Source: Cytophagia bacterium CHB2 (lineage in GTDB: Bacteria; Zhuqueibacterota; Zhuqueibacteria; Zhuqueibacterales; Zhuqueibacteraceae). From it: DNA of 60,925 nucleotides. The notes below the pieces were generated by a model. The model saw nothing but the letters and a program-made list of their open reading frames with translations. It searched no databases and was not told where the DNA came from. Positions 1 through 60,925 of this stretch are shown piece after piece. The DNA lies in the NCBI GenBank assembly GCA_030263535.1, contig SZPB01000006.1:1-60925 (forward strand), in the 5' to 3' direction. Each line of letters starts with the position of its first letter. The stretch's first letter is position 1. The translations under genes were made by a program, and so were the position numbers.

Positions 1-546
1 GGTTCTCGACGAGCATCGCCCGGATCTGCTCCTCGGTCACGCCGCGGTCGCGCAGGGCCGGGAGGACTTCGTGGTGGATGTGGAGGTAGTGCCAGTTCGG
101 CATCACGACGGGCAGGAGGTCGTGGGGCAGCCAGTCGATGAAGCACGAGGCGTCGTGGGAGAGCACCATCCGGTCCGCGTGGCCCCGCTCGCACATGGTG
201 GCGACGATCCCGGCCCGGTCCTCGAAGGGGACGAGGTCGATGCCGAACCGGTCCATGCCGAGGTACGAGCCGTTGGCGATCAGCTCCTCGAGGTACGCGA
301 CGTCGGTGGTGTCGCCCGAGTGCCCGATCACGACCCGCGACAGGTCGACGCCCTCCTCGGTGAAGATCGCCTGCTGCTCGAGGCCCCGCCGGGTCCCGGC
401 GTGGGTGTGCGTCGAGATTGGCGCCCCGGTCTCCCGGTGGGCCCGGGCCACGGCCCTCAGCACCCGCTCCACCCCCGGCGTGACCCCCGGCTCGTCGGTG
501 GCGCACTTGAGGATCCCGGCCTTCACCCCGGTGCCGGCGAGGCCGC
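1..546 (-). CDS. Phosphotriesterase-family metallohydrolase, fragment
   Basis: The minus strand has an open frame from about 546 to the window edge, without start or stop. It carries the metal-site signatures of the phosphotriesterase (PTE-like amidohydrolase) family. In order these are KAGILKCATDEPG, whose first lysine suits the carboxylated metal-bridging lysine, STHTHAGT, VIGHSGDTTD, GMDRFG and VLSHDAS. Members hydrolyse lactones or organophosphate esters using two metals; the substrate here cannot be told. The reading frame is very GC-rich, of actinobacterial style. Family homology stops abruptly at about 546 (just N-terminal of GLAGTGVKAG), where an unrelated gene on the opposite strand begins. 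The gene therefore looks cut by an assembly join, and it also runs off the window. Confidence 0.8.
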
Positions 547-552
547 CGGACA
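540..552. other. Probable chimeric join 1
   Basis: A minus-strand phosphotriesterase loses its N-terminal third here. A plus-strand protein that has only its C-terminal part begins at the same point. Neither gene has its natural end and no mobile-element end is visible. Seen: two truncated genes back to back. Inferred: an assembly join between two high-GC genomes. A real recombination scar is possible but less likely. Confidence 0.55.
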
Positions 553-1003
553 GACGAAGGGGCTCGCCTGCAGCGGCGTGAAGGTCGATTCCCTGCCCGC
601 GGGGAAGGGCGGCGGGACCCCCTTCTCCGCCTCGGCGATCGAGGACCTGGAGTTCCGGGTCGTCTTCGCCCTGGCGCCGCCGGGCCAGCACGTCCTGAGG
701 CTCCGCGTGCTGCTTCCCAAGGGAGCCCTCTACCAGGAGATCGCCGTTCCGTTCTCCCTCGACCCGAGGGCGACGGGGGCGACGGAAGCGGTCCTCGAGG
801 GGTACCCCCGTCCGGTCCCGGTCCGGACGCTCCAGAAGACGACCGACCGCAAGGGCACCTGGTGGAGCGTCTCTGCTACGCTCCCGGTCGCAGGGACGAT
901 GGTGGTGGAGAACTCCCTCTACGGGACCTGGCAGGTGGAGGCCTATCTCGACCGGGAGAAGAGCCCCTGCACACCGCCGGTCTCCTTCGACCTGGCCCCC
1001 TGA
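547..1003 (+). CDS. C-terminal part of an unidentified beta-rich protein
   Basis: About 150 residues can be read to the stop at 1001-1003. They alternate hydrophobic and polar residues with many short strands (IEDLEFRVVFAL, HVLRLRVLLPKG, SVSATLPVAGTMV, WQVEAYLD), which suggests an immunoglobulin-like beta sandwich of an exported or surface protein. I do not recognise the family. The frame stays open upstream to 71, but that part overlaps the antisense phosphotriesterase and is not coding, so the natural start is missing. The stop lies 10 bases before the RiPP precursor start, so the gene may be the first part of that operon. Confidence 0.5.
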
Positions 1004-1013
1004 GCGCGGAGCG

Positions 1014-1190
1014 ATGGACGAGAAGGCGCGGGGCCGGCCGGACGGCCGGGACGGGGAGGCCGACGGGCCGGCGCGGCGGTACGACCCGCCCGCGGTCGCA
1101 TGGGAGGAGCCGATCGAGGTCCGGGCGGCGCTGACGCTGGCCTGCACCAAGACCGACTTCATCTGCAGCATCGACAGCGCCGCGAGCTGA
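1014..1190 (+). CDS. Candidate RiPP precursor peptide (58 aa)
   Basis: This short ATG frame ends 17 bases before the PqqD-like gene. The first 25 or so residues are charged and disordered. Residues 23-35 form a leader-like segment, YDPPAVAWEEPIE, of the kind a PqqD-type recognition domain binds. Residues 38-58 form a small core with two cysteines (C44, C51), several Thr/Ser/Asp residues and a small-residue C-terminus. Size, position directly before a PqqD protein and a radical SAM/SPASM enzyme, and Cys-bearing core all fit a ribosomally made peptide that is modified after translation. The cross-link type (thioether, C-C or other) cannot be read from sequence. Upstream GAGCGCGGAGCG offers only a modest ribosome site. 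Confidence 0.7.
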   Translation: MDEKARGRPDGRDGEADGPARRYDPPAVAWEEPIEVRAALTLACTKTDFICSIDSAAS

Positions 1191-1207
1191 GGCAGCAGGG
1201 AGCCGCG

Positions 1208-1468
1208 ATGCGCTGGAAGATCGACCCCCGGGTGGCCTGGCAGACGGTGGCCGGCGAGGCCGTCGTCGTGGACCTCTCCGCCGGGAGGTCGCTTGGCCTG
1301 AACGAGGCCGGCACGTTCGTCTGGTCGCGCGTCGCCGGGTCGGACGACGAGGAGATCGCGCGCGACATGGCGGCGGCGTTCGGGATCCCCCCGGACCGGG
1401 CCCTGTCCGACGTCCGGGCCTTCCTCACCGGGATGGAGGCGAGGAAGCTCGTCTCTCCCGCGCCGTGA
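1208..1468 (+). CDS. PqqD-like peptide-chaperone (RiPP recognition element)
   Basis: This is an 86-residue protein, the usual PqqD size. It has the family pattern: an N-terminal strand pair around VAWQTVAGEAVVVDLSAG, the 'LNEAGTFVWSRVAG' stretch that corresponds to the conserved Leu-Asn-x-xG-xx-hydrophobic helix start, then EEIARDMAAAFG and a final helix pair. PqqD proteins bind precursor leaders and deliver them to a radical SAM partner. The ATG at 1208 was chosen because GGCAGCAGGGAG precedes it. An in-frame start at 1100 would run through the precursor gene. Its stop overlaps the start of the radical SAM gene by 4 bases (GTGA), so the two are translationally coupled. Confidence 0.85.
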   Translation: MRWKIDPRVAWQTVAGEAVVVDLSAGRSLGLNEAGTFVWSRVAGSDDEEIARDMAAAFGIPPDRALSDVRAFLTGMEARKLVSPAP

Positions 1469-2496
1469 CCGGCGCCGGGCAGGCCCGGCTCAACGCCCGG
1501 GCCCTCGCCGCCGAGCAGCCCCTCATGGCGAGCCTGGAGCTGACCTACGCCTGCAACTGGCGCTGCGTCTTCTGCTACAACCCGCGCCACCACGACCGCT
1601 CGCCGTTGACGACGGGGGAGTGGGTCGCCCTCCTCGGCGACCTCCGCGAGCTGGGGATCCTGACCGTCTCCCTGACGGGCGGCGAGCCGCTCGCCCACCC
1701 CGGCTTCCTCGAGATCGCCCGCGCGGCCCGCTCGCGCGGGCTGGCCGTGCGGGTCCTGACGAACGCGAGCCTCGTCGACGACACGAGGGCGGAGGCGATC
1801 GCGGAGCTCCTCCCCGCGGCGGTCGAGGTGAGCGTCCACGGGGCCGTGCCCGCGACGCACGACGCCGCGACGGGTCGGCCCGGGTCCTTCGCGGCGATGT
1901 GGGCGGGGGTCGATCGGCTCCTCTCGCGCGGCGTCCGGGTGACGGTGAAGACGCCGGTGACGCGACTCGACGAGCGGGAGGTCCCGGGGATGATCGCCCT
2001 CGTGCGCGGCCGCGGCCTTCCGTACGTCCTCGACCTCTCGATCACGCCTCGCGACGACGGCGATCTCTCGCCGCTCGCGTTCGCGCCGACCGAGGAGGGG
2101 ATGCGAGCGGTCCTCTCCCTGCCGGAGTACCCGGCGCTGCGCGCCGCGCGCGATCGGAAGCCGGGAGAGCCGGCGTGCGGCGTCGGCCGGATCGGGCTCG
2201 CCGTCGACCCGGAGGGGAACGTCTTCCCGTGCGTCCAGTGGCGGCACGTCGCCCTCGGGAACGTCCGGCGGACGCCGCTGCGCCAGATGTGGAGAGGCTC
2301 GCCGGCGCGGAGGGAAGCGGCCGAGACCGCCACGCGGGCCACGACGATGCTCCTCGCGGAGGGGGGAGCCGTCGCCGCAGCACCGTTCTGCCCGGCGCTC
2401 GCGCACCAGCTCTCGGGCGACGCCCTCACCGTCGACGGGCCGTCCGAGAGGCGTGCCCGGCTCGCCGCGGAGGCGAGGGAGCTGTACGGCTCCTGA
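1465..2496 (+). CDS. Radical SAM/SPASM peptide-modifying enzyme
   Basis: This 343-residue protein has the radical SAM CX3CX2C motif at C30, C34 and C37 (TYACNWRCVFCYNPR), which holds the SAM-binding 4Fe-4S cluster. TVSLTGGEPLAHP follows as the GGE motif, then a TIM-barrel-like body. The C-terminal SPASM-like region has cysteines in ACGVGRIG, VFPCVQWRH and PFCPALA that would hold an auxiliary cluster. Family members that sit beside PqqD proteins modify short peptides, here presumably the 58-residue precursor at Cys or nearby residues. The start is a GTG overlapping the PqqD stop. The enzyme appears intact, with GC near 70 percent in keeping with region A. Confidence 0.9.
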   Translation: MTGAGQARLNARALAAEQPLMASLELTYACNWRCVFCYNPRHHDRSPLTTGEWVALLGDLRELGILTVSLTGGEPLAHPGFLEIARAARSRGLAVRVLTNASLVDDTRAEAIAELLPAAVEVSVHGAVPATHDAATGRPGSFAAMWAGVDRLLSRGVRVTVKTPVTRLDEREVPGMIALVRGRGLPYVLDLSITPRDDGDLSPLAFAPTEEGMRAVLSLPEYPALRAARDRKPGEPACGVGRIGLAVDPEGNVFPCVQWRHVALGNVRRTPLRQMWRGSPARREAAETATRATTMLLAEGGAVAAAPFCPALAHQLSGDALTVDGPSERRARLAAEARELYGS

Positions 2497-2731
2497 GGCG
2501 TTCCTCCTCTGCGGCCGCCGGGTCGCGCTGGCCGGGGCGCCGCCGTCCGGGGCCGAGCTCGACTGGCTGGCGCGGCGGCGCGCCGGCGGGGACGCCCCTC
2601 CCGACCTCGTCCTGACGGTCGAGGAGGGAGCCCCGTGGAAGACGCCGTTCCGGCCGCCGGACGGACTGCCTGCCGAGATCGTCGTCGAGGGCGACCGGGT
2701 CGTGGCCTGGGACGAGGCCGCCGCCGCGTTC
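2453..2731 (+). CDS. Start of a fourth RiPP-locus gene, cut at the join (kinase-like?)
   Basis: After the radical SAM gene a high-GC frame reads LLCGRRVALAGAPPSG, LDWLARRRAGG, PPDLVLTVEEG and AEIVVEGDRVVAWDEA. It then changes abruptly into caspase sequence near 2731. The GTG at 2453 overlaps the radical SAM gene by 44 bases. The short strands and position resemble the N-terminus of HprK-related kinases that accompany some PqqD/radical SAM peptide loci, but no P-loop is reached, so that identity is a guess. The frame continues into the caspase gene only by chance of the join. Confidence 0.35.
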
Positions 2732-2745
2732 AAGGAATTTTATCC
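2715..2745. other. Probable chimeric join 2
   Basis: GC content falls from about 70 percent to about 50 percent within a few codons. The protein changes from an unfamiliar high-GC N-terminus to caspase sequence at KEFYPDGKDE. In caspase-like proteins of this type that segment lies just after the catalytic His motif (SGHG), which is absent. Two unrelated genes are thus each cut inside a domain at one point. An assembly join is the simplest explanation. Confidence 0.7.
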
Positions 2746-5731
2746 CGACGGCAAGGATGAGGGCTTGGTGTGCTATGACAGCCGCGGCCCCGGCGGTTAT
2801 GATCTGGCCGACAAAGAACTGGCCGTCTTGCTGGCGGAACTGGCGAAGAATGACCCCCATGTGGCCGTTCTCCTGGATTGCTGCCACTCCGGTTCCGGCA
2901 CGCGGAACGTCAACGCCTTTAAAGGAATGAAAGCCCGCCTCACTCACGAGGTGACAAAGGAAAGGCCGCTGGAGAGCTATGTTGACGGCTATTATGCGGA
3001 GCGGCAAAAGAAGAAAGAACGGTTGGCGATCCCGGCTAGCAAACATATTTTATTGGCAGCCTGTGAGCGCACGCAGCTTGCCCAGGAAACCGTGAACTCC
3101 AGCGGTGTGTTTACGGACACGTTGATCGAAGTTTTGAGCAAATCCGGCGGCAATATTAGTTACGCGGATTTATTTGTGCGCTGCCGCGCCGCCGTGCGCA
3201 CGCGCGCCGAAGACCAAAGCCCCCAATTCGAACCCTACGAGAATTTTGATGCCTATGCCGGCTTCCTGGGCCGGGCCGCCTCCGGCGCGGCGCATCGCCA
3301 TCGGGTTTATTTCGAGGTTGATAGCCAGGCTTGGAAAATCGACGCGGGCGCGGTGGCACCGGTGCCCGGAATTCCCACGGATTCAACCAAAGTTGTAAGG
3401 GTCGCGCTTTATCGCGGCGATGATGCTGCAAGTTTTGCGGGAAATGCCGCCATTGTCAAAGTCGGCCCGCAGACTAGTATTTTGGAACCCGGTTTCCAGA
3501 TCGACCCCGAGGTGCAGTATCAAGCCGAAATAACCAACATGCCGGCTGCGCCGGTGTTCGTCTACCTGGAAGGTGAGGCCAAAGGCACGGAAGTGTTGAA
3601 AAAAGCATTGACACCCGAAGTGGGCGCGGCGCTGGGAGTGGAGTTGACTGACATCCCCGAAGGCACGCGCTATGCGCTTGCTGCTGAGGGCGGGAAATTC
3701 GTGCTGAAACAACGCGAAACGAATGTGAAGATTCTGGGCGTCAAAGATTATTCCGAACAATCGGCTAAAACCATTTTCTATGAGGGCCTCAAGCCGGTGG
3801 TGCAATGGGAACGGATTCTGGCGCTGCAGAATCACCATTCTGAAATGAACAAGGATGAAATCGATTTTGTTTTCACCGAAACCCCGGAGAATGGCAAACC
3901 GCATCAGTACGAACAAGATGAGATGACGCTGGATTACGTGAAATCCGGCAAGGAGTGGAAGAAAATTCGCGGCAAGATTCAAATACGCAACCGCACCAGA
4001 CAGCCCCTGCATTTTCTGGTACTCTATTTTTCGTCGAAGTATGGCATCTTCAAGATCAAAAACGATCCGGTGCCGCAGGGCGAGGAGTACGTCACCGTGT
4101 GGGGCGATCAGCCGGATCATTACTTCGACCTGGATGACACGATGATCGAGGGCCAGGAATATAAAGTCAAGGAAGAAATCAACAACCTCAAACTGATCGT
4201 CAGCACCGAAAAGATTGACGATTTCTTGCTGGCGCAGAAAAATGTGAAAAATTTTGGGGAAGATCTGCCTGCCACGCGCGGCATGGGCGGCGTGGGCGAG
4301 GAAGATCAAGCAAAGATGTATCAAGACGAATGGTTTGCCAAAAAACTCTGCATCAAAGTCGTCCGCCAGCTCGATCAGGTGGGCGCAAAGGATACCGCGC
4401 TGGCCAAAGGCAAGATCGTCGTCAAGGGCCATCCTTCCGTCAAAGCCAATCTCAGCCTGAACGCGGCCACAACCGGGACGCGCGGCGCGGGCCAGGGTTT
4501 TGATTTCTACAAAGCGTTCGAGCACCGCGGGTTGCAGATGCTCAATTTTAGCGCAGGCACGCGCGGCGACAGCGAGAACATTCTGGAGTTGACCGATATT
4601 CAAAACGCCGAAGCGTTGGCACAAAATCCGCTGGAAATCGAGGTGAATGTTCCGCTCAACGCCGACGAGGGCATTCTGCCGTTCGTGTTCGACGGCCAGC
4701 ATGTCATGCTCGGCGGCGATACGTTCAAAGATGAGCAGGGCAACACCCACATCAGCATCGATCACATTCCCGAAGTTCCGGACAACCGCCGCAGCGTGGG
4801 CAAGGCGCTGAAGCTGTACTTTTTCAAAACCTATCTCAAGCAGGATAACGTCAATCAATTGTGCTGGGTGGAGTTCAAGGAGGGCGGCGCAATCGTGCAG
4901 CACAAGAGCATGCTTGCCGAAAAAGTGAATGCCGCACAGAACATCGTCGTACTGATTCACGGCATCATCGGCGACTCTGAGAACATCGCCAAGAGCCTGC
5001 ATGCCTCCGGCCTCGACAAAAAATTCGATCTCGTGCTGACTTACGATTACGAAAACCTCAGCACACCGATTGCCGAGACCGCGCTCGATCTCAAGAAAAA
5101 GCTCGAAGCAGCCGGCCTGGGCGCCAATGACAACAAAAAGCTCACGCTGCTGGCGCATTCGATGGGCGGCCTGGTCTCGCGCTGGTTCATCGAGCGCGAA
5201 GGCGGCAACAGCATGGTCGATCATCTCGTCATGTGCGGCACGCCCAACAACGGCTCGCCCTTCGGCAAGATCGATTCGGCGCGCAAGATTCTAAACGTGC
5301 TCACCGGCGTGGCGATGAATTATGTGCCGGCGTTGATTCCGTTCAACGGCGCGATTCTGTTTGCCTTGAATCGCTCGAAAAAAATCACGCCGACGTTGGA
5401 ACAGATGAATCCCGCTTCGGAGTTCATGGCCGCGCTCAACAGCAGCGGCGACCCCGGCGTGCGCTATATCATTCTCGCCGGCAATGTGGACGCGTATGAA
5501 GAACCTTCCGACCGATTTTTTACCAAGCTGTTGGAAAAGGCCGGCAAAGGAATTGTTTTTGATGTTCTGTTTGGCAGCGGCGCGCATGACATTGCCGTGG
5601 GCGTCGAAAGCATTTTGGGCATCGAGGGCTCGCGCAACCCCATGCCGATTCGGGAGAACGTCGCGTGTCATCATTTGAATTACTTTATTTCTGAAGCCGG
5701 AAAGAATGCGCTGACAGCGGTGAAATGGTGA
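2732..5731 (+). CDS. Caspase-like peptidase fused to a PGAP1-like lipase (5' truncated)
   Basis: About 1000 residues remain. The first part is a C14-type caspase p20/p10 region: EGLVCYDSR, DLADKELAVLL, then LLDCCHSGSGTR with the nucleophile Cys at 2882-2884, and HILLAACERTQLAQET before the small-subunit part ending near 3270. A long beta-rich middle section (about 3290-4900) is unfamiliar. The last 265 or so residues form an alpha/beta hydrolase: VVLIHGIIGDSENIA (oxyanion HG), LLAHSMGGLVSRW with the serine elbow at about 5153-5170, MCGTPNNGSPFG, and His candidates in GAHDIAVG and ACHHLNYF. A protease fused to a lipid-attacking enzyme suggests a self-activated membrane effector. The catalytic His of the caspase is missing because the 5' end is lost at the join. 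The gene is first of a same-strand series with CHAT and STAND proteins. Confidence 0.85.
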   Translation, partial: KEFYPDGKDEGLVCYDSRGPGGYDLADKELAVLLAELAKNDPHVAVLLDCCHSGSGTRNVNAFKGMKARLTHEVTKERPLESYVDGYYAERQKKKERLAIPASKHILLAACERTQLAQETVNSSGVFTDTLIEVLSKSGGNISYADLFVRCRAAVRTRAEDQSPQFEPYENFDAYAGFLGRAASGAAHRHRVYFEVDSQAWKIDAGAVAPVPGIPTDSTKVVRVALYRGDDAASFAGNAAIVKVGPQTSILEPGFQIDPEVQYQAEITNMPAAPVFVYLEGEAKGTEVLKKALTPEVGAALGVELTDIPEGTRYALAAEGGKFVLKQRETNVKILGVKDYSEQSAKTIFYEGLKPVVQWERILALQNHHSEMNKDEIDFVFTETPENGKPHQYEQDEMTLDYVKSGKEWKKIRGKIQIRNRTRQPLHFLVLYFSSKYGIFKIKNDPVPQGEEYVTVWGDQPDHYFDLDDTMIEGQEYKVKEEINNLKLIVSTEKIDDFLLAQKNVKNFGEDLPATRGMGGVGEEDQAKMYQDEWFAKKLCIKVVRQLDQVGAKDTALAKGKIVVKGHPSVKANLSLNAATTGTRGAGQGFDFYKAFEHRGLQMLNFSAGTRGDSENILELTDIQNAEALAQNPLEIEVNVPLNADEGILPFVFDGQHVMLGGDTFKDEQGNTHISIDHIPEVPDNRRSVGKALKLYFFKTYLKQDNVNQLCWVEFKEGGAIVQHKSMLAEKVNAAQNIVVLIHGIIGDSENIAKSLHASGLDKKFDLVLTYDYENLSTPIAETALDLKKKLEAAGLGANDNKKLTLLAHSMGGLVSRWFIEREGGNSMVDHLVMCGTPNNGSPFGKIDSARKILNVLTGVAMNYVPALIPFNGAILFALNRSKKITPTLEQMNPASEFMAALNSSGDPGVRYIILAGNVDAYEEPSDRFFTKLLEKAGKGIVFDVLFGSGAHDIAVGVESILGIEGSRNPMPIRENVACHHLNYFISEAGKNALTAVKW

Positions 5732-5854
5732 GATTTTTTGAACACGGATACCGCGAAATGCACGAATTCGTGTAGATTTTTAGTTTTTTTTGTTATCCTT
5801 GCTGCTTTATGATTTCCACGCGGTCCGTGCGCCAATTACCAAAGGAACTGCTTC

Positions 5855-7612
5855 ATGAGCGAAACCAACGCCAAACCCCTCATCGTTGTGGCCTTTTCCA
5901 ACGATCAGGATGCTTATCTCAACATGATCATTCGCGAGCGGAAGAGCATCTTCAAAGCCCTGCAGCAGCATCATGATCGCGGATATATCCAGGTGCACAA
6001 GGAAGAGAATACTTCGATTGAAGATATTTTTGATCTGTGCAATCGCTACAGCGACCGTATTGCAATTTTTCATTACGGCGGCCACGCCAGCGGCACGCAT
6101 CTGCAATTGGAGGCCACCGGCGGCGCGGCGGAGATGGCAAATGCCGCTGGATTGGCGCAGTTGCTGGGTCAGCAAAAGGCATTGCAATTGGTTTTCCTGA
6201 ACGGATGCGCCACCCAGGATCAGGTGGAGAAACTGTTTGCCGGCGGTGTCAAGGCGGTCATCGCCACTTCGGTTCCCATTAACGATGAAATGGCGACCAA
6301 GTTTGCCGAACAATTTTATCAGGCGCTCGCGAATAAAGCCAGCATCCAAAAGGCCTTCCAAACCGCCCAAGCGTTTGTCGCCACGCGTTACGGCAAGGAA
6401 AAAGAAGTCGGCGAGTTTCGCGGCATGAACTGGGCCGGTAAGGAGGAAACCCAGCCAACCGGCATGCCGTGGGGTTTGTATGTCAATGAGAACGGCAATG
6501 AGGCGCTCGCCTGGACGCTGCCGGAAGCTGCCGAGCATCAGGTGATCATCCGCGGCGCTGCGGTTTCGGCTAAAGCTGGCGCGCCCGTGAACACGGAGCT
6601 GATCGAAACGTTGTTCAATGCCGTGGCCAAGCACAGCCCCGAGGTGGGGGTTTTGTGGGAAGCCGCCAAACAAAGCAAGCGGCAAGACCTGCGCATGGTG
6701 CGCCAGCAGATCATCGACAGCTTTCCCGCGCCGGTGGGCGAGCAATTGCGCAAGCTCTTTGCCGGCAATACCATCGACGTGCAGCGCTTGCGGCAATTGG
6801 TGCTGACTTATGAAACCGTGGCCGAGCTCTTCTGCTTCGCCGTGCTGTCGCAACTCTGGGATGCGCGGCACGGCAATCCGGCCTTGACGTTCAGCGATGC
6901 GCATTTGGCGGAACTCAACAGTTTTTTTGCGCTCAACGCCGAAAGCCAGCCGACGTTCGACTATGTCAAGCTGATTGCCGCCGTGGGGAACATTCTTCAC
7001 GAAAATAAGGTGGCGCCGTTTGTGGAAGAATTCTCTGATCTCAACGCTGTGCTGCAATTCGAGGAGTTTGACCACGCCTATCGTTTCATGGAAGAAATGC
7101 GAGCCGAGCTGCTGCGCGGTAAAGTGGCGGCCGAAGAGATCGAGAGTTTTTGTTGGCAGGCAGAAAAGCATTTGGGTGCCATCATGTCCGCCCTGGCTTT
7201 TCTGGTCAAGTATAAGCTCACGGCCATCAAGAGGATTGATATCATCAAACCCCGTCACAAAAATCCTGCCTACCGCCACAGTCAGGTCGTGCTGGACCGG
7301 GTGACCGCTGGAATCATGGACAGCGAGGAAGTCTATCCCGCCTTCACCGACAGCGAATCGGTGATTCTTTTGAAAACCGTTGAAGATGTCAAAGAATACC
7401 TGAGCCTGTCGCCTTTTATTATCGACGAAAACGCCTTCACCGGCGACCAAAATTCCAAGCTGTTTTTCTATTCCCACCATAATGCGGCAGATGACAGCTT
7501 CCATTTCAGATTTGTCGACAATGCCGAGGATGAGTTGATTGTCTCGGAGGAACGCTATCCTCAAATCAAAAAGCAATTTGAAGAATTTCGACAGGCCATG
7601 TCGAACAAATAA
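5855..7612 (+). CDS. CHAT-domain cysteine protease with novel C-terminal region
   Basis: This 585-residue protein has an N-terminal CHAT (caspase HetF-associated) peptidase domain, residues 1 to about 215. The catalytic pair lies in IAIFHYGGHASG (H77) and LQLVFLNGCATQ (C118), and the domain closes with MPWGLYV. The remaining 370 residues, mainly helical with LRMVRQQIIDSF and FDHAYRFMEEMRAEL stretches, match no family I know. The N-terminal half is clearly paralogous to the CHAT domain of the protein at 13699. CHAT proteases act as switches or killers after activation by partner sensors. This one lacks its own sensor, so it may be recruited by the adjacent STAND-WD40 protein 73 bases downstream. 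ATG at 5855 follows CCAAAGGAACTGCTTC, a usable ribosome site. Confidence 0.85.
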   Translation: MSETNAKPLIVVAFSNDQDAYLNMIIRERKSIFKALQQHHDRGYIQVHKEENTSIEDIFDLCNRYSDRIAIFHYGGHASGTHLQLEATGGAAEMANAAGLAQLLGQQKALQLVFLNGCATQDQVEKLFAGGVKAVIATSVPINDEMATKFAEQFYQALANKASIQKAFQTAQAFVATRYGKEKEVGEFRGMNWAGKEETQPTGMPWGLYVNENGNEALAWTLPEAAEHQVIIRGAAVSAKAGAPVNTELIETLFNAVAKHSPEVGVLWEAAKQSKRQDLRMVRQQIIDSFPAPVGEQLRKLFAGNTIDVQRLRQLVLTYETVAELFCFAVLSQLWDARHGNPALTFSDAHLAELNSFFALNAESQPTFDYVKLIAAVGNILHENKVAPFVEEFSDLNAVLQFEEFDHAYRFMEEMRAELLRGKVAAEEIESFCWQAEKHLGAIMSALAFLVKYKLTAIKRIDIIKPRHKNPAYRHSQVVLDRVTAGIMDSEEVYPAFTDSESVILLKTVEDVKEYLSLSPFIIDENAFTGDQNSKLFFYSHHNAADDSFHFRFVDNAEDELIVSEERYPQIKKQFEEFRQAMSNK

Positions 7613-7685
7613 GATGATTCAGTTTATTAAATCCCAACAATCGCATAAGCAGTCTATTTCGACCTAAATTATTTTTCGAGCCGCC

Positions 7686-10600
7686 ATGACATCTCCCTTC
7701 AAATTTCTCGATGCCTACGATCGCCAAGACAAAGAAATCTTCTTCGGCCGCACGGAGGAGATCGAGCAGCTTTACAAACTCATTTTTCAAACGAATCTGG
7801 TGCTGGTTTACGGCCAGTCGGGCACGGGCAAGACCAGTTTGATTCAATGCGGCCTGGCCAATCGTTTCAAGCCCACCGATTGGTTCGAAGTGTTTGTCCG
7901 GCGCAAAGACAACATCAACATCTCGCTCCATCGCGAAATTCGACGGCGCGCTGAAACCCCAATTACAGATGAGACTGCTGTTCCCGCGGCCATTCAATCG
8001 TTGTATCTCGATCATCTCCGTCCGATCTATTTGATCTTCGACCAATTCGAGGAAATCTTCATCCTCGGTTCCCCCGAGGAACAACAGACATTCATCCGCA
8101 CCATTGCCGCGCTACTCAAATCCGACCTCGCCTGCAAGATTATCATTGTCATGCGCGAAGAGTACATCGCGATGTTGTACAACTTCGAAAAGGCGGTGCC
8201 CTCGCTGTTCAACAAACGCTTCCGCGTGGAACCGATGAATCTACAAAATGTGCAGCAGGTGATCACCGGGACCACCGCTGCTTTTGGCCTGCAGTTTGAA
8301 GCGGGCGAGGCGACGGTGCAACAGATTATCGACAACTTGAGCGACGGTCGCGCCGGCGTGCAGCTTTCCTACCTGCAGGTCTACCTTGACAAGCTCTATC
8401 GCAAGGCCGCCGCCGAGCAGAATGGCGGCGTGGGAGGCAGCCAAACACCCATCGTCTTCACCGAACGATTGGTGCGGCAAACCGGCGCCCTGGGCGATGT
8501 GATGGTTGATTTTCTGGAGGAACAGACCCGTGCCATTCAAAGAGAACTTGCCGCAAAATTCCGGCAAACACCCCCGGAAGCGGTGCAACTCATTCTCGAA
8601 GAATTCACCACCCTGGAAGGAACCAAGCAGCCGGTGTTGCGTGCAGAGCTCTCCACCAAGCTGCAAATGACGGATCCTGTCATTGACGCTGGTTTGGCGG
8701 CGTTGGAGCGCAGCCGAATTCTGCGAAATCTCGAGGGCGTGTATGAGCTTTCCCACGATACGCTTGCCGGGCGCATTAACGAGAGGCGCAGCCTCGAGCG
8801 GAAAAACTTGTTGAAAGTTCAAAAGCTCATTAACGATCGTTTCGCGGCTTTCGACCAGACGCATACGCTGTTGAATAAGGAAGAAATCAATTATATCGAT
8901 CCCTATCTCGATAAATTGAAACTGAGCCGGGAGACGGCCGCTTTTGTCGAAAAAAGCAAATCAGCATCCAAACGCAAGCAACGGCGGGTGCTGGCCGGGA
9001 CGGCTGCAATTGGCGCCGTCTTTCTCATTTTGGCGATTGTGGCTTTTATTCAAAAGCGGAATGTGCAGAATCTCAAATACTACGACGACAATTTCAGCCG
9101 TGCCAAACAATTCGAAGAAAAAGCCGGCCGCGCGTTGCAGGACCTGGAGCCCCGCGAGTTGCAGAAATCGTGGCTGTACACGCTCGCGGCGCTTGGCCAG
9201 GACAATCAAAAAAGCCTGCCGCTTTCTCAGGAAAGACTCATCCGGCAGGGAATTGCTGCCGGAATCTATCAACAGCTTTGGTGCTCGCCGGGTACTTTGA
9301 ACGAAATCCGGCAGACTGAATTCAGCCCGGAGGGCAAGCTCCTCGCCATTGCCTCCGATGACGGAACCATCCGCTTCTGCGACATGGTGACCGGCGCCGA
9401 ACTGAATTCTCTGCGCGGCCATACTGCCGGCATTGCCGCCATTGATTTTTGTAATAACGGCAGATGGCTTGCCTCGGCCTCACAAGATACCATCAAATTG
9501 TGGGAGCTTGCGGCGGATACTCTCGTGCAAGCATGGAATGCGCAGCAGGCTGATATTCGCAGCGTGGCATTCGGCCCCGATGACCGAATGCTGGCCTCTT
9601 CTGCGCGCAACGGCAGCATCCGGTTGTGGAATCTTGCAACTCCGGGCTTCCTGCGCGCATCCTTGAGCAGATTTTTCCCATTCATCAGGCCGGTTGCCAT
9701 TTTCGACACCCTGCGTGTTATTCGCAGCACCGGCGGTGCGGTGGAGACGCTGGCCTTCAGCCCCAATGGTAAACTGCTCGCCGCAGGATCCCAAGATGGC
9801 GCCGTTCGTTTGTGGGAAGTGAAGACTGGCAGGATCATCGGCACTTTGTCGGGACATCAACGCGCGGTTTCTTCGGTGGCGTTTAGTCCGGATGGAAAGG
9901 TTTTGGCATCCGGCGCAAAGGACACGATGATTCATCTCTGGGATGTGCAGCAGCAGTCACCCAAGCACACGTTAGCCGGACACAGGGGCGAGGTGCTAAA
10001 GATTGCCTTTAGCCCGGATGGCAGGCTCTTGGCTTCGGCTTCGCAAGATTCCACTATTGGAATTTGGGATATCGATTCTGGAACAGCAAAGCATCGTCTG
10101 CATGACCATGACGGTGCGGTACGAACTCTCGCCTTCAATCCAGATGACAGCAAAGGCGTGCTTTTGTTGTCCGGCTCCAGCGACCGCAGCATTCGGTTGT
10201 GGGATGCCAACACCGGCAAAGAACTTGGCGCAAATGCCGGGCATTGGGACAAGGTTAACTGCGTGGCCATCAGTCCGAATGATTCATTGTTGGCCTCCGG
10301 TTCGCACGATGGATCAGTGTTGCTGTGGAATCGTTTTACCGGTGAGCAGCTGCATCGATTGCCGGGCCACAGAGGTGCGGTCTTGAGCCTCGCCTTTAGT
10401 CACGATGGAATGCTTCTGATCTCCGGCGGCGAGGATAAGACCGTGCGGATATGGGAAGTGCAACAGAGGACGCTGGCGGATTCGCTAACCGGACACACCG
10501 GCGCAGTAAAATGTGTTGCCATCGATCACAGCGCAGCTTTTATCGCCTCGGGTTCGGCAGACAGAACTGTTCGCCTCTGGCAAAGAAACACTGAAGTGAC

Positions 10601-12674
10601 CGGTCATGCCGAATTCCAGGCCAGCGACAATGCTCCGGCAAAGCTTGGCAGCAGCGTTCAAACTGTCGCCTTTCATCCCAGAAACAATCTGATGGTCTCC
10701 GGCGACAGCCTGGGCATGATAACCTTCTGGGACCTCGAATCTCAGCAAAGAATAACGAGCTGGATTGCTCACGACAAAGCCGTCAATTCTTTGGCCTTCG
10801 ACCGTGCGGGAACCCGTCTGGCAACTGCTTCCAGTGACGATCAGATTCGAATTTGGAAAAAGTCATTGCTCGATTTCACGAAATCGTCGCCCGGGCCGTG
10901 GAAATTCCTGCCCACCGGCACCGTGAGCTATAAGTTGACCAAGCGTTCTTTTGAGAAATTGACCATCAAAGTTCCAGACGAGATTCTGAGTGCATTACGC
11001 AGCATGGAAGATGACTGGTTTACCGGAGAAGTCGCTTTCTTGGAGAGCATAAAACGCAAAATTGGTGAAGTGCCAACAAATCGCTATCAAGCTGCGCTGA
11101 TGGAAGATGCCGTAAAAAAAGAAACGCGAAAATTGCTCGTCTATGGACCGGGCATCAGAACTCCCAAGGAATTGGACCTCAACTTGATGCTGGAGTTGAG
11201 CGGCCATGAAGATGACGTGCTCAGTGTGGCCTTCAATCATAGTGGCGACTTTTTGGCCTCCGGCTCCGGCGATAAAACCGTTCGGATTTGGGATATCCAA
11301 GCCGCCAGCGAATTGGTTTCGTTTGACGGACATCACGACAAGGTTCTCAGCGTTGCCTTCAATCATGATTCCACTCGGACAGTGCTGGCCTCGGCCTCGT
11401 GGGATAAGAGCATTCGTCTTTGGAATGTCCAAGAAAGCGCCAACCAAAATGTCCTCCTGAGCAATGAGTCGGCCGTGAGCGGCTTGTCGTTTAGCCCGTC
11501 CGGCCGGTACTTGGTTTCTACTGCAGAAGATCACCGCCTGCGCCGCTGGGAAATGTTCGACGGCTTCGCCGGTGGACTTGTCCGCAGAGTCGGAGGTGCC
11601 GCAGCCCTGTTGAGTCTGGCGTTTACTCCGAATGATTCACTCCTGTCCTTCGGTGCGGAAGATGATTTCATTAGATTGTGGGATATGAAATCGGGCAGAA
11701 TCTCAGAGCTTACCGGGCATCACGGAGACGGTTTGAGTCTGGCCATCAGCCGCGATGGAAGATACCTGGCTTCGGGATCGAGCGACGGCAAGATTCGCCT
11801 GTGGAATTTGCAGGCGCGCGCGCCCAAGCCATTCAGCGTGGTCGCCCACAATGACAAGATCCGTAGTGTTGCCTTTGGCCCGGAGAGCAATCTCCTGGCT
11901 TCCGCGGGCAGCGACAAGCTCGTTCACATATGGCTGCTCAAGGAAGGCGAGTTGGAACTTTTAAAAACCTATGACGGCCACAAAAACGGCGTGTGGAGCA
12001 TAGCCTTCAGCCCGGAGGGCAACACGCTGGCGACTGCTTCGTGGGACAACTCCGTGCACCTTTGGAACTTCAGAACCGGCCACGCAAAGCGGCTCATCGG
12101 ACATCGTGGCCCCGTGCTGACCGTGGCTTTCAATTCCGATGGCACACGCCTGGCTTCCGGCTCTTGGGACCAGACGGTACGATTATGGGAAGTGCAATCC
12201 GGCCGTGAGCTTGATGTTATTCGCATGCACACAGCGCCGGTGACCAGTGTTGCTTTTGATCCCGCCGGGAAAATCCTGGCCTCCGGCGCGAAAGACCAGA
12301 CCATCCGCCTGCGAAATCTTGGCTATCTAAGCTCCTTTGAATTCGGCAGGAGAGACGCCGTGGAAAAGTTGCTGAGCGAAGTTGTTGGCGATACCAGCGT
12401 TCATCTTCACGATCTCGATTATTTGACCTCTGCGAAGTTCACGCAGCACAATGCAGAATATTTGCCGTTCCACAACATTTTCGAAGTCTATGCTTATCTG
12501 TTCGGTTATCGTCTTGAGGGAGAGGCGGGATTGGTCGAAGAGCCGCCGAAGTTCTATCTGAAAGCGACGGGCGACAAAATTCTTGCCCCACACAAGTTTG
12601 AGAAATTGCGCCGGCCGCGTTCCCCCAATCAAGGCGTATTGGAGTGGGTGTATGTGCGAATACCAAGACGATAA
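7686..12674 (+). CDS. STAND NTPase with transmembrane segment and about 21 WD40 repeats
   Basis: This protein has 1662 residues. An N-terminal STAND-type P-loop NTPase shows Walker A GQSGTGKTS (43-51), Walker B PIYLIFDQFEE (113-123) and CKIIIVMREEY. A helical region follows, then one hydrophobic segment at about 435-457 after KRKQRR. WD40 repeats run from about 535 to 1545 with GH...LW/IW pairs. I count about 21, enough for three seven-bladed propellers, with a non-repeat insert near 1060-1165. The last 115 residues form an unfamiliar C-terminal domain. There is no N-terminal effector, so it likely senses a signal through the propellers and passes it to the CHAT or caspase partners. ADP/ATP-driven oligomerisation is typical of the family. 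Confidence 0.9.
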   Translation: MTSPFKFLDAYDRQDKEIFFGRTEEIEQLYKLIFQTNLVLVYGQSGTGKTSLIQCGLANRFKPTDWFEVFVRRKDNINISLHREIRRRAETPITDETAVPAAIQSLYLDHLRPIYLIFDQFEEIFILGSPEEQQTFIRTIAALLKSDLACKIIIVMREEYIAMLYNFEKAVPSLFNKRFRVEPMNLQNVQQVITGTTAAFGLQFEAGEATVQQIIDNLSDGRAGVQLSYLQVYLDKLYRKAAAEQNGGVGGSQTPIVFTERLVRQTGALGDVMVDFLEEQTRAIQRELAAKFRQTPPEAVQLILEEFTTLEGTKQPVLRAELSTKLQMTDPVIDAGLAALERSRILRNLEGVYELSHDTLAGRINERRSLERKNLLKVQKLINDRFAAFDQTHTLLNKEEINYIDPYLDKLKLSRETAAFVEKSKSASKRKQRRVLAGTAAIGAVFLILAIVAFIQKRNVQNLKYYDDNFSRAKQFEEKAGRALQDLEPRELQKSWLYTLAALGQDNQKSLPLSQERLIRQGIAAGIYQQLWCSPGTLNEIRQTEFSPEGKLLAIASDDGTIRFCDMVTGAELNSLRGHTAGIAAIDFCNNGRWLASASQDTIKLWELAADTLVQAWNAQQADIRSVAFGPDDRMLASSARNGSIRLWNLATPGFLRASLSRFFPFIRPVAIFDTLRVIRSTGGAVETLAFSPNGKLLAAGSQDGAVRLWEVKTGRIIGTLSGHQRAVSSVAFSPDGKVLASGAKDTMIHLWDVQQQSPKHTLAGHRGEVLKIAFSPDGRLLASASQDSTIGIWDIDSGTAKHRLHDHDGAVRTLAFNPDDSKGVLLLSGSSDRSIRLWDANTGKELGANAGHWDKVNCVAISPNDSLLASGSHDGSVLLWNRFTGEQLHRLPGHRGAVLSLAFSHDGMLLISGGEDKTVRIWEVQQRTLADSLTGHTGAVKCVAIDHSAAFIASGSADRTVRLWQRNTEVTGHAEFQASDNAPAKLGSSVQTVAFHPRNNLMVSGDSLGMITFWDLESQQRITSWIAHDKAVNSLAFDRAGTRLATASSDDQIRIWKKSLLDFTKSSPGPWKFLPTGTVSYKLTKRSFEKLTIKVPDEILSALRSMEDDWFTGEVAFLESIKRKIGEVPTNRYQAALMEDAVKKETRKLLVYGPGIRTPKELDLNLMLELSGHEDDVLSVAFNHSGDFLASGSGDKTVRIWDIQAASELVSFDGHHDKVLSVAFNHDSTRTVLASASWDKSIRLWNVQESANQNVLLSNESAVSGLSFSPSGRYLVSTAEDHRLRRWEMFDGFAGGLVRRVGGAAALLSLAFTPNDSLLSFGAEDDFIRLWDMKSGRISELTGHHGDGLSLAISRDGRYLASGSSDGKIRLWNLQARAPKPFSVVAHNDKIRSVAFGPESNLLASAGSDKLVHIWLLKEGELELLKTYDGHKNGVWSIAFSPEGNTLATASWDNSVHLWNFRTGHAKRLIGHRGPVLTVAFNSDGTRLASGSWDQTVRLWEVQSGRELDVIRMHTAPVTSVAFDPAGKILASGAKDQTIRLRNLGYLSSFEFGRRDAVEKLLSEVVGDTSVHLHDLDYLTSAKFTQHNAEYLPFHNIFEVYAYLFGYRLEGEAGLVEEPPKFYLKATGDKILAPHKFEKLRRPRSPNQGVLEWVYVRIPRR

Positions 12675-12717
12675 TTTTCTTTCTCGTTGACGCAGGTTAC
12701 CAGAAAAAGGAAACACC

Positions 12718-13695
12718 ATGATCACCGACGATTCATTGAAACAAATCATGCCCAAGCTTTCGGATGCCAAGCGCACGGCATTTCTGCCCTCGCTGCAAAG
12801 CGCGCTAAACGAGTTCGGCGTGAACACACCCAAGCGCGAAGCCGCGTTTTTGGCGCAAATCGCCCACGAGTCCGGCGAATTGAACATCTTCGTAGAGAAT
12901 CTCAACTACGGCGCCAAGGGCTTGATGGCCACCTGGCCCAAACGCTTCGATGCCGCAAAAGCACAGCAGTATGAGCGCAACCCGCAAAAGATCGCGAGCT
13001 ATGTTTATGCCAACCGCATTGGCAACGGCGATGAAGCGAGCGGCGACGGCTGGCGCTTTCGCGGCCGCGGCCCGATTCAAATTACCGGACGCGAGAACTA
13101 TCAGAAATACGGCAGCCGCCTTAACGTCGATCTCATCAACGATCCTGACAAAGCCGCGACGCCGGAAGTGGGATTTCGCATTGCCGGTTTGTATTGGCGC
13201 GAGAACGGCCTGAACGAGCTAGCCGACGGCGGAATGTTCGAAACCATCACCAAGCGGATCAATGGCGGATTGAAGGGCCTGGAGGATCGCGTGAAATACT
13301 ACACCCGCGCCAAACAAGTGCTGGGTGTGCCGGTAACCCGCAGCATGGGGATTCCGGAATCTGAACGCAATATTCAATTGCCGCCGCTGTTCACGCGCGG
13401 AGTCGAAGCTCTTGAGGAGGAGATGCCGGTTGAGCAAAGCAAACCGCGAACACGCGGGGCTGCGCTCACGCCCCCAGAGCCGGCAAAGAAGAGAACTGCC
13501 GGGAAAAAAGCCAGTCCGAAGAAGGCTGCAAAGAAGAAAGTTGTAAAGAAGAAGGCTGGTAAGAAGAAGGCTGGTAAAAAGAAAGTCAGCAAGAAGAAAG
13601 CTGAGAAAAAGAAGGTCAGTAAGAAAACCAGCAGCAAAACCCGGAAACCGGCAAAAGCAAAGGGCAAGCGCAAATCTGCATCACGCCGCAAATAA
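12718..13695 (+). CDS. GH19 lysozyme/chitinase-like enzyme with lysine-rich tail
   Basis: Residues 1 to about 215 form a glycoside hydrolase family 19 domain of the phage-endolysin type. It shows AHESGELNIFVENLNYGAKG with the likely catalytic Glu51 and second Glu60, YANRIGNGDEASGDGW, and FRGRGPIQITGRENY. Such enzymes cleave peptidoglycan or chitin. Residues from about 240 to 325 are almost wholly Lys/Ala/Ser repeats (KKAGKKKAGKKKVSKKKA-type), like histone H1 or bacterial Hc1/HU tails. No signal peptide is seen. AGGAAACACC precedes the ATG. The next gene starts 3 bases after the stop. Within this operon it is probably a lytic effector, and its tail may bind nucleic acid or anionic envelope polymers. 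Confidence 0.88.
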   Translation: MITDDSLKQIMPKLSDAKRTAFLPSLQSALNEFGVNTPKREAAFLAQIAHESGELNIFVENLNYGAKGLMATWPKRFDAAKAQQYERNPQKIASYVYANRIGNGDEASGDGWRFRGRGPIQITGRENYQKYGSRLNVDLINDPDKAATPEVGFRIAGLYWRENGLNELADGGMFETITKRINGGLKGLEDRVKYYTRAKQVLGVPVTRSMGIPESERNIQLPPLFTRGVEALEEEMPVEQSKPRTRGAALTPPEPAKKRTAGKKASPKKAAKKKVVKKKAGKKKAGKKKVSKKKAEKKKVSKKTSSKTRKPAKAKGKRKSASRRK

Positions 13696-13698
13696 TCA

Positions 13699-16600
13699 AT
13701 GCCAGCGATTTTATCTGACAAACCCGTCATCTTCCTCGCCTTTGCGCAAGATCGCGTCGAAGGCGGCGCGTACTTGCGCAATTTGCCCACCGAGCTGGAC
13801 GGCATTCGCAAGGCGCTGCAGAAAGCGCGGCAGGCCGGGCTGTGTGAAATCGTCGAGCGCTCAAACACGACGGTGGAAAACATACTCGATGTGTTTCAGG
13901 AATATCAGGATCGCATTGCCATTTTTCACTACGGCGGCCATGCCGACAGCTACGAGCTTTTGCTCGAATCACTGAGCGGCGAGCACGCCATCGCGCGCAG
14001 CGAAGGCCTGGTTTCGTTTCTCGCCCGGCAAAAAGGCCTGCAACTGGTTTTCTTGAACGGCTGCAGCTCGCGACAACAGGCGCTGGATTTGACCGAAGCA
14101 GGTGTTCCGGCGGTGATCGGAACGTCGCAGAAAATCAATGATGCCGTGGCAACCAATCTCTCCGGGCGATTTTACCGGGGATTGGCTGCCGGCCTCGCGA
14201 TCGAACGCGCCTGGGCAGAAGCGATCGATCAGATCAACATCGAGACAGACACGGCGAATTTCCGCGGGATGCACGGCGAGGGCATTGCGGAGGAAGAAGC
14301 CGAGACCCGCTTGCCGTGGGAGATTTACTATCGCGAAGGCGCAGAGATTGTCAAGAATTGGAACCTGCCGGCGGCTGCCAATCAGCCGCTGTTTGGTTTG
14401 CCGCTGCCGGAAAGTTATTATCGCCGGCTGCCGGCCGCGCCCTTCATCTGGCTGAAAGATTTCAAGCAAGAGGATGCGGCGATCTTTTTCGGGCGCGGCG
14501 AAGAGATTCGAAAGCTGCATACACAAATCACTGCCGGTAGTCAACCAATTCTTCTTTTTTACGGCAAAGCCGGCGTGGGCAAATCCTCCTTGCTGCAGGC
14601 CGGGCTGATGCCGCGCCTCGAAAGTGATTACACGATCAAATACGTGCGCTGCCTTCCCGGCAAAAGTTTGGCTGACACACTAACGCAGGCTCTGCAGGAC
14701 ACAGGCGATGAATGCGGATTGCCGCCGCTGCAATCCCGCGGGCAAGAGGAACTTCGTCTCAAGCTCTCAGATCTGCAAAAAGCCATGAGCGAAAGCTCGG
14801 GATTCGCCCGGCAAGTGTTGGAAAAAGCGCGGCAGCAGCTTGCGGCGTTGACCGCAGAAACAGTGACGATTGCCGAGTATTGGCTTCGAATTGAACAGAA
14901 AACCAATCGGCCGCTGTTGCTCGTGCTTGATGAGGTGGAGAACAATCTGACGCATCCTGAGCGAGGCGAGGCCGTTCCCGCTGAGGCACTGCCAGGCTTT
15001 TTGAATATCGTGCAGCAGATTTTTACACAAACAGAAAAGCACCCCAAGGGAAAACTCCTGCTCAGTTGCCGCGAAGAATCTCACGGCCCGCTGCGCGAAA
15101 CTCTGCAAGTTCAGTCGCTGCCCTTTGCAGAAATGTTTCTTGCGCCGCTGAGTTGGGAAGGAATCGTCGAAGCCGTGGAAGGCGTTACCCGGCATCCTGC
15201 CACGCAAACGCAGTTTCATTTGGAGATTGATAGAAACAAAAGCGTCAATCTGCCTGAGATCATTGCCGGCGATCTTTTGGAAAGCGAGGAATCGCCGCTG
15301 GCGCCGATGCTGCAAATTGTGTTGACCGGGTTATGGCGGGCCGCGATCAAGGAAAACGCCAAAGCGCCGCGCTTGAGCGTGCGGCAGTATCAAGAACTTA
15401 AGCAAGCTGGCGGCCTGGTCGGCGAATTTTTCAAACAACAGATCGAGCAGCTTAATATTTGGCAGAGCCGTGTGGTGGAGTCCGGGTTGGTGTTGGATTT
15501 GCTTTACCGGCATACCACGCCCTCCGGCAATGCGGTGAGTCTCAGCACCGAGCAACTGCAAAAAATTTATCATGGCCGGCAGCATTTGCTTGATCAACTT
15601 CTGGACAAATGCCGCGATCTTTACCTGCTCACGGATGTTCCGCCGCGCGGCACCGGTTTGGCGCATGCGCTGCTCGCGCCGATCGTGATCAAAGAATACA
15701 GCAACTCCGTCAAGCCCGGGCAGCAAGCCGCGCGCATTTTAAACAGCAGAATCGAGGAATTTCGCGCCAATGCAAAAGACATTTGGCTGAATGACGCTGA
15801 TCTGGAAATGGCTGAAAAGGGCAGGGAGGGGATGCGGCAATTTGATGCCGATGAAGAACGCCTGCTGCAAATCAGCCGTGAGCGCAAGGCGCAACGCGAG
15901 CGCGAACGCAAGCGCAATCGGGTCATCCGCAATGTTTTGGCCGTGTGCATTCTTCTGTTTGCCGTGCTGGCGGGCTGGCAGTGGCAGGTGTCGGAGCGCA
16001 ATTACAAACGCTCCAAGGCGAATCAACTGGCGTTTGCTGCGAAAGATCTCTTCAAGACTGACAATACCAAAGCGCTGCGGGTTGCTGAGGCGGCATATGC
16101 GATTTTGGGCGCGAATTCACCAGCCACCGTCACTCGCACATTGAGCGAGATTTTTCATTCGCAAGAACTCTGGCCGTTTTATGAGGCAAGCTATTCCCAC
16201 GACAAGCATGTCACCTCCGCGGCCATCGCTCCGGATGGCCGGCGCATTCTCACCGCCTCGGAGGACGGTTTCGCCAAGCTGTGGGATGAACACGGAAATT
16301 TGCTGCAGGCCTTTGATCACGAGGGCTATGAAGTCGAATCCGCGGCGTTCTCTCCGAACGGCAAACAAGTCATGACCCTGGCCAACGGCATGGTGAAGCT
16401 GTGGGAAATGAATGGCAAGCTGGTTGATAGCGATACGCTGCCTGCCGGCCACGCGGCTGATCTCTCCGATTTTTCAACCGACGGCATGCGCATTCTAAAA
16501 ACGTTTGCCGGCAGCGAGGATGAGAAGTTTCGCGCGCTCATCCAACGCCTTAAACAAGAGGAGGAAACGTATCAGGTCATCCCTGCCGCCAACCAGCAGC

Positions 16601-17946
16601 GTGTGGCGACTATTTCATCTTATGGAATTGCCATGCTGCTCGATGGTGAAGGCAACATACTGCGGAGTATCGATAGCAGCGTTGTCGCCGCTGCCATTTC
16701 ACCTGACGGCAAGCGTTTGTTGACTGTCACGGTCGACAGTCTCAGCACCATCAAGTTTTGGGATGAGCAGGGAAATTTTCTCGGCGATTTCAAATACCGC
16801 GGCGAAGTGAACCACGCGGTTTTCTCACCCGATGGCGCGCAGATTCTCACGGCGGCCAACGATCACACGGCAAAGCTTTGGGATCTTTCGCAGAAGTTTG
16901 TGCATCGTCTGCCGCAGCACGGTTTGGGCGTTACCGCAGCCGGCTTCTCTCCTGACCGCAAGCATATCGTCACGGCCTCGCATGATGGCTTTGCCCGGCT
17001 TTGGGATGAACGCGGCGTGCTGCTTGACAGCCTCGCGCATGGTGATGTCGTGAACGCGGCGGCCTTTTCTCCTGATGGAAAACGAATTCTCACGGCCTCA
17101 CGAGATGGCAATGCGCGATTGTGGCTGTTTGAAGAGGCGCGCGTGCTAAATTTGCCGCATCGCGGGGAAGTGCAATCTGCAATTTTTTCGCCGGATGAGG
17201 GCAGCCGCATTCTCACGGCTGCGCGCGACAGCACCGCGAGATTGTGGACGGCAGGCGGCTCTCCGCTATATGCGCTTCAGCATCCTGGTGAAGTGATGGC
17301 GGTTGCCTTTTCCCCGAGTGGCCGCCAAATCCTGACGGTTTCTTCGGACAGCGCGGTGACTTTGTGGAACGCCAGCGGCGATTCGATCAAAGTCTTCAAG
17401 CACCATGATGAAGTTTACGCGGCCGCTTTTTCTCCGGACGGGAATCAGATACTCACGGCCTGCGCCGACAGCGTTGCCCGGTTGTGGCAAGCAGAGAAGC
17501 CTTTTGCGGCGCAATCTTTCAAGCATGGTGAGAACGTGCGGATGGTTGCGTTCTCTCCGGCTTCGGGAAAACGTTTGCTGGTGACCGCGGGAAATACCGT
17601 CAAGTTGTGGAATGAGCAGGGAAATTTGCTCGAAAGTCTTGCGCACAAATATGGTGTCAAGGCAGTGGCATTTTCATCAGATGGTCAGCAGGTTCTCACG
17701 GCTTCCATCGATGCCAGCGCCAAGCTCTGGAATATGCGCGGTGAGCTGCTGGCCAATTACGGCAAACATACGCTGCCCGTGAATTCGGCGAATTTTTCCT
17801 TCAACGGCAAATACATTATTACTGCCTCGGATGACGGCTATGCCATTCTCTGGTGGACGTCCAGAACGATTTTTGAATGGTTAAAAACTGCGCCGGTTTA
17901 CCGGCTGACGCGGGAGGAGGAAGAACGGTATGAAATCATCAGATGA
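13699..17946 (+). CDS. CHAT protease-STAND NTPase-TM-WD40 fusion
   Basis: This is a 1415-residue sensor-effector in one chain. The CHAT domain (1 to about 215) has IAIFHYGGHADS (H81) and LQLVFLNGCSSR (C122). The STAND NTPase has Walker A GKAGVGKSS (289-297), Walker B RPLLLVLDEVE (about 404-413) and KLLLSCREESHG. A hydrophobic span at about 740-763 follows a basic KRNR stretch. About 14 WD40-like repeats (832-1400) carry the signature FSPDGKRILTASRDG. They fit two seven-bladed propellers, with repeats three and four degenerate. The start lies 3 bases after the GH19 stop without a strong ribosome site, so translation is probably coupled. Compared with the 5855 and 7686 genes it combines both roles, which suggests the operon holds a fused and a split version of one switch. 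Confidence 0.9.
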   Translation: MPAILSDKPVIFLAFAQDRVEGGAYLRNLPTELDGIRKALQKARQAGLCEIVERSNTTVENILDVFQEYQDRIAIFHYGGHADSYELLLESLSGEHAIARSEGLVSFLARQKGLQLVFLNGCSSRQQALDLTEAGVPAVIGTSQKINDAVATNLSGRFYRGLAAGLAIERAWAEAIDQINIETDTANFRGMHGEGIAEEEAETRLPWEIYYREGAEIVKNWNLPAAANQPLFGLPLPESYYRRLPAAPFIWLKDFKQEDAAIFFGRGEEIRKLHTQITAGSQPILLFYGKAGVGKSSLLQAGLMPRLESDYTIKYVRCLPGKSLADTLTQALQDTGDECGLPPLQSRGQEELRLKLSDLQKAMSESSGFARQVLEKARQQLAALTAETVTIAEYWLRIEQKTNRPLLLVLDEVENNLTHPERGEAVPAEALPGFLNIVQQIFTQTEKHPKGKLLLSCREESHGPLRETLQVQSLPFAEMFLAPLSWEGIVEAVEGVTRHPATQTQFHLEIDRNKSVNLPEIIAGDLLESEESPLAPMLQIVLTGLWRAAIKENAKAPRLSVRQYQELKQAGGLVGEFFKQQIEQLNIWQSRVVESGLVLDLLYRHTTPSGNAVSLSTEQLQKIYHGRQHLLDQLLDKCRDLYLLTDVPPRGTGLAHALLAPIVIKEYSNSVKPGQQAARILNSRIEEFRANAKDIWLNDADLEMAEKGREGMRQFDADEERLLQISRERKAQRERERKRNRVIRNVLAVCILLFAVLAGWQWQVSERNYKRSKANQLAFAAKDLFKTDNTKALRVAEAAYAILGANSPATVTRTLSEIFHSQELWPFYEASYSHDKHVTSAAIAPDGRRILTASEDGFAKLWDEHGNLLQAFDHEGYEVESAAFSPNGKQVMTLANGMVKLWEMNGKLVDSDTLPAGHAADLSDFSTDGMRILKTFAGSEDEKFRALIQRLKQEEETYQVIPAANQQRVATISSYGIAMLLDGEGNILRSIDSSVVAAAISPDGKRLLTVTVDSLSTIKFWDEQGNFLGDFKYRGEVNHAVFSPDGAQILTAANDHTAKLWDLSQKFVHRLPQHGLGVTAAGFSPDRKHIVTASHDGFARLWDERGVLLDSLAHGDVVNAAAFSPDGKRILTASRDGNARLWLFEEARVLNLPHRGEVQSAIFSPDEGSRILTAARDSTARLWTAGGSPLYALQHPGEVMAVAFSPSGRQILTVSSDSAVTLWNASGDSIKVFKHHDEVYAAAFSPDGNQILTACADSVARLWQAEKPFAAQSFKHGENVRMVAFSPASGKRLLVTAGNTVKLWNEQGNLLESLAHKYGVKAVAFSSDGQQVLTASIDASAKLWNMRGELLANYGKHTLPVNSANFSFNGKYIITASDDGYAILWWTSRTIFEWLKTAPVYRLTREEEERYEIIR

Positions 17947-17971
17947 GTCAATTGGCATCGCCCAGAAAAAA

Positions 17972-18013
17972 GAAATCCCACAGAAAGCTTGGATTGCGTG
18001 TCTGTGGGATTTC
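17972..18013. terminator. Bidirectional hairpin terminator
   Basis: A perfect 13-bp inverted repeat, GAAATCCCACAGA at 17972-17984 and its complement at 18001-18013, encloses a 16-base loop. It lies between two convergent genes, 25 bases after the stop of the WD40 fusion and 31 bases before the end of the trypsin-like gene. A-rich sequence precedes it and TTCTAATT follows, so it could stop transcription from both sides. Confidence 0.75.
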
Positions 18014-18044
18014 TAATTCCGTGAGCAAGCGAACTGGGCTTGAC

Positions 18045-19559
18045 TCAATAGTAGGCAAAATCCGTCAGCATCGCGCAGGCTTCCATCATATAGTAGAACA
18101 GCCGTTCCTCCTTGTCATCATCCACCGTTTGCCAATCGTTCACCTTGACGACAACCCCGAGAAAATCATCTCCATCAATGGTGAGAGAAGCAAAAAGCTC
18201 TGCGACAGGATCGCCGTTCTCATCCACGGCGGCTCGTCCCATGAGCTTGCTGTAGTAAGGCTCCTCTTCATCATCCAGAAAATCATCGATCTCATCCTCA
18301 TCTTCAGGATCGGTAGCCCAGTCCTCGCGGTCACTGAGAATATAACTTTCAAACCATGTCATCGCGGCCCGGCTTTCTTCGAGAGAGTTATTGCTGCGCG
18401 CAAAAATAATCATGGTGATGCCCTCGAAGGGACTGGAGGCTTCGATCAGAGTGTGGCCTTCGCTTTTTTCAATACTCAAGTCGCTTTGCGCCGGAATAGC
18501 AATGGAGGCGCCGGTATTCTCTTCTTGATAGACGTCGATGAGCTGTTCATACAAATCGTATAGGGTTGCCCGTTCGCCTTCGTCAAAGGACGCTTCATTT
18601 TCCGTTACCAGATCACGAATATACGCTTGCTCTTCTTCGAACATGGTGTCATAGACGTCCTTACAAGTCGCACGGTACTCGTGGGTAAAGACGATGGTAT
18701 TGCCGTTGTCATCGACAAACGTAAAAGGCTCGTTCTCCGCCAATTCCGCCAGCACCGGATCATTTTCCAAATGCGGATTGTCGGCGCGCAGGCCGCTGTA
18801 CAGCCGTTCGGAGCTACAGGCGCTGCGAGGAATGGCGGTCGAGCCCTCGCTCAATAATCTGGCAAAATTGCCGGCTGCTGGAATGGCCCAGATAAAACCT
18901 TTGCCGTTAATCGGAGGACCGCCGTCAACCAGGCCGACGATGTGTCCCTGAAAAGTCAAGGGCGAGCCGGAATGCGCTTTTCTGATGTTCTTTTCCTCAA
19001 ACTTAAAAACACTGGTTTTCAAGGTTGGATAATTGCTCTGGCCGTCTGAGCAGAGCGCTTGCGCCAGGGCTGCCGAGTTTCGCTCGAGGCGATTATCCAA
19101 TTGCTCCAGCGGCACGGCGCGATTGAGCTTGGTTTCTTTCTTATCCATGCGAAACATTTTTTCCGGCGCTTCCCAAAAATTGAGTGGCGTGTCCAACGGA
19201 GGATTGCCTGGATAAATTTTCAACGCCGGGATGTTGGGCGGGGGAGAGGCCTGCAAGCGCAGGAGGGCTAAATCAGCCGGTTTATAGGTTTTTTCAATCG
19301 CCGCAGAAAATTTTTGGTTTTTCCACACCACGGTTATCGGCGAGCGCCCGGCTACAACGTGAAGCGCGGTGACGATATTGCCCGGATTGCCGTAAGCCAC
19401 GCCGTAGCCGGAGGCTTTGCCGGCATGCACCAGCACCACGGATTCTTGCTGACCCGCGGCGGGCGAAATCGCCAGCATCAAAGCGAATAACAGGAAGGTA
19501 AGTCCGCGAGCACTCAAAAAACGGTAAAGCACTCCTGGTGATTTGGGGAGAGTTGGCAC
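18045..19559 (-). CDS. Secreted trypsin-like serine protease
   Basis: This 504-residue protein has a signal peptide (hydrophobic LTFLLFALMLAISPAAG, residues about 20-36). A chymotrypsin-fold protease follows, with catalytic H67 (IVTALHVVAG), D96 (KPADLALLRL) and S197 (KAHSGSPLTF). A second part of about 270 residues, acidic with a DPEDEDEIDD stretch, is unfamiliar. The product acts outside the cytoplasm. The GTG start at 19557-19559 is supported by an AGGAG site about 8 bases before it. It is transcribed toward the CHAT/STAND operon and ends just past the shared terminator. Trypsin-like proteases often accompany CHAT and STAND genes, so a functional link is likely but unproven. Confidence 0.88.
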   Translation of the reverse strand: MPTLPKSPGVLYRFLSARGLTFLLFALMLAISPAAGQQESVVLVHAGKASGYGVAYGNPGNIVTALHVVAGRSPITVVWKNQKFSAAIEKTYKPADLALLRLQASPPPNIPALKIYPGNPPLDTPLNFWEAPEKMFRMDKKETKLNRAVPLEQLDNRLERNSAALAQALCSDGQSNYPTLKTSVFKFEEKNIRKAHSGSPLTFQGHIVGLVDGGPPINGKGFIWAIPAAGNFARLLSEGSTAIPRSACSSERLYSGLRADNPHLENDPVLAELAENEPFTFVDDNGNTIVFTHEYRATCKDVYDTMFEEEQAYIRDLVTENEASFDEGERATLYDLYEQLIDVYQEENTGASIAIPAQSDLSIEKSEGHTLIEASSPFEGITMIIFARSNNSLEESRAAMTWFESYILSDREDWATDPEDEDEIDDFLDDEEEPYYSKLMGRAAVDENGDPVAELFASLTIDGDDFLGVVVKVNDWQTVDDDKEERLFYYMMEACAMLTDFAYY

Positions 19560-19777
19560 GTGGTTATCTCCTAGAAAAGTTCACGCAAATGCAACACGAT
19601 GGGTACGTTCACCCATGAGAAATGTGAGGTAGGACATATGGGTGCGACAAACCATGCAAAGAGAAAGATAAGAGAAGGAATCGCACCCAAGGTGACGGTA
19701 AAAATTGAACGAACGGAATATACACCGGCTGATTGAGCAAAGCGGGCCGCAAGCCTTGTGATACCGAACAACGGAGA

Positions 19778-20044
19778 TCAGTTGCCGCCGGAGCCACTTT
19801 TAATCGGCTCGCCGCGGCTGCGCTTAAATTTAATGTGGCAGGTTTGGTCGCCGTCTGTTCCCGTCACCGTGTCGACTTCTCGTCCGGTGCCTTTATCTAT
19901 GATCGTCCACACTTCGCCTGGCGCGGTGTTTTGCGTGGATGATAGCTTGGGCGCCAGATCAATGACAAAGTCGCTCCCGCGATTGATGCTGACTTCATAC
20001 AGGCTCTCGTTCACGAACGTGATATTGCCCTGGGCGTTCGACAT
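19778..20044 (-). CDS. Small protein, possible VHL-like beta domain
   Basis: This 88-residue protein has a strong ribosome site, GGAGGAGG, 7-8 bases before ATG. It has no signal peptide. The pattern NITFVNESLYEVSI, a variable turn, VIDLAPKLSSTQNTAPGE, then VWTIIDKGTGREVDTV resembles the VHL beta domain (F-x-N-x-S, L-x-P, Q-x-T-x-PG-x-W-x-I-x-D-x-x-TG). That match is by eye and tentative. The C-terminus is Lys/Arg/Gly-rich. It is upstream of the trypsin-like gene on the same strand with about 220 bases between them, so the two may share transcripts. Confidence 0.6.
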   Translation of the reverse strand: MSNAQGNITFVNESLYEVSINRGSDFVIDLAPKLSSTQNTAPGEVWTIIDKGTGREVDTVTGTDGDQTCHIKFKRSRGEPIKSGSGGN

Positions 20045-20133
20045 GATTCACCTCCTCCGATTAAGTTTTGATATGGAATGTTGCAGAAATATAACTATAT
20101 TGTCTTGATTCGCAAGACAAATCTCTTGGAGAC
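20045..20133. promoter_or_regulatory. Divergent promoter region
   Basis: These 89 bases separate the diverging 88-residue gene and the histidine kinase. The stretch is AT-rich (TTTTGATATGGAATG, ATATAACTATATTG) and holds both ribosome sites: GGAGGAGG for the left gene and CTTGGAGAC for the right. Promoters for both must lie here or run into the genes. I cannot assign exact boxes. Confidence 0.45.
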
Positions 20134-23100
20134 ATGATTCTTGAGCCAGGGCCTTCGGCCATGAGAGTATTCTTCGCTTCCCTCATTCGTTTAAGCGGGC
20201 TATTGAGTTGGACAGTTTTGTCCGCCCAGTCTTTATTGCCGGTCTCGGACGATCAACTTCGATTTGAGCGGCTTTCCGTAGAGCAGGGACTCTCGCAGAA
20301 CACGGTGCAGTGTATCCTGCAGGATCGCCGCGGCTTCATGTGGTTCGGCACGCAAGACGGCCTGAATAAATATGACGGCTATGCGTTTACTGTCTACAAA
20401 CCGGATCCTCAGGACCCGCAAAGCCTAAGCAGCACGCGAATAGAATCGCTTTTCGAAGATCACACCGGAACACTCTGGGTCGGTACGGATGGCGGCGGCC
20501 TAAATCAATTCGACGCAGCCAGCGAGACCTTCAGGAATTATCAACACGATCCGAAAAATCGGCAGAGCTTGAGCAATAACCATGTTCTGACGATTTATGA
20601 AGATCGTGCTGGAACGCTTTGGATTGGTACGGAAAAAGGACTCAATCGCTTCGATCGTACGATGGGAGCCTTTAAACGATATCAAAACGATGCCAACAAT
20701 CCAGAAAGCCTCGGCCACAATTCCGTCAGCTCGCTTTATGAGGACGAGGCGGGAGTGCTCTGGATTGGCACTTGGGGCGGCGGCCTTTCGCGTTTGAATC
20801 CTGCCGATCGAGAAGAAGGGACATTCGTTCATTGCCGGCACGATCCCGGCAACCGCCAAAGTCTGAGCGACAATGTCGTCAGAGCCATCGCAGGAGATCT
20901 GCAAGGAACGCTTTGGATTGCTACCAAGTCCGGGCTTTCTTGCCTGAGACGCGAGAATCGCGACACAGGAATTTTTCAGCGCTATCAATTTGATTCGAAC
21001 AATCCTTCAGGTCTGAGTCATGACGACGTTTGGCCGGTTTATGTGGATCGCAACGGCGCGCTCTGGATTGGAACATATGGCGGAGGGCTTAGCCGCTTTG
21101 ATGCGGCCACGCAAAGCTTCCGGCATTATCAGCATGACCCGCAAAACCCGTTTAGCTTGGGCAGCAATGAGGTTTATGCGATTCGTGAAGATCAATCCGG
21201 CGCGATTTGGATCGGCACGCGAGACGGCGTCAGCCGCGTTGATCGAACGCCGTTATCCTTCCGTCATTACCAGCATGATCCCAAGAATCCTCGCAGCTTG
21301 AGCGACAATTCCATCTGGACGATTTATGAAGATCGCGCCGGAAATGTTTGGATTGGCACGATGAGCGGCGGACTTAATTTGTTTGATCGCATCACTGAAA
21401 CCTTCACGCATTATCAAAACGACCCGAAGGATTCTCGCAGCTTAAGCAACAACTCGGTGTGGACCGTTTATGAAGATCGCGCCGGTGATTTATGGATCGG
21501 CACACGAGGCGGGCTTTCGCGTATGAGCCGCGATGCCCGCGGCCAGGCGCGCTTTCGCAACTATCAACGCGATTCCAAGTCTCTTCAGGGTTTAAGCCAC
21601 AATTGGGTGACCTCGATTCACGAAGATCGCGCCCGATCAGGGGTGCTCTGGCTTGGCACGTGGGGCGGCGGACTCAATCGCTTCGACCGCGCCACAGAAA
21701 CGTTCCGGCATTTTCGCAATGATGCCAATAATTCCCGCAGCATCAGTTCGAATGCGATCTGGTTGATTCATGAAGATCGAGCAGGAAGAGTATGGATTGC
21801 GACGGAAGCCGAGGGCCTCGATGAATTTGATCCCGCCACCGAAGCCTTCCGGCATTATCAACATGATCCCAAGAACCCGAATAGCCTGAGCAATAATTCG
21901 ATCTGGTCGATTCATGAAGATGACGACGGCGTGTTGTGGATTGGCACGCGAGCGGGGCTAAACCGGTTCGATCCCCAAACGGAAACATTCAAACATTATC
22001 GCGAAAAAGACGGTTTGCCCAATGAAGTGATTTATGGCATCCTGGGTGACGAGCACGGCCATCTTTGGTTGAGCACCAACAAAGGCCTATCCAAATTCGA
22101 TCCCCAAGCCGAAACCTTTCGCAACTATGATGTGCATGATGGCCTGCAGAGCAACGAATTCAACGCTGATGCGGCATTTCGAAGCCGCAACGGCGAATTG
22201 TTTTTTGGGGGAATCAACGGCTTCAATGTGTTTCTTCCGGAGAGCGTGCGGGACAATCCTTACATTCCGCCTATAGTCGTCACGGGCTTAAAACGGTATA
22301 ACACCGACGTTACCGGCGGCGCCGCGCTCACGGAAAAGGGAATAGCCGCAACGTCGCACATTTCTTTGACCTACAAGGATGAGATTCTCTCGTTTGAAGT
22401 GGCGGCGCTCAATTTTCGAAATAGCGCGAAAAACCAGTATGCCTATAAGCTGGAAGGATTGCATGATCGTTGGTTTCAACTCGGCGCCAAACGGGAAATC
22501 ACTTTCACCAATCTTGATCCCGGCGACTATACGCTGCGCGTGAAAGGTTCAAATAACGACGGTGTGTGGAACGAGGAAGGCGCGGCGCTGCACCTCACCA
22601 TCACGCCGCCGTGGTGGCGGACGAAATGGATGTATGCGTTTTACGCGGCCCTGGGCCTGGGTTTTCTCTTTGCCGCCAGAAGGTTCGAGCTGAATCGGCG
22701 TGAACAGAAGGCCAGAATCCGAGAATCTGAATTGCACGCGCAGGCGGCAGAAGCGCAAGCCAAGGCCCTGCAAGCGGAGAACGAACGCAAAGAATTGGAG
22801 CTGCAAAAAGCCGCCGAGTTGAAGGTGGCTTATGAGGCTTTGGGAAAAGCGCACGAGCATTTGCAGGCGACACAACAGCAGCTTATTACCCAGGAAAAAC
22901 TGGCTTCGTTGGGCCAGCTCACCGCCGGCATCGCGCACGAGATCAAAAACCCGCTGAACTTTGTGAATAATTTTGCCGCGTTATCAGTAGAACTGGCGGC
23001 AGAGTTGCATGAGGAAATTGCAAAGATTATCGATAGTGGCGCAAATATCGCCGATCGCGACCAGCGCGCCGCGATCGAGGAAATTCTTGCCGCGTTGATG

Positions 23101-23682
23101 CAGAACGCGGAAAAAATCAATCATCACGGCAAGCGCGCCGACAGCATCGTGAAGAGCATGATGCAGCACGCGCGCGGGTCTTCCCATCAGCGCGAAAGCG
23201 CGAATATCAACGCGTTGCTGGAGGGTGCGGTGAATCTCATGTATCACGGCTTGCGGGCGAATGATGCTTCGTTCAATATTACCATTGAGAAGGATTACGA
23301 TGAATCGATCGGCGAGTTGGAGGTGGCGCCGCAGGATTTGAGCCGGGTGTTCTTGAACGTCTTGAACAATGCCGCTTACGCCGCACATCAAAAGAAGAAA
23401 ATCTCTCCCCAGAATTTTTCGCCAACATTGTCTGTCGCAACCAGAAATTTGAATGGTAAAGTCGAAGTCCGCATTCGCGACAACGGCAATGGCATTCCCA
23501 AAGATATTTGCGAGAAAATTTTTACGCCTTTCTTTACGACGAAACCGGCCGGTCAGGGCACCGGCTTGGGATTGTCGATCAGCTACGATATCATCGTGCA
23601 GCAACATCGCGGGCAGATCGAGGTGAAAAGTGAAGAAGGGCTTTTCACCGAATTTGTGATCAGCTTGCCAAAAGCAGAATGA
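20134..23682 (+). CDS. Two-component-propeller histidine kinase
   Basis: This 1182-residue sensor starts with an N-terminal signal segment (FFASLIRLSGLLSWTVLSAQS). About 14 propeller repeats of the form NSIWTIYEDRAGNVWIGT follow, sufficient for two seven-bladed periplasmic propellers. Then come a Y_Y_Y-type beta domain ending LRVKGSNNDGVW, a membrane span at about 832-851 and a coiled coil at about 855-925. The HisKA phospho-acceptor is H935 (TAGIAHEIKNPLNF). The ATPase domain shows VFLNVLNNAAYAA, VRIRDNGNGIP and GQGTGLGLSIS. There is no receiver or DNA-binding domain, so a separate response regulator is needed and none is in the window. The ATG at 20134 has GGAG closely before it; the ATG at 20161 gives a cleaner signal peptide and may be the true start. 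Confidence 0.9.
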   Translation: MILEPGPSAMRVFFASLIRLSGLLSWTVLSAQSLLPVSDDQLRFERLSVEQGLSQNTVQCILQDRRGFMWFGTQDGLNKYDGYAFTVYKPDPQDPQSLSSTRIESLFEDHTGTLWVGTDGGGLNQFDAASETFRNYQHDPKNRQSLSNNHVLTIYEDRAGTLWIGTEKGLNRFDRTMGAFKRYQNDANNPESLGHNSVSSLYEDEAGVLWIGTWGGGLSRLNPADREEGTFVHCRHDPGNRQSLSDNVVRAIAGDLQGTLWIATKSGLSCLRRENRDTGIFQRYQFDSNNPSGLSHDDVWPVYVDRNGALWIGTYGGGLSRFDAATQSFRHYQHDPQNPFSLGSNEVYAIREDQSGAIWIGTRDGVSRVDRTPLSFRHYQHDPKNPRSLSDNSIWTIYEDRAGNVWIGTMSGGLNLFDRITETFTHYQNDPKDSRSLSNNSVWTVYEDRAGDLWIGTRGGLSRMSRDARGQARFRNYQRDSKSLQGLSHNWVTSIHEDRARSGVLWLGTWGGGLNRFDRATETFRHFRNDANNSRSISSNAIWLIHEDRAGRVWIATEAEGLDEFDPATEAFRHYQHDPKNPNSLSNNSIWSIHEDDDGVLWIGTRAGLNRFDPQTETFKHYREKDGLPNEVIYGILGDEHGHLWLSTNKGLSKFDPQAETFRNYDVHDGLQSNEFNADAAFRSRNGELFFGGINGFNVFLPESVRDNPYIPPIVVTGLKRYNTDVTGGAALTEKGIAATSHISLTYKDEILSFEVAALNFRNSAKNQYAYKLEGLHDRWFQLGAKREITFTNLDPGDYTLRVKGSNNDGVWNEEGAALHLTITPPWWRTKWMYAFYAALGLGFLFAARRFELNRREQKARIRESELHAQAAEAQAKALQAENERKELELQKAAELKVAYEALGKAHEHLQATQQQLITQEKLASLGQLTAGIAHEIKNPLNFVNNFAALSVELAAELHEEIAKIIDSGANIADRDQRAAIEEILAALMQNAEKINHHGKRADSIVKSMMQHARGSSHQRESANINALLEGAVNLMYHGLRANDASFNITIEKDYDESIGELEVAPQDLSRVFLNVLNNAAYAAHQKKKISPQNFSPTLSVATRNLNGKVEVRIRDNGNGIPKDICEKIFTPFFTTKPAGQGTGLGLSISYDIIVQQHRGQIEVKSEEGLFTEFVISLPKAE

Positions 23683-25104
23683 ATCCATCCTGCCCGTGTG
23701 ACCCTCGCATCGCTGTTCCTGCCTGTTTTGGCACAAACTCTCCCAATCACTTTCCCGAGTTTCAGACACACGTGCAGACGTGCCGCCACGCTCTGTAGGC
23801 CTATAAAATTAGGCTGTGAAGACGTCCGGCCAAATTTTGTGTGCTCGGGCTTACGCACGCAAAAATCAAAATTTTTGCACAGATCGTTCTCGGTGTGAAC
23901 CGTGCCCTCGCTCCCGTGATTTTCGTCTTTGGATGCGATAAGCTTTATAAACTAGAAGAGAGATGGTCGAAACGGCAAAAATTAGCAGTTATTCCGGCGA
24001 AGCTTTTCTGCAAAGGCCGTCCTTGCAGGTAAAGATGTGATAAATGAATTTTGTTGTTCCGGCGCATGCTGTTGCAATGAAGCTTGTTAGGCCGTAGAAA
24101 CAGCCGAAAAATTTTGAAATCATGTTGCGGCAGGATTTTCTGCAAGGAGAACTCGGGACGATGGCAGGTTCGGGGTGGATGAAGCGATAAAACTTCTCCC
24201 CGGCTTGGCAACCTCATAGCAGTTTTTCATGAAGATGTTATTTGATGTATTAATTGGGAATCTTTTCTAGATCGCTCATACACGACTCTGGGATCCACAC
24301 GATATATTCGATTTGAGCGATTAATCCTTCATTATTTCCATTTTCCTTTCTTGTAATCGACGTCCGGATTAGAGGCTTTATCCGGATTATGACAATTTCT
24401 GCTTGGCGCATTTGAATTTTGCTTGCGAAGAATGGGAAAAGCATTTTGGCATATTTTGTATGATTCGCAAGCCCTCGGGGCAACCGACTAAGCGGAACAA
24501 TCTATTGACGTTCGTTAAGTCATTTGGCGAATATCGTTGAGAAATTTCTCGGAATTTCACGCGGTTTTGTCAAATGAATTGGCGAGGGTTTGCCCTTTTC
24601 TGAAACAGGCTGAAGCGCATTTTGATCCTTCGGAACCGATCAATTTTCGGTATCAGCAAGCTGGCTTCGCGCGATTTTAAGAATCTGTTTGCCTAACCCA
24701 ACGATGGCGGGTTCATGCATTTGCCCGGCATGGAGGTTTGGGGCTGCAATGCTGGACGCTTCTGCGGATTAGAAAATTGGATACTTCGTTCTGTTTGTGC
24801 GTTTCAACACGGCAAGGGACATGCCAGAAATTAGATCGAGCATAGCAAGGAAACTGCCGTGACGTTTCCGCAGGAATGTACAAACGTAGAGAAACAAGAG
24901 TTTGTTGTTAAAAATATTCACAGCATGTCTGCGGCATTCGAAATTTGAAAAATGATGAAAGGGATATCATAAACGAATTGACCGCAAAAAGTTTTCACGC
25001 TCTGCGAAAATTTTTTGCATCGCCAAGATTTTAAGCGGGATGTTCCGTTCGGGGTAATAGGGAATTTATGAAGAATTTAACTTTCGCCGTGGGAGGACAG
25101 CGCC
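23683..25104. other. Long region without a recognisable gene
   Basis: About 1.4 kb with no convincing coding frame on either strand. Short open frames lack ribosome sites and family features. The sequence is AT-rich in parts and holds two partial copies of TTTTCTGCAA followed by a purine run (about 24003 and 24137), and a weak TTGACG box at 24505 with CGAATA 17 bases later. It probably carries promoters and leader sequence of the polysaccharide locus or an unrecognised RNA. I see no tRNA, rRNA or riboswitch fold that I can name. Confidence 0.5.
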
Positions 25105-25245
25105 ATGGTTACAAAATTTATTTCGTTGCGGGAAAATAAGTCCATTTTTGCCGCGTGGCGGGCGATTAACCTTTCGCTCAAATTGCTGATTTCAACGCCG
25201 CTTTTTTTGCTGGTGTTGCTGATTTTATTGCGGCTGCTGTTTTGA
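25105..25245 (+). CDS. 46-residue membrane peptide
   Basis: The ATG follows a strong GGGAGGAC site by 6 bases. The product starts with a short basic cytoplasmic part (MVTKFISLRENKS) and a middle stretch WRAINLSLKLL. It ends in one hydrophobic helix (PLFLLVLLILLRLLF). The family is unknown. It lies 55 bases before the NusG-like regulator on the same strand, so it may be the first gene of the polysaccharide transcript. Good ribosome site and a sensible membrane helix support coding, but there is no homology argument. Confidence 0.5.
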   Translation: MVTKFISLRENKSIFAAWRAINLSLKLLISTPLFLLVLLILLRLLF

Positions 25246-25300
25246 TACTAACGCTTTGCCGATAACGCATATTCACCATCATTAATGGGGTTTGTCAACG

Positions 25301-25873
25301 ATGTCACCTGGCGAACATTGGTATGCCATCTATTGCAAAAGCCGGCACGAACGCATCGTGCGCGACCGGCTCACGGCCAAAGGCATTGAAAATTACCTGG
25401 CCGATTACGTGACGCGCGTGAAGTGGGGAACGCGGTTGAGAAAATTCAAGAAAAATTTGCTGCCCGGGTATGTGCTGGTGCGGGCGAATATGCAACCGGA
25501 CATTTATCTCACGATTTTGCAGACGCAAAGCGTGGTTAAGTTTGTTGGTCGTCCCTGGCCCAGGCTTTCGTGGATTCCAGATGAGCAGGTAAGAAGCCTG
25601 CGTTTGTTGCTCGAAAGCCATCAGCAATTCGAAGAAATTCCTTATTTCAAAGCGGGTGAACGGGTTGAGGTGATCGTTGGACCGCTGGCCGGCTTGCAGG
25701 GATTCATTCAAGGCCCCGCCAACCCCAAGCATCGCGTTATCGTGTCAATCGCTTTGTTGCGCCGCAGTGTGTCCATTGAGATTGATGCGTGTCTGTTGCG
25801 GCGCGCGAAGCATGTCCCGGAGTTAGTTGAAGAAGATGATGATGATGAATACGAGTGGGAAGAGGCGGCGTAA
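25301..25873 (+). CDS. NusG-like (UpxY/RfaH-type) transcription antiterminator
   Basis: This 190-residue protein has an N-terminal NGN domain (HWYAIYCKSRHERIVRDRL, KKNLLPGYVLVRANM, VKFVGRPWP) and a C-terminal KOW domain (FKAGERVEVIVGPLAGLQG). It ends in an acidic tail (EEDDDDEYEWEEAA). Paralogs of this type bind RNA polymerase on surface-polysaccharide operons and suppress early termination. Its place as first large gene before wza and wzc fits that job for the 34-kb locus. I chose the ATG at 25301, about 10 bases after GGGG; a TTG at 25292 is the only earlier in-frame start and lies too close to that site. The acidic tail is unusual for the family. Confidence 0.88.
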   Translation: MSPGEHWYAIYCKSRHERIVRDRLTAKGIENYLADYVTRVKWGTRLRKFKKNLLPGYVLVRANMQPDIYLTILQTQSVVKFVGRPWPRLSWIPDEQVRSLRLLLESHQQFEEIPYFKAGERVEVIVGPLAGLQGFIQGPANPKHRVIVSIALLRRSVSIEIDACLLRRAKHVPELVEEDDDDEYEWEEAA

Positions 25874-26173
25874 TTGCTGTTTAGTGTTGCTGATGGACCG
25901 TTGTTCGGTTTCTCGTCTTTTGAAAGAAAACCTTCCGGGCGTTTAGAAGGCGGAGCTATGCTCAACCCAGAAGGGTTGGCTGTGGCACGGGCACGTGAAA
26001 AATTAGATTGGGTTACGGGGCGACGATCAGCAGAAATGCGTGAGGGCGTTGAGAAAGCGGAGCTATGCCAGGGAGTTGCGATCAGGTTTTCGCGGATGGC
26101 CGCAGGCAATGTCTTTACGCGTGCGGCGGAACGCGGTTTACTCATGGTATTTTACACCTTCGATCTCATTTAT
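25874..26173 (+). promoter_or_regulatory. 300-base leader with paired repeats
   Basis: The frame of the next gene is open across this stretch, but its translation lacks Wza features and precedes the true signal peptide, so it is probably untranslated. The 12-mer GCGGAGCTATGC occurs at 25950-25961 and again at 26057-26068. A short hairpin CAACCC-AGAA-GGGTTG sits at 25963-25978. A leader between an antiterminator gene and the first export gene is where such factors are often recruited. No known riboswitch was recognised. Confidence 0.4.
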
Positions 26174-27142
26174 ATGAAGCATAATCTGCTCAAGCGGCTT
26201 TTCTGCGCATCGGCTTTTTTTGTCCTGTTTATCCTGGCTGACAATGTGTCGGCGCAATCGGAAAGAGCCATTGAGCCTGGCAATGTTCTGGAAATCGTAG
26301 TCTTCGGCCATCAGGAACTGTCGCGCACCGTCACCGTTGCGCCCAGCGGCACAGTTGATTTTCCTTTTCTGCAAGATTTGCCGGTCAACGGTTTGTCGCT
26401 GAATGATGTGCGGGATATGATCGTCGCCCAGCTTTCAAAATACATTCCCGAACGCCCGATTGTGACGGTTAGCAAGGTGCAAAGTTATACCATTCCGGTG
26501 ACGGTTCTCGGCCAGGTGAAAACGCCGGGTGAGCATAACATCGCCGTGAATGCGACGATTCAGGGCGCATTGGTCGCTGCCGGCGGCGCAACACATGGCG
26601 CGCAGCTCGACAAGATTCGCATTTTTTCCCGCGCTGCCACAAACGGCCACTTCACGGAAGTCAACCTGCTTGATTTTTTTAACAAAGCCAATCCCAGTTT
26701 GTTGCCCCAACTGGGAAAGGGCGACATCATCGTCGTTCCCGGCCATCCGCTCTCACTAGGCGCTACGGATCTCAAGGTACTCGGTGAGGTCAATCAACCC
26801 GGACCGTACACGGCTTATCAAGGCGCGAATCTATTGGATTTGATTTTTATTGCGGGCGGCCCAACACTCGAAGCCGATCTGAAAAAAACACGTATTCTGT
26901 CGCCGCTTAATCCCAGCAACCGGCAGAAAGAAGTGAACCTGGACAAATTGCTCACGGCGAAAGAGTTCAAGCAAATTCCCTTGATCAATCCCGGTGACAT
27001 TGTTTACGTGCCCAAAAAGAAAAATTCGTTTGGCCGGATTTTTCTCAGCGTGGCGCGCGATGTGGTCAGCATCGGCTCTTTATTCTTGATTCTCGAACGC
27101 CTTTATGACGCTGCCAACAGAAGCGGCAACTCCAAGAAATGA
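26174..27142 (+). CDS. wza: Wza-like polysaccharide export protein (OPX)
   Basis: The signal peptide is LLKRLFCASAFFVLFILADNVSA, without a clear lipobox. The Poly_export domain follows: IEPGNVLEIVVFGHQELSR, VAPSGTVDFPFLQDLPVNG. Two SLBB repeats come next (VLGQVKTPGEHNI and VLGEVNQPGPYTAY), with NPGDIVYVPKK near the end. The C-terminus has a hydrophobic stretch (VVSIGSLFLILERLY), probably the membrane-spanning helix. The protein is 322 residues, usual for OPX proteins, which carry polysaccharide through the periplasm and outer membrane. I chose the ATG at 26174 because it begins the signal peptide, although the ribosome site is weak; ATG 26144 is the alternative. wzc follows after 64 bases. 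Confidence 0.88.
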   Translation: MKHNLLKRLFCASAFFVLFILADNVSAQSERAIEPGNVLEIVVFGHQELSRTVTVAPSGTVDFPFLQDLPVNGLSLNDVRDMIVAQLSKYIPERPIVTVSKVQSYTIPVTVLGQVKTPGEHNIAVNATIQGALVAAGGATHGAQLDKIRIFSRAATNGHFTEVNLLDFFNKANPSLLPQLGKGDIIVVPGHPLSLGATDLKVLGEVNQPGPYTAYQGANLLDLIFIAGGPTLEADLKKTRILSPLNPSNRQKEVNLDKLLTAKEFKQIPLINPGDIVYVPKKKNSFGRIFLSVARDVVSIGSLFLILERLYDAANRSGNSKK

Positions 27143-27206
27143 AGCCGAACTCGCGTCGAATGAACATAAATCGCTTCAATCCTTTTGATCGTCGATTCGT
27201 CAATTT

Positions 27207-29543
27207 ATGCAAACGATAACGGCCTCCACTAACGGCCATTTATCCTCGCCGGCAAAACCGGAAGCCCGGCAGGCCAATCCTTTTCGCGCCTATGTCGATC
27301 TGATTTACCGGCGCAAGTGGACCATTATCGTTGTTTTCATCATCGTGCTCGCGTCCACCGCAATTTACAATTTGACGCAGCCCGACGTTTATTTAGCCAA
27401 ATCCGTTCTGATGATCGAATCGCAAAATGTCAGCATGGGAACCGGCGCGGGCATGGCGATTCGTGAGAACGTCCGGCCTCTGGGTTTCTATCAGGCGGTT
27501 CTGGGCAGCCGGCCGTTTCGCGAGCAGGCGGTCAAAAATTTTATGGACCACGCCCATGAATTGCCGCAACCGCCCTCGCCCGTCGACGTGCCGCAGTTGT
27601 TCAGCCAGAACTTGTCGCTCACCAAAGCGCAATATCTGGACTTCATCGAGCTGGGCGCCAAGGCCTTCGATCCTGATGTCGCCTATCTGCTCTGCACGGT
27701 TGCAACGCAAAATCTCAAGAACCGTTGCCAGGAGATCGAGCAGGAAGAAACCCAAAATGAAGTCAGTTTTATCGAAAATCAAATTTTATTGGCCCGGGGA
27801 AAACTAGAAGAAGCCGATCGCTCGTTGCAACAATTTAAGGACAAGGCCAACATCAGTGTTGCTGTGAAAGACGGTGATATTGTCAGCCAATTGGCGGGCC
27901 TTGAGACCAAGCTGGGGGAGGTGCAAGCCCAACGCGAAATGGCAGAGATCAACCTGCAATCGTACGAAACCCGCATCAAGCAAATACACGGTAATCGTAC
28001 CACCAGTGCAGTTGACCTGGATGTGAATCAATCGCCCGAGGTTCTCCGGTTGAAATCCGAAATCACCCGTCTCGAACAGCAGTATCGCGAGTTGACCGAG
28101 CAAAGCAACTCCGGCAAGGGTAGTTTGATGGCAACAAGCGAGAACCAGGATGTGCTGGAGAAACTGAATGCCAAAAAAAGGCAATTGGTGCAGGCTATTG
28201 TGCGGTCCTCGGCCGCTCCTCAGGAAAATGTTGAAGCCGGTCAGGCTGAGCTTTCGCAATCGCTCGAAGAAAAAAGGGTGATGGAGCAGCTCAATATCTT
28301 TCTGCTCAGAAATCGCGAAGTGTATTATTCGCGCCTGGTGGAAAATTTCAAACAAAAGAATCCCAATATTGTGGATCGCGCCATGGAATTCACTCGGCTC
28401 TCGCGCGCTAAAACCGTGTACGAAAATTTGTATTCGTTTTTGATCGAGCGCGGCGAAGAAGCAAAGATCAAAGGCGCTTCCGGCACCGGCGGCATGCGCA
28501 TCATCGATCCGGCGACGCGCCCGCTGAATCCTATTCCCAAGAATTTGCACCAAACGTTGCTGACGGCAACGCTTTGCGGCCTCGCCCTCGGCCTGGTGGT
28601 TGCCCTTGCCAAAGACAAGTTCGACAATTCGTTTCGCGTCGAAGACGATGTTACCGATACTTTGGCATTGCCCGTGCTGGGCTTGATCCCGGCCATCGAA
28701 GGAGGCATCATACCGCGCGACGGGGGATGGCGGACGCGCCTTTCTTCCTTGAATTTCAAGGGTATTTCCGATCAAGCGGCTCAATCCGTGAGATTTAGCG
28801 AGCGGCTGATCATCAACCTCAGCCCCAAAGATCCGATTGTAGAAGCGTATCGCACGCTGCGCACCAACATCGCTTTTCTCAACCCGGATCATCCGATCAA
28901 AAAATTATTGATAACCAGCACCGTGCCGAGCGAAGGCAAGACGTTGACTTCCGCGAACCTCGCGATTTCATTTGCGGAGATCGGCAAGAAAGTGGCGCTG
29001 GTGGATGTCGATCTGCGCCGGCCCAGCCAGCACAATTATTTCAACATCAACAAGACGCCGGGGCTGACCAATTACTTGTATGACGATATGCCCTTGCATG
29101 AGGCCATGCACGAATACAAAACGTCTCATTTTAGTTTGCATGTGCTTCCCGCCGGCAAGCTGCCGCCTAATCCCGTGCAAACTCTGACCTCCACCAGTAT
29201 GCGCGAGTTGATTCAGGTGTTGTCACAAGAGTATGATATTGTCATTCTTGATTCGCCGCCGTTGATTTCTGTGACGGATCCCTTGTTGCTGGCGGCGCAG
29301 GTGGACGGCGTGCTGATGATCATCAAAGCCGGCTCCACCCCGCGTGAGGCGGCCTCGCAAGCCCTGGGCAAACTTCGCACAACGAAGGCAAATGTGCTGG
29401 GCGCAGTGTTGAACGACGTCGATGTCAGTCAGGGGTATGGCTATTATCGCTATTACTATTATTACCGCTATTATTACGGCGAAGAAGGCGGCAAGAAGAA
29501 ACGCATGAAACGTGACACCTCAAAGGATTTACGCAAGATATAG
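27207..29543 (+). CDS. wzc: Wzc-like polysaccharide co-polymerase and tyrosine kinase
   Basis: This 778-residue protein has an N-terminal Wzz domain with a membrane span (WTIIVVFIIVLASTAIYNL). A long periplasmic coiled-coil region follows, then a second span (LLTATLCGLALGLVVAL). The cytoplasmic BY-kinase has Walker A TSTVPSEGKTLTS (about residue 571), Walker A' KVALVDVDLRRPS, and Walker B IVILDSPP. The tail GYGYYRYYYYYRYYYGEE has 11 tyrosines as autophosphorylation sites. Cycling of this phosphorylation controls chain length and export. Its partner Wza is directly upstream. No low-molecular-weight phosphatase (Wzb) is seen in the window. It is intact and of ordinary length. Confidence 0.93.
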   Translation: MQTITASTNGHLSSPAKPEARQANPFRAYVDLIYRRKWTIIVVFIIVLASTAIYNLTQPDVYLAKSVLMIESQNVSMGTGAGMAIRENVRPLGFYQAVLGSRPFREQAVKNFMDHAHELPQPPSPVDVPQLFSQNLSLTKAQYLDFIELGAKAFDPDVAYLLCTVATQNLKNRCQEIEQEETQNEVSFIENQILLARGKLEEADRSLQQFKDKANISVAVKDGDIVSQLAGLETKLGEVQAQREMAEINLQSYETRIKQIHGNRTTSAVDLDVNQSPEVLRLKSEITRLEQQYRELTEQSNSGKGSLMATSENQDVLEKLNAKKRQLVQAIVRSSAAPQENVEAGQAELSQSLEEKRVMEQLNIFLLRNREVYYSRLVENFKQKNPNIVDRAMEFTRLSRAKTVYENLYSFLIERGEEAKIKGASGTGGMRIIDPATRPLNPIPKNLHQTLLTATLCGLALGLVVALAKDKFDNSFRVEDDVTDTLALPVLGLIPAIEGGIIPRDGGWRTRLSSLNFKGISDQAAQSVRFSERLIINLSPKDPIVEAYRTLRTNIAFLNPDHPIKKLLITSTVPSEGKTLTSANLAISFAEIGKKVALVDVDLRRPSQHNYFNINKTPGLTNYLYDDMPLHEAMHEYKTSHFSLHVLPAGKLPPNPVQTLTSTSMRELIQVLSQEYDIVILDSPPLISVTDPLLLAAQVDGVLMIIKAGSTPREAASQALGKLRTTKANVLGAVLNDVDVSQGYGYYRYYYYYRYYYGEEGGKKKRMKRDTSKDLRKI

Positions 29544-29578
29544 CAGTCACAAAGTGGGGGAATGGGGAATGGGCGCCT

Positions 29579-29608
29579 GAGCCTGTCGAAGGCGAGCCTG
29601 TCGAAGGC
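29579..29608. repeat. Tandem 15-bp repeat
   Basis: Two head-to-tail copies of GAGCCTGTCGAAGGC at 29579-29593 and 29594-29608 lie in the short gap after wzc. The unit resembles short dispersed intergenic repeats found in many environmental genomes. Confidence 0.6.
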
Positions 29609-29663
29609 GAGCAAGGGGTGATCGAAAGAGAATGGCAAGTAACCCTAAACCAGTGCTCCGTGA

Positions 29664-30272
29664 ATGACGCCGTCACATAAGCGGAATAAAATACTTGCCA
29701 TTTTCTTTCTGGGGTTTGTCGTATTCACCTCACGCGAATCGATTTTGCTCGGTGTGGGGAATTTCCTGATTGCAGGAGATGAATTGCAGCGGGCAGATCT
29801 CATTCACGTGCTTGGCGGCGATGTCGAGCGCATTGATTACGGGATTACGTTGTACCAACAGGATTATGGGGGGAAAATCCTGTTTACCGGCGGGCGCGTC
29901 GAGATTCCGCTGGCCGATGTAACATACTCACATTTGGCGCGGGAATATGCCCAAGCCCGGGGGATACCTTCTGAGAGTATCCTGCCCTTTGAATCCAAAG
30001 CCACCAGTACATTCGAAGAAGTTTTGGAACTGCACCACGTTTTGGCAAGCGACACCTCGCTTCAAACACTGCTAATTGTGAGCAGCCCTTTTCATCTGCG
30101 CCGCGCGCGCTGGATTTTTGAAAAGGCCCTGCCGCCTCGCGTGCAACTGCGTTTTGTGCCGGTGCCGTTTGAGCGCTCCCGGCATAAGCAACGCTGGTGG
30201 ACGGCTGAACTATCTTTGCAGGCAGTGGTGAATGAGTATCTCAAGATTCCGTTTTATTTTCTGAAGTATTGA
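29664..30272 (+). CDS. YdcF/DUF218-family membrane-anchored protein 1
   Basis: This 202-residue protein has one N-terminal membrane anchor (ILAIFFLGFVVFTSRESI). A DUF218 (YdcF/ElyC/SanA) domain follows, with LIHVLGGDVERIDYG, ILFTGGRVE, STFEEVLELHHVL and LIVSSPFHLRRARW. The family is linked to envelope polysaccharide and cell-wall metabolism, but the reaction is not established. It is clearly paralogous to the next gene: the same order of motifs and the same end (KQRWWTAEL, FYFLKY). The ATG at 29664 has no strong ribosome site. Confidence 0.8.
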   Translation: MTPSHKRNKILAIFFLGFVVFTSRESILLGVGNFLIAGDELQRADLIHVLGGDVERIDYGITLYQQDYGGKILFTGGRVEIPLADVTYSHLAREYAQARGIPSESILPFESKATSTFEEVLELHHVLASDTSLQTLLIVSSPFHLRRARWIFEKALPPRVQLRFVPVPFERSRHKQRWWTAELSLQAVVNEYLKIPFYFLKY

Positions 30273-30280
30273 GGCGTTCA

Positions 30281-30304
30281 CGCAAAGCCGCGAAGCCGCA
30301 AAGA
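30281..30304. repeat. Octamer array
   Basis: Three octamers (CGCAAAGC, CGCGAAGC, CGCAAAGA) are arranged in tandem in the gap between the two YdcF-like genes. Confidence 0.5.
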
Positions 30305-30368
30305 TTCAAACCATACAAAGCTTTTAATCGTTTTGTCCCAAATTGTTTTGCCTTGAATTTTTCATCCA

Positions 30369-31028
30369 TTGTGTTGTTTCCATCCGTTGGGAAAATATTT
30401 TTGTAAACGGCGCGCTCACCTCATCGTTTGCATTTTTCTGTTTGCCATTTTCTTTTTGCTTTTTCGGCTTTTACCGCCTTTTCGCGAAACTACCCTGCTT
30501 GCTCTGGGAAACTTCTTAATCGTTCATGATGATCTTAAACCGGCTGAACTCATTCACGTGCTCGGCGGCGGCGACGTTGGCCGCGTCGATCACGGCGTCG
30601 CGTTATACCAACAAGGCTTGGGCAAAAAGATGTTCTTCACCGGCGGCCGGGTGGAGCCGCGCGGCATGTCTAATCTTCCCGATTCGTTCTTATCGGGAGA
30701 TTATGCCGAGCTGCAAGGCGTAAGCCCCGAAGATATTCTGTTGCGTGGGGATGCCGCGGCAAATACGTATGAAGAAGCCGTGACCCTGCGAGATTTATTG
30801 GATAAAGAAAATGCCATTCATTCCGTCATTATCGTCAGCACGCCCTATCACTTGCAGCGCGCCCGTTGGATTTTCAACAAAGTGGCAGGCAATCGTGTTC
30901 ACTTGCAGTATGCGCCCGTCCCTTTCGCCATTTCTCAATACAAGCAACGCTGGTGGGAGGACAAGCTCTCGCGCACGATGGTCAAACATGAATATCTCAA
31001 GCTCCTGTTTTACTTTTTGAAATACTGA
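30369..31028 (+). CDS. YdcF/DUF218-family membrane-anchored protein 2
   Basis: This is a tandem paralog of the preceding gene. It has a membrane anchor ([21 protein letters not shown]) and then [41 protein letters not shown] and [14 protein letters not shown], ending in [11 protein letters not shown]. The only early in-frame start is a TTG at 30369 without a clear ribosome site, so the start is uncertain. The pair probably arose by local duplication and may act on the polysaccharide or its lipid carrier at the membrane; no catalytic role can be assigned. Confidence 0.78.
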
Positions 31029-31036
31029 GCATGGGA

Positions 31037-31064
31037 GCAACCAGCAACGAGCAACCAGCAACCA
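31037..31064. repeat. Heptamer array before gmd
   Basis: Four tandem heptamers (GCAACCA, GCAACGA, GCAACCA, GCAACCA) end 4 bases before the gmd start codon and occupy the place of its ribosome site. Confidence 0.65.
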
Positions 31065-31068
31065 GATT

Positions 31069-32115
31069 ATGAAACGCGCACTCATTACCGGCATCACCGG
31101 CCAAGACGGTTCTTATCTTGCAGAACTGCTCCTGTCCAAAGACTATGAAGTTCACGGCATCATCCGCCGTTCGAGCAGTTTCAACACCGGGCGCATCGAG
31201 CATCTCTATATCGACCCGCATGCTGAAAATGCCCGCATCTTTTTGCACTATGGCGATCTGGCGGATTCGGTGCAGCTCGTCAAGCTGCTCTATGACTTGC
31301 AGCCGGATGAGATTTACAACATCGGCGCGCAGAGCCACGTGCGCGTGAGCTTCGACATTCCGGAGTACACCGCCGACATCGCTGGCCTGGGCACGCTGCG
31401 CATTTTGGAAGCGATTCGTGAATCCGGCGTCAAATGCCGTTTCTATCAAGCTTCCAGCAGCGAGATGTTCGGCAAAGTCGCAGAAGTTCCGCAGAAAGAG
31501 ACCACGCCGTTTCATCCGAGAAGCCCTTATGGCTGTGCTAAAGTTTTCGCTTATTGGGCCACCGTGAATTATCGCGAAGGTTACCGATTGTTTGCCACTA
31601 ACGGCATTTTGTTCAATCACGAATCTCCACGCCGTGGCGAAACCTTTGTCACGCGCAAGATCACGCGCGCGGTGGCGCGCATCAAACTCGGCCTGCAAGA
31701 CAAGCTTTTTATGGGAAATCTCGATGCACGCCGCGACTGGGGCTACGCGCCGGAATACGTCGAGGCCATGTGGCTGATGCTGCAGCACGAGATTCCCGAC
31801 GACTTCGTCATTGCCACCGGCGAGACGCATTCCATTCGCGAATTCTTGCAGGAAGCTTTTGCCTACCTGGACATGGATTGGCGGGAATTTGTGGAGATCG
31901 ACGCGCGTTATTTTCGCCCGGCCGAAGTTGATTTGTTAATCGGTAACGCCGCGAAAGCGCGCGAGCTGCTGGGCTGGGAGCCGCGTGTCCGCTTCAAAGA
32001 ATTGGTGCGAATCATGGTTGATGCCGATTTGCAGGATTTGCAGCGGCAAAGCCAGGGTATGCATTTGAAACGCGAAGCCAGCAAAGAAGCCGCCCACGCG
32101 GTTCTCGTCCGTTAG
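31069..32115 (+). CDS. gmd: GDP-mannose 4,6-dehydratase
   Basis: This 348-residue enzyme of the extended SDR family converts GDP-mannose to GDP-4-keto-6-deoxymannose in the cytoplasm, with NADP. It has the nucleotide-binding [14 protein letters not shown], the Gmd signature [28 protein letters not shown], the catalytic SSSEMFG and the [10 protein letters not shown] tyrosine-lysine pair. [15 protein letters not shown] follows. Length and motifs match the family throughout. The next gene uses the product to make GDP-fucose, and an aminotransferase at 40343 could also use it. The ATG follows a heptamer array rather than a Shine-Dalgarno site. Confidence 0.95.
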
Positions 32116-32239
32116 ATGGATTGATGGAGTACTGGATCAATGGAGTTTTAGAACCATCGGCGATCTATCAATCCAGACATCCATCAACCCAACTGATGAC
32201 TGGTAACTTCACGTCATGAAGTTAGCGAGCAAAAATTAC

Positions 32240-32456
32240 GTCCCGTAGGGACAATGTGAAAATAACCCAGAGATTTTATCTCTGGGAATTTGAAACAACA
32301 GCGTTTTCCAGTCCCGCTAGGGACGATTGAAAAGAGCCGTTTAAAATATCACGATCACCGTGTTCTCATTCGTCCCTTGCGGGACTCGTGAGGCAACGAT
32401 AGGCGATATTTTCCAACAATAAATTGTTGGGCTATGGTCGAATGTCCCTTCGGGAC
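32240..32456. repeat. Mosaic REP-like hairpin block
   Basis: Four short hairpins with GTCCC/GGGAC arms lie at 32240-32252, 32311-32324, 32372-32385 and 32444-32456. Between them are two longer hairpins, CCCAGAGAT-TTT-ATCTCTGGG (32266-32286) and CCAACAAT-AA-ATTGTTGG (32413-32430). The block fills most of the 400-base gap between gmd and the fucose synthase gene. The gap begins with an irregular GATGGATTGATGGAG stretch. Repeated arms with variable fillers resemble REP/BIME elements moved by RAYT transposases; none is in the window. Confidence 0.7.
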
Positions 32457-32517
32457 GCAAAAAGCAACAGACTCTTTGCTTAACTTAATGATATGGACTT
32501 GTAACTGATAACTGCCC

Positions 32518-33480
32518 TTGTCTTTCTGGCTTAACAAACATGTTTTAGTCACCGGTGGCGCCGGCTTTCTTGGTTCCTTCATTGTAGAGAACCTGCAAGC
32601 CCGTGGCTGCCAACACATTTTCGTGCCGCGGCGCAAAGATTACGACCTCACCCAAATCGAAGCCGTGCGCCGGTTGTATCGCGAGGCGAAGCCGGATATC
32701 GTCATTCACCTCGCCGCCGTGGTCGGCGGCATTGGCGCCAATCGTCTGAATCCCGGCAAATACTTTTATGAGAACGCCATCATGGGCTTGCAGATGATGG
32801 AAGAAGCCCGGCTGAACAACGTAGAAAAATTTGTCGCCACCGGCACCATCTGCGCGTATCCCAAATTCACGCCGGTACCGTTTCGTGAGGAAGATTTGTG
32901 GAACGGCTATCCCGAAGAGACCAACGCGCCCTATGGTCTCGCCAAAAAAATGATGCTGGTGCAAAGCCAGGCCTATCGCGAGCAATACGGTTTCAATTCG
33001 ATCTTTCTTCTGCCGGTGAATCTCTACGGCCCGCGTGATAATTTTGATTTGGAATCATCGCATGTGATTCCGGCCTTGATTCGCAAGTGCCTGGAATCCA
33101 AAGAAACGAAAGCAGAACATCTCGTTGCCTGGGGCGACGGCTCACCCACCCGCGAGTTTCTTTACGTGGAAGACGCCGCTGAAGGCATTCTCCTGGCGAC
33201 CGAGCTTTACAACAGCAGCGATCCGGTCAACCTCGGCGCTAGCCATGAAATTTCCATTAAAAATTTGGTCGAAATGATCGCGCACCTCACTGGTTATGAA
33301 GGCCAAATCAAATGGGACACCACCCGTCCCAACGGCCAGCCGCGACGAGCGTTAGATACCGGCAAGGCTGAGAAGCTCTTTGGATTCAAAGCGGAGATGC
33401 CGCTGGAAGAAGGGTTGCGTAGGACTATTGAGTGGTACGAACAGACTCGCGTGGCGCATAGAGCAAAGCGCATGGCATAA
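32518..33480 (+). CDS. fcl: GDP-L-fucose synthase (epimerase-reductase)
   Basis: This 320-residue SDR protein makes GDP-L-fucose from the Gmd product by double epimerisation and NADPH reduction. It has [16 protein letters not shown], the family sequence [24 protein letters not shown], and [11 protein letters not shown] with the catalytic Tyr-Lys. [13 protein letters not shown] and [13 protein letters not shown] follow. An in-frame stop lies 7 bases before the TTG at 32518, so that TTG is the earliest start; no Shine-Dalgarno is visible and the REP-like block lies close upstream. The last residues (VAHRAKRMA) come from a GCGCATAG-type repeat at the gene end. Confidence 0.9.
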
Positions 33481-33531
33481 TTCGCTTTGCGCCAAGCGCT
33501 ATGCCCTCTGCGCTTTGCTTTCAGGACACAG

Positions 33532-34470
33532 ATGATCGAAACCAAAACATCACCCGACATATTTCCGACTGAAACCGCCATCCAGCCCGCCAACGGCAAG
33601 GCCTCTCATCCTCCGGCATTGCCCGCGGATGACAGCGGCTGGACCATGGTTATCCGGCCCAAAGGCCATTGGCTGGAGCTGCGGCTTGACGAGTTGTGGC
33701 AGTACCGCGATCTCATCATGCTCTTCGTCCGCCGGGATTTTGTCGCGGCGTACAAGCAAACCATTCTCGGGCCGCTGTGGCATCTCATTCAGCCCTTGTT
33801 CACGGCCCTGACGTTCACGTTCATCTTCGGCAACGTTGCCGGACTCTCCACCGATGGTTTGCCCAAATTTCTGTTCTACATGGCGGGAACCGTGGCGTGG
33901 GGCTATTTTGCCAAATGTGTTACCAGTACCTCGGAAACGTTTGTCGCCAATGCCGGCATCTTTGGCAAGGTCTATTTCCCGCGCCTGGCCACGCCGATTT
34001 CCATTATCATCTCGGCGCTGATTTCGTTCGGCATTCAGTTCGGCATCTTTTTGTTCTTCATGGCCTACTTCGGCGTGCGCGGCGCGGACCTTCATCCCAA
34101 CAAGTGGATTCTGCTCACACCGGTGTTGTTGCTGCTCATGGCCGGCCTCGGGCTTGGCGCCGGCATCATCGTGTCCTCGCTCACCACGCGCTATCGCGAT
34201 CTGCGGTTTCTGGTGTCATTCGGCGTGCAATTGCTAATGTACGCCACGCCGGTGATTTACCCGCTCTCCACCATTCCGGAAAAGTACAAGAGCCTGATCA
34301 TGGCCAATCCCATGACGCCGATCATCGAGACTTTTCGCTTTGCGTTCCTGGGCGCCGGCACCGTGGATGCGATGCACCTGCTCTACAGTGCGGGTTTTAC
34401 CGTGGTAGTCTTGCTGGCGGGGATTCTGCTGTTCAACAAAGTCGAGCGGACGTTTATGGATACGGTATGA
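33532..34470 (+). CDS. wzm: ABC-2 polysaccharide export permease (Wzm/TagG type)
   Basis: This 312-residue membrane protein has a cytoplasmic N-terminus with WLELRLDELWQYRDLIMLFVRRDF, the typical Wzm amphipathic start. Six or so hydrophobic spans follow, among them LGPLWHLIQPLFTALTFTFIF and MLYATP-VIYPLS. It exports a finished lipid-linked polysaccharide with the Wzt ATPase. The ATG at 33532 follows AGGACACAG. The cognate ATPase would normally come next; instead a broken wzt is found, and the intact wzt lies 3.6 kb downstream. A short stretch of this gene (about 34269-34362) is repeated in the broken copy. Confidence 0.93.
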   Translation: MIETKTSPDIFPTETAIQPANGKASHPPALPADDSGWTMVIRPKGHWLELRLDELWQYRDLIMLFVRRDFVAAYKQTILGPLWHLIQPLFTALTFTFIFGNVAGLSTDGLPKFLFYMAGTVAWGYFAKCVTSTSETFVANAGIFGKVYFPRLATPISIIISALISFGIQFGIFLFFMAYFGVRGADLHPNKWILLTPVLLLLMAGLGLGAGIIVSSLTTRYRDLRFLVSFGVQLLMYATPVIYPLSTIPEKYKSLIMANPMTPIIETFRFAFLGAGTVDAMHLLYSAGFTVVVLLAGILLFNKVERTFMDTV

Positions 34471-34473
34471 GGG

Positions 34474-34913
34474 GGTGGAAGGGCGTGGGCCGTAGAGCGT
34501 AGGTGCGAGCCAGCACCATGCGCTTTGTCACAAAGTCAACCCTGTTTTTGAAGATTTTTGTAACGAAGTAAAGGCAATTTCTGTTTTCATTACTTCCACC
34601 AAAACAATAGATGACAGAAAAATAAAAGATTTTCAAATCTTTCTTTGTGCCGCTACGGGCGTAGCCTTTGTGGTGATGAATTATTCCGGATTAAAGTTAC
34701 CACATCATTTTGGCCTAAAGCTTCTACACCGGATTTCAGACAAGCTGAACACCGGAGCCTTTCAGGCAGCACAAAAACTTTTGGCAGAATGATTTGACGA
34801 CAGAATTATTTCAAAATCATTCTGCCGAAAAATTATTCTGCCAAGAGCTTTCATGATTTTTTTCTGAGTTTGAAAAGCTGCTCGATTAATAGTTTTGCCC
34901 TAAAATGGTTTTG
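34474..34913. other. Intergenic region with inverted repeat
   Basis: No gene is apparent. The first 45 bases are an irregular GGGCGTAGAGCGTAGG-type repeat. The arms GGCAGAATGATTT (34783-34795) and AAATCATTCTGCC (34814-34826) form a 13-bp inverted repeat with an 18-base loop, and a further partial copy (ATTATTCTGCCAA) follows at about 34833. It may terminate wzm transcription or be a small dispersed element. Confidence 0.5.
34783..34826. repeat. 13-bp inverted repeat
   Basis: The two arms are exact complements and flank GACGACAGAATTATTTCA. There is no T-run after the right arm, so it is not a standard terminator. A third, diverged copy of the arm lies just downstream. Confidence 0.55.
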
Positions 34914-34941
34914 CCTTACGCTTTACGCCTTACGTTTTACC
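34914..34941. repeat. Heptamer array (NTTTACG/CCTTACG)
   Basis: Tandem CCTTACG, CTTTACG, CCTTACG and TTTTACC units end 4 bases before the ATG of the broken wzt. The unit is the same as in the array at 55887-55927. Confidence 0.6.
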
Positions 34942-34945
34942 CCAC

Positions 34946-35537
34946 ATGCCAACAGTCATCAAAGTCGAAAACCTCTCCAAATACTACCGCCTCGGTTTGA
35001 TCGGCGGCAAGACCCTGCACGATGACCTCAACCGCTGGTGGGCGCGGGTGCGGAAACAGCCGGACCCGCTGCTCAAGATCGGCCAGGAAGACCGCCGGAA
35101 CGGGAACGACGAATCTATCTGGGCGCTGCGGGACGTGAGTTTTGAAGTGCAGCAAGGCGAGATTGTCGGCATTATTGGCCGCAACGGCGCCGGCAAGAGC
35201 ACCCTGCTCAAGATTCTCTCGCGCATTACCGCACCCACCTCGGGACAGGTGAAGGTGAAGGGGCGGATTGCCAGTTTGCTCGAAGTGGGCACCGGCTTTC
35301 ACCCCGAGCTGACCGGACGCGAGAATATCTACTTGAACGGCGCGATCTTGGGAATGAAAAAGGCCGAGATCGACCGCAAGTTTGACGAGATTGTGGCATT
35401 CGCGGAAGTGGAAAAGTTCATCGACACGCCGGTGAAGCGCACACCATTCCGGAAAAGTATCGCGGCTTGATCATAGTGAATCCCATGACGCCAATCATTG
35501 AGACCTTTCATTTTGCGTTTTAGGCGTGGGCACCGTA
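34946..35537 (+). pseudogene. wzt: Broken wzt fused to a wzm remnant
   Basis: The first 164 or so codons encode the start of a Wzt ATPase, with Walker [15 protein letters not shown] and [17 protein letters not shown]. They are nearly the same at DNA level as the start of the intact wzt at 38041. At about 35441 the sequence changes to CACCATTCCGGAAAAGTA, which matches the C-terminal part of the permease gene at about 34269-34362, out of frame. The reading frame stops at 35470. The ABC signature and Walker B are lost, so it cannot act as an ATPase. It records a deletion or recombination in an older wzm/wzt array. Confidence 0.85.
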
Positions 35538-35568
35538 ATGCGGCATAATGCAGGAATAATATACCAAA

Positions 35569-37020
35569 ATGCTATTTAACTCCATACAATATATATTATT
35601 TTTACCAACGGTCGTAATCCTTTATTTCGCATTGCCACAGCGCTATCGCTGGACGTTGCTTCTTGCCGCAAGCTGCTATTTCTACATGTGTTGGAAAGTA
35701 GAATACATTTTTTTGCTTGCCGGTTCGATCATGATCGACTATTATGTTGCCATTTGCATGGATCGGACAGAAATAAAATCAAGAAGAAGGATATACTTGC
35801 TTATTAGTTTGGTTTCAAATGTCGGTATTTTGTTTACATTTAAATATTTTAACTTTCTCAACGATTCATTCAGGGCGATTTTCAACCACTTCAATATTTT
35901 TTATGGCGTTCCTGCATTCAACTTGCTTCTTCCCGTAGGAATTTCCTTTTATATATTCCAATCCTTAAGTTATTCGATTGATGTTTATCGTGGTCAAATA
36001 AAGGCTGAAAGGCATCTAGGAATCTTTGCTTTGTATGTAGTGTATTTCCCGCAATTAGTCGCCGGCCCGATTGAAAGATCTACCCATCTGCTTCCCCAAT
36101 TCCGGCTAAAACAAAAATTCGATTTTCATAGAGTTTATGAAGGTCTGACGCAAATACTCTGGGGGTTTTTCAAAAAAGTGGTTATAGCAGATCGTTTGGC
36201 AGTTTATGTCAATGAAGTTTATAACAATCCAGGCAGTTACGCGGGGGCACCTGTACTTTTGGCAACATACTTTTTCGCTTTTCAAATCTATTGTGACTTT
36301 TCAGGATATTCTGATATCGCGATCGGTTCAGCTAGAATTCTGGGCCATGACTTGATGACTAATTTTAAACGTCCGTATTTTTCAAAGTCGATCGCTGAAT
36401 TTTGGCAGCGTTGGCATATTTCCCTATCCACATGGTTTCGGGATTATCTCTACATTCCACTCGGTGGAAACCGAGTCGGCAAATGGCGCTGGTATTACAA
36501 TTTGCTGATTGTTTTCATCATAAGCGGGATCTGGCACGGTGCTAACTGGACATTCTTCTTATGGGGATTCTTACACGGAATTTATCTTGTTTCTTCAATT
36601 TTGACCAATGGAATTCGCCAAAAGATATCACATCTGTTTGGTTTTGAGGCGTTGCCACTGTTGCAAAAGTGCATGAGAATCTTTGTTACATTTCATTTAG
36701 TGTTATTTTCCTGGATTTTTTTCAGAGCTAATTCTTTGGGAGACGCCTTTCTTATAATAAAAAACATTTTCGCTATTGCCGAGTCTTCGCCAGTGCTTTT
36801 GATCGATGCTGGCTTTGGTCTGATTGAATTCAGCATCGCTCTGTTCACGATCATGCTAATGCTGTCCATCCACCTGATCGAACGCAGGACCACGCTCGCA
36901 ACTTTGATTTCTCAAAAGCCGCTATGGATGAGATGGACGTTTAATTACGCACTAATTCTTCTGATCCTTAATTTTGGCATGTTTCATAATCCCGCCGAAT
37001 TTATCTATTTTCAGTTCTAA
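35569..37020 (+). CDS. MBOAT-family O-acyltransferase (AlgI/DltB-like)
   Basis: This 483-residue polytopic membrane protein has about ten hydrophobic spans. Family landmarks include the N-terminal MLFNSIQYILFLPTVVILYF, GISFYIFQSLSYSIDVY, PQLVAGPIERS, FQIYCDFSGYSDIAIG, and EFWQRWHISLSTWFRDYLY. The proposed active-site His is in SGIWHGANWTF (about residue 322). Such proteins pass acyl groups, usually acetyl, across the membrane to a polysaccharide, working with an SGNH-fold partner, which is the next gene 8 bases on. Composition becomes strongly AT-rich from here. It sits between two wzt copies and so is probably an imported modification module. Confidence 0.92.
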   Translation: MLFNSIQYILFLPTVVILYFALPQRYRWTLLLAASCYFYMCWKVEYIFLLAGSIMIDYYVAICMDRTEIKSRRRIYLLISLVSNVGILFTFKYFNFLNDSFRAIFNHFNIFYGVPAFNLLLPVGISFYIFQSLSYSIDVYRGQIKAERHLGIFALYVVYFPQLVAGPIERSTHLLPQFRLKQKFDFHRVYEGLTQILWGFFKKVVIADRLAVYVNEVYNNPGSYAGAPVLLATYFFAFQIYCDFSGYSDIAIGSARILGHDLMTNFKRPYFSKSIAEFWQRWHISLSTWFRDYLYIPLGGNRVGKWRWYYNLLIVFIISGIWHGANWTFFLWGFLHGIYLVSSILTNGIRQKISHLFGFEALPLLQKCMRIFVTFHLVLFSWIFFRANSLGDAFLIIKNIFAIAESSPVLLIDAGFGLIEFSIALFTIMLMLSIHLIERRTTLATLISQKPLWMRWTFNYALILLILNFGMFHNPAEFIYFQF

Positions 37021-37028
37021 GTTTACAG

Positions 37029-38033
37029 ATGCAATCTGGCAACGCTTCGTACATATTCAAATCAATACTCTTTGTGGCTATATTGGTTTTGCTGCTCGGA
37101 GTAAATCATGCCATAATCGAATACTTGCTCGAAAAAAATAAAGCAAGTCTCGCAAATTGGTTATTATCGCAGCAAGAGAAGAAAGAATATGATGCGGTAA
37201 TTCTTGGCTCTTCCTCGGCCCGAGCTGCAATCAACGTTCACCAATTCTCAAAGGCCGTTAACCAATCGGTCATTAGTCTGGCCTCTGCCGGCGTTGCCTA
37301 CCCGGAGCAATATTTAATCTGGGAATTATTCTTGCGCAATAATAAGACTAAATCCCTGATCCTTGCTGCAGATTACTGGGGGCTCAGCGACTATGGGTTT
37401 TCTTACCCTTACCACGAGTATCAGTACATGCATCGCTTGGACAACGAGATCGTTCTTACAAACCTTGAAGACAATTATGGGAAATCGAAAATACTTCTGT
37501 GGCAATTTTTGCCCATGTCTAAGTATGCGGAATTCAACGCTCAAATTGGTCTTCATCACGCCTTGATTAATCTCATGAAGAATCCTGCTCCATATAATCC
37601 TTATCCAACAAATGACAACCGTAAAAAGCTGGCTTACGACGAAGAAAGCGCTGCCAGCATAACTGTTTCCGTAAAACCGAGCGAGAGCTGGGATGAGAAT
37701 CGTGAAAAATATTTTTTGAAAATTCTTCAACTATCCAGAGATCATAATGTTCAATTATTTTTGTTCATTTCTCCCGTCTTAAATGATTCCAGAATTTATG
37801 ACCTCCCGAAAGACAAAATTATTGACTATTACGCCCAGAAAGCAAAAGCATTCGGTGCATACCTCTTCAATATAAATGGACATGAGCTGACCAGAAATCC
37901 CAATAACTTTGTGAATGTAACGCATCTAAACAGTGACGGTGCTAAAGTCTTCACCGATCTCTTCGCCCAATTCCTTTTGTCAAAGAGATTTCTGGCCATA
38001 GGGCAGACACTCTCGCCGCAAAATATCCCGTAA
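37029..38033 (+). CDS. SGNH-like acyltransferase partner (AlgJ/DltD-like)
   Basis: This 334-residue protein has one N-terminal membrane anchor (SILFVAILVLLLGVNHAII). An SGNH-type fold follows: the nucleophile region YDAVILGSSSARAAIN (Ser about 61-63) and the C-terminal VTHLNSDGAKVF with the likely His. The middle contains LILAADYWGLSDYG. It is paired with the upstream MBOAT protein and would move acyl groups to sugar hydroxyls outside the cytoplasmic membrane. The substrate is presumably the glycan of this locus. The intact wzt starts 7 bases after its stop, so both are in one transcript. Confidence 0.8.
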   Translation: MQSGNASYIFKSILFVAILVLLLGVNHAIIEYLLEKNKASLANWLLSQQEKKEYDAVILGSSSARAAINVHQFSKAVNQSVISLASAGVAYPEQYLIWELFLRNNKTKSLILAADYWGLSDYGFSYPYHEYQYMHRLDNEIVLTNLEDNYGKSKILLWQFLPMSKYAEFNAQIGLHHALINLMKNPAPYNPYPTNDNRKKLAYDEESAASITVSVKPSESWDENREKYFLKILQLSRDHNVQLFLFISPVLNDSRIYDLPKDKIIDYYAQKAKAFGAYLFNINGHELTRNPNNFVNVTHLNSDGAKVFTDLFAQFLLSKRFLAIGQTLSPQNIP

Positions 38034-38040
38034 CTGTCTT

Positions 38041-39294
38041 ATGTCAACCGTTATACAAATAGAAGACCTTTCCAAATACTACCGCCTTGGGTTGATTGGC
38101 GGCAAGACCCTGCACGATGATCTCAACCGCTGGTGGGCGCGGGTGCGGAAACAGCCGGATCCGCTGCTCAAGATCGGCCAGGAAGATCCCGCTACGCGGG
38201 ACGAATACATCTGGGCGCTGCGGGATATAAACTTTGAAGTGCAGCAAGGCGAAATCGTCGGCATTATCGGTCGCAACGGCGCCGGCAAGAGCACGCTGCT
38301 CAAAATTCTCTCCCGCATTACCGCGCCCACTTCGGGACAGGTGAAAGTGAAAGGGCGGATTGCCAGCTTGCTCGAAGTGGGCACCGGCTTTCACCCCGAG
38401 CTGACCGGACGCGAAAATATCTACTTGAACGGCGCGATCTTGGGGATGAAGAAAGCGGAGATTGACCGCAAGTTTGACGAGATTGTCGCTTTCGCCGAAG
38501 TGGAAAAATTTATTGACACGCCGGTGAAACGCTACTCCAGCGGGATGTATGTGCGCTTGGCGTTTGCAGTGGCCGCACACTTGGAGCCGGAGATTTTGAT
38601 AGTGGACGAAGTGCTGGCGGTGGGGGATGCGGCGTTTCAGAAGAAGTGTTTGGGAAAGATGGGAGATGTTGCAAGAGAAGGGCGGACGGTGTTGTTTGTG
38701 AGTCATAATATGGGGGCAATTACAAATCTATGTTCGCGCGCTGTTCTTATCGTTAATGGACAAATTATCGCAGATAACAATGCGAGCACAATTGTCGGAA
38801 AATACATAGGTAGTCTCTCGTGTGCAACGGATTCCTCCTATATGTGTCAGGAAAAGCCAAATAATCGCGCTTGGATCGATTCTGCATCTCTCAAATCTGC
38901 GAATGGGAAAAAAACCGACACTTTTTTGATGACTGAGTTCATGATTGTGGAATGTTTACTTAAGATTGTGGAGAAGTCGAGATTCACACTTAGTGTTCAA
39001 ATCAAAGAAATGAATAATTCGCCAGTATGTCATTTCCCCAATGGAGATTCGTCCTACATTTTGCCTTCTCTTCCTGGATCTCATCGAATTAAAGTACGTA
39101 TTCCTTCTCTCAATCTTTACCCTGGAGAGTATCTTTTACAACTAACCTTGTGCGAATTTGCATTTGGACATTTTGAAGAAATTCACATTGTGGAAAGTAT
39201 CAGTTTCCATGTTGAACAAGACCATTCACTATGTCGTCGTCCACTTAGTCGACATGCAGGTTTGGTATTTTCCTATGCTGAATGGTCCGATTGA
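38041..39294 (+). CDS. wzt: Wzt-type ABC exporter ATPase with C-terminal glycan-binding domain
   Basis: This 417-residue protein has an N-terminal ATPase with Walker [18 protein letters not shown] signature YSSGMYVRLAFA, Walker B EILIVDEVLAVGD and the switch His in LFVSHNMG. From about residue 250 a beta-rich Wzt C-terminal domain follows (FTLSVQIKEMNN, SHRIKVRIPSLNLYPGEYLLQL), which in known systems recognises the capped end of the exported glycan. It pairs with wzm at 33532. The ATPase part matches the broken copy at 34946 closely and has ordinary GC; the C-terminal part from about 38700 is AT-rich like its neighbours. That suggests a domain swap by recombination in the conserved ATPase. 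Confidence 0.92.
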   Translation: MSTVIQIEDLSKYYRLGLIGGKTLHDDLNRWWARVRKQPDPLLKIGQEDPATRDEYIWALRDINFEVQQGEIVGIIGRNGAGKSTLLKILSRITAPTSGQVKVKGRIASLLEVGTGFHPELTGRENIYLNGAILGMKKAEIDRKFDEIVAFAEVEKFIDTPVKRYSSGMYVRLAFAVAAHLEPEILIVDEVLAVGDAAFQKKCLGKMGDVAREGRTVLFVSHNMGAITNLCSRAVLIVNGQIIADNNASTIVGKYIGSLSCATDSSYMCQEKPNNRAWIDSASLKSANGKKTDTFLMTEFMIVECLLKIVEKSRFTLSVQIKEMNNSPVCHFPNGDSSYILPSLPGSHRIKVRIPSLNLYPGEYLLQLTLCEFAFGHFEEIHIVESISFHVEQDHSLCRRPLSRHAGLVFSYAEWSD

Positions 39295-39412
39295 GCATAC
39301 GGAATGAGGCATAAAAACAGCAAAACGATCTATACACATCGCTGCGTATAGGTCAGTGTAATCGGAAGAACGCAACCATTATCACAATGTTTTATTTAGG
39401 AGAAAATTGATC

Positions 39413-40330
39413 ATGAAGATTTTAGTAACGGGTGGAGCGGGATATGTGGGAAATTTACTAGCTAAGGCGTTGCTTGGAGCTGGACATGTAGTTACGATCT
39501 TCGACAACTTCATGTTTGGTTACGATTCTGTTCTACATATCGTGAATCATCCAAATCTGCATATAATCAAGGGCGATATCCGAAATGACAATCTCGCATA
39601 CTTGCATGACAAGGATGTTATCTTCCATCTGGCAGCAATCAGTGGGTATCCAGCATGCGAGGCAAATCCTAATTCGGCGAAGTTAATTAATGTTGATGCT
39701 ACAGTGCGAATTTCTGACTACTTAGCTAAGGATCAATTGCTTATTTATGCTTCAACCACTTCCTTTTACGGGAATAGTGGCTCGGTCAGTGATGAGAAAA
39801 CAATTGTAAACCCGGTCAGTCTCTATGGGTTAACTAAACATCAAGCCGAACAAATAATATTGCAGAGAGAGAATGCGATTTCCTTGCGGTGGGCAACAGT
39901 GTTTGGAGTAAGCCCTCGGATGCGCGCAGGATTGCTAGTGAATGACTTTGTTCAAAAAGCAGTACAAGAAGGAACGTTGGTATTATACTCTCCCTATTCG
40001 AAACGTACGTTTATGCATGTTGCTGATTCGGTGAAAGGATACCTTTTTGCTTTGGATCATGCCCATCAGATGCGTGGTCAAATATACAATATGGGCAGTG
40101 AAAAGCTAAACTTTTCTAAAAGAGAAATCGCTGATGCTATAAAACAGTATTTTTCTTTTGAAATAATTGAGGCAAACATGTTAGACAAAGATGTTCGACA
40201 TTTTAGCGTTTCTTTTGCCAATGCGCGTGCGCTTGGTTTCAATTGCGAAGTCTCTTTAGAAGATGGCATTCATGAAATGATCAAATTGTATCGTTTCTAT
40301 ACTCCACATTCCTTCATAAAGCCTATTTGA
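39413..40330 (+). CDS. NAD-dependent sugar epimerase/dehydratase (extended SDR)
   Basis: This 305-residue protein has an N-terminal nucleotide-binding motif (KILVTGGAGYVGNLLAKALL), VIFHLAAISGYPACE, YASTTSFYGNSGS and the active-site YGLTKHQAEQ. SKRTFMHVADSVKGY follows. It acts on a nucleotide-activated sugar in the cytoplasm; whether it epimerises, dehydrates or reduces cannot be told. ATG at 39413 has AGGAG 10 bases before it; the TTG at 39407 is closer and less likely. It is followed after 12 bases by an aminotransferase, so the two may build one amino- or deoxy-sugar. Confidence 0.82.
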   Translation: MKILVTGGAGYVGNLLAKALLGAGHVVTIFDNFMFGYDSVLHIVNHPNLHIIKGDIRNDNLAYLHDKDVIFHLAAISGYPACEANPNSAKLINVDATVRISDYLAKDQLLIYASTTSFYGNSGSVSDEKTIVNPVSLYGLTKHQAEQIILQRENAISLRWATVFGVSPRMRAGLLVNDFVQKAVQEGTLVLYSPYSKRTFMHVADSVKGYLFALDHAHQMRGQIYNMGSEKLNFSKREIADAIKQYFSFEIIEANMLDKDVRHFSVSFANARALGFNCEVSLEDGIHEMIKLYRFYTPHSFIKPI

Positions 40331-40342
40331 GGAGGATCACAG

Positions 40343-41458
40343 GTGAAGATTCCACAAGTTTTACCATGGCTTGACCAAGATGAGATATCTGCCGTTAATG
40401 ATACCATTAAAGCGAATTGGATCACAGAGGGCCGATTGTCGACTGAGTTTAGCTTAAAACTCAATGAGTTAATTGGAACACAATATGGTGTATTTGCGCC
40501 CAATGGTACTTTAGCGCTCTTCCTGGGGTTGTTAGCTATGGGAATTGGGCCAGGTGACGAGGTCATAGTTCCTGATTGTACTTTTATTGCTTCTGCTAAT
40601 GCTGTTATTCTGACAGGTGCCAAGCCGGTCTTCGTTGATGTAAATCGCCTCAACTACCAGATTGATGTATCGCAGTGTGAACATTTGGTGACGCCGCGTA
40701 CACGTGCTATAATGCCAGTGCATTTATTTGGGATGACTGCCAATATGATGGAAGTGATGCAATTTGCCGAACGATATCATCTCCGTGTCATTGAAGATGC
40801 TGCACAGGCAATAGGTGTTCGGTACAAGGGGCGACATGCTGGTACGTTTGGCGATATAGGGTGTTTCTCCTTTTTTGCAGACAAAACGATTACAACGGGC
40901 GAAGGAGGATATGTCGTGTGTAAGGATAAGGGACTTTATGAAAGATTGCTTCTGCTTAGAAATCAGGGACGTATTGATCGTGGTTCGTTTATCCATCCGG
41001 CTATTGGTTACAATTTCCGTATGACCGATTTGCAGGCAGCGATCGGACTAGTGCAATTGGCCAAACTGGATACGATCATTCAACGTAAGCACATTATATT
41101 GGAATGGTATCATCGCGAGCTAGATTCCATAGAAAATATACAGTTCGTTACAGTGGTGCCTGAATCCGAGTACGTTCCTTTTCGTGTTGTGCTGATTTGT
41201 CGTGGTGCGCACAGCTTGATGACTTACTTGTCAGAGCATGGTGTTCAATCGCGAACGTTTTTTTTCCCATTGCATAGGCAACCGTGTTTTGAATACTTAG
41301 GAAGGGCGCAAGGAGGTATGTTGGACTTGGATGACGAGCTTTATCCTAATGCAGTCTTTGGCTATGAAAATGGTATTTGTTTGCCAGTATTTCCTACTTT
41401 ATCTAATGAACAAGTGGATTATATCTGTTCTCACATAAAGGAATTCTACGTAAGATGA
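40343..41458 (+). CDS. DegT/DnrJ-type sugar aminotransferase
   Basis: This is a 371-residue PLP-dependent enzyme. It has WITEGRLSTEFSLKLNEL, APNGTLALFLGLLA, DEVIVPDCTFIASANAV, and VIEDAAQAIGVRYKG with the PLP aspartate. CFSFFADKTITTGEGGYV holds the PLP lysine, and YNFRMTDLQAAIGLVQL follows. Enzymes of this group put an amino group on a 3- or 4-keto sugar nucleotide. Because the locus makes GDP-4-keto-6-deoxymannose, a GDP-perosamine-type product is one possibility, but UDP or dTDP sugars cannot be excluded. GAGGAGG stands well placed before the GTG start. The stop overlaps the next gene (ATGA). Confidence 0.88.
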   Translation: MKIPQVLPWLDQDEISAVNDTIKANWITEGRLSTEFSLKLNELIGTQYGVFAPNGTLALFLGLLAMGIGPGDEVIVPDCTFIASANAVILTGAKPVFVDVNRLNYQIDVSQCEHLVTPRTRAIMPVHLFGMTANMMEVMQFAERYHLRVIEDAAQAIGVRYKGRHAGTFGDIGCFSFFADKTITTGEGGYVVCKDKGLYERLLLLRNQGRIDRGSFIHPAIGYNFRMTDLQAAIGLVQLAKLDTIIQRKHIILEWYHRELDSIENIQFVTVVPESEYVPFRVVLICRGAHSLMTYLSEHGVQSRTFFFPLHRQPCFEYLGRAQGGMLDLDDELYPNAVFGYENGICLPVFPTLSNEQVDYICSHIKEFYVR

Positions 41459-42243
41459 TGGATCCTCTCTACTACGATTATTACGATAAGATATACTCAG
41501 GCAAGAACTACCGGGCTGAAGTCGAAACGGTGCTTGGACTTTTTCAAAACAGCGTTGGCAAAATTCCTAAACGAGTTCTTGATGTTGGCTGTGGCACTGG
41601 AAGCCATGCTTTAATTCTTGCTGAAAAAGGCTGTGACGTGGTTGGAATTGACCTGGATTGCGGTGTAGTCGATATAGCTCATCGGAAATGCAGTGGCCAG
41701 ACAAACGCCACGCCTGTATTCTTATGTGAAGACGTAAGCAAACTTGAAGCAGGGAAATTCGATTTGACAGTGTCACTGTTCAATGTTATAAACTACATTG
41801 ATCAAATGGATAGCCTATTGATGTTTTTTGAATCTATTCATAAGCATCTTTTTGATGAAGGCGTATTCATCTTCGATTGCTGGAACGGCCTGGCTGCCAT
41901 TTTGGATCCGCCACGTAACAAGGATTCTAGGTTTTTAGTTGGTGGGGAACAGATTGATATTACTACCCGTCCTTGTGTTGAGTTAATGAATCAAAGCGTG
42001 AGGGTAGATAATTGTGTTGAAGTGACCGGTTCTGATGGAAGCAAACGTAAATTTATCTTTAGTTACCATCAAACCCTGTGGACTCCTTGGTGTTTAAAGA
42101 ACGTCCTAATGATAGCGGGTTTCGAGATACTTTATGTCTCTGCTTGGATGCAGCCAAATGTTATAGCTACCTATAATACATGGAAGATCACTTTTGTTTG
42201 TCAAAAAACCGGTAAAGTCTTGAGTCATATTAATAATAAATGA
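41455..42243 (+). CDS. SAM-dependent methyltransferase (class I)
   Basis: This 262-residue protein has motif I VLDVGCGTGSHALILAE, acidic post-I GIDLDCGVVDIA, and motif III-like FDLTVSLFNVINYI. It likely methylates a sugar, either as a nucleotide sugar or within the glycan. The start overlaps the aminotransferase stop, which suggests both act on the same sugar branch, but the acceptor is unknown. A methyl cap could be the end signal read by the Wzt C-terminal domain; that is an inference from better studied ABC-dependent O-antigens. Confidence 0.85.
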   Translation: MMDPLYYDYYDKIYSGKNYRAEVETVLGLFQNSVGKIPKRVLDVGCGTGSHALILAEKGCDVVGIDLDCGVVDIAHRKCSGQTNATPVFLCEDVSKLEAGKFDLTVSLFNVINYIDQMDSLLMFFESIHKHLFDEGVFIFDCWNGLAAILDPPRNKDSRFLVGGEQIDITTRPCVELMNQSVRVDNCVEVTGSDGSKRKFIFSYHQTLWTPWCLKNVLMIAGFEILYVSAWMQPNVIATYNTWKITFVCQKTGKVLSHINNK

Positions 42244-43388
42244 TAATTTATCTGTCCCACCCTTTCAAAACCTTATTATTAAATTTGCGTCTAATTTTGC
42301 CGAAAGAAAGGAGTGTGAAAATGCTGCAAAACGCAAGAAAGCGACGAAGAGATCACAACATAGAGAAAATAAGGCAAATGATCAACATCGCATATTACCC
42401 AGGCTATCGCGTCTATCTACAGAATCAGGGGTTTAATATTAATCATCCACTGAATCTCACTGGTAACCTGGATAAATGGGCGGCGTTAAAACAATTCTTA
42501 GAAGAACGGAATATAAGCATCAATACTTACGATATGTATCAAGATTTCAAAAAGATCGACATTTGGCTAATAGAAGACGCCGTACCTGACAGGTTCAAGT
42601 TTCTGCTGAAACACTGTATTAATCCTCGAAGCATAATATTTATGTTGATGGAACCTCCTGTCGTAAATCCATGGGGATGGAGATATTTAAAATACTATTC
42701 TTGTCTTTTCAAAGCTATCTTGACTTGGAATAGTGAACTTACCCAAAAACATAAAAAGTTTTTTCATTATCATTTCCCACAAAGATTTGATAGATCGAAG
42801 CACTCTTACTATAATTCAAAGAGAAAACGAAACTTATGTGTCATGGTGCACTCAAACAAATTGTCAAGCGTTCCCGGCGAGTTATATTCCTTTCGCCGAG
42901 ATATCATTAGATATTTTGAGAAAAGAGGGGATAGCTTGTTGGAACTTTATGGATATGGCTGGAATGATGAAAAAAGCAGTACCCCATTTTTTACCAATCT
43001 TTATAAAGGTACTACACCAGACAAAAAAGAGACATTCTCAGAGTACTATTTTACCTTTTGTATTGACAATAGTGTAGTTCCAGGATACATTACATATGAT
43101 CCGCTTATAGCAATGTCTACAGGATCGGTGCCCATTTATTTGCCCATGCCTGATTCTCTCAAATATATTCCCGGCAATACATTCATCAATATCAACGACT
43201 TTTCAACCCTTGATGAACTTGTGTTGTATTTACAAGATATTATTAATACAAACAGATATGAGGAATATAGACATAATGGCTGGGAGTTTATCAATTCTGA
43301 ACGCTATTTTCCTTTTACTATTGAGAAATTTTGCGAGGATATATTTAAAGCGATTTCAATATTGACCACAACTTGTTTTAGATTTTAA
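42240..43388 (+). CDS. GT10-like fucosyltransferase
   Basis: This 382-residue protein has a C-terminal half resembling the GT10 alpha-1,3/4-fucosyltransferase core. RNLCVMVHSNKLSS is followed by LLELYGYGWN, YFTFCIDNSVVPGYITYDPL, AMSTGSVPIYLPMPD and IPGNTFININDFSTLDEL. In this family that block binds GDP-fucose. The locus makes GDP-fucose via gmd and fcl, so the assignment fits. The N-terminal 80 residues do not match the family clearly. It overlaps the methyltransferase stop by 4 bases and is markedly AT-rich. Confidence 0.7.
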   Translation: MIIYLSHPFKTLLLNLRLILPKERSVKMLQNARKRRRDHNIEKIRQMINIAYYPGYRVYLQNQGFNINHPLNLTGNLDKWAALKQFLEERNISINTYDMYQDFKKIDIWLIEDAVPDRFKFLLKHCINPRSIIFMLMEPPVVNPWGWRYLKYYSCLFKAILTWNSELTQKHKKFFHYHFPQRFDRSKHSYYNSKRKRNLCVMVHSNKLSSVPGELYSFRRDIIRYFEKRGDSLLELYGYGWNDEKSSTPFFTNLYKGTTPDKKETFSEYYFTFCIDNSVVPGYITYDPLIAMSTGSVPIYLPMPDSLKYIPGNTFININDFSTLDELVLYLQDIINTNRYEEYRHNGWEFINSERYFPFTIEKFCEDIFKAISILTTTCFRF

Positions 43389-43581
43389 TGGGTACAATAT
43401 AATTGATCATATAATTTCGATACGATGTCAGGGGCTGTTAATACTCTTAAATATATGGCTGATTTAAGATAATTCTTTGAATCTTAGATGATAGCAACAG
43501 AATTTTCACCTTCTTGAATTATTATCAGGGTGCGTTGCAGTACTATAATTTTATTTGTTACCAAGAAAGGAAGCATGACCA

Positions 43582-44802
43582 TTGGAAGAATTTTACTATC
43601 AAATACACGATCTTGTCAATGTAGTGGTTGATGCACGAGTGGATGATAAGATTGTCAAACAAATAGATTTTCAGATAGGATATTTTCGGAGCAACTTGAG
43701 AAGTGATATTGCACCTTACCAAATAGTTGTGAAGCCTTTTGAAGATTTTCAAGCGAGCAGTGAGTGTGATTTACACACATTTCACTTGGTTAAAGGGATT
43801 CCCGGAAAATGTCTAATCGATAATAATGCACGACTTGCTTTCGTAAAACAAAAACAGGGCTATACAATTTATACAGATCGGGGGGTATTGATAAATCTTT
43901 TTATTCAATTTTTCTTAATTGAGCAAGGAATATCCCTGATTCATGCCGCTGCTATTGCAGATAGATATGGCTGCGTCACGTTGCTCCCTGGAGCTGGTGG
44001 AGTGGGGAAAACTGCTCTTTTGGGTTACATGGTAAAAGAACACAATTACCGCCTTTTGGGAGACGATATTATTGGTCTGAATGATCAAGGTTATTGCCTC
44101 GCGTTTCCTAGATCTTTTGTCCTGAAAGAATATCATCAATCTGTATACCCCGAGATATTTCAACGACTGAACATTAATATTCAACAAGAGAAGCAGCGAA
44201 AGCTCACTTATTCAATTAACCCGACTGCACAGAAATTTATGAGGCTTATTCGAGAAAATGCGCCATTCCTCGGAATAACAAAAAGTCTTTTGCGTCGGTT
44301 TAAACTTTACCAGAAAATTACTCGCCATTCCAATGAAACAAAGAATCTTCCCTATTTGGCAACTGTTCCTGTTGAAGAAATATTTGGCCCGGGAATTGTC
44401 GCGAATCGAGGAGAAATTGAACGAATTCTATTCTTGGAACGCTATGCAGGCAAACAGTTCAAATTTGCGCCTTTGAGTGAGGAATCGCTTTGCCGTCGTA
44501 TGTTCGCAATCATAAACCATGAATGGGTGGAAATTATGAGACAATTGTTCACAATAGGTGCATTGGAAATAGAAAATTTGCCAAGGTATTTCGACCGTCT
44601 TGCAGCTACAGTACGTTCTGGGATTTCGGGAAAGAAATGCGAAATTTTTTTTATACCGGACAATGCTTCTCCTCGTGAGTTAGAACAATACTTTATCGGT
44701 CATGTAAATGAGATCGATGTTCGAAATCGCAGTGTTGTAATCAGGAACGAGATTGATGAGGAACCGGCCACCCAAAATAACAGTGTTAATGCCAGTATAT
44801 AA
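43582..44802 (+). CDS. HprK-like P-loop kinase of unknown target
   Basis: This 406-residue protein has in its middle IHAAAIAD, then a P-loop LLPGAGGVGKTALL (137-144) and YRLLGDDIIGL, in the order seen in HPr kinase/phosphorylase and its relatives. The N-terminal 115 residues and the C-terminal part (ERILFLERYAGK, PLSEESLCRRMF) are typical of HprK-related proteins encoded in polysaccharide and peptide loci, whose targets are not established. No HPr gene is nearby. It may phosphorylate a sugar or a protein of the export machinery. The start is a TTG at 43582 with AAAGGAAG about 9 bases before it. About 190 bases before it hold no gene. Confidence 0.7.
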   Translation: MEEFYYQIHDLVNVVVDARVDDKIVKQIDFQIGYFRSNLRSDIAPYQIVVKPFEDFQASSECDLHTFHLVKGIPGKCLIDNNARLAFVKQKQGYTIYTDRGVLINLFIQFFLIEQGISLIHAAAIADRYGCVTLLPGAGGVGKTALLGYMVKEHNYRLLGDDIIGLNDQGYCLAFPRSFVLKEYHQSVYPEIFQRLNINIQQEKQRKLTYSINPTAQKFMRLIRENAPFLGITKSLLRRFKLYQKITRHSNETKNLPYLATVPVEEIFGPGIVANRGEIERILFLERYAGKQFKFAPLSEESLCRRMFAIINHEWVEIMRQLFTIGALEIENLPRYFDRLAATVRSGISGKKCEIFFIPDNASPRELEQYFIGHVNEIDVRNRSVVIRNEIDEEPATQNNSVNASI

Positions 44803-45769
44803 TGGCGAAAAATATCTAAGTGAGGCAATTGACAGTATTCTTAATCAGACATTCACTGACTTCGAGTTTCTGATTATCAATGATGGTTCGACTGACGACA
44901 GTGTAAAGATTATTCAATCGTACGAGGATACGCGTATCCGTTTGATCCATAATGAGACCAATCTCAAGCTGATTGCCACCCTTAATAAAGGGATAGAGGT
45001 AGCAAGAGGTGAATACATTGCGCGTATGGATGCAGATGATATTAGCCTACCTGATCGTCTTGCTAAGCAGTTCGACTTCCTGAATGCAAATTCTAAAGTT
45101 GGTGTGTTGGGCTGTGCAGTGAAACTCATTGATCATTCCGGAAGCCAGGATCAGATAATGCGATTTCCATCCGCGCATGGTTTTCTCAGATGGTCTTTGT
45201 TTTTTTATTGTCCTATTGCCCATCCTTCGGTGATGATGAGACGAGTGCTCGTTAGCGATGCTGGAGGATATCGCTCTACTATGCTGCATGTGGAAGATTA
45301 TGATCTCTGGTGGCGACTAAGCCAGAAGACACGTTTATCTAACTTACAAGAGGTATTACTTCTTCTTAGAAAACACGAATACAATACGACAAAAACACAT
45401 TTTGATGAACATGTACAAAATACTTTTAGAGTCATCCAACTCATGATGTGGGAGTTTTTAAATAAGGAAGTTTCAATCGAGTTAGTTCGATGCATTTGGA
45501 ACGGACGATGTGAGACGTCAGATGACTTTTACCCATTAGCTACACTCATATATCAACTTGCAAACGCTAGCGTAAATGACAATACACTATCGGCGGCGGA
45601 GAAACAAGCAATATGTAAAGATGCGGTTAGCCGACTTTCTGCTCTAATTAACCGCAGAGCACGATATGTGAATATATTGGCCGTTCTCGGATTGGCTTTT
45701 CGATTAGACTTTGTGTTAACCTGTAGAATAATTATGAAATTGATCCGAAGAAAAATTTTTAAGAATTAG
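44756..45769 (+). CDS. Family 2 glycosyltransferase
   Basis: This 337-residue GT-A fold protein has ITVLMPVYNGEKYLSEAIDS, FEFLIINDGSTDDSV, and EYIARMDADDISLPDRL, with DAD as the metal-binding motif. HPSVMMRRVL and HVEDYDLWWRLSQ follow. It adds one sugar to the growing chain at the inner face of the membrane. The ATG lies within the end of the kinase gene, overlapping it by 47 bases. Donor and acceptor cannot be read from sequence. Confidence 0.88.
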   Translation: MRNRPPKITVLMPVYNGEKYLSEAIDSILNQTFTDFEFLIINDGSTDDSVKIIQSYEDTRIRLIHNETNLKLIATLNKGIEVARGEYIARMDADDISLPDRLAKQFDFLNANSKVGVLGCAVKLIDHSGSQDQIMRFPSAHGFLRWSLFFYCPIAHPSVMMRRVLVSDAGGYRSTMLHVEDYDLWWRLSQKTRLSNLQEVLLLLRKHEYNTTKTHFDEHVQNTFRVIQLMMWEFLNKEVSIELVRCIWNGRCETSDDFYPLATLIYQLANASVNDNTLSAAEKQAICKDAVSRLSALINRRARYVNILAVLGLAFRLDFVLTCRIIMKLIRRKIFKN

Positions 45770-45785
45770 TAAGGATTGAGGTTTA

Positions 45786-47135
45786 TTGCATATTCTCCAA
45801 GTCAGCCCGGGTGACATAGGTGGCGGTGCTGAAAAGGTAGGGTGGAACCTATTCACAGGCTGTCGGGAACGAGGTCATCCTTCATGGTTGGCAGTGAGGG
45901 CCCAGCATTCTAGTGATCCGGACGTAGTTAAGATTCCTCGTCTGCCACAGTCAAAGGCGTGGGCGACTGCGTGCTGGTTGTTCCATGGACGCTTGGCCCC
46001 CTTAAAAGAACGAGTGGCTGGTATTGAACGACTCTGCTCTTGGTTAAGGGATTTGGCCAGAGGGTGGCAACCAGCGATTGAACGCAGAATGGGGCACGAG
46101 GATTTTAATTTTCCGGGTAGCCATCGATTACTGCAATTACCGCCATGCAAGCCCGATATCGTTCACTGCCACAATCTGCACGGTGGTTATTTCGATTTGC
46201 GATTATTGCCATGGCTTAGCCAACAGGTACCGGTTATCGCGACTTTACACGATGCGTGGCTGCTCAGTGGGCATTGTGCGCATTCTTTTGATTGCGAGCT
46301 TTGGCGTACAGGCTGTGGTCATTGTCCTGATTTGACCATATACCCGGCTATCCTCCGAGATGCAACAGCATATAATTGGCGACGAAAACAGCGGATTTAT
46401 GAGCAAAGTCGACTTTATGTTTCCACTCCCTGTCAGTGGCTGATGAAAAAGGTTGATCAATCCATTTTAGCCCCCAATGTGATAGAGACTCGCGTGATTC
46501 CCAACGGGGTAAATTTAAATATTTTTCGACCTTCTAACAAGCAAATAGCTCGAGCGAAGATAGGATTGCCGTCCGATATTCCAATGCTTCTTTTCACAGC
46601 CAACTCCATTCAAAAAAATATATGGAAAGATTATCAGACCATGCAAGCTGCTGTAGCAATAATAGCCGAGCAACTCAATAATCAACGGCTGCTTTTTGTT
46701 GCCTTGGGCGAAGACGCGCCGAGTGAACAAATAGGGCAGGTAGAAATACAGTTTGTGCCGTATCAGGCAGACCCTGCAATCGTTGCCCGTTACTATCAAG
46801 CAGCAGACATCTACATTCACGCTGCCCGTGCTGAGGTGTGGGGTCTTACAATCACTGAGGCGCTAGCTTGTGGTATACCGGTAGTTGCTACGGAAGTAGG
46901 GGGAATCCCTGAACAAATTAATGATAATGTTTCCGGGTTTCTGATTCCACCTGGCGATAGCAAATCGATGGCAGATCGAATAATACGGCTTTTGACTGAC
47001 AAGGACTTGCGGCAACAAATGGGAAAGCAGGCTGCTGAAATAGCGAGAGACAGATTTGATTTAAATCGCCAAGTAGACGATTATTTGGCATGGTATCAGG
47101 AGATATTAGACAATCGACAGAATTTTCAAATTTAA
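45786..47135 (+). CDS. Family 4 glycosyltransferase
   Basis: This 449-residue GT-B protein has the N-terminal HILQVSPGDIGGGAEKV, ATLHDAWLLSGHCAHS, and IPNGVNLNIFRPS. The C-terminal donor site is AEVWGLTITEALACGIPVVATEVGG. A cysteine-rich stretch (HCAHSFDCELWRTGCGHCP) is seen in a subgroup of GT4 enzymes (WcaC-like) and may bind a metal. The start is a TTG with GAGG 5 bases before it. It retains sugar configuration, as is usual for GT4. Confidence 0.88.
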   Translation: MHILQVSPGDIGGGAEKVGWNLFTGCRERGHPSWLAVRAQHSSDPDVVKIPRLPQSKAWATACWLFHGRLAPLKERVAGIERLCSWLRDLARGWQPAIERRMGHEDFNFPGSHRLLQLPPCKPDIVHCHNLHGGYFDLRLLPWLSQQVPVIATLHDAWLLSGHCAHSFDCELWRTGCGHCPDLTIYPAILRDATAYNWRRKQRIYEQSRLYVSTPCQWLMKKVDQSILAPNVIETRVIPNGVNLNIFRPSNKQIARAKIGLPSDIPMLLFTANSIQKNIWKDYQTMQAAVAIIAEQLNNQRLLFVALGEDAPSEQIGQVEIQFVPYQADPAIVARYYQAADIYIHAARAEVWGLTITEALACGIPVVATEVGGIPEQINDNVSGFLIPPGDSKSMADRIIRLLTDKDLRQQMGKQAAEIARDRFDLNRQVDDYLAWYQEILDNRQNFQI

Positions 47136-47155
47136 GTAAAGTTACACCTACTAAT

Positions 47156-48019
47156 ATGGTCGTCGTGCAACTTCTGGGCGGTTTGGGCAATCAACTATAT
47201 CAATATGCTATTGGTCGGCAAATCGCTCTAACCAATGACGCTCCACTCAAACTCGAGTTATCAAAGGTGGCTAAAGACCCTCTTCGAACCTACAGATTGA
47301 AACACTTCAAGATTGAAGCCGAGATCGCTACACCTGATGACGTCATACAGGCTAAAGGCGGAGCCGGCATGATCGGTCGCTTGCTCCGCCGCCTTGACCG
47401 ATTTAAACCGTATTATCGACGCTTCTGGGTGAAAGAACGTCACTTTCACTTCGATCCTAAAATCTTGACCATCTCTGGCACTGTTTTCTTAGATGGATTC
47501 TGGCAGAGCGAGGCCTATTTTAAAAGTATCGAAAAAAAACTTCGTGAAGAGCTGGCGCTTCGTTCCAAACTATCAGCATGCAGCGAACGGATCGCACAAA
47601 CTATGCAAAACACTACTTCGGTGAGTCTGCACGTGCGTCGGGGAGATTACGCCGCCAATCCGGATATATACTACAATTGCCCTTTGGAATATTACCAAAA
47701 CGCCATTGCGAAAATCAAAAGCCGCGTTGAAAACCCACATTTTTTTGTCTTTTCAGATGACCCGGCATGGACTCGGGTGAATTTAACGATCAATGACCCC
47801 ACAACCTTTGTGACCCATAACGGCGTTGATAGAGATTACGAGGATCTTTGGCTGATAAGTCAGTGTAAACACCATATCATTGCCAACAGCACATTTAGTT
47901 GGTGGGGCGCATGGCTGTGCTCGCAGCCTGGAAAAACCATTATTGCGCCCAAACAATGGGCTTGGCAAGCGAAGTACAATCATAAAGAGCGCATCCCAGA
48001 GGAGTGGGAAACGCTATAA
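47156..48019 (+). CDS. GT11 alpha-1,2-fucosyltransferase
   Basis: This 287-residue protein starts VVVQLLGGLGNQLYQYAIGR, the family N-terminus. It carries the diagnostic VSLHVRRGDYAA (about residue 155-166), FFVFSDDPAW, and HHIIANSTFSWWGAWL. Enzymes of this family move fucose from GDP-fucose to a galactose 2-OH, making H-antigen-like ends. Together with gmd, fcl and the GT10-like gene it shows a fucose-bearing glycan. I chose ATG 47156 rather than the upstream in-frame ATG at 47090, which lies inside the preceding gene. AT-rich composition begins to ease here. Confidence 0.9.
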   Translation: MVVVQLLGGLGNQLYQYAIGRQIALTNDAPLKLELSKVAKDPLRTYRLKHFKIEAEIATPDDVIQAKGGAGMIGRLLRRLDRFKPYYRRFWVKERHFHFDPKILTISGTVFLDGFWQSEAYFKSIEKKLREELALRSKLSACSERIAQTMQNTTSVSLHVRRGDYAANPDIYYNCPLEYYQNAIAKIKSRVENPHFFVFSDDPAWTRVNLTINDPTTFVTHNGVDRDYEDLWLISQCKHHIIANSTFSWWGAWLCSQPGKTIIAPKQWAWQAKYNHKERIPEEWETL

Positions 48020-48024
48020 AGAAG

Positions 48025-49341
48025 ATGCACATTTGCCTGGCAACACGAGAGTTTCCACCGATAACAAATGGCGGCATAGCCTCCTATTACGTTCATTTAG
48101 CGCAACTGCTTGCCGACCATGGGCATGAAGTAACGGTTCTGACGGTTGGTAAAGAAGGTAAAGAGTCGCTGTGGACTTATCCGGGCGTAAGGGTTATCAG
48201 GCTAAGCCACCCGAGCGAGAAGCTCTTTCGCCGGCTTCGACGGAGATTTGAGGTGGGAATGGATAGCGCGGCGCGCTCCATCGCCGATGGTCTGGCCATG
48301 CGTGACTGGCTATTCGCCAACGCTACAAAAATGGATATTGACGTTGTAGAAACTGTTGAATTTGATGGGGCAGCGCCGTTTTTGATTGAAAATGAGTTGC
48401 CGCCAACCTTGGTGATGTGCCATGGTTCAAATGGACAGGTGAAGTTTCATACTCAAAAAGGTGAAACGCCAAGGCAAAAACTCATCAATTCACTGGAAGT
48501 GATGAGTATCGGATTGGCCGACGAAGTCGGATGTTATAGCCCGCTTAATGCAGAGGACTGGGAGCGTTTCATCGGCCGTAAACCGCGCTTCATTACCGCG
48601 CCTTATAAGTTTGCTGACCCTCGCATACTTAAGAAATCTTATGATACGAACAATACCGGCATTGTTGTGGGCAGAATGAATAATTGGAAAGGCATCTTTG
48701 AGCTGGTTGAAGCGCTAAATCTTTGCGTGCAAAGAGGAAATAATGTCAAAATCCGCTGGATAGGAAGTGATCAGGCGGCGCCTTTAGAATCGGTCAAATC
48801 CGTAAAAGCGTATTTACAGGAACGCTATCCGTCACTGTGGGGAAAGCATTTTCTGTGGGAAGAGTTTTTGCCACCCGAGGAAACCCGGCGTGCGCAGTTG
48901 GAAGCAGACTTTGCTATCGTGCCGTCGCGATGGGATACGTTCAATTTCACCGCTATTGAGGCCTTGTCACTGGGTACACCATTGATCATTTCGACCGGCG
49001 CCGGTGCCAGCTATCTCTGCAAAAATATGGAAAACGGCATCGTCGTTCCCTCCAGAGATGCCAGGGCATTGGCAAATGCCATTGAAATTCTCCAAGATGG
49101 TGTTCTGCGAGAACGACTGGGCAAACAAGGACGAGCAACGATCCAACGAGAATTTGCGGCGGAAAAGATTGTGGCGGAGCACGTCGCCGCGTACGAGTCG
49201 GCCATGGAAAGGCACCGATATCGCAAAGAGAAGATTTACAATTCTTCTCTCATGGAGCCGTTTGTGCGGCAATGGCAACAGTCCATAAATATTGCTTCGC
49301 TAAAACGATTGGCGCATTTGCCGAGAAAATTGTTGAGTTGA
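48025..49341 (+). CDS. Family 4 glycosyltransferase
   Basis: This 438-residue GT-B enzyme has MHICLATREFPPITNGGIASYYVHL at the start (acceptor domain; the first 20 residues include the G-rich loop). VVGRMNNWKGIFELVEAL and PSRWDTFNFTAIEALSLGTPLIIS form the donor site. ATG 48025 is 5 bases after the GT11 stop; an upstream in-frame GTG at 48004 overlaps that gene. The C-terminal about 40 residues (MERHRYRKEKIYNSSLMEPF) extend past the usual fold. Confidence 0.85.
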   Translation: MHICLATREFPPITNGGIASYYVHLAQLLADHGHEVTVLTVGKEGKESLWTYPGVRVIRLSHPSEKLFRRLRRRFEVGMDSAARSIADGLAMRDWLFANATKMDIDVVETVEFDGAAPFLIENELPPTLVMCHGSNGQVKFHTQKGETPRQKLINSLEVMSIGLADEVGCYSPLNAEDWERFIGRKPRFITAPYKFADPRILKKSYDTNNTGIVVGRMNNWKGIFELVEALNLCVQRGNNVKIRWIGSDQAAPLESVKSVKAYLQERYPSLWGKHFLWEEFLPPEETRRAQLEADFAIVPSRWDTFNFTAIEALSLGTPLIISTGAGASYLCKNMENGIVVPSRDARALANAIEILQDGVLRERLGKQGRATIQREFAAEKIVAEHVAAYESAMERHRYRKEKIYNSSLMEPFVRQWQQSINIASLKRLAHLPRKLLS

Positions 49342-50111
49342 TGAATAAAGCTCCTTTGGTTTCCATCGTTATACCCTGTTATAACTATGCCCATTTCTTG
49401 CCGGAAGCCATTGAAAGTGCGCTTCATCAGACTTACGCCAATGTGGAGATTTTGGTTGTAGACGATGGATCAACGGATAACACACCAGGGGTGGCAGCGG
49501 GCTATAAGGGGCGAGTGAGTTATCACCGTAAGCCGAACGGTGGCCTCTCGCAAGCTCGAAACTATGGGGCACGCCTCTGTCATGGCGAATACGTTGTTTT
49601 CCTTGATGCGGATAACCGCCTTGAGCCTACATTTGTTCAAGAATGTCTTGGTATGTTCGCCGTCCATCCGAATGCAGCATTTGTTTATACGCAGTTGCGC
49701 CACTTCGGTGATCTGAACTATGTAACTGACCATCCGGCTTATGATCCTGCCCGTTTGAAACGAGGCAATTACATTGACGCCTGTTCGCTTCTCAAGACTG
49801 ATCTCGTCCGTCACTATCCTTATGATGAGAAAAACCGGACGAGTTGGGAAGATTGGGATTTCTACCTAACCCTGGCAGAAAATGGATTCTACGGCGTACT
49901 TTTGAATAAACCACTGGTGTGGTATCGCCGTCACGGGGAAAACATGACCAAAAAGCTTGACCCGCTTATTAAACAGCGGTTGCGGGTCTCGATCTTGAAA
50001 CGCCATCTGCGGCTCGTGGGGCTCAGAATGTATAGCCAACAGTTATGGCGTTTTTATAGGTTGGTGTTGGGCCGCTATTGGCGTAATTCTTTGAATGTCA
50101 TGCAAGGTTGA
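49341..50111 (+). CDS. Family 2 glycosyltransferase
   Basis: This 256-residue protein has VSIVIPCYNYAHFLPEAIES, ILVVDDGSTDNTPGV, GEYVVFLDADNRLEP (metal-binding DAD) and SWEDWDFYLTLAE. The start ATG overlaps the previous stop by one base (TGATG), and an earlier in-frame ATG at 49272 lies inside that gene. Donor unknown. It ends with a 4-base overlap region with the next GT2 gene. Confidence 0.87.
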   Translation: MNKAPLVSIVIPCYNYAHFLPEAIESALHQTYANVEILVVDDGSTDNTPGVAAGYKGRVSYHRKPNGGLSQARNYGARLCHGEYVVFLDADNRLEPTFVQECLGMFAVHPNAAFVYTQLRHFGDLNYVTDHPAYDPARLKRGNYIDACSLLKTDLVRHYPYDEKNRTSWEDWDFYLTLAENGFYGVLLNKPLVWYRRHGENMTKKLDPLIKQRLRVSILKRHLRLVGLRMYSQQLWRFYRLVLGRYWRNSLNVMQG

Positions 50112-50977
50112 ATTTGCGTCCGCAGAACATGAATTACGACCCCACGCTATCTATAATTGTGGTCTCCTGGAATACACGGGACTTGCTTCGACTGTGCATT
50201 CATTCGGCGTTGGACTCACTGACTGGCATGAACGGCGAAGTCATTGTGGTGGACAATGCCTCCACCGACGGCAGTGCCGCGATGGTGCAGGAGGAGTTCT
50301 CGCATGAGCCGCGTGTTCGCCTGATGGCCAATACAGAAAATTTAGGCTTTGCCGCCGGCAATAATCAAGCATTGGCTGCAGCCAGTGGAAATATCATTGC
50401 CATCGTCAACCCTGATATCGTGCTCAACCGCGCGACCTTAGCGGCCATGCTCGAATACTTGCTGGCACATGGCCGGGTGGGGCTGGTGTCTTGCAATCTT
50501 GTGGGTTCGAATGGAAAGTCGCAATCTATTCACCGACGATTTCCTACCATACCGATCATATTTTTTGAATGGGCCCGGGTTGGCAAACATATTGACCGCT
50601 GGCTGTTGCGAAACAGATTTCATCGTCATTACCGCCTGCAGGATATGTCCCGTAAAGACGTCAAGATCATCGACCAGGCGGCTGGCGCATGCATGATGAT
50701 GAGACGTGCAACCATTGAAAAAATTGGCGTGTTGTTCGATGAACGATTTCCTATTTTGGGTAACGATCTTGATCTCTGTAGGAGGATATGGAATGCTGAT
50801 CTTGAAGTTCATGTACTTTTCAATGTCTCGGTGACGCACTATGGAAGCGCAAGCTTAGAACAAGTGGACGGGACATTAAAAGAATCCTGGCTATGGGAGG
50901 CTCTAAAAGTTTACTACGATCTGCATGAGCCACAATGGAAGAGATGGGCATTACGTCGTTTAATACCTCGAAAATGA
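50108..50977 (+). CDS. Family 2 glycosyltransferase (rhamnosyltransferase-like)
   Basis: This protein has SIIVVSWNTRDLLRLCIHS, VIVVDNASTDGSAAMV, ENLGFAAGNNQALAA, NIIAIVNPDIVLN and DQAAGACMMMRRATIEKIG. This set is typical of GT2 enzymes related to rhamnosyl- and galactofuranosyltransferases. Two starts are possible: TTG at 50108, overlapping the previous stop, or ATG at 50129, which is nearer the first strand. The 289-residue length from the TTG suits the family. It ends with an ATGA overlap onto the next gene. Confidence 0.86.
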   Translation: MNLRPQNMNYDPTLSIIVVSWNTRDLLRLCIHSALDSLTGMNGEVIVVDNASTDGSAAMVQEEFSHEPRVRLMANTENLGFAAGNNQALAAASGNIIAIVNPDIVLNRATLAAMLEYLLAHGRVGLVSCNLVGSNGKSQSIHRRFPTIPIIFFEWARVGKHIDRWLLRNRFHRHYRLQDMSRKDVKIIDQAAGACMMMRRATIEKIGVLFDERFPILGNDLDLCRRIWNADLEVHVLFNVSVTHYGSASLEQVDGTLKESWLWEALKVYYDLHEPQWKRWALRRLIPRK

Positions 50978-52005
50978 AGCTTGGTATTCTCACGCGAGGC
51001 TCAGAGTTAAACGGCAGCAGCCGCCTTCGCGCCTTTCAATACACCAAACATCTCCAGAAGGTGGGCGTCGAAACACGAATTCTTGCACGAGATCAGAATC
51101 CATCTTTGCTGTTAAGATCTCAATATGTGATGAAAGCTATTTCATTGGCTGCCTGGGCGGATGTGGTCTTGCTGCAAAAACCCAATCAAGCGAATAGGTT
51201 GATTGATCTTCTTCACGCTGTCAATCCCCGCCTCGTTGTTGATTTTGATGACGCGGTTTGGGCCCTTCCGCCTGGCAAATCTGGCCCGCGTGCTCAGAAG
51301 GTTTCCCATGAATTTGGTGCCCGTTTGCGATATGCGATTAACCGGTCTCGCTTCGCCATCACTGGCAGCCATTATTTGGCAGAATGGGTTAGAAAACAAT
51401 GTGTAAATTGCGATGTTACCGTCATTCCGACTTCCGTTGATCTAAATGATTATGAGCCAGTCCCAACAACCAATTCTGATGATTCGTTAACAATCGGTTG
51501 GATTGGTTCACAAGGAAATTTGCCCGACTTGACACAGGTCGTTTCAGCTCTCGTTCAGCTCTACAAAAGCCATGGCCCGAAACTAAGGGTGATCAGCAGT
51601 TGCCGGCCATCGTTGGGTGATTTAAATTTCGATTTTGAACCGTGGTCGGCTGAAACTGAAAATGAAGCGCTTCGACGGCTCGATATTGGTATTATGCCTT
51701 TGGTTGAAGATGAGCGTGCCCGAGGACGATGTGGATTCAAGGCAATTCAATATATGGCAACTGGTTTGCCAGTTATAGCTTCGCCTGTTGGAGCGGCGTG
51801 TGAAGTGATTGAACACGGCATTACAGGCTATTTTGCAGCGACTCCTGAACAGTGGTTGGCCCGGTTTAGCGAGCTTGTTGAAAACAAAACTTTGAGAACA
51901 AGGATGGGAATCAATGGCCGAAAGCGTGTTGAAAAGCACTATAGTATTCAAAGCAATCTCTCGTTACTTTTGAATACCTTCGAGAGACGACTCTCCCAAT
52001 CTTGA
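50974..52005 (+). CDS. Family 4-like glycosyltransferase
   Basis: This 343-residue GT-B protein starts MKLGILTRGSELNGSSRLRA. It has VVLLQKPNQANRL, VDFDDAVWALPPGK, ITGSHYLAEWVRK and LTIGWIGSQGNLPDL. CGFKAIQYMATGLPVIASPVG and EHGITGYFAATPEQWL follow. The DFDDAVW segment marks a common GT4/GT1-like subgroup of surface-glycan loci. The ATG overlaps the preceding stop (ATGA). An earlier ATG at 50935 lies inside that gene and is unlikely. Confidence 0.85.
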   Translation: MKLGILTRGSELNGSSRLRAFQYTKHLQKVGVETRILARDQNPSLLLRSQYVMKAISLAAWADVVLLQKPNQANRLIDLLHAVNPRLVVDFDDAVWALPPGKSGPRAQKVSHEFGARLRYAINRSRFAITGSHYLAEWVRKQCVNCDVTVIPTSVDLNDYEPVPTTNSDDSLTIGWIGSQGNLPDLTQVVSALVQLYKSHGPKLRVISSCRPSLGDLNFDFEPWSAETENEALRRLDIGIMPLVEDERARGRCGFKAIQYMATGLPVIASPVGAACEVIEHGITGYFAATPEQWLARFSELVENKTLRTRMGINGRKRVEKHYSIQSNLSLLLNTFERRLSQS

Positions 52006-52031
52006 TTATTCATCTCCGTTCTGAAAATAGT

Positions 52032-53171
52032 ATGAATATTTGCTATATCTCTAAGACGGCTATCCCGTCAACCAGAGCCGAAAGCATCTATGTGATGCAG
52101 ATGTGCCAGGCGTATGCAAGCTTGGGCCACAAAGTCACCCTTCTGGTGCCGAACCATCCAATCTCGGTCGACTTGGGGAACGCAGATGTATTCTCTTTCT
52201 ATGGCGTGCGCCACCCGTTTGACATCCGCAAAATACCTCTGCCTCGTTGGTGCCCTGATATGATGACTTTTGGGACGTTCTTACCATTGGCAGCATTATC
52301 TACCCAGCCGGATCTTGTCCATTCGCGTAGTGTGGCGCCTGCCTGGGGAACGACTAACTTGTTTCGCTTGCCGACCATTTTCGAGATTCACAACGCCCCT
52401 TCTGAGAATCATCGTCAAGTGAAACTGTTTAAAGAGGTTGTAACGAACCAGAATCTGCTGGCTCTTGTTGTCTTGACCAATGCTTTGGCAAACCATGTAA
52501 AGCAGCTTTTGCCCGAAAACACGCGATTATTGGTTGCGCCTGATGGCATTGATACTGCTTTGCTGTGCCGGCAAAAGTCGCCAAAGGAAGCGCGATCAGA
52601 AATTGGTATGGCACAGGAACAACGTAGGATAGTTGTTTATACGGGGCATCTTTATCCTGGGCGTGGCATTGAGCTTATCATTGAACTGGCCCAACACATG
52701 CCCGATCACTTGTTTTTGATTGTAGGAGGTCGGGATTCCGATATTACGCATTATCGTCAACAGACAAGTCATCTGAATAATTTTCATTTAGCCGGTTTTA
52801 AGTCCCCTGCACAGGTTTTCACTTATCTTCAAGCAGCAGATGCCCTCCTCATGCCTTATGCTAATAAAGTTACGTTGGCTAGTGGTGGTGATACTTCATC
52901 CTTTTGTTCCCCAATGAAGATGTTCGAATACATGGCCGCAGGTCGTCCAATTTTGGCTTCGACTCTTCCCGTCCTACAGGAAGTTCTAAAAGATGGCATA
53001 AATGCGTTCCTGTTGCCTTATGATCAACCCGAGAAGTGGATTGAGTCCCTGCGACGCTTGCAACAAGATAGCACACTGGCAGAAGACCTTGGCCGTCAAG
53101 CTCACACCGACGTGCGAGACTATACTTGGGAAATTCGAGCGAAAAGACTTTTAGAGAATTGTGGTTTTTAA
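52032..53171 (+). CDS. Family 4 glycosyltransferase
   Basis: This 379-residue protein starts MNICYISKTAIPSTRAESIY. It has VHSRSVAPAWGTT, VAPDGIDTALLCRQ and VVYTGHLYPGRGIELIIELA. The donor site is SFCSPMKMFEYMAAGRPILASTLP. TTG at 52002 is a possible earlier start overlapping the previous stop, but ATG 52032 begins exactly at the first strand. No strong ribosome site is seen. It is followed after 2 bases by a GT2 gene. Confidence 0.85.
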   Translation: MNICYISKTAIPSTRAESIYVMQMCQAYASLGHKVTLLVPNHPISVDLGNADVFSFYGVRHPFDIRKIPLPRWCPDMMTFGTFLPLAALSTQPDLVHSRSVAPAWGTTNLFRLPTIFEIHNAPSENHRQVKLFKEVVTNQNLLALVVLTNALANHVKQLLPENTRLLVAPDGIDTALLCRQKSPKEARSEIGMAQEQRRIVVYTGHLYPGRGIELIIELAQHMPDHLFLIVGGRDSDITHYRQQTSHLNNFHLAGFKSPAQVFTYLQAADALLMPYANKVTLASGGDTSSFCSPMKMFEYMAAGRPILASTLPVLQEVLKDGINAFLLPYDQPEKWIESLRRLQQDSTLAEDLGRQAHTDVRDYTWEIRAKRLLENCGF

Positions 53172-53173
53172 AG

Positions 53174-54085
53174 ATGAAATTTGGAGCTTTTGTCGTTACT
53201 TATAATCGCCCTACGATTTTGCAGGAAAGCATTAAATGCTTTTTGGAACAAACGCGGCCGCCTGATATAATTTTGATCGTCGACAATGGGGATCCCGAGG
53301 GAACAAAATCAGTATTAAAAGGTTTTCCCCAAGCGAAAGTCATACACGAGCTTACCGGTTCGAACCTCGGATCAGCCGGGGGCTTTGCTTATGGTGTGAA
53401 GTGGCTGTATGAGCATGGTTATGACTGGATCTATTGCGGCGATGATGACAATCCGCCAATCACCTCAGATACCCTGGAGCGACTCTTGAAGCTGGGTAGT
53501 ATCTCCGATGATGTCGCTGCCGTAGGCGCTGTTGGAGCGCTTTGGGATTGGAAAAAAGGAGAAGCGCGACGTTTGTCCGATGAAATGCTGAAAGATATAC
53601 TTTATGTCGATTTCATTGGACAAGGACATAGCTTTACATTGAATCGGAAAGTGGTTGAGTCGGTCGGGTTGCCCAATGGCAAACTCTTTTTTGGTTATCC
53701 AGATTTGGAATATTGTCTCAGAATACGCCGGGCCGGCTACCGTTTGCTCGTTGACGGAAAATTGATGCATGAGCATCGAGCCCGTGCCGGGCGACTCAAT
53801 CTGGAATTAAAGCAGTCGCTTCTTCCTTCCCGCACTTATGACAGCATCTGGCGGAATTACTACACGACGCGCTCATATATTTTTATGATGACACAAATCT
53901 TCAAGAGATCCGACCTGGCCCGGCGCGAGACCCTCAAGGCCATGGGCAGAATTTTGATGTCTTGGAAACGTGGCCCCAAATACGGTGCGGCATTCACTGG
54001 CTATCAATTGCGCGGCGTCGTGGATGGCTATCTTGGCCGCATGGGACGCACGGTTCTGCCCAAGCCCAAAAAGGCTACGACATAA
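53174..54085 (+). CDS. Family 2 glycosyltransferase (galactofuranosyltransferase-like)
   Basis: This 303-residue protein has FGAFVVTYNRPTILQESIK, ILIVDNGDPEGTKSVL, SNLGSAGGFAYGVKW and WIYCGDDDNPPIT with the DDD metal motif. FFGYPDLEYCLRIRRAGY follows as the catalytic base region. The SAGGFAYG/DDD combination is seen in galactofuranosyl and related GT2 enzymes. No UDP-galactopyranose mutase is in the window, so the donor stays open. Confidence 0.85.
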   Translation: MKFGAFVVTYNRPTILQESIKCFLEQTRPPDIILIVDNGDPEGTKSVLKGFPQAKVIHELTGSNLGSAGGFAYGVKWLYEHGYDWIYCGDDDNPPITSDTLERLLKLGSISDDVAAVGAVGALWDWKKGEARRLSDEMLKDILYVDFIGQGHSFTLNRKVVESVGLPNGKLFFGYPDLEYCLRIRRAGYRLLVDGKLMHEHRARAGRLNLELKQSLLPSRTYDSIWRNYYTTRSYIFMMTQIFKRSDLARRETLKAMGRILMSWKRGPKYGAAFTGYQLRGVVDGYLGRMGRTVLPKPKKATT

Positions 54086-54116
54086 CTTTAGGCGCCATAA
54101 AAATAGGGATGATTTC

Positions 54117-55130
54117 TTGCAGTCAACCGTGAGACATTCAATCAATCTTCTTTTCACGAGCGTGGGACGCCGAGTCGAGCTGCTTCGAGCGTTCAAAAGC
54201 GCTTATCAAGCTCTGGAGCTGGAAGGGCATATTATCGGATTAGATATCGACCCAATAGCGCCGGCCCTAAACGTCGCCGACTGCTCTTATATCGTTCCGC
54301 GCCTCAGCCATCCGGATTACCTGAAAACGCTTGTCCAAATTTGTCAGCATGAAAAAGTGGGTCTGATTTTTCCGCTGATTGATCCCGACATTCCCTTTCT
54401 GGCCAAACATCGAGAACAGCTTGCCGGGATCGGCGCTCAAGCCGTGGTTGTCCCCGCAGAAGCGGCAACGATCACCACAGACAAATGGCAAACCGGGCGT
54501 TTTTTCCGGAATTTAAATTTGGCCACACCCAGATCATGGTTGCCTGAGCAAGCGCACGCCATCGAAGTCGATTATCCCCTGTTCATCAAGCCGCGAAGCG
54601 GTAGCGCCTCCAATCACGCCTACAAAGTGAAAAATGAGAGAGAGCTGAAATTTTTCCTGGACTATGTGCCTGATCCGATCATCCAAGAATATCTCACAGG
54701 GGCGGAAATCACCAATGACGTCGTTTGCGATCTGAATGGTGAAATCATTTCCGTTGTGTCACGGCGACGCCTCGAAGTGCGCTGGGGCGAGGTGGCCAAA
54801 GGCGTCACCGTTTACGATCCCAAGGTGACCGAGGCGTGCATCACGATTGTGCAAGCTTTACACGCCATCGGTCCGATTACGGTGCAATGCATCTTGAAAG
54901 ACGGCATCCCTTATTTTACTGAAATCAATGCCCGCGTCGGTGGTGGCGCGCCTTTGGGCATCGCTGCCGGAGCAGATTGGCCGAAGTGGTTCTTGGCAAA
55001 ATTTGCCGGAATTCCCCTGAAGATTCCGCCTTTGGGAAGTTACCAACACGGCCTCTATTTGACCCGGTTTGACGATTCTTTCTTTTTATCTGAGACGCAC
55101 GTTGAGAAAATGGCAAGCCGTCATCTTTGA
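54117..55130 (+). CDS. ATP-grasp ligase
   Basis: This protein of about 337 residues has the carbamoyl-phosphate-synthase-like ATP-grasp fold. The N-terminal part has NLLFTSVGRRVELLRAFKSAY and GLDIDPIAPALNVADCSY. The ATP site shows YPLFIKPRSGSASNHAY, IIQEYLTGAEITNDVVCD and the metal ligands in YFTEINARVGGGAPLGIAAG. Such enzymes join a carboxylate to an amine or other nucleophile; in polysaccharide loci they may attach amino acids. The TTG at 54117 lies 9 bases after AGGG; GTG 54129 is an alternative, and an upstream frame reaching 53970 lies inside the previous gene. It overlaps the HAD gene by 62 bases. Confidence 0.82.
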   Translation: MQSTVRHSINLLFTSVGRRVELLRAFKSAYQALELEGHIIGLDIDPIAPALNVADCSYIVPRLSHPDYLKTLVQICQHEKVGLIFPLIDPDIPFLAKHREQLAGIGAQAVVVPAEAATITTDKWQTGRFFRNLNLATPRSWLPEQAHAIEVDYPLFIKPRSGSASNHAYKVKNERELKFFLDYVPDPIIQEYLTGAEITNDVVCDLNGEIISVVSRRRLEVRWGEVAKGVTVYDPKVTEACITIVQALHAIGPITVQCILKDGIPYFTEINARVGGGAPLGIAAGADWPKWFLAKFAGIPLKIPPLGSYQHGLYLTRFDDSFFLSETHVEKMASRHL

Positions 55131-55806
55131 TCTCGATGACACCCTCTATCCGGAGCGCGACTATGTTTTGAGCGGATTTCGCAGCGTCGCGATTTGGGCG
55201 GAAACCCGCCTTGGCATTCCCGCCGCGCCAGGTTTCGCCGAATTAGAAAGGTTATTCGATCAGGGCGTGCGTGGCAAAACGTTTGATCTCTGGCTCGCCT
55301 CGCACCACCTCGAAGCGAACCGTATTATTCCGGAATTAGTTCAGGTCTACAGAAATCACGAACCCAATTTAGCGCCGTTGCCCGAAGTGGCTGCTTTGCT
55401 TTCGTCGCTGAAAAATACTTACCAGTTGGGTCTTCTCAGTGATGGCTACCTTGAAGTGCAGCAACGCAAACTTTACGCTTTACGCCTGACGCATTATTTC
55501 GATGCCGTCGTCTTTTCGGATGAATGGGGGCGCGACGCCTGGAAGCCTGCTGTCAAGCCTTTTGCAGAAATCCTGGCGCGTCTGCGGACGGAGGCCGGCG
55601 CCTCGATCTACGTCGGCGATAATCCAACCAAAGATTTTCTCGGCGCGAGGGAGCTCGGCATGTTCACGATTTGGGTCAAACTGCCGGAAGGCCTTTACAC
55701 CGCACTGGAGCCGCCAACACCTGCGCATGCTCCCGATCTTACGCTGGAATCCTTAGTGGAATTGAAACCTTTCTTGGATGGCAGAATTACAAAAGCTTCC
55801 AAGTAA
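55069..55806 (+). CDS. HAD-family hydrolase
   Basis: This protein of about 245 residues has motif I AVIFDLDDTLYPERDY (nucleophile and acid/base aspartates), motif II LLSDGYLEVQQ, a motif III lysine in DAWKPAVKPF, and motif IV IYVGDNPTKDFLGARELG. A helical cap follows motif I. It removes phosphate from a small metabolite. It overlaps and is coupled to the ATP-grasp gene, so the pair probably acts in one step series. The start is uncertain: TTG 55069 or another TTG nearer motif I at about 55105. Confidence 0.85.
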   Translation: MTILSFYLRRTLRKWQAVIFDLDDTLYPERDYVLSGFRSVAIWAETRLGIPAAPGFAELERLFDQGVRGKTFDLWLASHHLEANRIIPELVQVYRNHEPNLAPLPEVAALLSSLKNTYQLGLLSDGYLEVQQRKLYALRLTHYFDAVVFSDEWGRDAWKPAVKPFAEILARLRTEAGASIYVGDNPTKDFLGARELGMFTIWVKLPEGLYTALEPPTPAHAPDLTLESLVELKPFLDGRITKASK

Positions 55807-55886
55807 CATGTCATTCTGGAAGAATCCTGTTTAGGCCAAGCACTGTGCTTGATATTAACAAGATCGTTTCACGATGACATTATAAC

Positions 55887-55927
55887 CTTACGCATCACGC
55901 ATTACGCTTTACGCCTTACGCTTCACG
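55887..55927. repeat. Heptamer array (NTTACGC)
   Basis: Five full heptamers and part of a sixth (CTTACGC, ATCACGC, ATTACGC, TTTACGC, CTTACGC, TTCACG) lie in the gap between the HAD gene and the next glycosyltransferase, ending 8 bases before its start codon. The unit also occurs at 34914-34941. Confidence 0.7.
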
Positions 55928-55935
55928 TATCTCCC

Positions 55936-57117
55936 TTGCGCATTCTCCAAGTCGTCCAAAAACCTCAACGCCGCGGCGCGGAAGTTTTTGCCTTTCAGCT
56001 TAGCCAAGAACTAAAACGGCAGGGACATGAGACGCGTCTCGTCTATTTATATCCGCATGAAGAGACCTGCGCTCTACCGTTGGCTCATAGTGATCGCTTG
56101 CTGAACGGCAAACCGAACCACCCATTTGAAAAATTTCCCGGCATCAATCCCTTTTTGCTGCGCCGGCTCTTGCATGCCATCGACGAATTCAAGCCCGACG
56201 TGGTGCAGGTCAACGGCGCACGGACGGTAAAATATGGCGCATTTGCCAGCTACTCATGCCGTGACGCTTCCTGGGCTTTGATTTATCGCAATATTGGCAA
56301 TCCCAGTGATTGGCTTCACGGTTGGCATTACCGGATGTTTTATCAGAAGCTGGTCATGCCCAGATTGCACGGTGTGGTAGGGGTGAGCCGTAAAACGTTG
56401 CAAGCCGTCAAAGACTTCTATGGGATTTCGGTTCCCATCAAGAATATTCCACGCGCCGTCGATCCGGCGAGCCTGGTCCCAACAATATCGCGTGATACCG
56501 TGCGCCGTCAAACAAAAACTCCTAATGATGCGCCGGTGCTGATCTTTGTCGGCAGCCTGGCCCCCGAAAAACGATTAGACCGCCTTTTGCGCCTGACACA
56601 ACAGGTGCGCTTGCAAATGCCAAAACTTCACCTTTGGTTGATTGGGTCTGGTCCACTGCAATCTACTTTACGGCAGCAAGCACATTCTCTTGGCATCGCA
56701 GAGAGCGTACGGTTTTTGGGCGTACAAAGCAACGTGGCGGACTATCTCAATGCCGCCGATCTTTTTGTGCTCACCAGCGATACGGAGGGAATCCCCGGCG
56801 TAATTTTGGAAGCCGGCTTATTGGGTCTTGCGGTGGTGGCTACGCGGGTCGGCGGGGTTCCGGAGTGTGTTTTGGACGGAGACACCGGAATTCTGGTTGA
56901 TCGGCAGGATGAGCAGAGATTGGCCGAAGTCGTTTGCGACTTGCTGCATGATTCAGCCAGAAGACACAAACTGGGAGCACGGGCAAAAAATTGGGTTGGG
57001 GCGAACTTCACGATCGATAAAATTACCGGCGATTACGTCGAATTTTATCAACAGGTCCTGGCATTTCGCCACCGACTCGCCCCGACCATTGGCGCATTGC
57101 ATCGTGAATTGGCGTGA
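55936..57117 (+). CDS. Family 4 glycosyltransferase
   Basis: This 393-residue protein starts LRILQVVQKPQRRGAEVFAF. It has VVQVNGARTVKYGAF, GVVGVSRKTLQAVKDFY and LIFVGSLAPEKRLDRLLRL. The donor site is SDTEGIPGVILEAGLLGLAVVAT. I chose the TTG at 55936, because the longer frame from 55849 translates the heptamer array into a meaningless peptide. It is followed after 3 bases by another GT4 gene. These last three GT4 genes have higher GC than the 35-47 kb stretch and look native. Confidence 0.86.
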   Translation: MRILQVVQKPQRRGAEVFAFQLSQELKRQGHETRLVYLYPHEETCALPLAHSDRLLNGKPNHPFEKFPGINPFLLRRLLHAIDEFKPDVVQVNGARTVKYGAFASYSCRDASWALIYRNIGNPSDWLHGWHYRMFYQKLVMPRLHGVVGVSRKTLQAVKDFYGISVPIKNIPRAVDPASLVPTISRDTVRRQTKTPNDAPVLIFVGSLAPEKRLDRLLRLTQQVRLQMPKLHLWLIGSGPLQSTLRQQAHSLGIAESVRFLGVQSNVADYLNAADLFVLTSDTEGIPGVILEAGLLGLAVVATRVGGVPECVLDGDTGILVDRQDEQRLAEVVCDLLHDSARRHKLGARAKNWVGANFTIDKITGDYVEFYQQVLAFRHRLAPTIGALHRELA

Positions 57118-57120
57118 CCG

Positions 57121-58275
57121 GTGAAACGACTTAAAATCCTATTTGTGATCGACAGCCTGGGCGGCGGCGGTACGGAGCGGTCGCTGGCTGAGCTGTTGCC
57201 GTTTCTGATTCAGGCGGGTTTCATGCCGATCATTGCCTGCTTTTATCATCGAGAAGGGGTGGAAAGCGAAATTATCCGCCAGGGCATCGACGTGCGTTTC
57301 CTTAAAGGCAAGGGATTGTTTATCTGGGCTCGACAACTGCGTCAACTAATCAAAGGCGAGCGGCCAGATATTGTCCATACGATGCTTTCGGATGCAAATC
57401 TTGCCGGTCGCTTGGCAGCTATGGGAAGTCCCGCCGTCGTTATCAGCAGTTTGGTCAATACCCCTTATTTGCCGGTGCGCTTTCAGGACCCGAGAATCAA
57501 TGTCCTGAAGTTTCGATTGGTGCAATTGGCGGATGCTCTGACGAGTCATTTGCTGACAACACATTTTCATGCAGTTTCACAGGCTGCTAAAGATGCGGCG
57601 GTCTCATCATTAAGGCTTTCACCGGAACGTATCACCGTTGTTGAACGTGGGCGTGATCCGAATCGTCTTGGTTTGCCCGATGCTGAGCGACGCTTGCAAG
57701 CCCGGCAACGGCTTCAGCTTGCCGAGCAAGACGAGGTTATCGTCAATGTCGGAAGCCATGAATATCAAAAGGGACAGAAATACCTGCTCGAGGCTTTCGC
57801 CGCGCTTTCTTCCGCGCATCCTCGTCTCGTGCTCTTAGTCGCCGGCCGCCACGGCAATTTGACGAGCGAGTTGGAAAATCTTAAAAACCACTTGGGTCTT
57901 AACGGTCAAGTGCGGTTCCTCGGTCACCGCCAGGATGTTGCAGAAATTCTCGCTGCCGCCGATCTTTTTGTTTTTCCTTCCCTGTATGAAGGACTCCCCG
58001 GCGCTGTGCTCGAGGCTATGGCCCTTGGTTTACCCATTGTCGCCTCCGACATCGCTCCGGTTCGGGAGGTTGTCGAAGAAAATCGCAACGCGGTTTTAGT
58101 TCCACCGGCCTCATCTTCGGGATTGGCAGAGGCAATAGCAAAGCTGCTTGCTGATCGCGGCAAAGCGCTCGCTTATGGCAGGCATAGCAGAAAGATTTTT
58201 GAAACCCGTTTTACTTTGCAACAAAGCGCTTCCCGCATGATCGAACTTTATCATCAAGTTGTCGCTCTGAAGTGA
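57121..58275 (+). CDS. Family 4 glycosyltransferase
   Basis: This 384-residue protein has ILFVIDSLGGGGTERSLAEL, PDIVHTMLSDANLAGRLAA, and VNVGSHEYQKGQKYLLEAF. The donor site is PSLYEGLPGAVLEAMALGLPI (21 residues from about 290; key residues E-G-L-P-G and E-A). The GGGTERS loop marks a large GT4 clade active on lipid-linked glycans. The GTG start is 3 bases after the upstream stop. It ends in a GTGA overlap with the next gene. Confidence 0.87.
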   Translation: MKRLKILFVIDSLGGGGTERSLAELLPFLIQAGFMPIIACFYHREGVESEIIRQGIDVRFLKGKGLFIWARQLRQLIKGERPDIVHTMLSDANLAGRLAAMGSPAVVISSLVNTPYLPVRFQDPRINVLKFRLVQLADALTSHLLTTHFHAVSQAAKDAAVSSLRLSPERITVVERGRDPNRLGLPDAERRLQARQRLQLAEQDEVIVNVGSHEYQKGQKYLLEAFAALSSAHPRLVLLVAGRHGNLTSELENLKNHLGLNGQVRFLGHRQDVAEILAAADLFVFPSLYEGLPGAVLEAMALGLPIVASDIAPVREVVEENRNAVLVPPASSSGLAEAIAKLLADRGKALAYGRHSRKIFETRFTLQQSASRMIELYHQVVALK

Positions 58276-59474
58276 AAGCGCTAAAGCTACAAAACGAACA
58301 TTCCAAGATTCTCATCCTGATCAAAGGCCTCGGTCTCGGCGGCGCCGAGCGTTTGATTGTGGACTCCCTGCCGTATCTAAACCGAGAGCAGTTTGATTAC
58401 GAGTTTGCTTACATGTTGCCGTGGAAAGATTTTTTAGTTCCTACTATTACAAAAGCAAGCTTTCCGGTCCATTGTCTGGGCATGCAGAAGACCTGGCATT
58501 TCCCTTTAATGCAGCGGCGCTTGCAAAAGCTAATGCGAGACCGCAGATTTGACTTGATCCACGCTGATTTGCCAGTGACCGGAATTCTGGCCCGTCTCAT
58601 GGGCCGCAGATTTGGAATACCGGTGATTTACACGGAGCATAATCTCCAGGAGCGATATCATCCTGTTACCCGGCGCGCCAACGCGCTGACCTTTGGTTGG
58701 AATGATTGCGTGTTGGCGGTGTCCGAGGAAGTCGCCGCCTCCATCAAGCGTTGTGGTTTGGAAAAAAAGACGACGGTGAAAACTTTGCTCAACGGCGTGC
58801 CGGTCGAACAAGTCAGAGCCGAGGCCGGCAATGTCAATGGCTTGCGCGAAGAATTTGGTATTCCAAAAAATAATCTGGTCGTCGGAACGGTGGCGGTATT
58901 TCGCCGCCAGAAACGCCTGCAAGATTGGCTCGAAGTTGCCAGTCGAATTGTGCAACAGCAAGGTAACGTTACTTTCCTTCTCGTCGGACATGGACCGGAA
59001 GAAGCGATGCTGCGGTCGAAGATCAGCGAATTGGGGATAGAAGATCGCGTCGTGATGCCAGGCTTTCGTCGGGATGGAAGGCGAGTCATGGCGTTGATGG
59101 ATGTCTTTTTGATGACCTCGGAATTTGAAGGCCTGCCGATGGCTCTATTGGAAGCGATGGCTTTGGCTAAACCGGTGGTTGCTACCTCAGTCGGCGGCAT
59201 TCCAGAATTGGTGAAGAATGGAGACGAGGGTTTTCTAACCCTCGTCGGTGCGGTGGATGAGTTGGCAGGTTATGCGACCAAACTTTTGGGTGATCCTCAA
59301 CTGCGCCTCCGTATGGGTGAGCGAGGAGCGGTCAAGGTGGAGGAGAATTTTCACATCAAGCATCGGGTGAAGTTTATCGAGGCGCTTTATTGGGAAGTTT
59401 TGGCTGAGAAAAGAAGAACGGGAGATGGGGTGAGAGGGCGAAAAGAAGGGACGAGAATATATGTTCACGGATGA
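58272..59474 (+). CDS. Family 4 glycosyltransferase, last gene of the locus
   Basis: This 400-residue protein has ILILIKGLGLGGAERLIVDS, DLIHADLPVTGILARL, PVIYTEHNLQERYHP and VGTVAVFRRQKRLQDWLEVA. The donor site is TSEFEGLPMALLEAMALAKPV (about residue 277 on). It resembles the preceding gene. The GTG start overlaps the upstream stop by 4 bases. Its stop overlaps the end of the HEPN gene on the other strand by 10 bases, marking the end of the locus; no hairpin terminator is seen there. Confidence 0.88.
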   Translation: MKALKLQNEHSKILILIKGLGLGGAERLIVDSLPYLNREQFDYEFAYMLPWKDFLVPTITKASFPVHCLGMQKTWHFPLMQRRLQKLMRDRRFDLIHADLPVTGILARLMGRRFGIPVIYTEHNLQERYHPVTRRANALTFGWNDCVLAVSEEVAASIKRCGLEKKTTVKTLLNGVPVEQVRAEAGNVNGLREEFGIPKNNLVVGTVAVFRRQKRLQDWLEVASRIVQQQGNVTFLLVGHGPEEAMLRSKISELGIEDRVVMPGFRRDGRRVMALMDVFLMTSEFEGLPMALLEAMALAKPVVATSVGGIPELVKNGDEGFLTLVGAVDELAGYATKLLGDPQLRLRMGERGAVKVEENFHIKHRVKFIEALYWEVLAEKRRTGDGVRGRKEGTRIYVHG

Positions 59475-59872
59475 ACAGAGGGAGGCAATATGGATAGGAT
59501 AAACGCATAGATGCTCTCGGCTGAACTCAGCGCTTCATCAAATTCCTCCTGGCTTGGATGAAGAACATCGCCTGGATAGCGATAGGTTGTCGCATAGGGA
59601 GTGAGCAATTCAGCCGTACTCTGCAAATCTGAGAGCCGCTCGTTATAGCGCAGGGCTAATTCGATAAGAAGTCTCAAGTCGTGGGTTTTCTCAAATCTCT
59701 GGTCATGAAAGACAAGGAACGCTTTGATAGCTTTTTCGGCAGCTTGTTGGCAGTGATAGATGGCCGTGTCCAGGATGATTTCAGGCTCACGAACAAGCTT
59801 CCGCGCGGTCGCCAGATCATTTTGCGCCTTGACCAGCCAGGCATTGACCAGTTCTCGCTTTGCTTCATCCAT
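59465..59872 (-). CDS. HEPN-domain toxin-like protein
   Basis: This 135-residue helical protein has WLVKAQNDLATARKLV, DTAIYHCQQAAEKAIKAFLV and KTHDLRLLIELAL, the usual HEPN layout of four helices. Near the end TTYRYPGDVLHPS carries an Arg followed six residues later by His (R-x6-H), close to the RX4-6H RNase motif of active HEPN toxins. It overlaps the nucleotidyltransferase stop by 8 bases, the arrangement of HEPN/MNT toxin-antitoxin pairs. In known pairs the partner silences the RNase by adding AMP. Whether this one is an active RNase is not certain. Confidence 0.82.
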   Translation of the reverse strand: MDEAKRELVNAWLVKAQNDLATARKLVREPEIILDTAIYHCQQAAEKAIKAFLVFHDQRFEKTHDLRLLIELALRYNERLSDLQSTAELLTPYATTYRYPGDVLHPSQEEFDEALSSAESIYAFILSILPPSVHP

Positions 59873-60185
59873 ACAGCACTCGCCCTCTTTCCATCACTTC
59901 GCTTATGAGAGAGGCATAAACGCGTTGCCCACGCTCGATCTCGGCGCGCGTATGCACGAGAATATCGATGGGGGCAGGTACACCTCGCAGGGAACGATAA
60001 GCACGAGTCGCCCGCTTGGTGGGTGTTTCATTGCTTTGGGGTACAATCACGAGCAGATCGATATCACTGTCTTCTCCAGGTTGTCCCCACACCTGCGATC
60101 CAAAGAGCAAAATTTTGTCGGGATGCAGCTCATTTACAAGCCGATGCGTAATCTCTGCAAGAAGTACCTCGTTAGTCTTACTCAT
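59865..60185 (-). CDS. MNT-type minimal nucleotidyltransferase (antitoxin)
   Basis: This 106-residue protein has the polymerase-beta-type signature GS-x10-D-x-D (LLFGSQVWGQPGEDSDIDLLVIV region, about residues 26-48) and a later acidic strand PIDILVHTRAEIE for the third carboxylate. These residues bind metal and nucleotide. It is the first gene of the two and probably modifies the HEPN partner. A start ATG at 60183-60185 is used; upstream sequence is AT-rich, compatible with a promoter. Confidence 0.85.
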   Translation of the reverse strand: MSKTNEVLLAEITHRLVNELHPDKILLFGSQVWGQPGEDSDIDLLVIVPQSNETPTKRATRAYRSLRGVPAPIDILVHTRAEIERGQRVYASLISEVMERGRVLYG

Positions 60186-60299
60186 TTGAGTCTGCCTGGG
60201 CTTCAGAGGTTATGATTTTTGTTTTCATGGTTCTGAATCATGTTGCGAATATAACAAAAAATTCGATTAAAGCAATTCTCATCCTAATATTTTTCGTTC

Positions 60300-60925
60300 A
60301 TGTCTAAAAGCACAGCAGAGACTCCCGTTGAGCGAAACGCCAGCCCCCCGGAACAAACAGATCTCCGCATCTGCCGGTACAACGCCAAAGCGATCCCAGA
60401 GGTGTTGAAGCTGGTGAAAGTTACGCTCGGCAATGAGGGAGCGGTGCGCAAAACCGAGGCCTTTTGGCGCTGGAAGCATGAGGACAATCATTTCGGCTCC
60501 TCTTATGGCTTGTATGCCAGCGATGAAACCCAAGCACTGGCCGTCGGGCTGCGGGTGTTGATGCGGTGGCAATTCTGCACGAAGGACGGGCAAATGTTGC
60601 GTGCAGTTCGAGCGGTAGACACGGCCACGCATCCGGCGTATCAACGGCTGGGCATTTTTTCCAAGTTAACACGGCAAGCCGTTGAGGATTTGAAGCAAGA
60701 GGGCGTGGATTTGATTTTCAACACGCCAAATGCGCAGAGCCTCCCGGGTTATCTCAAAATGGGCTGGCAGGTTGTAGCCAAATGGCCGCTTTATATTCGC
60801 GTCTTGAAACCGATACGAATGTTGTCCCGGCGCTTTAAATCCATCCCGGCTTCGCAACAGATCATTAAATTCGAGGCGTTTTTTGCCCCGGGCATCATGA
60901 CCTGGCAGGCTTTTGCGGAGCGTTA
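60300..60925 (+). CDS. GNAT-family acetyltransferase, cut by the window end
   Basis: An open frame begins with ATG 60300 and runs to the window edge without a stop, at least 208 residues. It has LRICRYNAKAIPEVLKLVK, FWRWKHEDNHFGSSYGLYA, then MLRAVRAVDTATHPAYQRLG and IFSKLTRQAVEDLKQEG, which contain the acetyl-CoA binding Q/R-x-x-G-type loop. IFNTPNAQSLPGYLKMGW is the GNAT final strand. Such proteins in surface-glycan loci acylate amino sugars, but the target is unknown. It points away from the HEPN/MNT pair, with about 115 AT-rich bases between them. Confidence 0.8.
   Translation, partial: MSKSTAETPVERNASPPEQTDLRICRYNAKAIPEVLKLVKVTLGNEGAVRKTEAFWRWKHEDNHFGSSYGLYASDETQALAVGLRVLMRWQFCTKDGQMLRAVRAVDTATHPAYQRLGIFSKLTRQAVEDLKQEGVDLIFNTPNAQSLPGYLKMGWQVVAKWPLYIRVLKPIRMLSRRFKSIPASQQIIKFEAFFAPGIMTWQAFAER

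Follow-up and report, generated by a model that had tools for sequence, protein, structure and literature searches.

A divergent HprK-like kinase of a polysaccharide locus, with a distinctive C-terminal domain and a possible role in glycan phosphorylation

The window, which is the whole stretch of DNA analysed (60,925 nucleotides, an entire contig of a 7 Mb genome in 681 contigs), encodes an HprK-like P-loop kinase among polysaccharide genes (Table 1). From profile comparisons, the protein is most suitably classed as a divergent member of an HprK-like subfamily that is associated with polysaccharide loci and marked by its own C-terminal domain, and we give about an even chance to the reading that its phosphate acceptor is a glycan building block or substituent. 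We favour this role because the kinase core is retained, the protein has this C-terminal domain, relatives recur in polysaccharide loci, no RiPP partners were found beside the gene, and its presence appears to vary between strains.

The kinase gene and its family

The reading frame of the kinase was intact over 406 codons, with AAGGAAG 8 nt 5' of the start codon; a GT10 gene flanks it on the 5' side and a GT2 gene on the 3' side, the latter overlapping it by 50 nt. In the alignment with 7 canonical HprKs, Lys143 and Thr144 of the Walker A motif and the pair Asp161-Asp162 matched their equivalents, and His121 paired with the conserved histidine before the P-loop of HprK, RiPP-type and type-B kinases; we take these residues to have catalytic roles in HprK. 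A sequence-only reading had described a P-loop kinase of the HPr kinase group among glycosyltransferases, and the exact ORF, the aligned core and the GT10 and GT2 flanks bear this out. It had also asked about loss of the catalytic Asp and about another P-loop family; the Asp pair is present, and no other family fitted better in the libraries searched. An AlphaFold2 prediction from a two-sequence alignment had a pLDDT of 30 and was unusable.

Table 1. Coordinates of the features discussed, numbered from the first nucleotide of the window
Feature	Position	Strand	Evidence or remark
Wzc-like protein	27207-29543		
ABC-2 membrane protein (Wzm-like)	33487-34470	+	E 3.2e-19
Truncated Wzt copy	34946-35470	+	Intact wzt at the matching place in G062
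MBOAT O-acyltransferase	35569-37020	+	E 7.1e-27
Gene without Pfam match	37029-38033		Between MBOAT and complete Wzt
Complete Wzt-like ATPase	38041-39294	+	Sub-threshold Wzt_C
Class I SAM methyltransferase	41455-42243	+	Two genes upstream of the kinase
GT10 (fucosyltransferase family)	42240-43388	+	E 1.4e-10
HprK-like P-loop kinase, 406 aa, TTG start	43582-44802	+	ORF call, weak family matches, profile comparison
His121	43942-43944	+	Alignments
Walker A GAGGVGKT, residues 137-144	43990-44013	+	Sequence motif, alignment
Asp161-Asp162	44062-44067	+	Alignment with 7 canonical HprKs
C-terminal domain, residues 186-406	44137-44799	+	Common to the type-B family; not RiPP-type, N-type or canonical HprK
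GT2 glycosyltransferase	44753-45769	+	E 9.9e-36; overlaps the kinase 3' end
GT11 glycosyltransferase	47090-48019	+	Region 47155-49166 75% identical to the same-species locus
ATP-grasp ligase, PylC-like N-domain	53970-55130	+	Differs from the ATP-grasp family beside type-B kinases
HAD-family hydrolase	55069-55806	+	

Library searches returned matches confined to residues 108-183, the P-loop core, all under curated cut-offs: PEPCK_ATP (PF01293) scored 19.1 bits against a cut-off of 26.5 over residues 108-175 only, Hpr_kinase_C (PF07475) 15.6 against 33.3, and HprK_rel_A (TIGR04352) 19.4 against 200, while TIGR00679 (cut-off 240) was absent among matches at E up to 1. Because every library match was below its cut-off, assignment to HprK, HprK-related A or PEPCK was rejected. 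The sequence search of the PDB gave PEPCK at E 0.27 or above and HprK (1jb1) at E 1.7; ATP-type PEPCK thus provides the best weak matches in both Pfam and PDB, on the common P-loop core only. A regular expression for the pattern that we take to be the HprK signature after the core matched 6 canonical proteins and left the kinase unmatched.

Profile comparison with hhalign gave 40.6 against 7 canonical HprKs (25 shuffles, at most 30.9), 64.2 against 5 RiPP-type kinases (25 shuffles, at most 23.5) and 71.3 against 15 type-B proteins (25 shuffles, at most 25.3); the kinship of the protein to HprK-like kinases is above chance. For five control proteins with ATP-binding folds, the highest scores were 28.7 with the canonical profile and 23.0 with the type-B profile. 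With the RiPP-type profile, the same controls scored as high as 53.7, the ABC and thymidylate-kinase-like ones with E values between 3e-7 and 3e-6 in alignments of 22-29 columns, and the RiPP-type score is therefore partly generic. Compared with HprK (TIGR00679, PF07475), the kinase shares the aligned His, Walker A and Asp-Asp core but differs in the signature, the C-terminal domain and its sub-threshold score, and a canonical copy is found elsewhere in the genome, on contig C9 (TIGR00679, E 6.5e-111). HPr itself is encoded on contig C190 (111 bits), so that the earlier description of a locus without HPr stands for the locus and fails for the genome as a whole.

Relatives in the phylum and their genomic context

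We searched up to 82 genomes of the phylum for HprK-like genes and found canonical HprK, PqqD-adjacent genes, a group N (compared through two members, G000 C158 and G008 C117), a type B, and the window kinase together with a KSB1 relative (locus L012, genome G027 contig C61, same class as the window genome). Type B comprises 15 matches at E < 1e-60 in 14 genomes, of about 390 aa, with the P-loop GWxxGGKT in 13 of them; at the site of the Asp pair, 14 have GDEW and one GDDW, and the window kinase has Asp-Asp. Taken by itself, the window protein matched the type-B profile with E 3.2e-9, in an alignment of 344 columns that spans residues 5-382. For its C-terminal domain alone, the type-B score was 36.4; 25 shuffled versions peaked at 23.2 and the C-terminal parts of 35 other proteins from the window at 22.8, and the scores for the RiPP-type, N-type and canonical groups lay between 11.9 and 14.8. 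The C-terminus of the KSB1 relative was collinear with type B at a weak score of 25.9, and for both proteins the N-terminal segment matched type B at about shuffle level (18.9 and 20.5). A C-terminal-domain model, itself built from 6 of its 17 matches, found 17 places in the 82 genomes, namely the 15 type-B genes, the window kinase and L012, all in genes already known as HprK-like.

The kinase core gave a different order, with type B lowest at 35.7, canonical HprK at 38.5, N-type at 49.0 and RiPP-type at 60.1. In a core tree of 29 rows and 128 columns, which excluded the type-B rows L087 and L088 because the P-loop pattern missed both, the window kinase was not joined to type B; it paired with the KSB1 relative (80/71) on very long branches, its own of 2.27 changes per column, and the pair lay near the N group (86/63). 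We trusted the C-terminal domain over the core, since the short core is conserved across many P-loop proteins. The window kinase is thus provisionally grouped with type B by its C-terminal domain; the core does not group it there, and the placement is not unanimous. The very long branch, together with a strain-restricted distribution, could also mark a degenerate protein that is inactive or structural, and we consider this very unlikely, as the Walker A Lys and Thr, the His and both Asp are kept in an intact frame.

For the genomic context, polysaccharide genes near the relatives were identified by BLAST to reference proteins at E 1e-8. The results showed such genes near 11 of the 15 type-B loci, and near 14 when linked clusters were included (adding L076, L082 and L086); the one left, L075, is on a contig of only 4.8 kb. 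None of 6 canonical HprK loci had them. Wzc matches occurred at two RiPP-type loci (L046 and L048) and GT4 matches at two N-type loci (L056 and L058), and polysaccharide context is not exclusive to kinases with the window-type C-terminal domain. The L012 locus carries a Wzx-type flippase, a UDP-GlcNAc 2-epimerase and a GT4. At 10 of the 15 type-B loci the kinase has an ATP-grasp gene next to it or nearby, and FemAB-like proteins occur at two. With names taken from few Pfam-scanned proteins, and with PF14907 under its cut-off there, thymidylate-kinase-like proteins were counted at 11 type-B loci, NTP_transf_5-like proteins at 8 and either at 12. In the window, we found no ATP-grasp, thymidylate-kinase-like or NTP_transf_5-like neighbour of the type-B form.

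No neighbour protein was common to all 17 loci, the widest cluster being present in 12. This bears on the possibility that the enzyme is a protein Ser/Thr kinase regulating a glycosyltransferase, the Wzc-like protein or the Wzt of the locus. HprK is itself a protein kinase and a Wzc-like protein is encoded in the window, but a neighbour target shared by all loci is missing, as is the HprK signature pattern, and strain-variable presence would suit product diversity better than regulation; we regard such a regulatory role as quite unlikely.

A search up to 20 kb from each of the 17 domain-bearing genes, several of which lie on contigs shorter than this, gave no PqqD. Seven HprK-like genes outside the 17 (16 genomes), one with an internal stop, had PqqD within 3.3 kb and lacked the C-terminal domain; this is a description and not an independent test, because these loci were recognised by their neighbours. 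According to the available text of PMC8498205 and PMC13381572, HprK-like kinases of RiPP pathways phosphorylate Ser, and a nucleotidyltransferase can add hexoses to that phosphate. A tailoring kinase of this paeninodin/LPP-like kind, with partner genes elsewhere, could sit at the window locus: HprK-like kinases are found in RiPP clusters embedded in capsule loci (available text of PMC13381572), the window genome has a RiPP-type cassette on contig C45, and the window contig stops at 60925, 16 kb past the kinase. We nevertheless judge it most improbable, because the sole PqqD of the contig, at 1256-1453, is 42 kb off beside a radical-SAM gene, PF14907 was unmatched on this contig and on that of the KSB1 relative, and no Transglut_core3 was detected among the window proteins scanned. 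Moreover, the 193-bp gap 5' of the kinase contains short ORFs only (32-64 aa), which run into the kinase start or sit on the opposite strand, and the C-terminal domain is not common to RiPP-type kinases. The lasso/LPP RiPP kinases ThcoK, SyanK and LppK, and likewise HprK_rel_A, have an HprK-like core, as the window kinase does, but the latter differs in having its own C-terminal domain and no nearby RRE or NTP_transf_5 match; the RiPP-type proteins compared here were those of this phylum. The earlier mention of RiPP relatives is thus correct for other HprK-like genes beside PqqD, and finds no support for the window kinase, which has no PqqD nearby.

Several gene arrangements were seen around the HprK-like genes. 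L087 and L088, from two genera, have the same order of ATP-grasp, type-B kinase, thymidylate-kinase-like and FemAB/GNAT-like genes, and a second FemAB gene, accompanied by a methyltransferase-like gene, is found on the upstream side in one locus and on the downstream side in the other. In L056 (G000 C158), the group-N gene follows a gene that, judged by eye, is response-regulator-like. L045 (G000 C45), L049 and L050 are RiPP-type cassettes in which the HprK-like gene accompanies B2-like and radical SAM-like genes; the B2-like protein is named Transglut_core3 in L049, and PqqD adjoins in L045 and L049.

Beyond the phylum, genome-contig scans with peptide patterns returned no homologue in one scan and one locus in the other; rarity outside the phylum is not established by them, because the patterns did not contain the P-loop. 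Viral contigs gave no homologue, PHROGs gave no match, PADLOC gave one match at chance level, and phages gave two weak matches (E 0.02 and 3) to proteins annotated as structural. On plasmids, the window protein had no match at E 0.01, and relaxing the limit to E 10 gave 13 weak ones; the KSB1 relative had 5 weak matches and a type-B protein none. A Methylosinus plasmid match at E 4e-4 in a looser search was absent from the search at E 0.01; this match (metal-efflux context) and one to a Bosea plasmid were left out of the later counts.

The export locus of the window and its local history

The complete Wzt of the window has a Wzt_C domain at E 5.5e-4 (20.4 bits against a cut-off of 30.4). We compared the locus with that of a genome of the same species, G062, and found that the DNA at 34819-35446 is 99% identical to its wzt region, the identity stopping at 35446. 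Between the complete window Wzt and that of G062, residues 1-225 are 92% identical and residues 226-417 only 28%. GC content is 35-48% in the genes between 35.5 and about 46 kb, compared with 51% over the window; for the kinase it is 39% (GC3 33%). After wzt, G062 carries methyltransferase, GNAT, GT4, DegT and GT11 genes, and the kinase was not detected among the called ORFs of its locus fragment. Searches with the kinase protein found in G062 the RiPP-type match only and nothing in the congeners G001 and G002; the C-terminal model found nothing in G062 and in the congeners their type-B genes only. Absence of the kinase from G062 is likely rather than proven, because G062 has a completeness of 94% and contig breaks interrupt its locus. 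From this comparison we infer that recombination exchanged the modification genes and the carbohydrate-binding end of Wzt at the window locus.

These features also bear on the main rival explanation, that of a chain-terminating cap, in which the kinase would phosphorylate the non-reducing end of a lipid-linked polymer. The nearby methyltransferase might turn this into a methylphosphate; Wzt_C would read the end and the ABC transporter would export the chain. In the two characterised kinase terminators, WbdD and K. pneumoniae ORF6-O7, the product is a methylphosphate end and the protein includes a coiled coil; their kinase folds are unrelated, eukaryotic-type in WbdD and AmiN-like in ORF6-O7, and Wzt recognises the terminated chains (available text of PMC3482155 and PMC11231755). 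In both, as in the window, a kinase and a methyltransferase occur at an ABC-transporter locus with Wzt_C. The window kinase, of the P-loop type, would be a functional analogue of these enzymes with an unrelated fold, in keeping with the different kinase folds already used by methylphosphate terminators. The Wzm/Wzt locus with its sub-threshold Wzt_C, the methyltransferase two genes upstream, and a G062 fragment with no kinase among its called ORFs and with a diverged Wzt C-terminus are consistent with this.

However, we consider capping unlikely. No Wzm/Wzt match was obtained by BLAST near the KSB1 relative or the 15 type-B genes, and the former has a Wzx-type flippase. The kinase shows no sign of a coiled-coil ruler: on a crude home-made score it reached 1.23, with 20 shuffles at 1.25 or below and the Wzc-like protein, as a yardstick, at 1.47. 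The methyltransferase, which is a separate protein here, reached 1.32, a value equalled or exceeded by 3 of 40 of its shuffles. GT10 separates the two genes, the window methyltransferase is unlike that of the G062 locus, and its match to the WbdD methyltransferase domain (E 2.8e-5) is weak and generic, one of 45 matches and not the best. The Wzt difference could also stem from other genes of the stretch. Capping before ABC export, as the sequence-only reading proposed, thus fits Wzt_C, the methyltransferase and the altered Wzt, and is opposed by the lack of Wzm/Wzt matches near the relatives and by the missing ruler sign on the crude score.

Elsewhere in the window, a dispersed repeat of about 100 bp lies at about 34773-34880, where it separates wzm from the truncated wzt. 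Four genomes of the genus contain dozens of matches to it, some of them present on both strands at a single place, as in a palindromic or MITE-like element. At 1100-7612, a PqqD gene (1100-1468) and a radical SAM/SPASM gene (1465-2496) are followed by a protein with caspase and alpha/beta-hydrolase domains (2453-5731), a CHAT-domain protein (5855-7612) and then a large WD40 protein, and this set may represent an RRE-guided maturase beside protease-type proteins.

Proposed role of the kinase

For the favoured role, in which a glycan building block or substituent receives phosphate, we infer an activity, an acceptor, a timing and a role for the C-terminal domain as follows. The kinase would work at the cytoplasmic side while the polysaccharide is assembled. 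Its Walker A lysine and threonine would hold Mg-ATP, and an Asp of the Asp161-Asp162 pair would activate the acceptor hydroxyl, which may belong to a sugar or to a substituent of another kind, for example an amino acid. Phosphate addition to a sugar, which the sequence-only reading had suggested, would fit the occurrence of these kinases at polysaccharide loci. Acceptor recognition would fall to the C-terminal domain, taking the place of the HPr-binding region in HprK or of the RRE in RiPP pathways, and the kinase would be a strain-variable modification enzyme outside core export. Among the titles and abstract beginnings of the literature searched, no HprK-like kinase acting on polysaccharide was mentioned.

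A broader proposal, which we hold to be improbable, is that kinases with the window-type C-terminal domain are an RRE-independent class phosphorylating glycans or their amino-acid substituents. At type-B loci, the kinase with the ATP-grasp ligase, the thymidylate-kinase-like or NTP_transf_5-like proteins and, at two loci, the FemAB-like proteins would then give a phosphorylated aminoacyl substituent, subsequently nucleotidylated or glycosylated, a possibility motivated by the RiPP chemistry of kinase and nucleotidyltransferase in the available text of PMC8498205 and PMC13381572. By analogy, this would amount to a transfer of the lasso-peptide chemistry of these two enzymes to polysaccharide, and in the ABC-exported window locus this kinase type may have turned into a chain cap.

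HprK-like genes in polysaccharide loci risk annotation as HPr kinases or as enzymes of RiPP pathways. Within this phylum, the C-terminal domain together with the presence or absence of PqqD splits the polysaccharide-associated group from the RiPP-type kinases. If glycan phosphorylation is the true role, these genes would add one more fold to the glycan kinases and would provide a marker for phosphorylated surface polymers.
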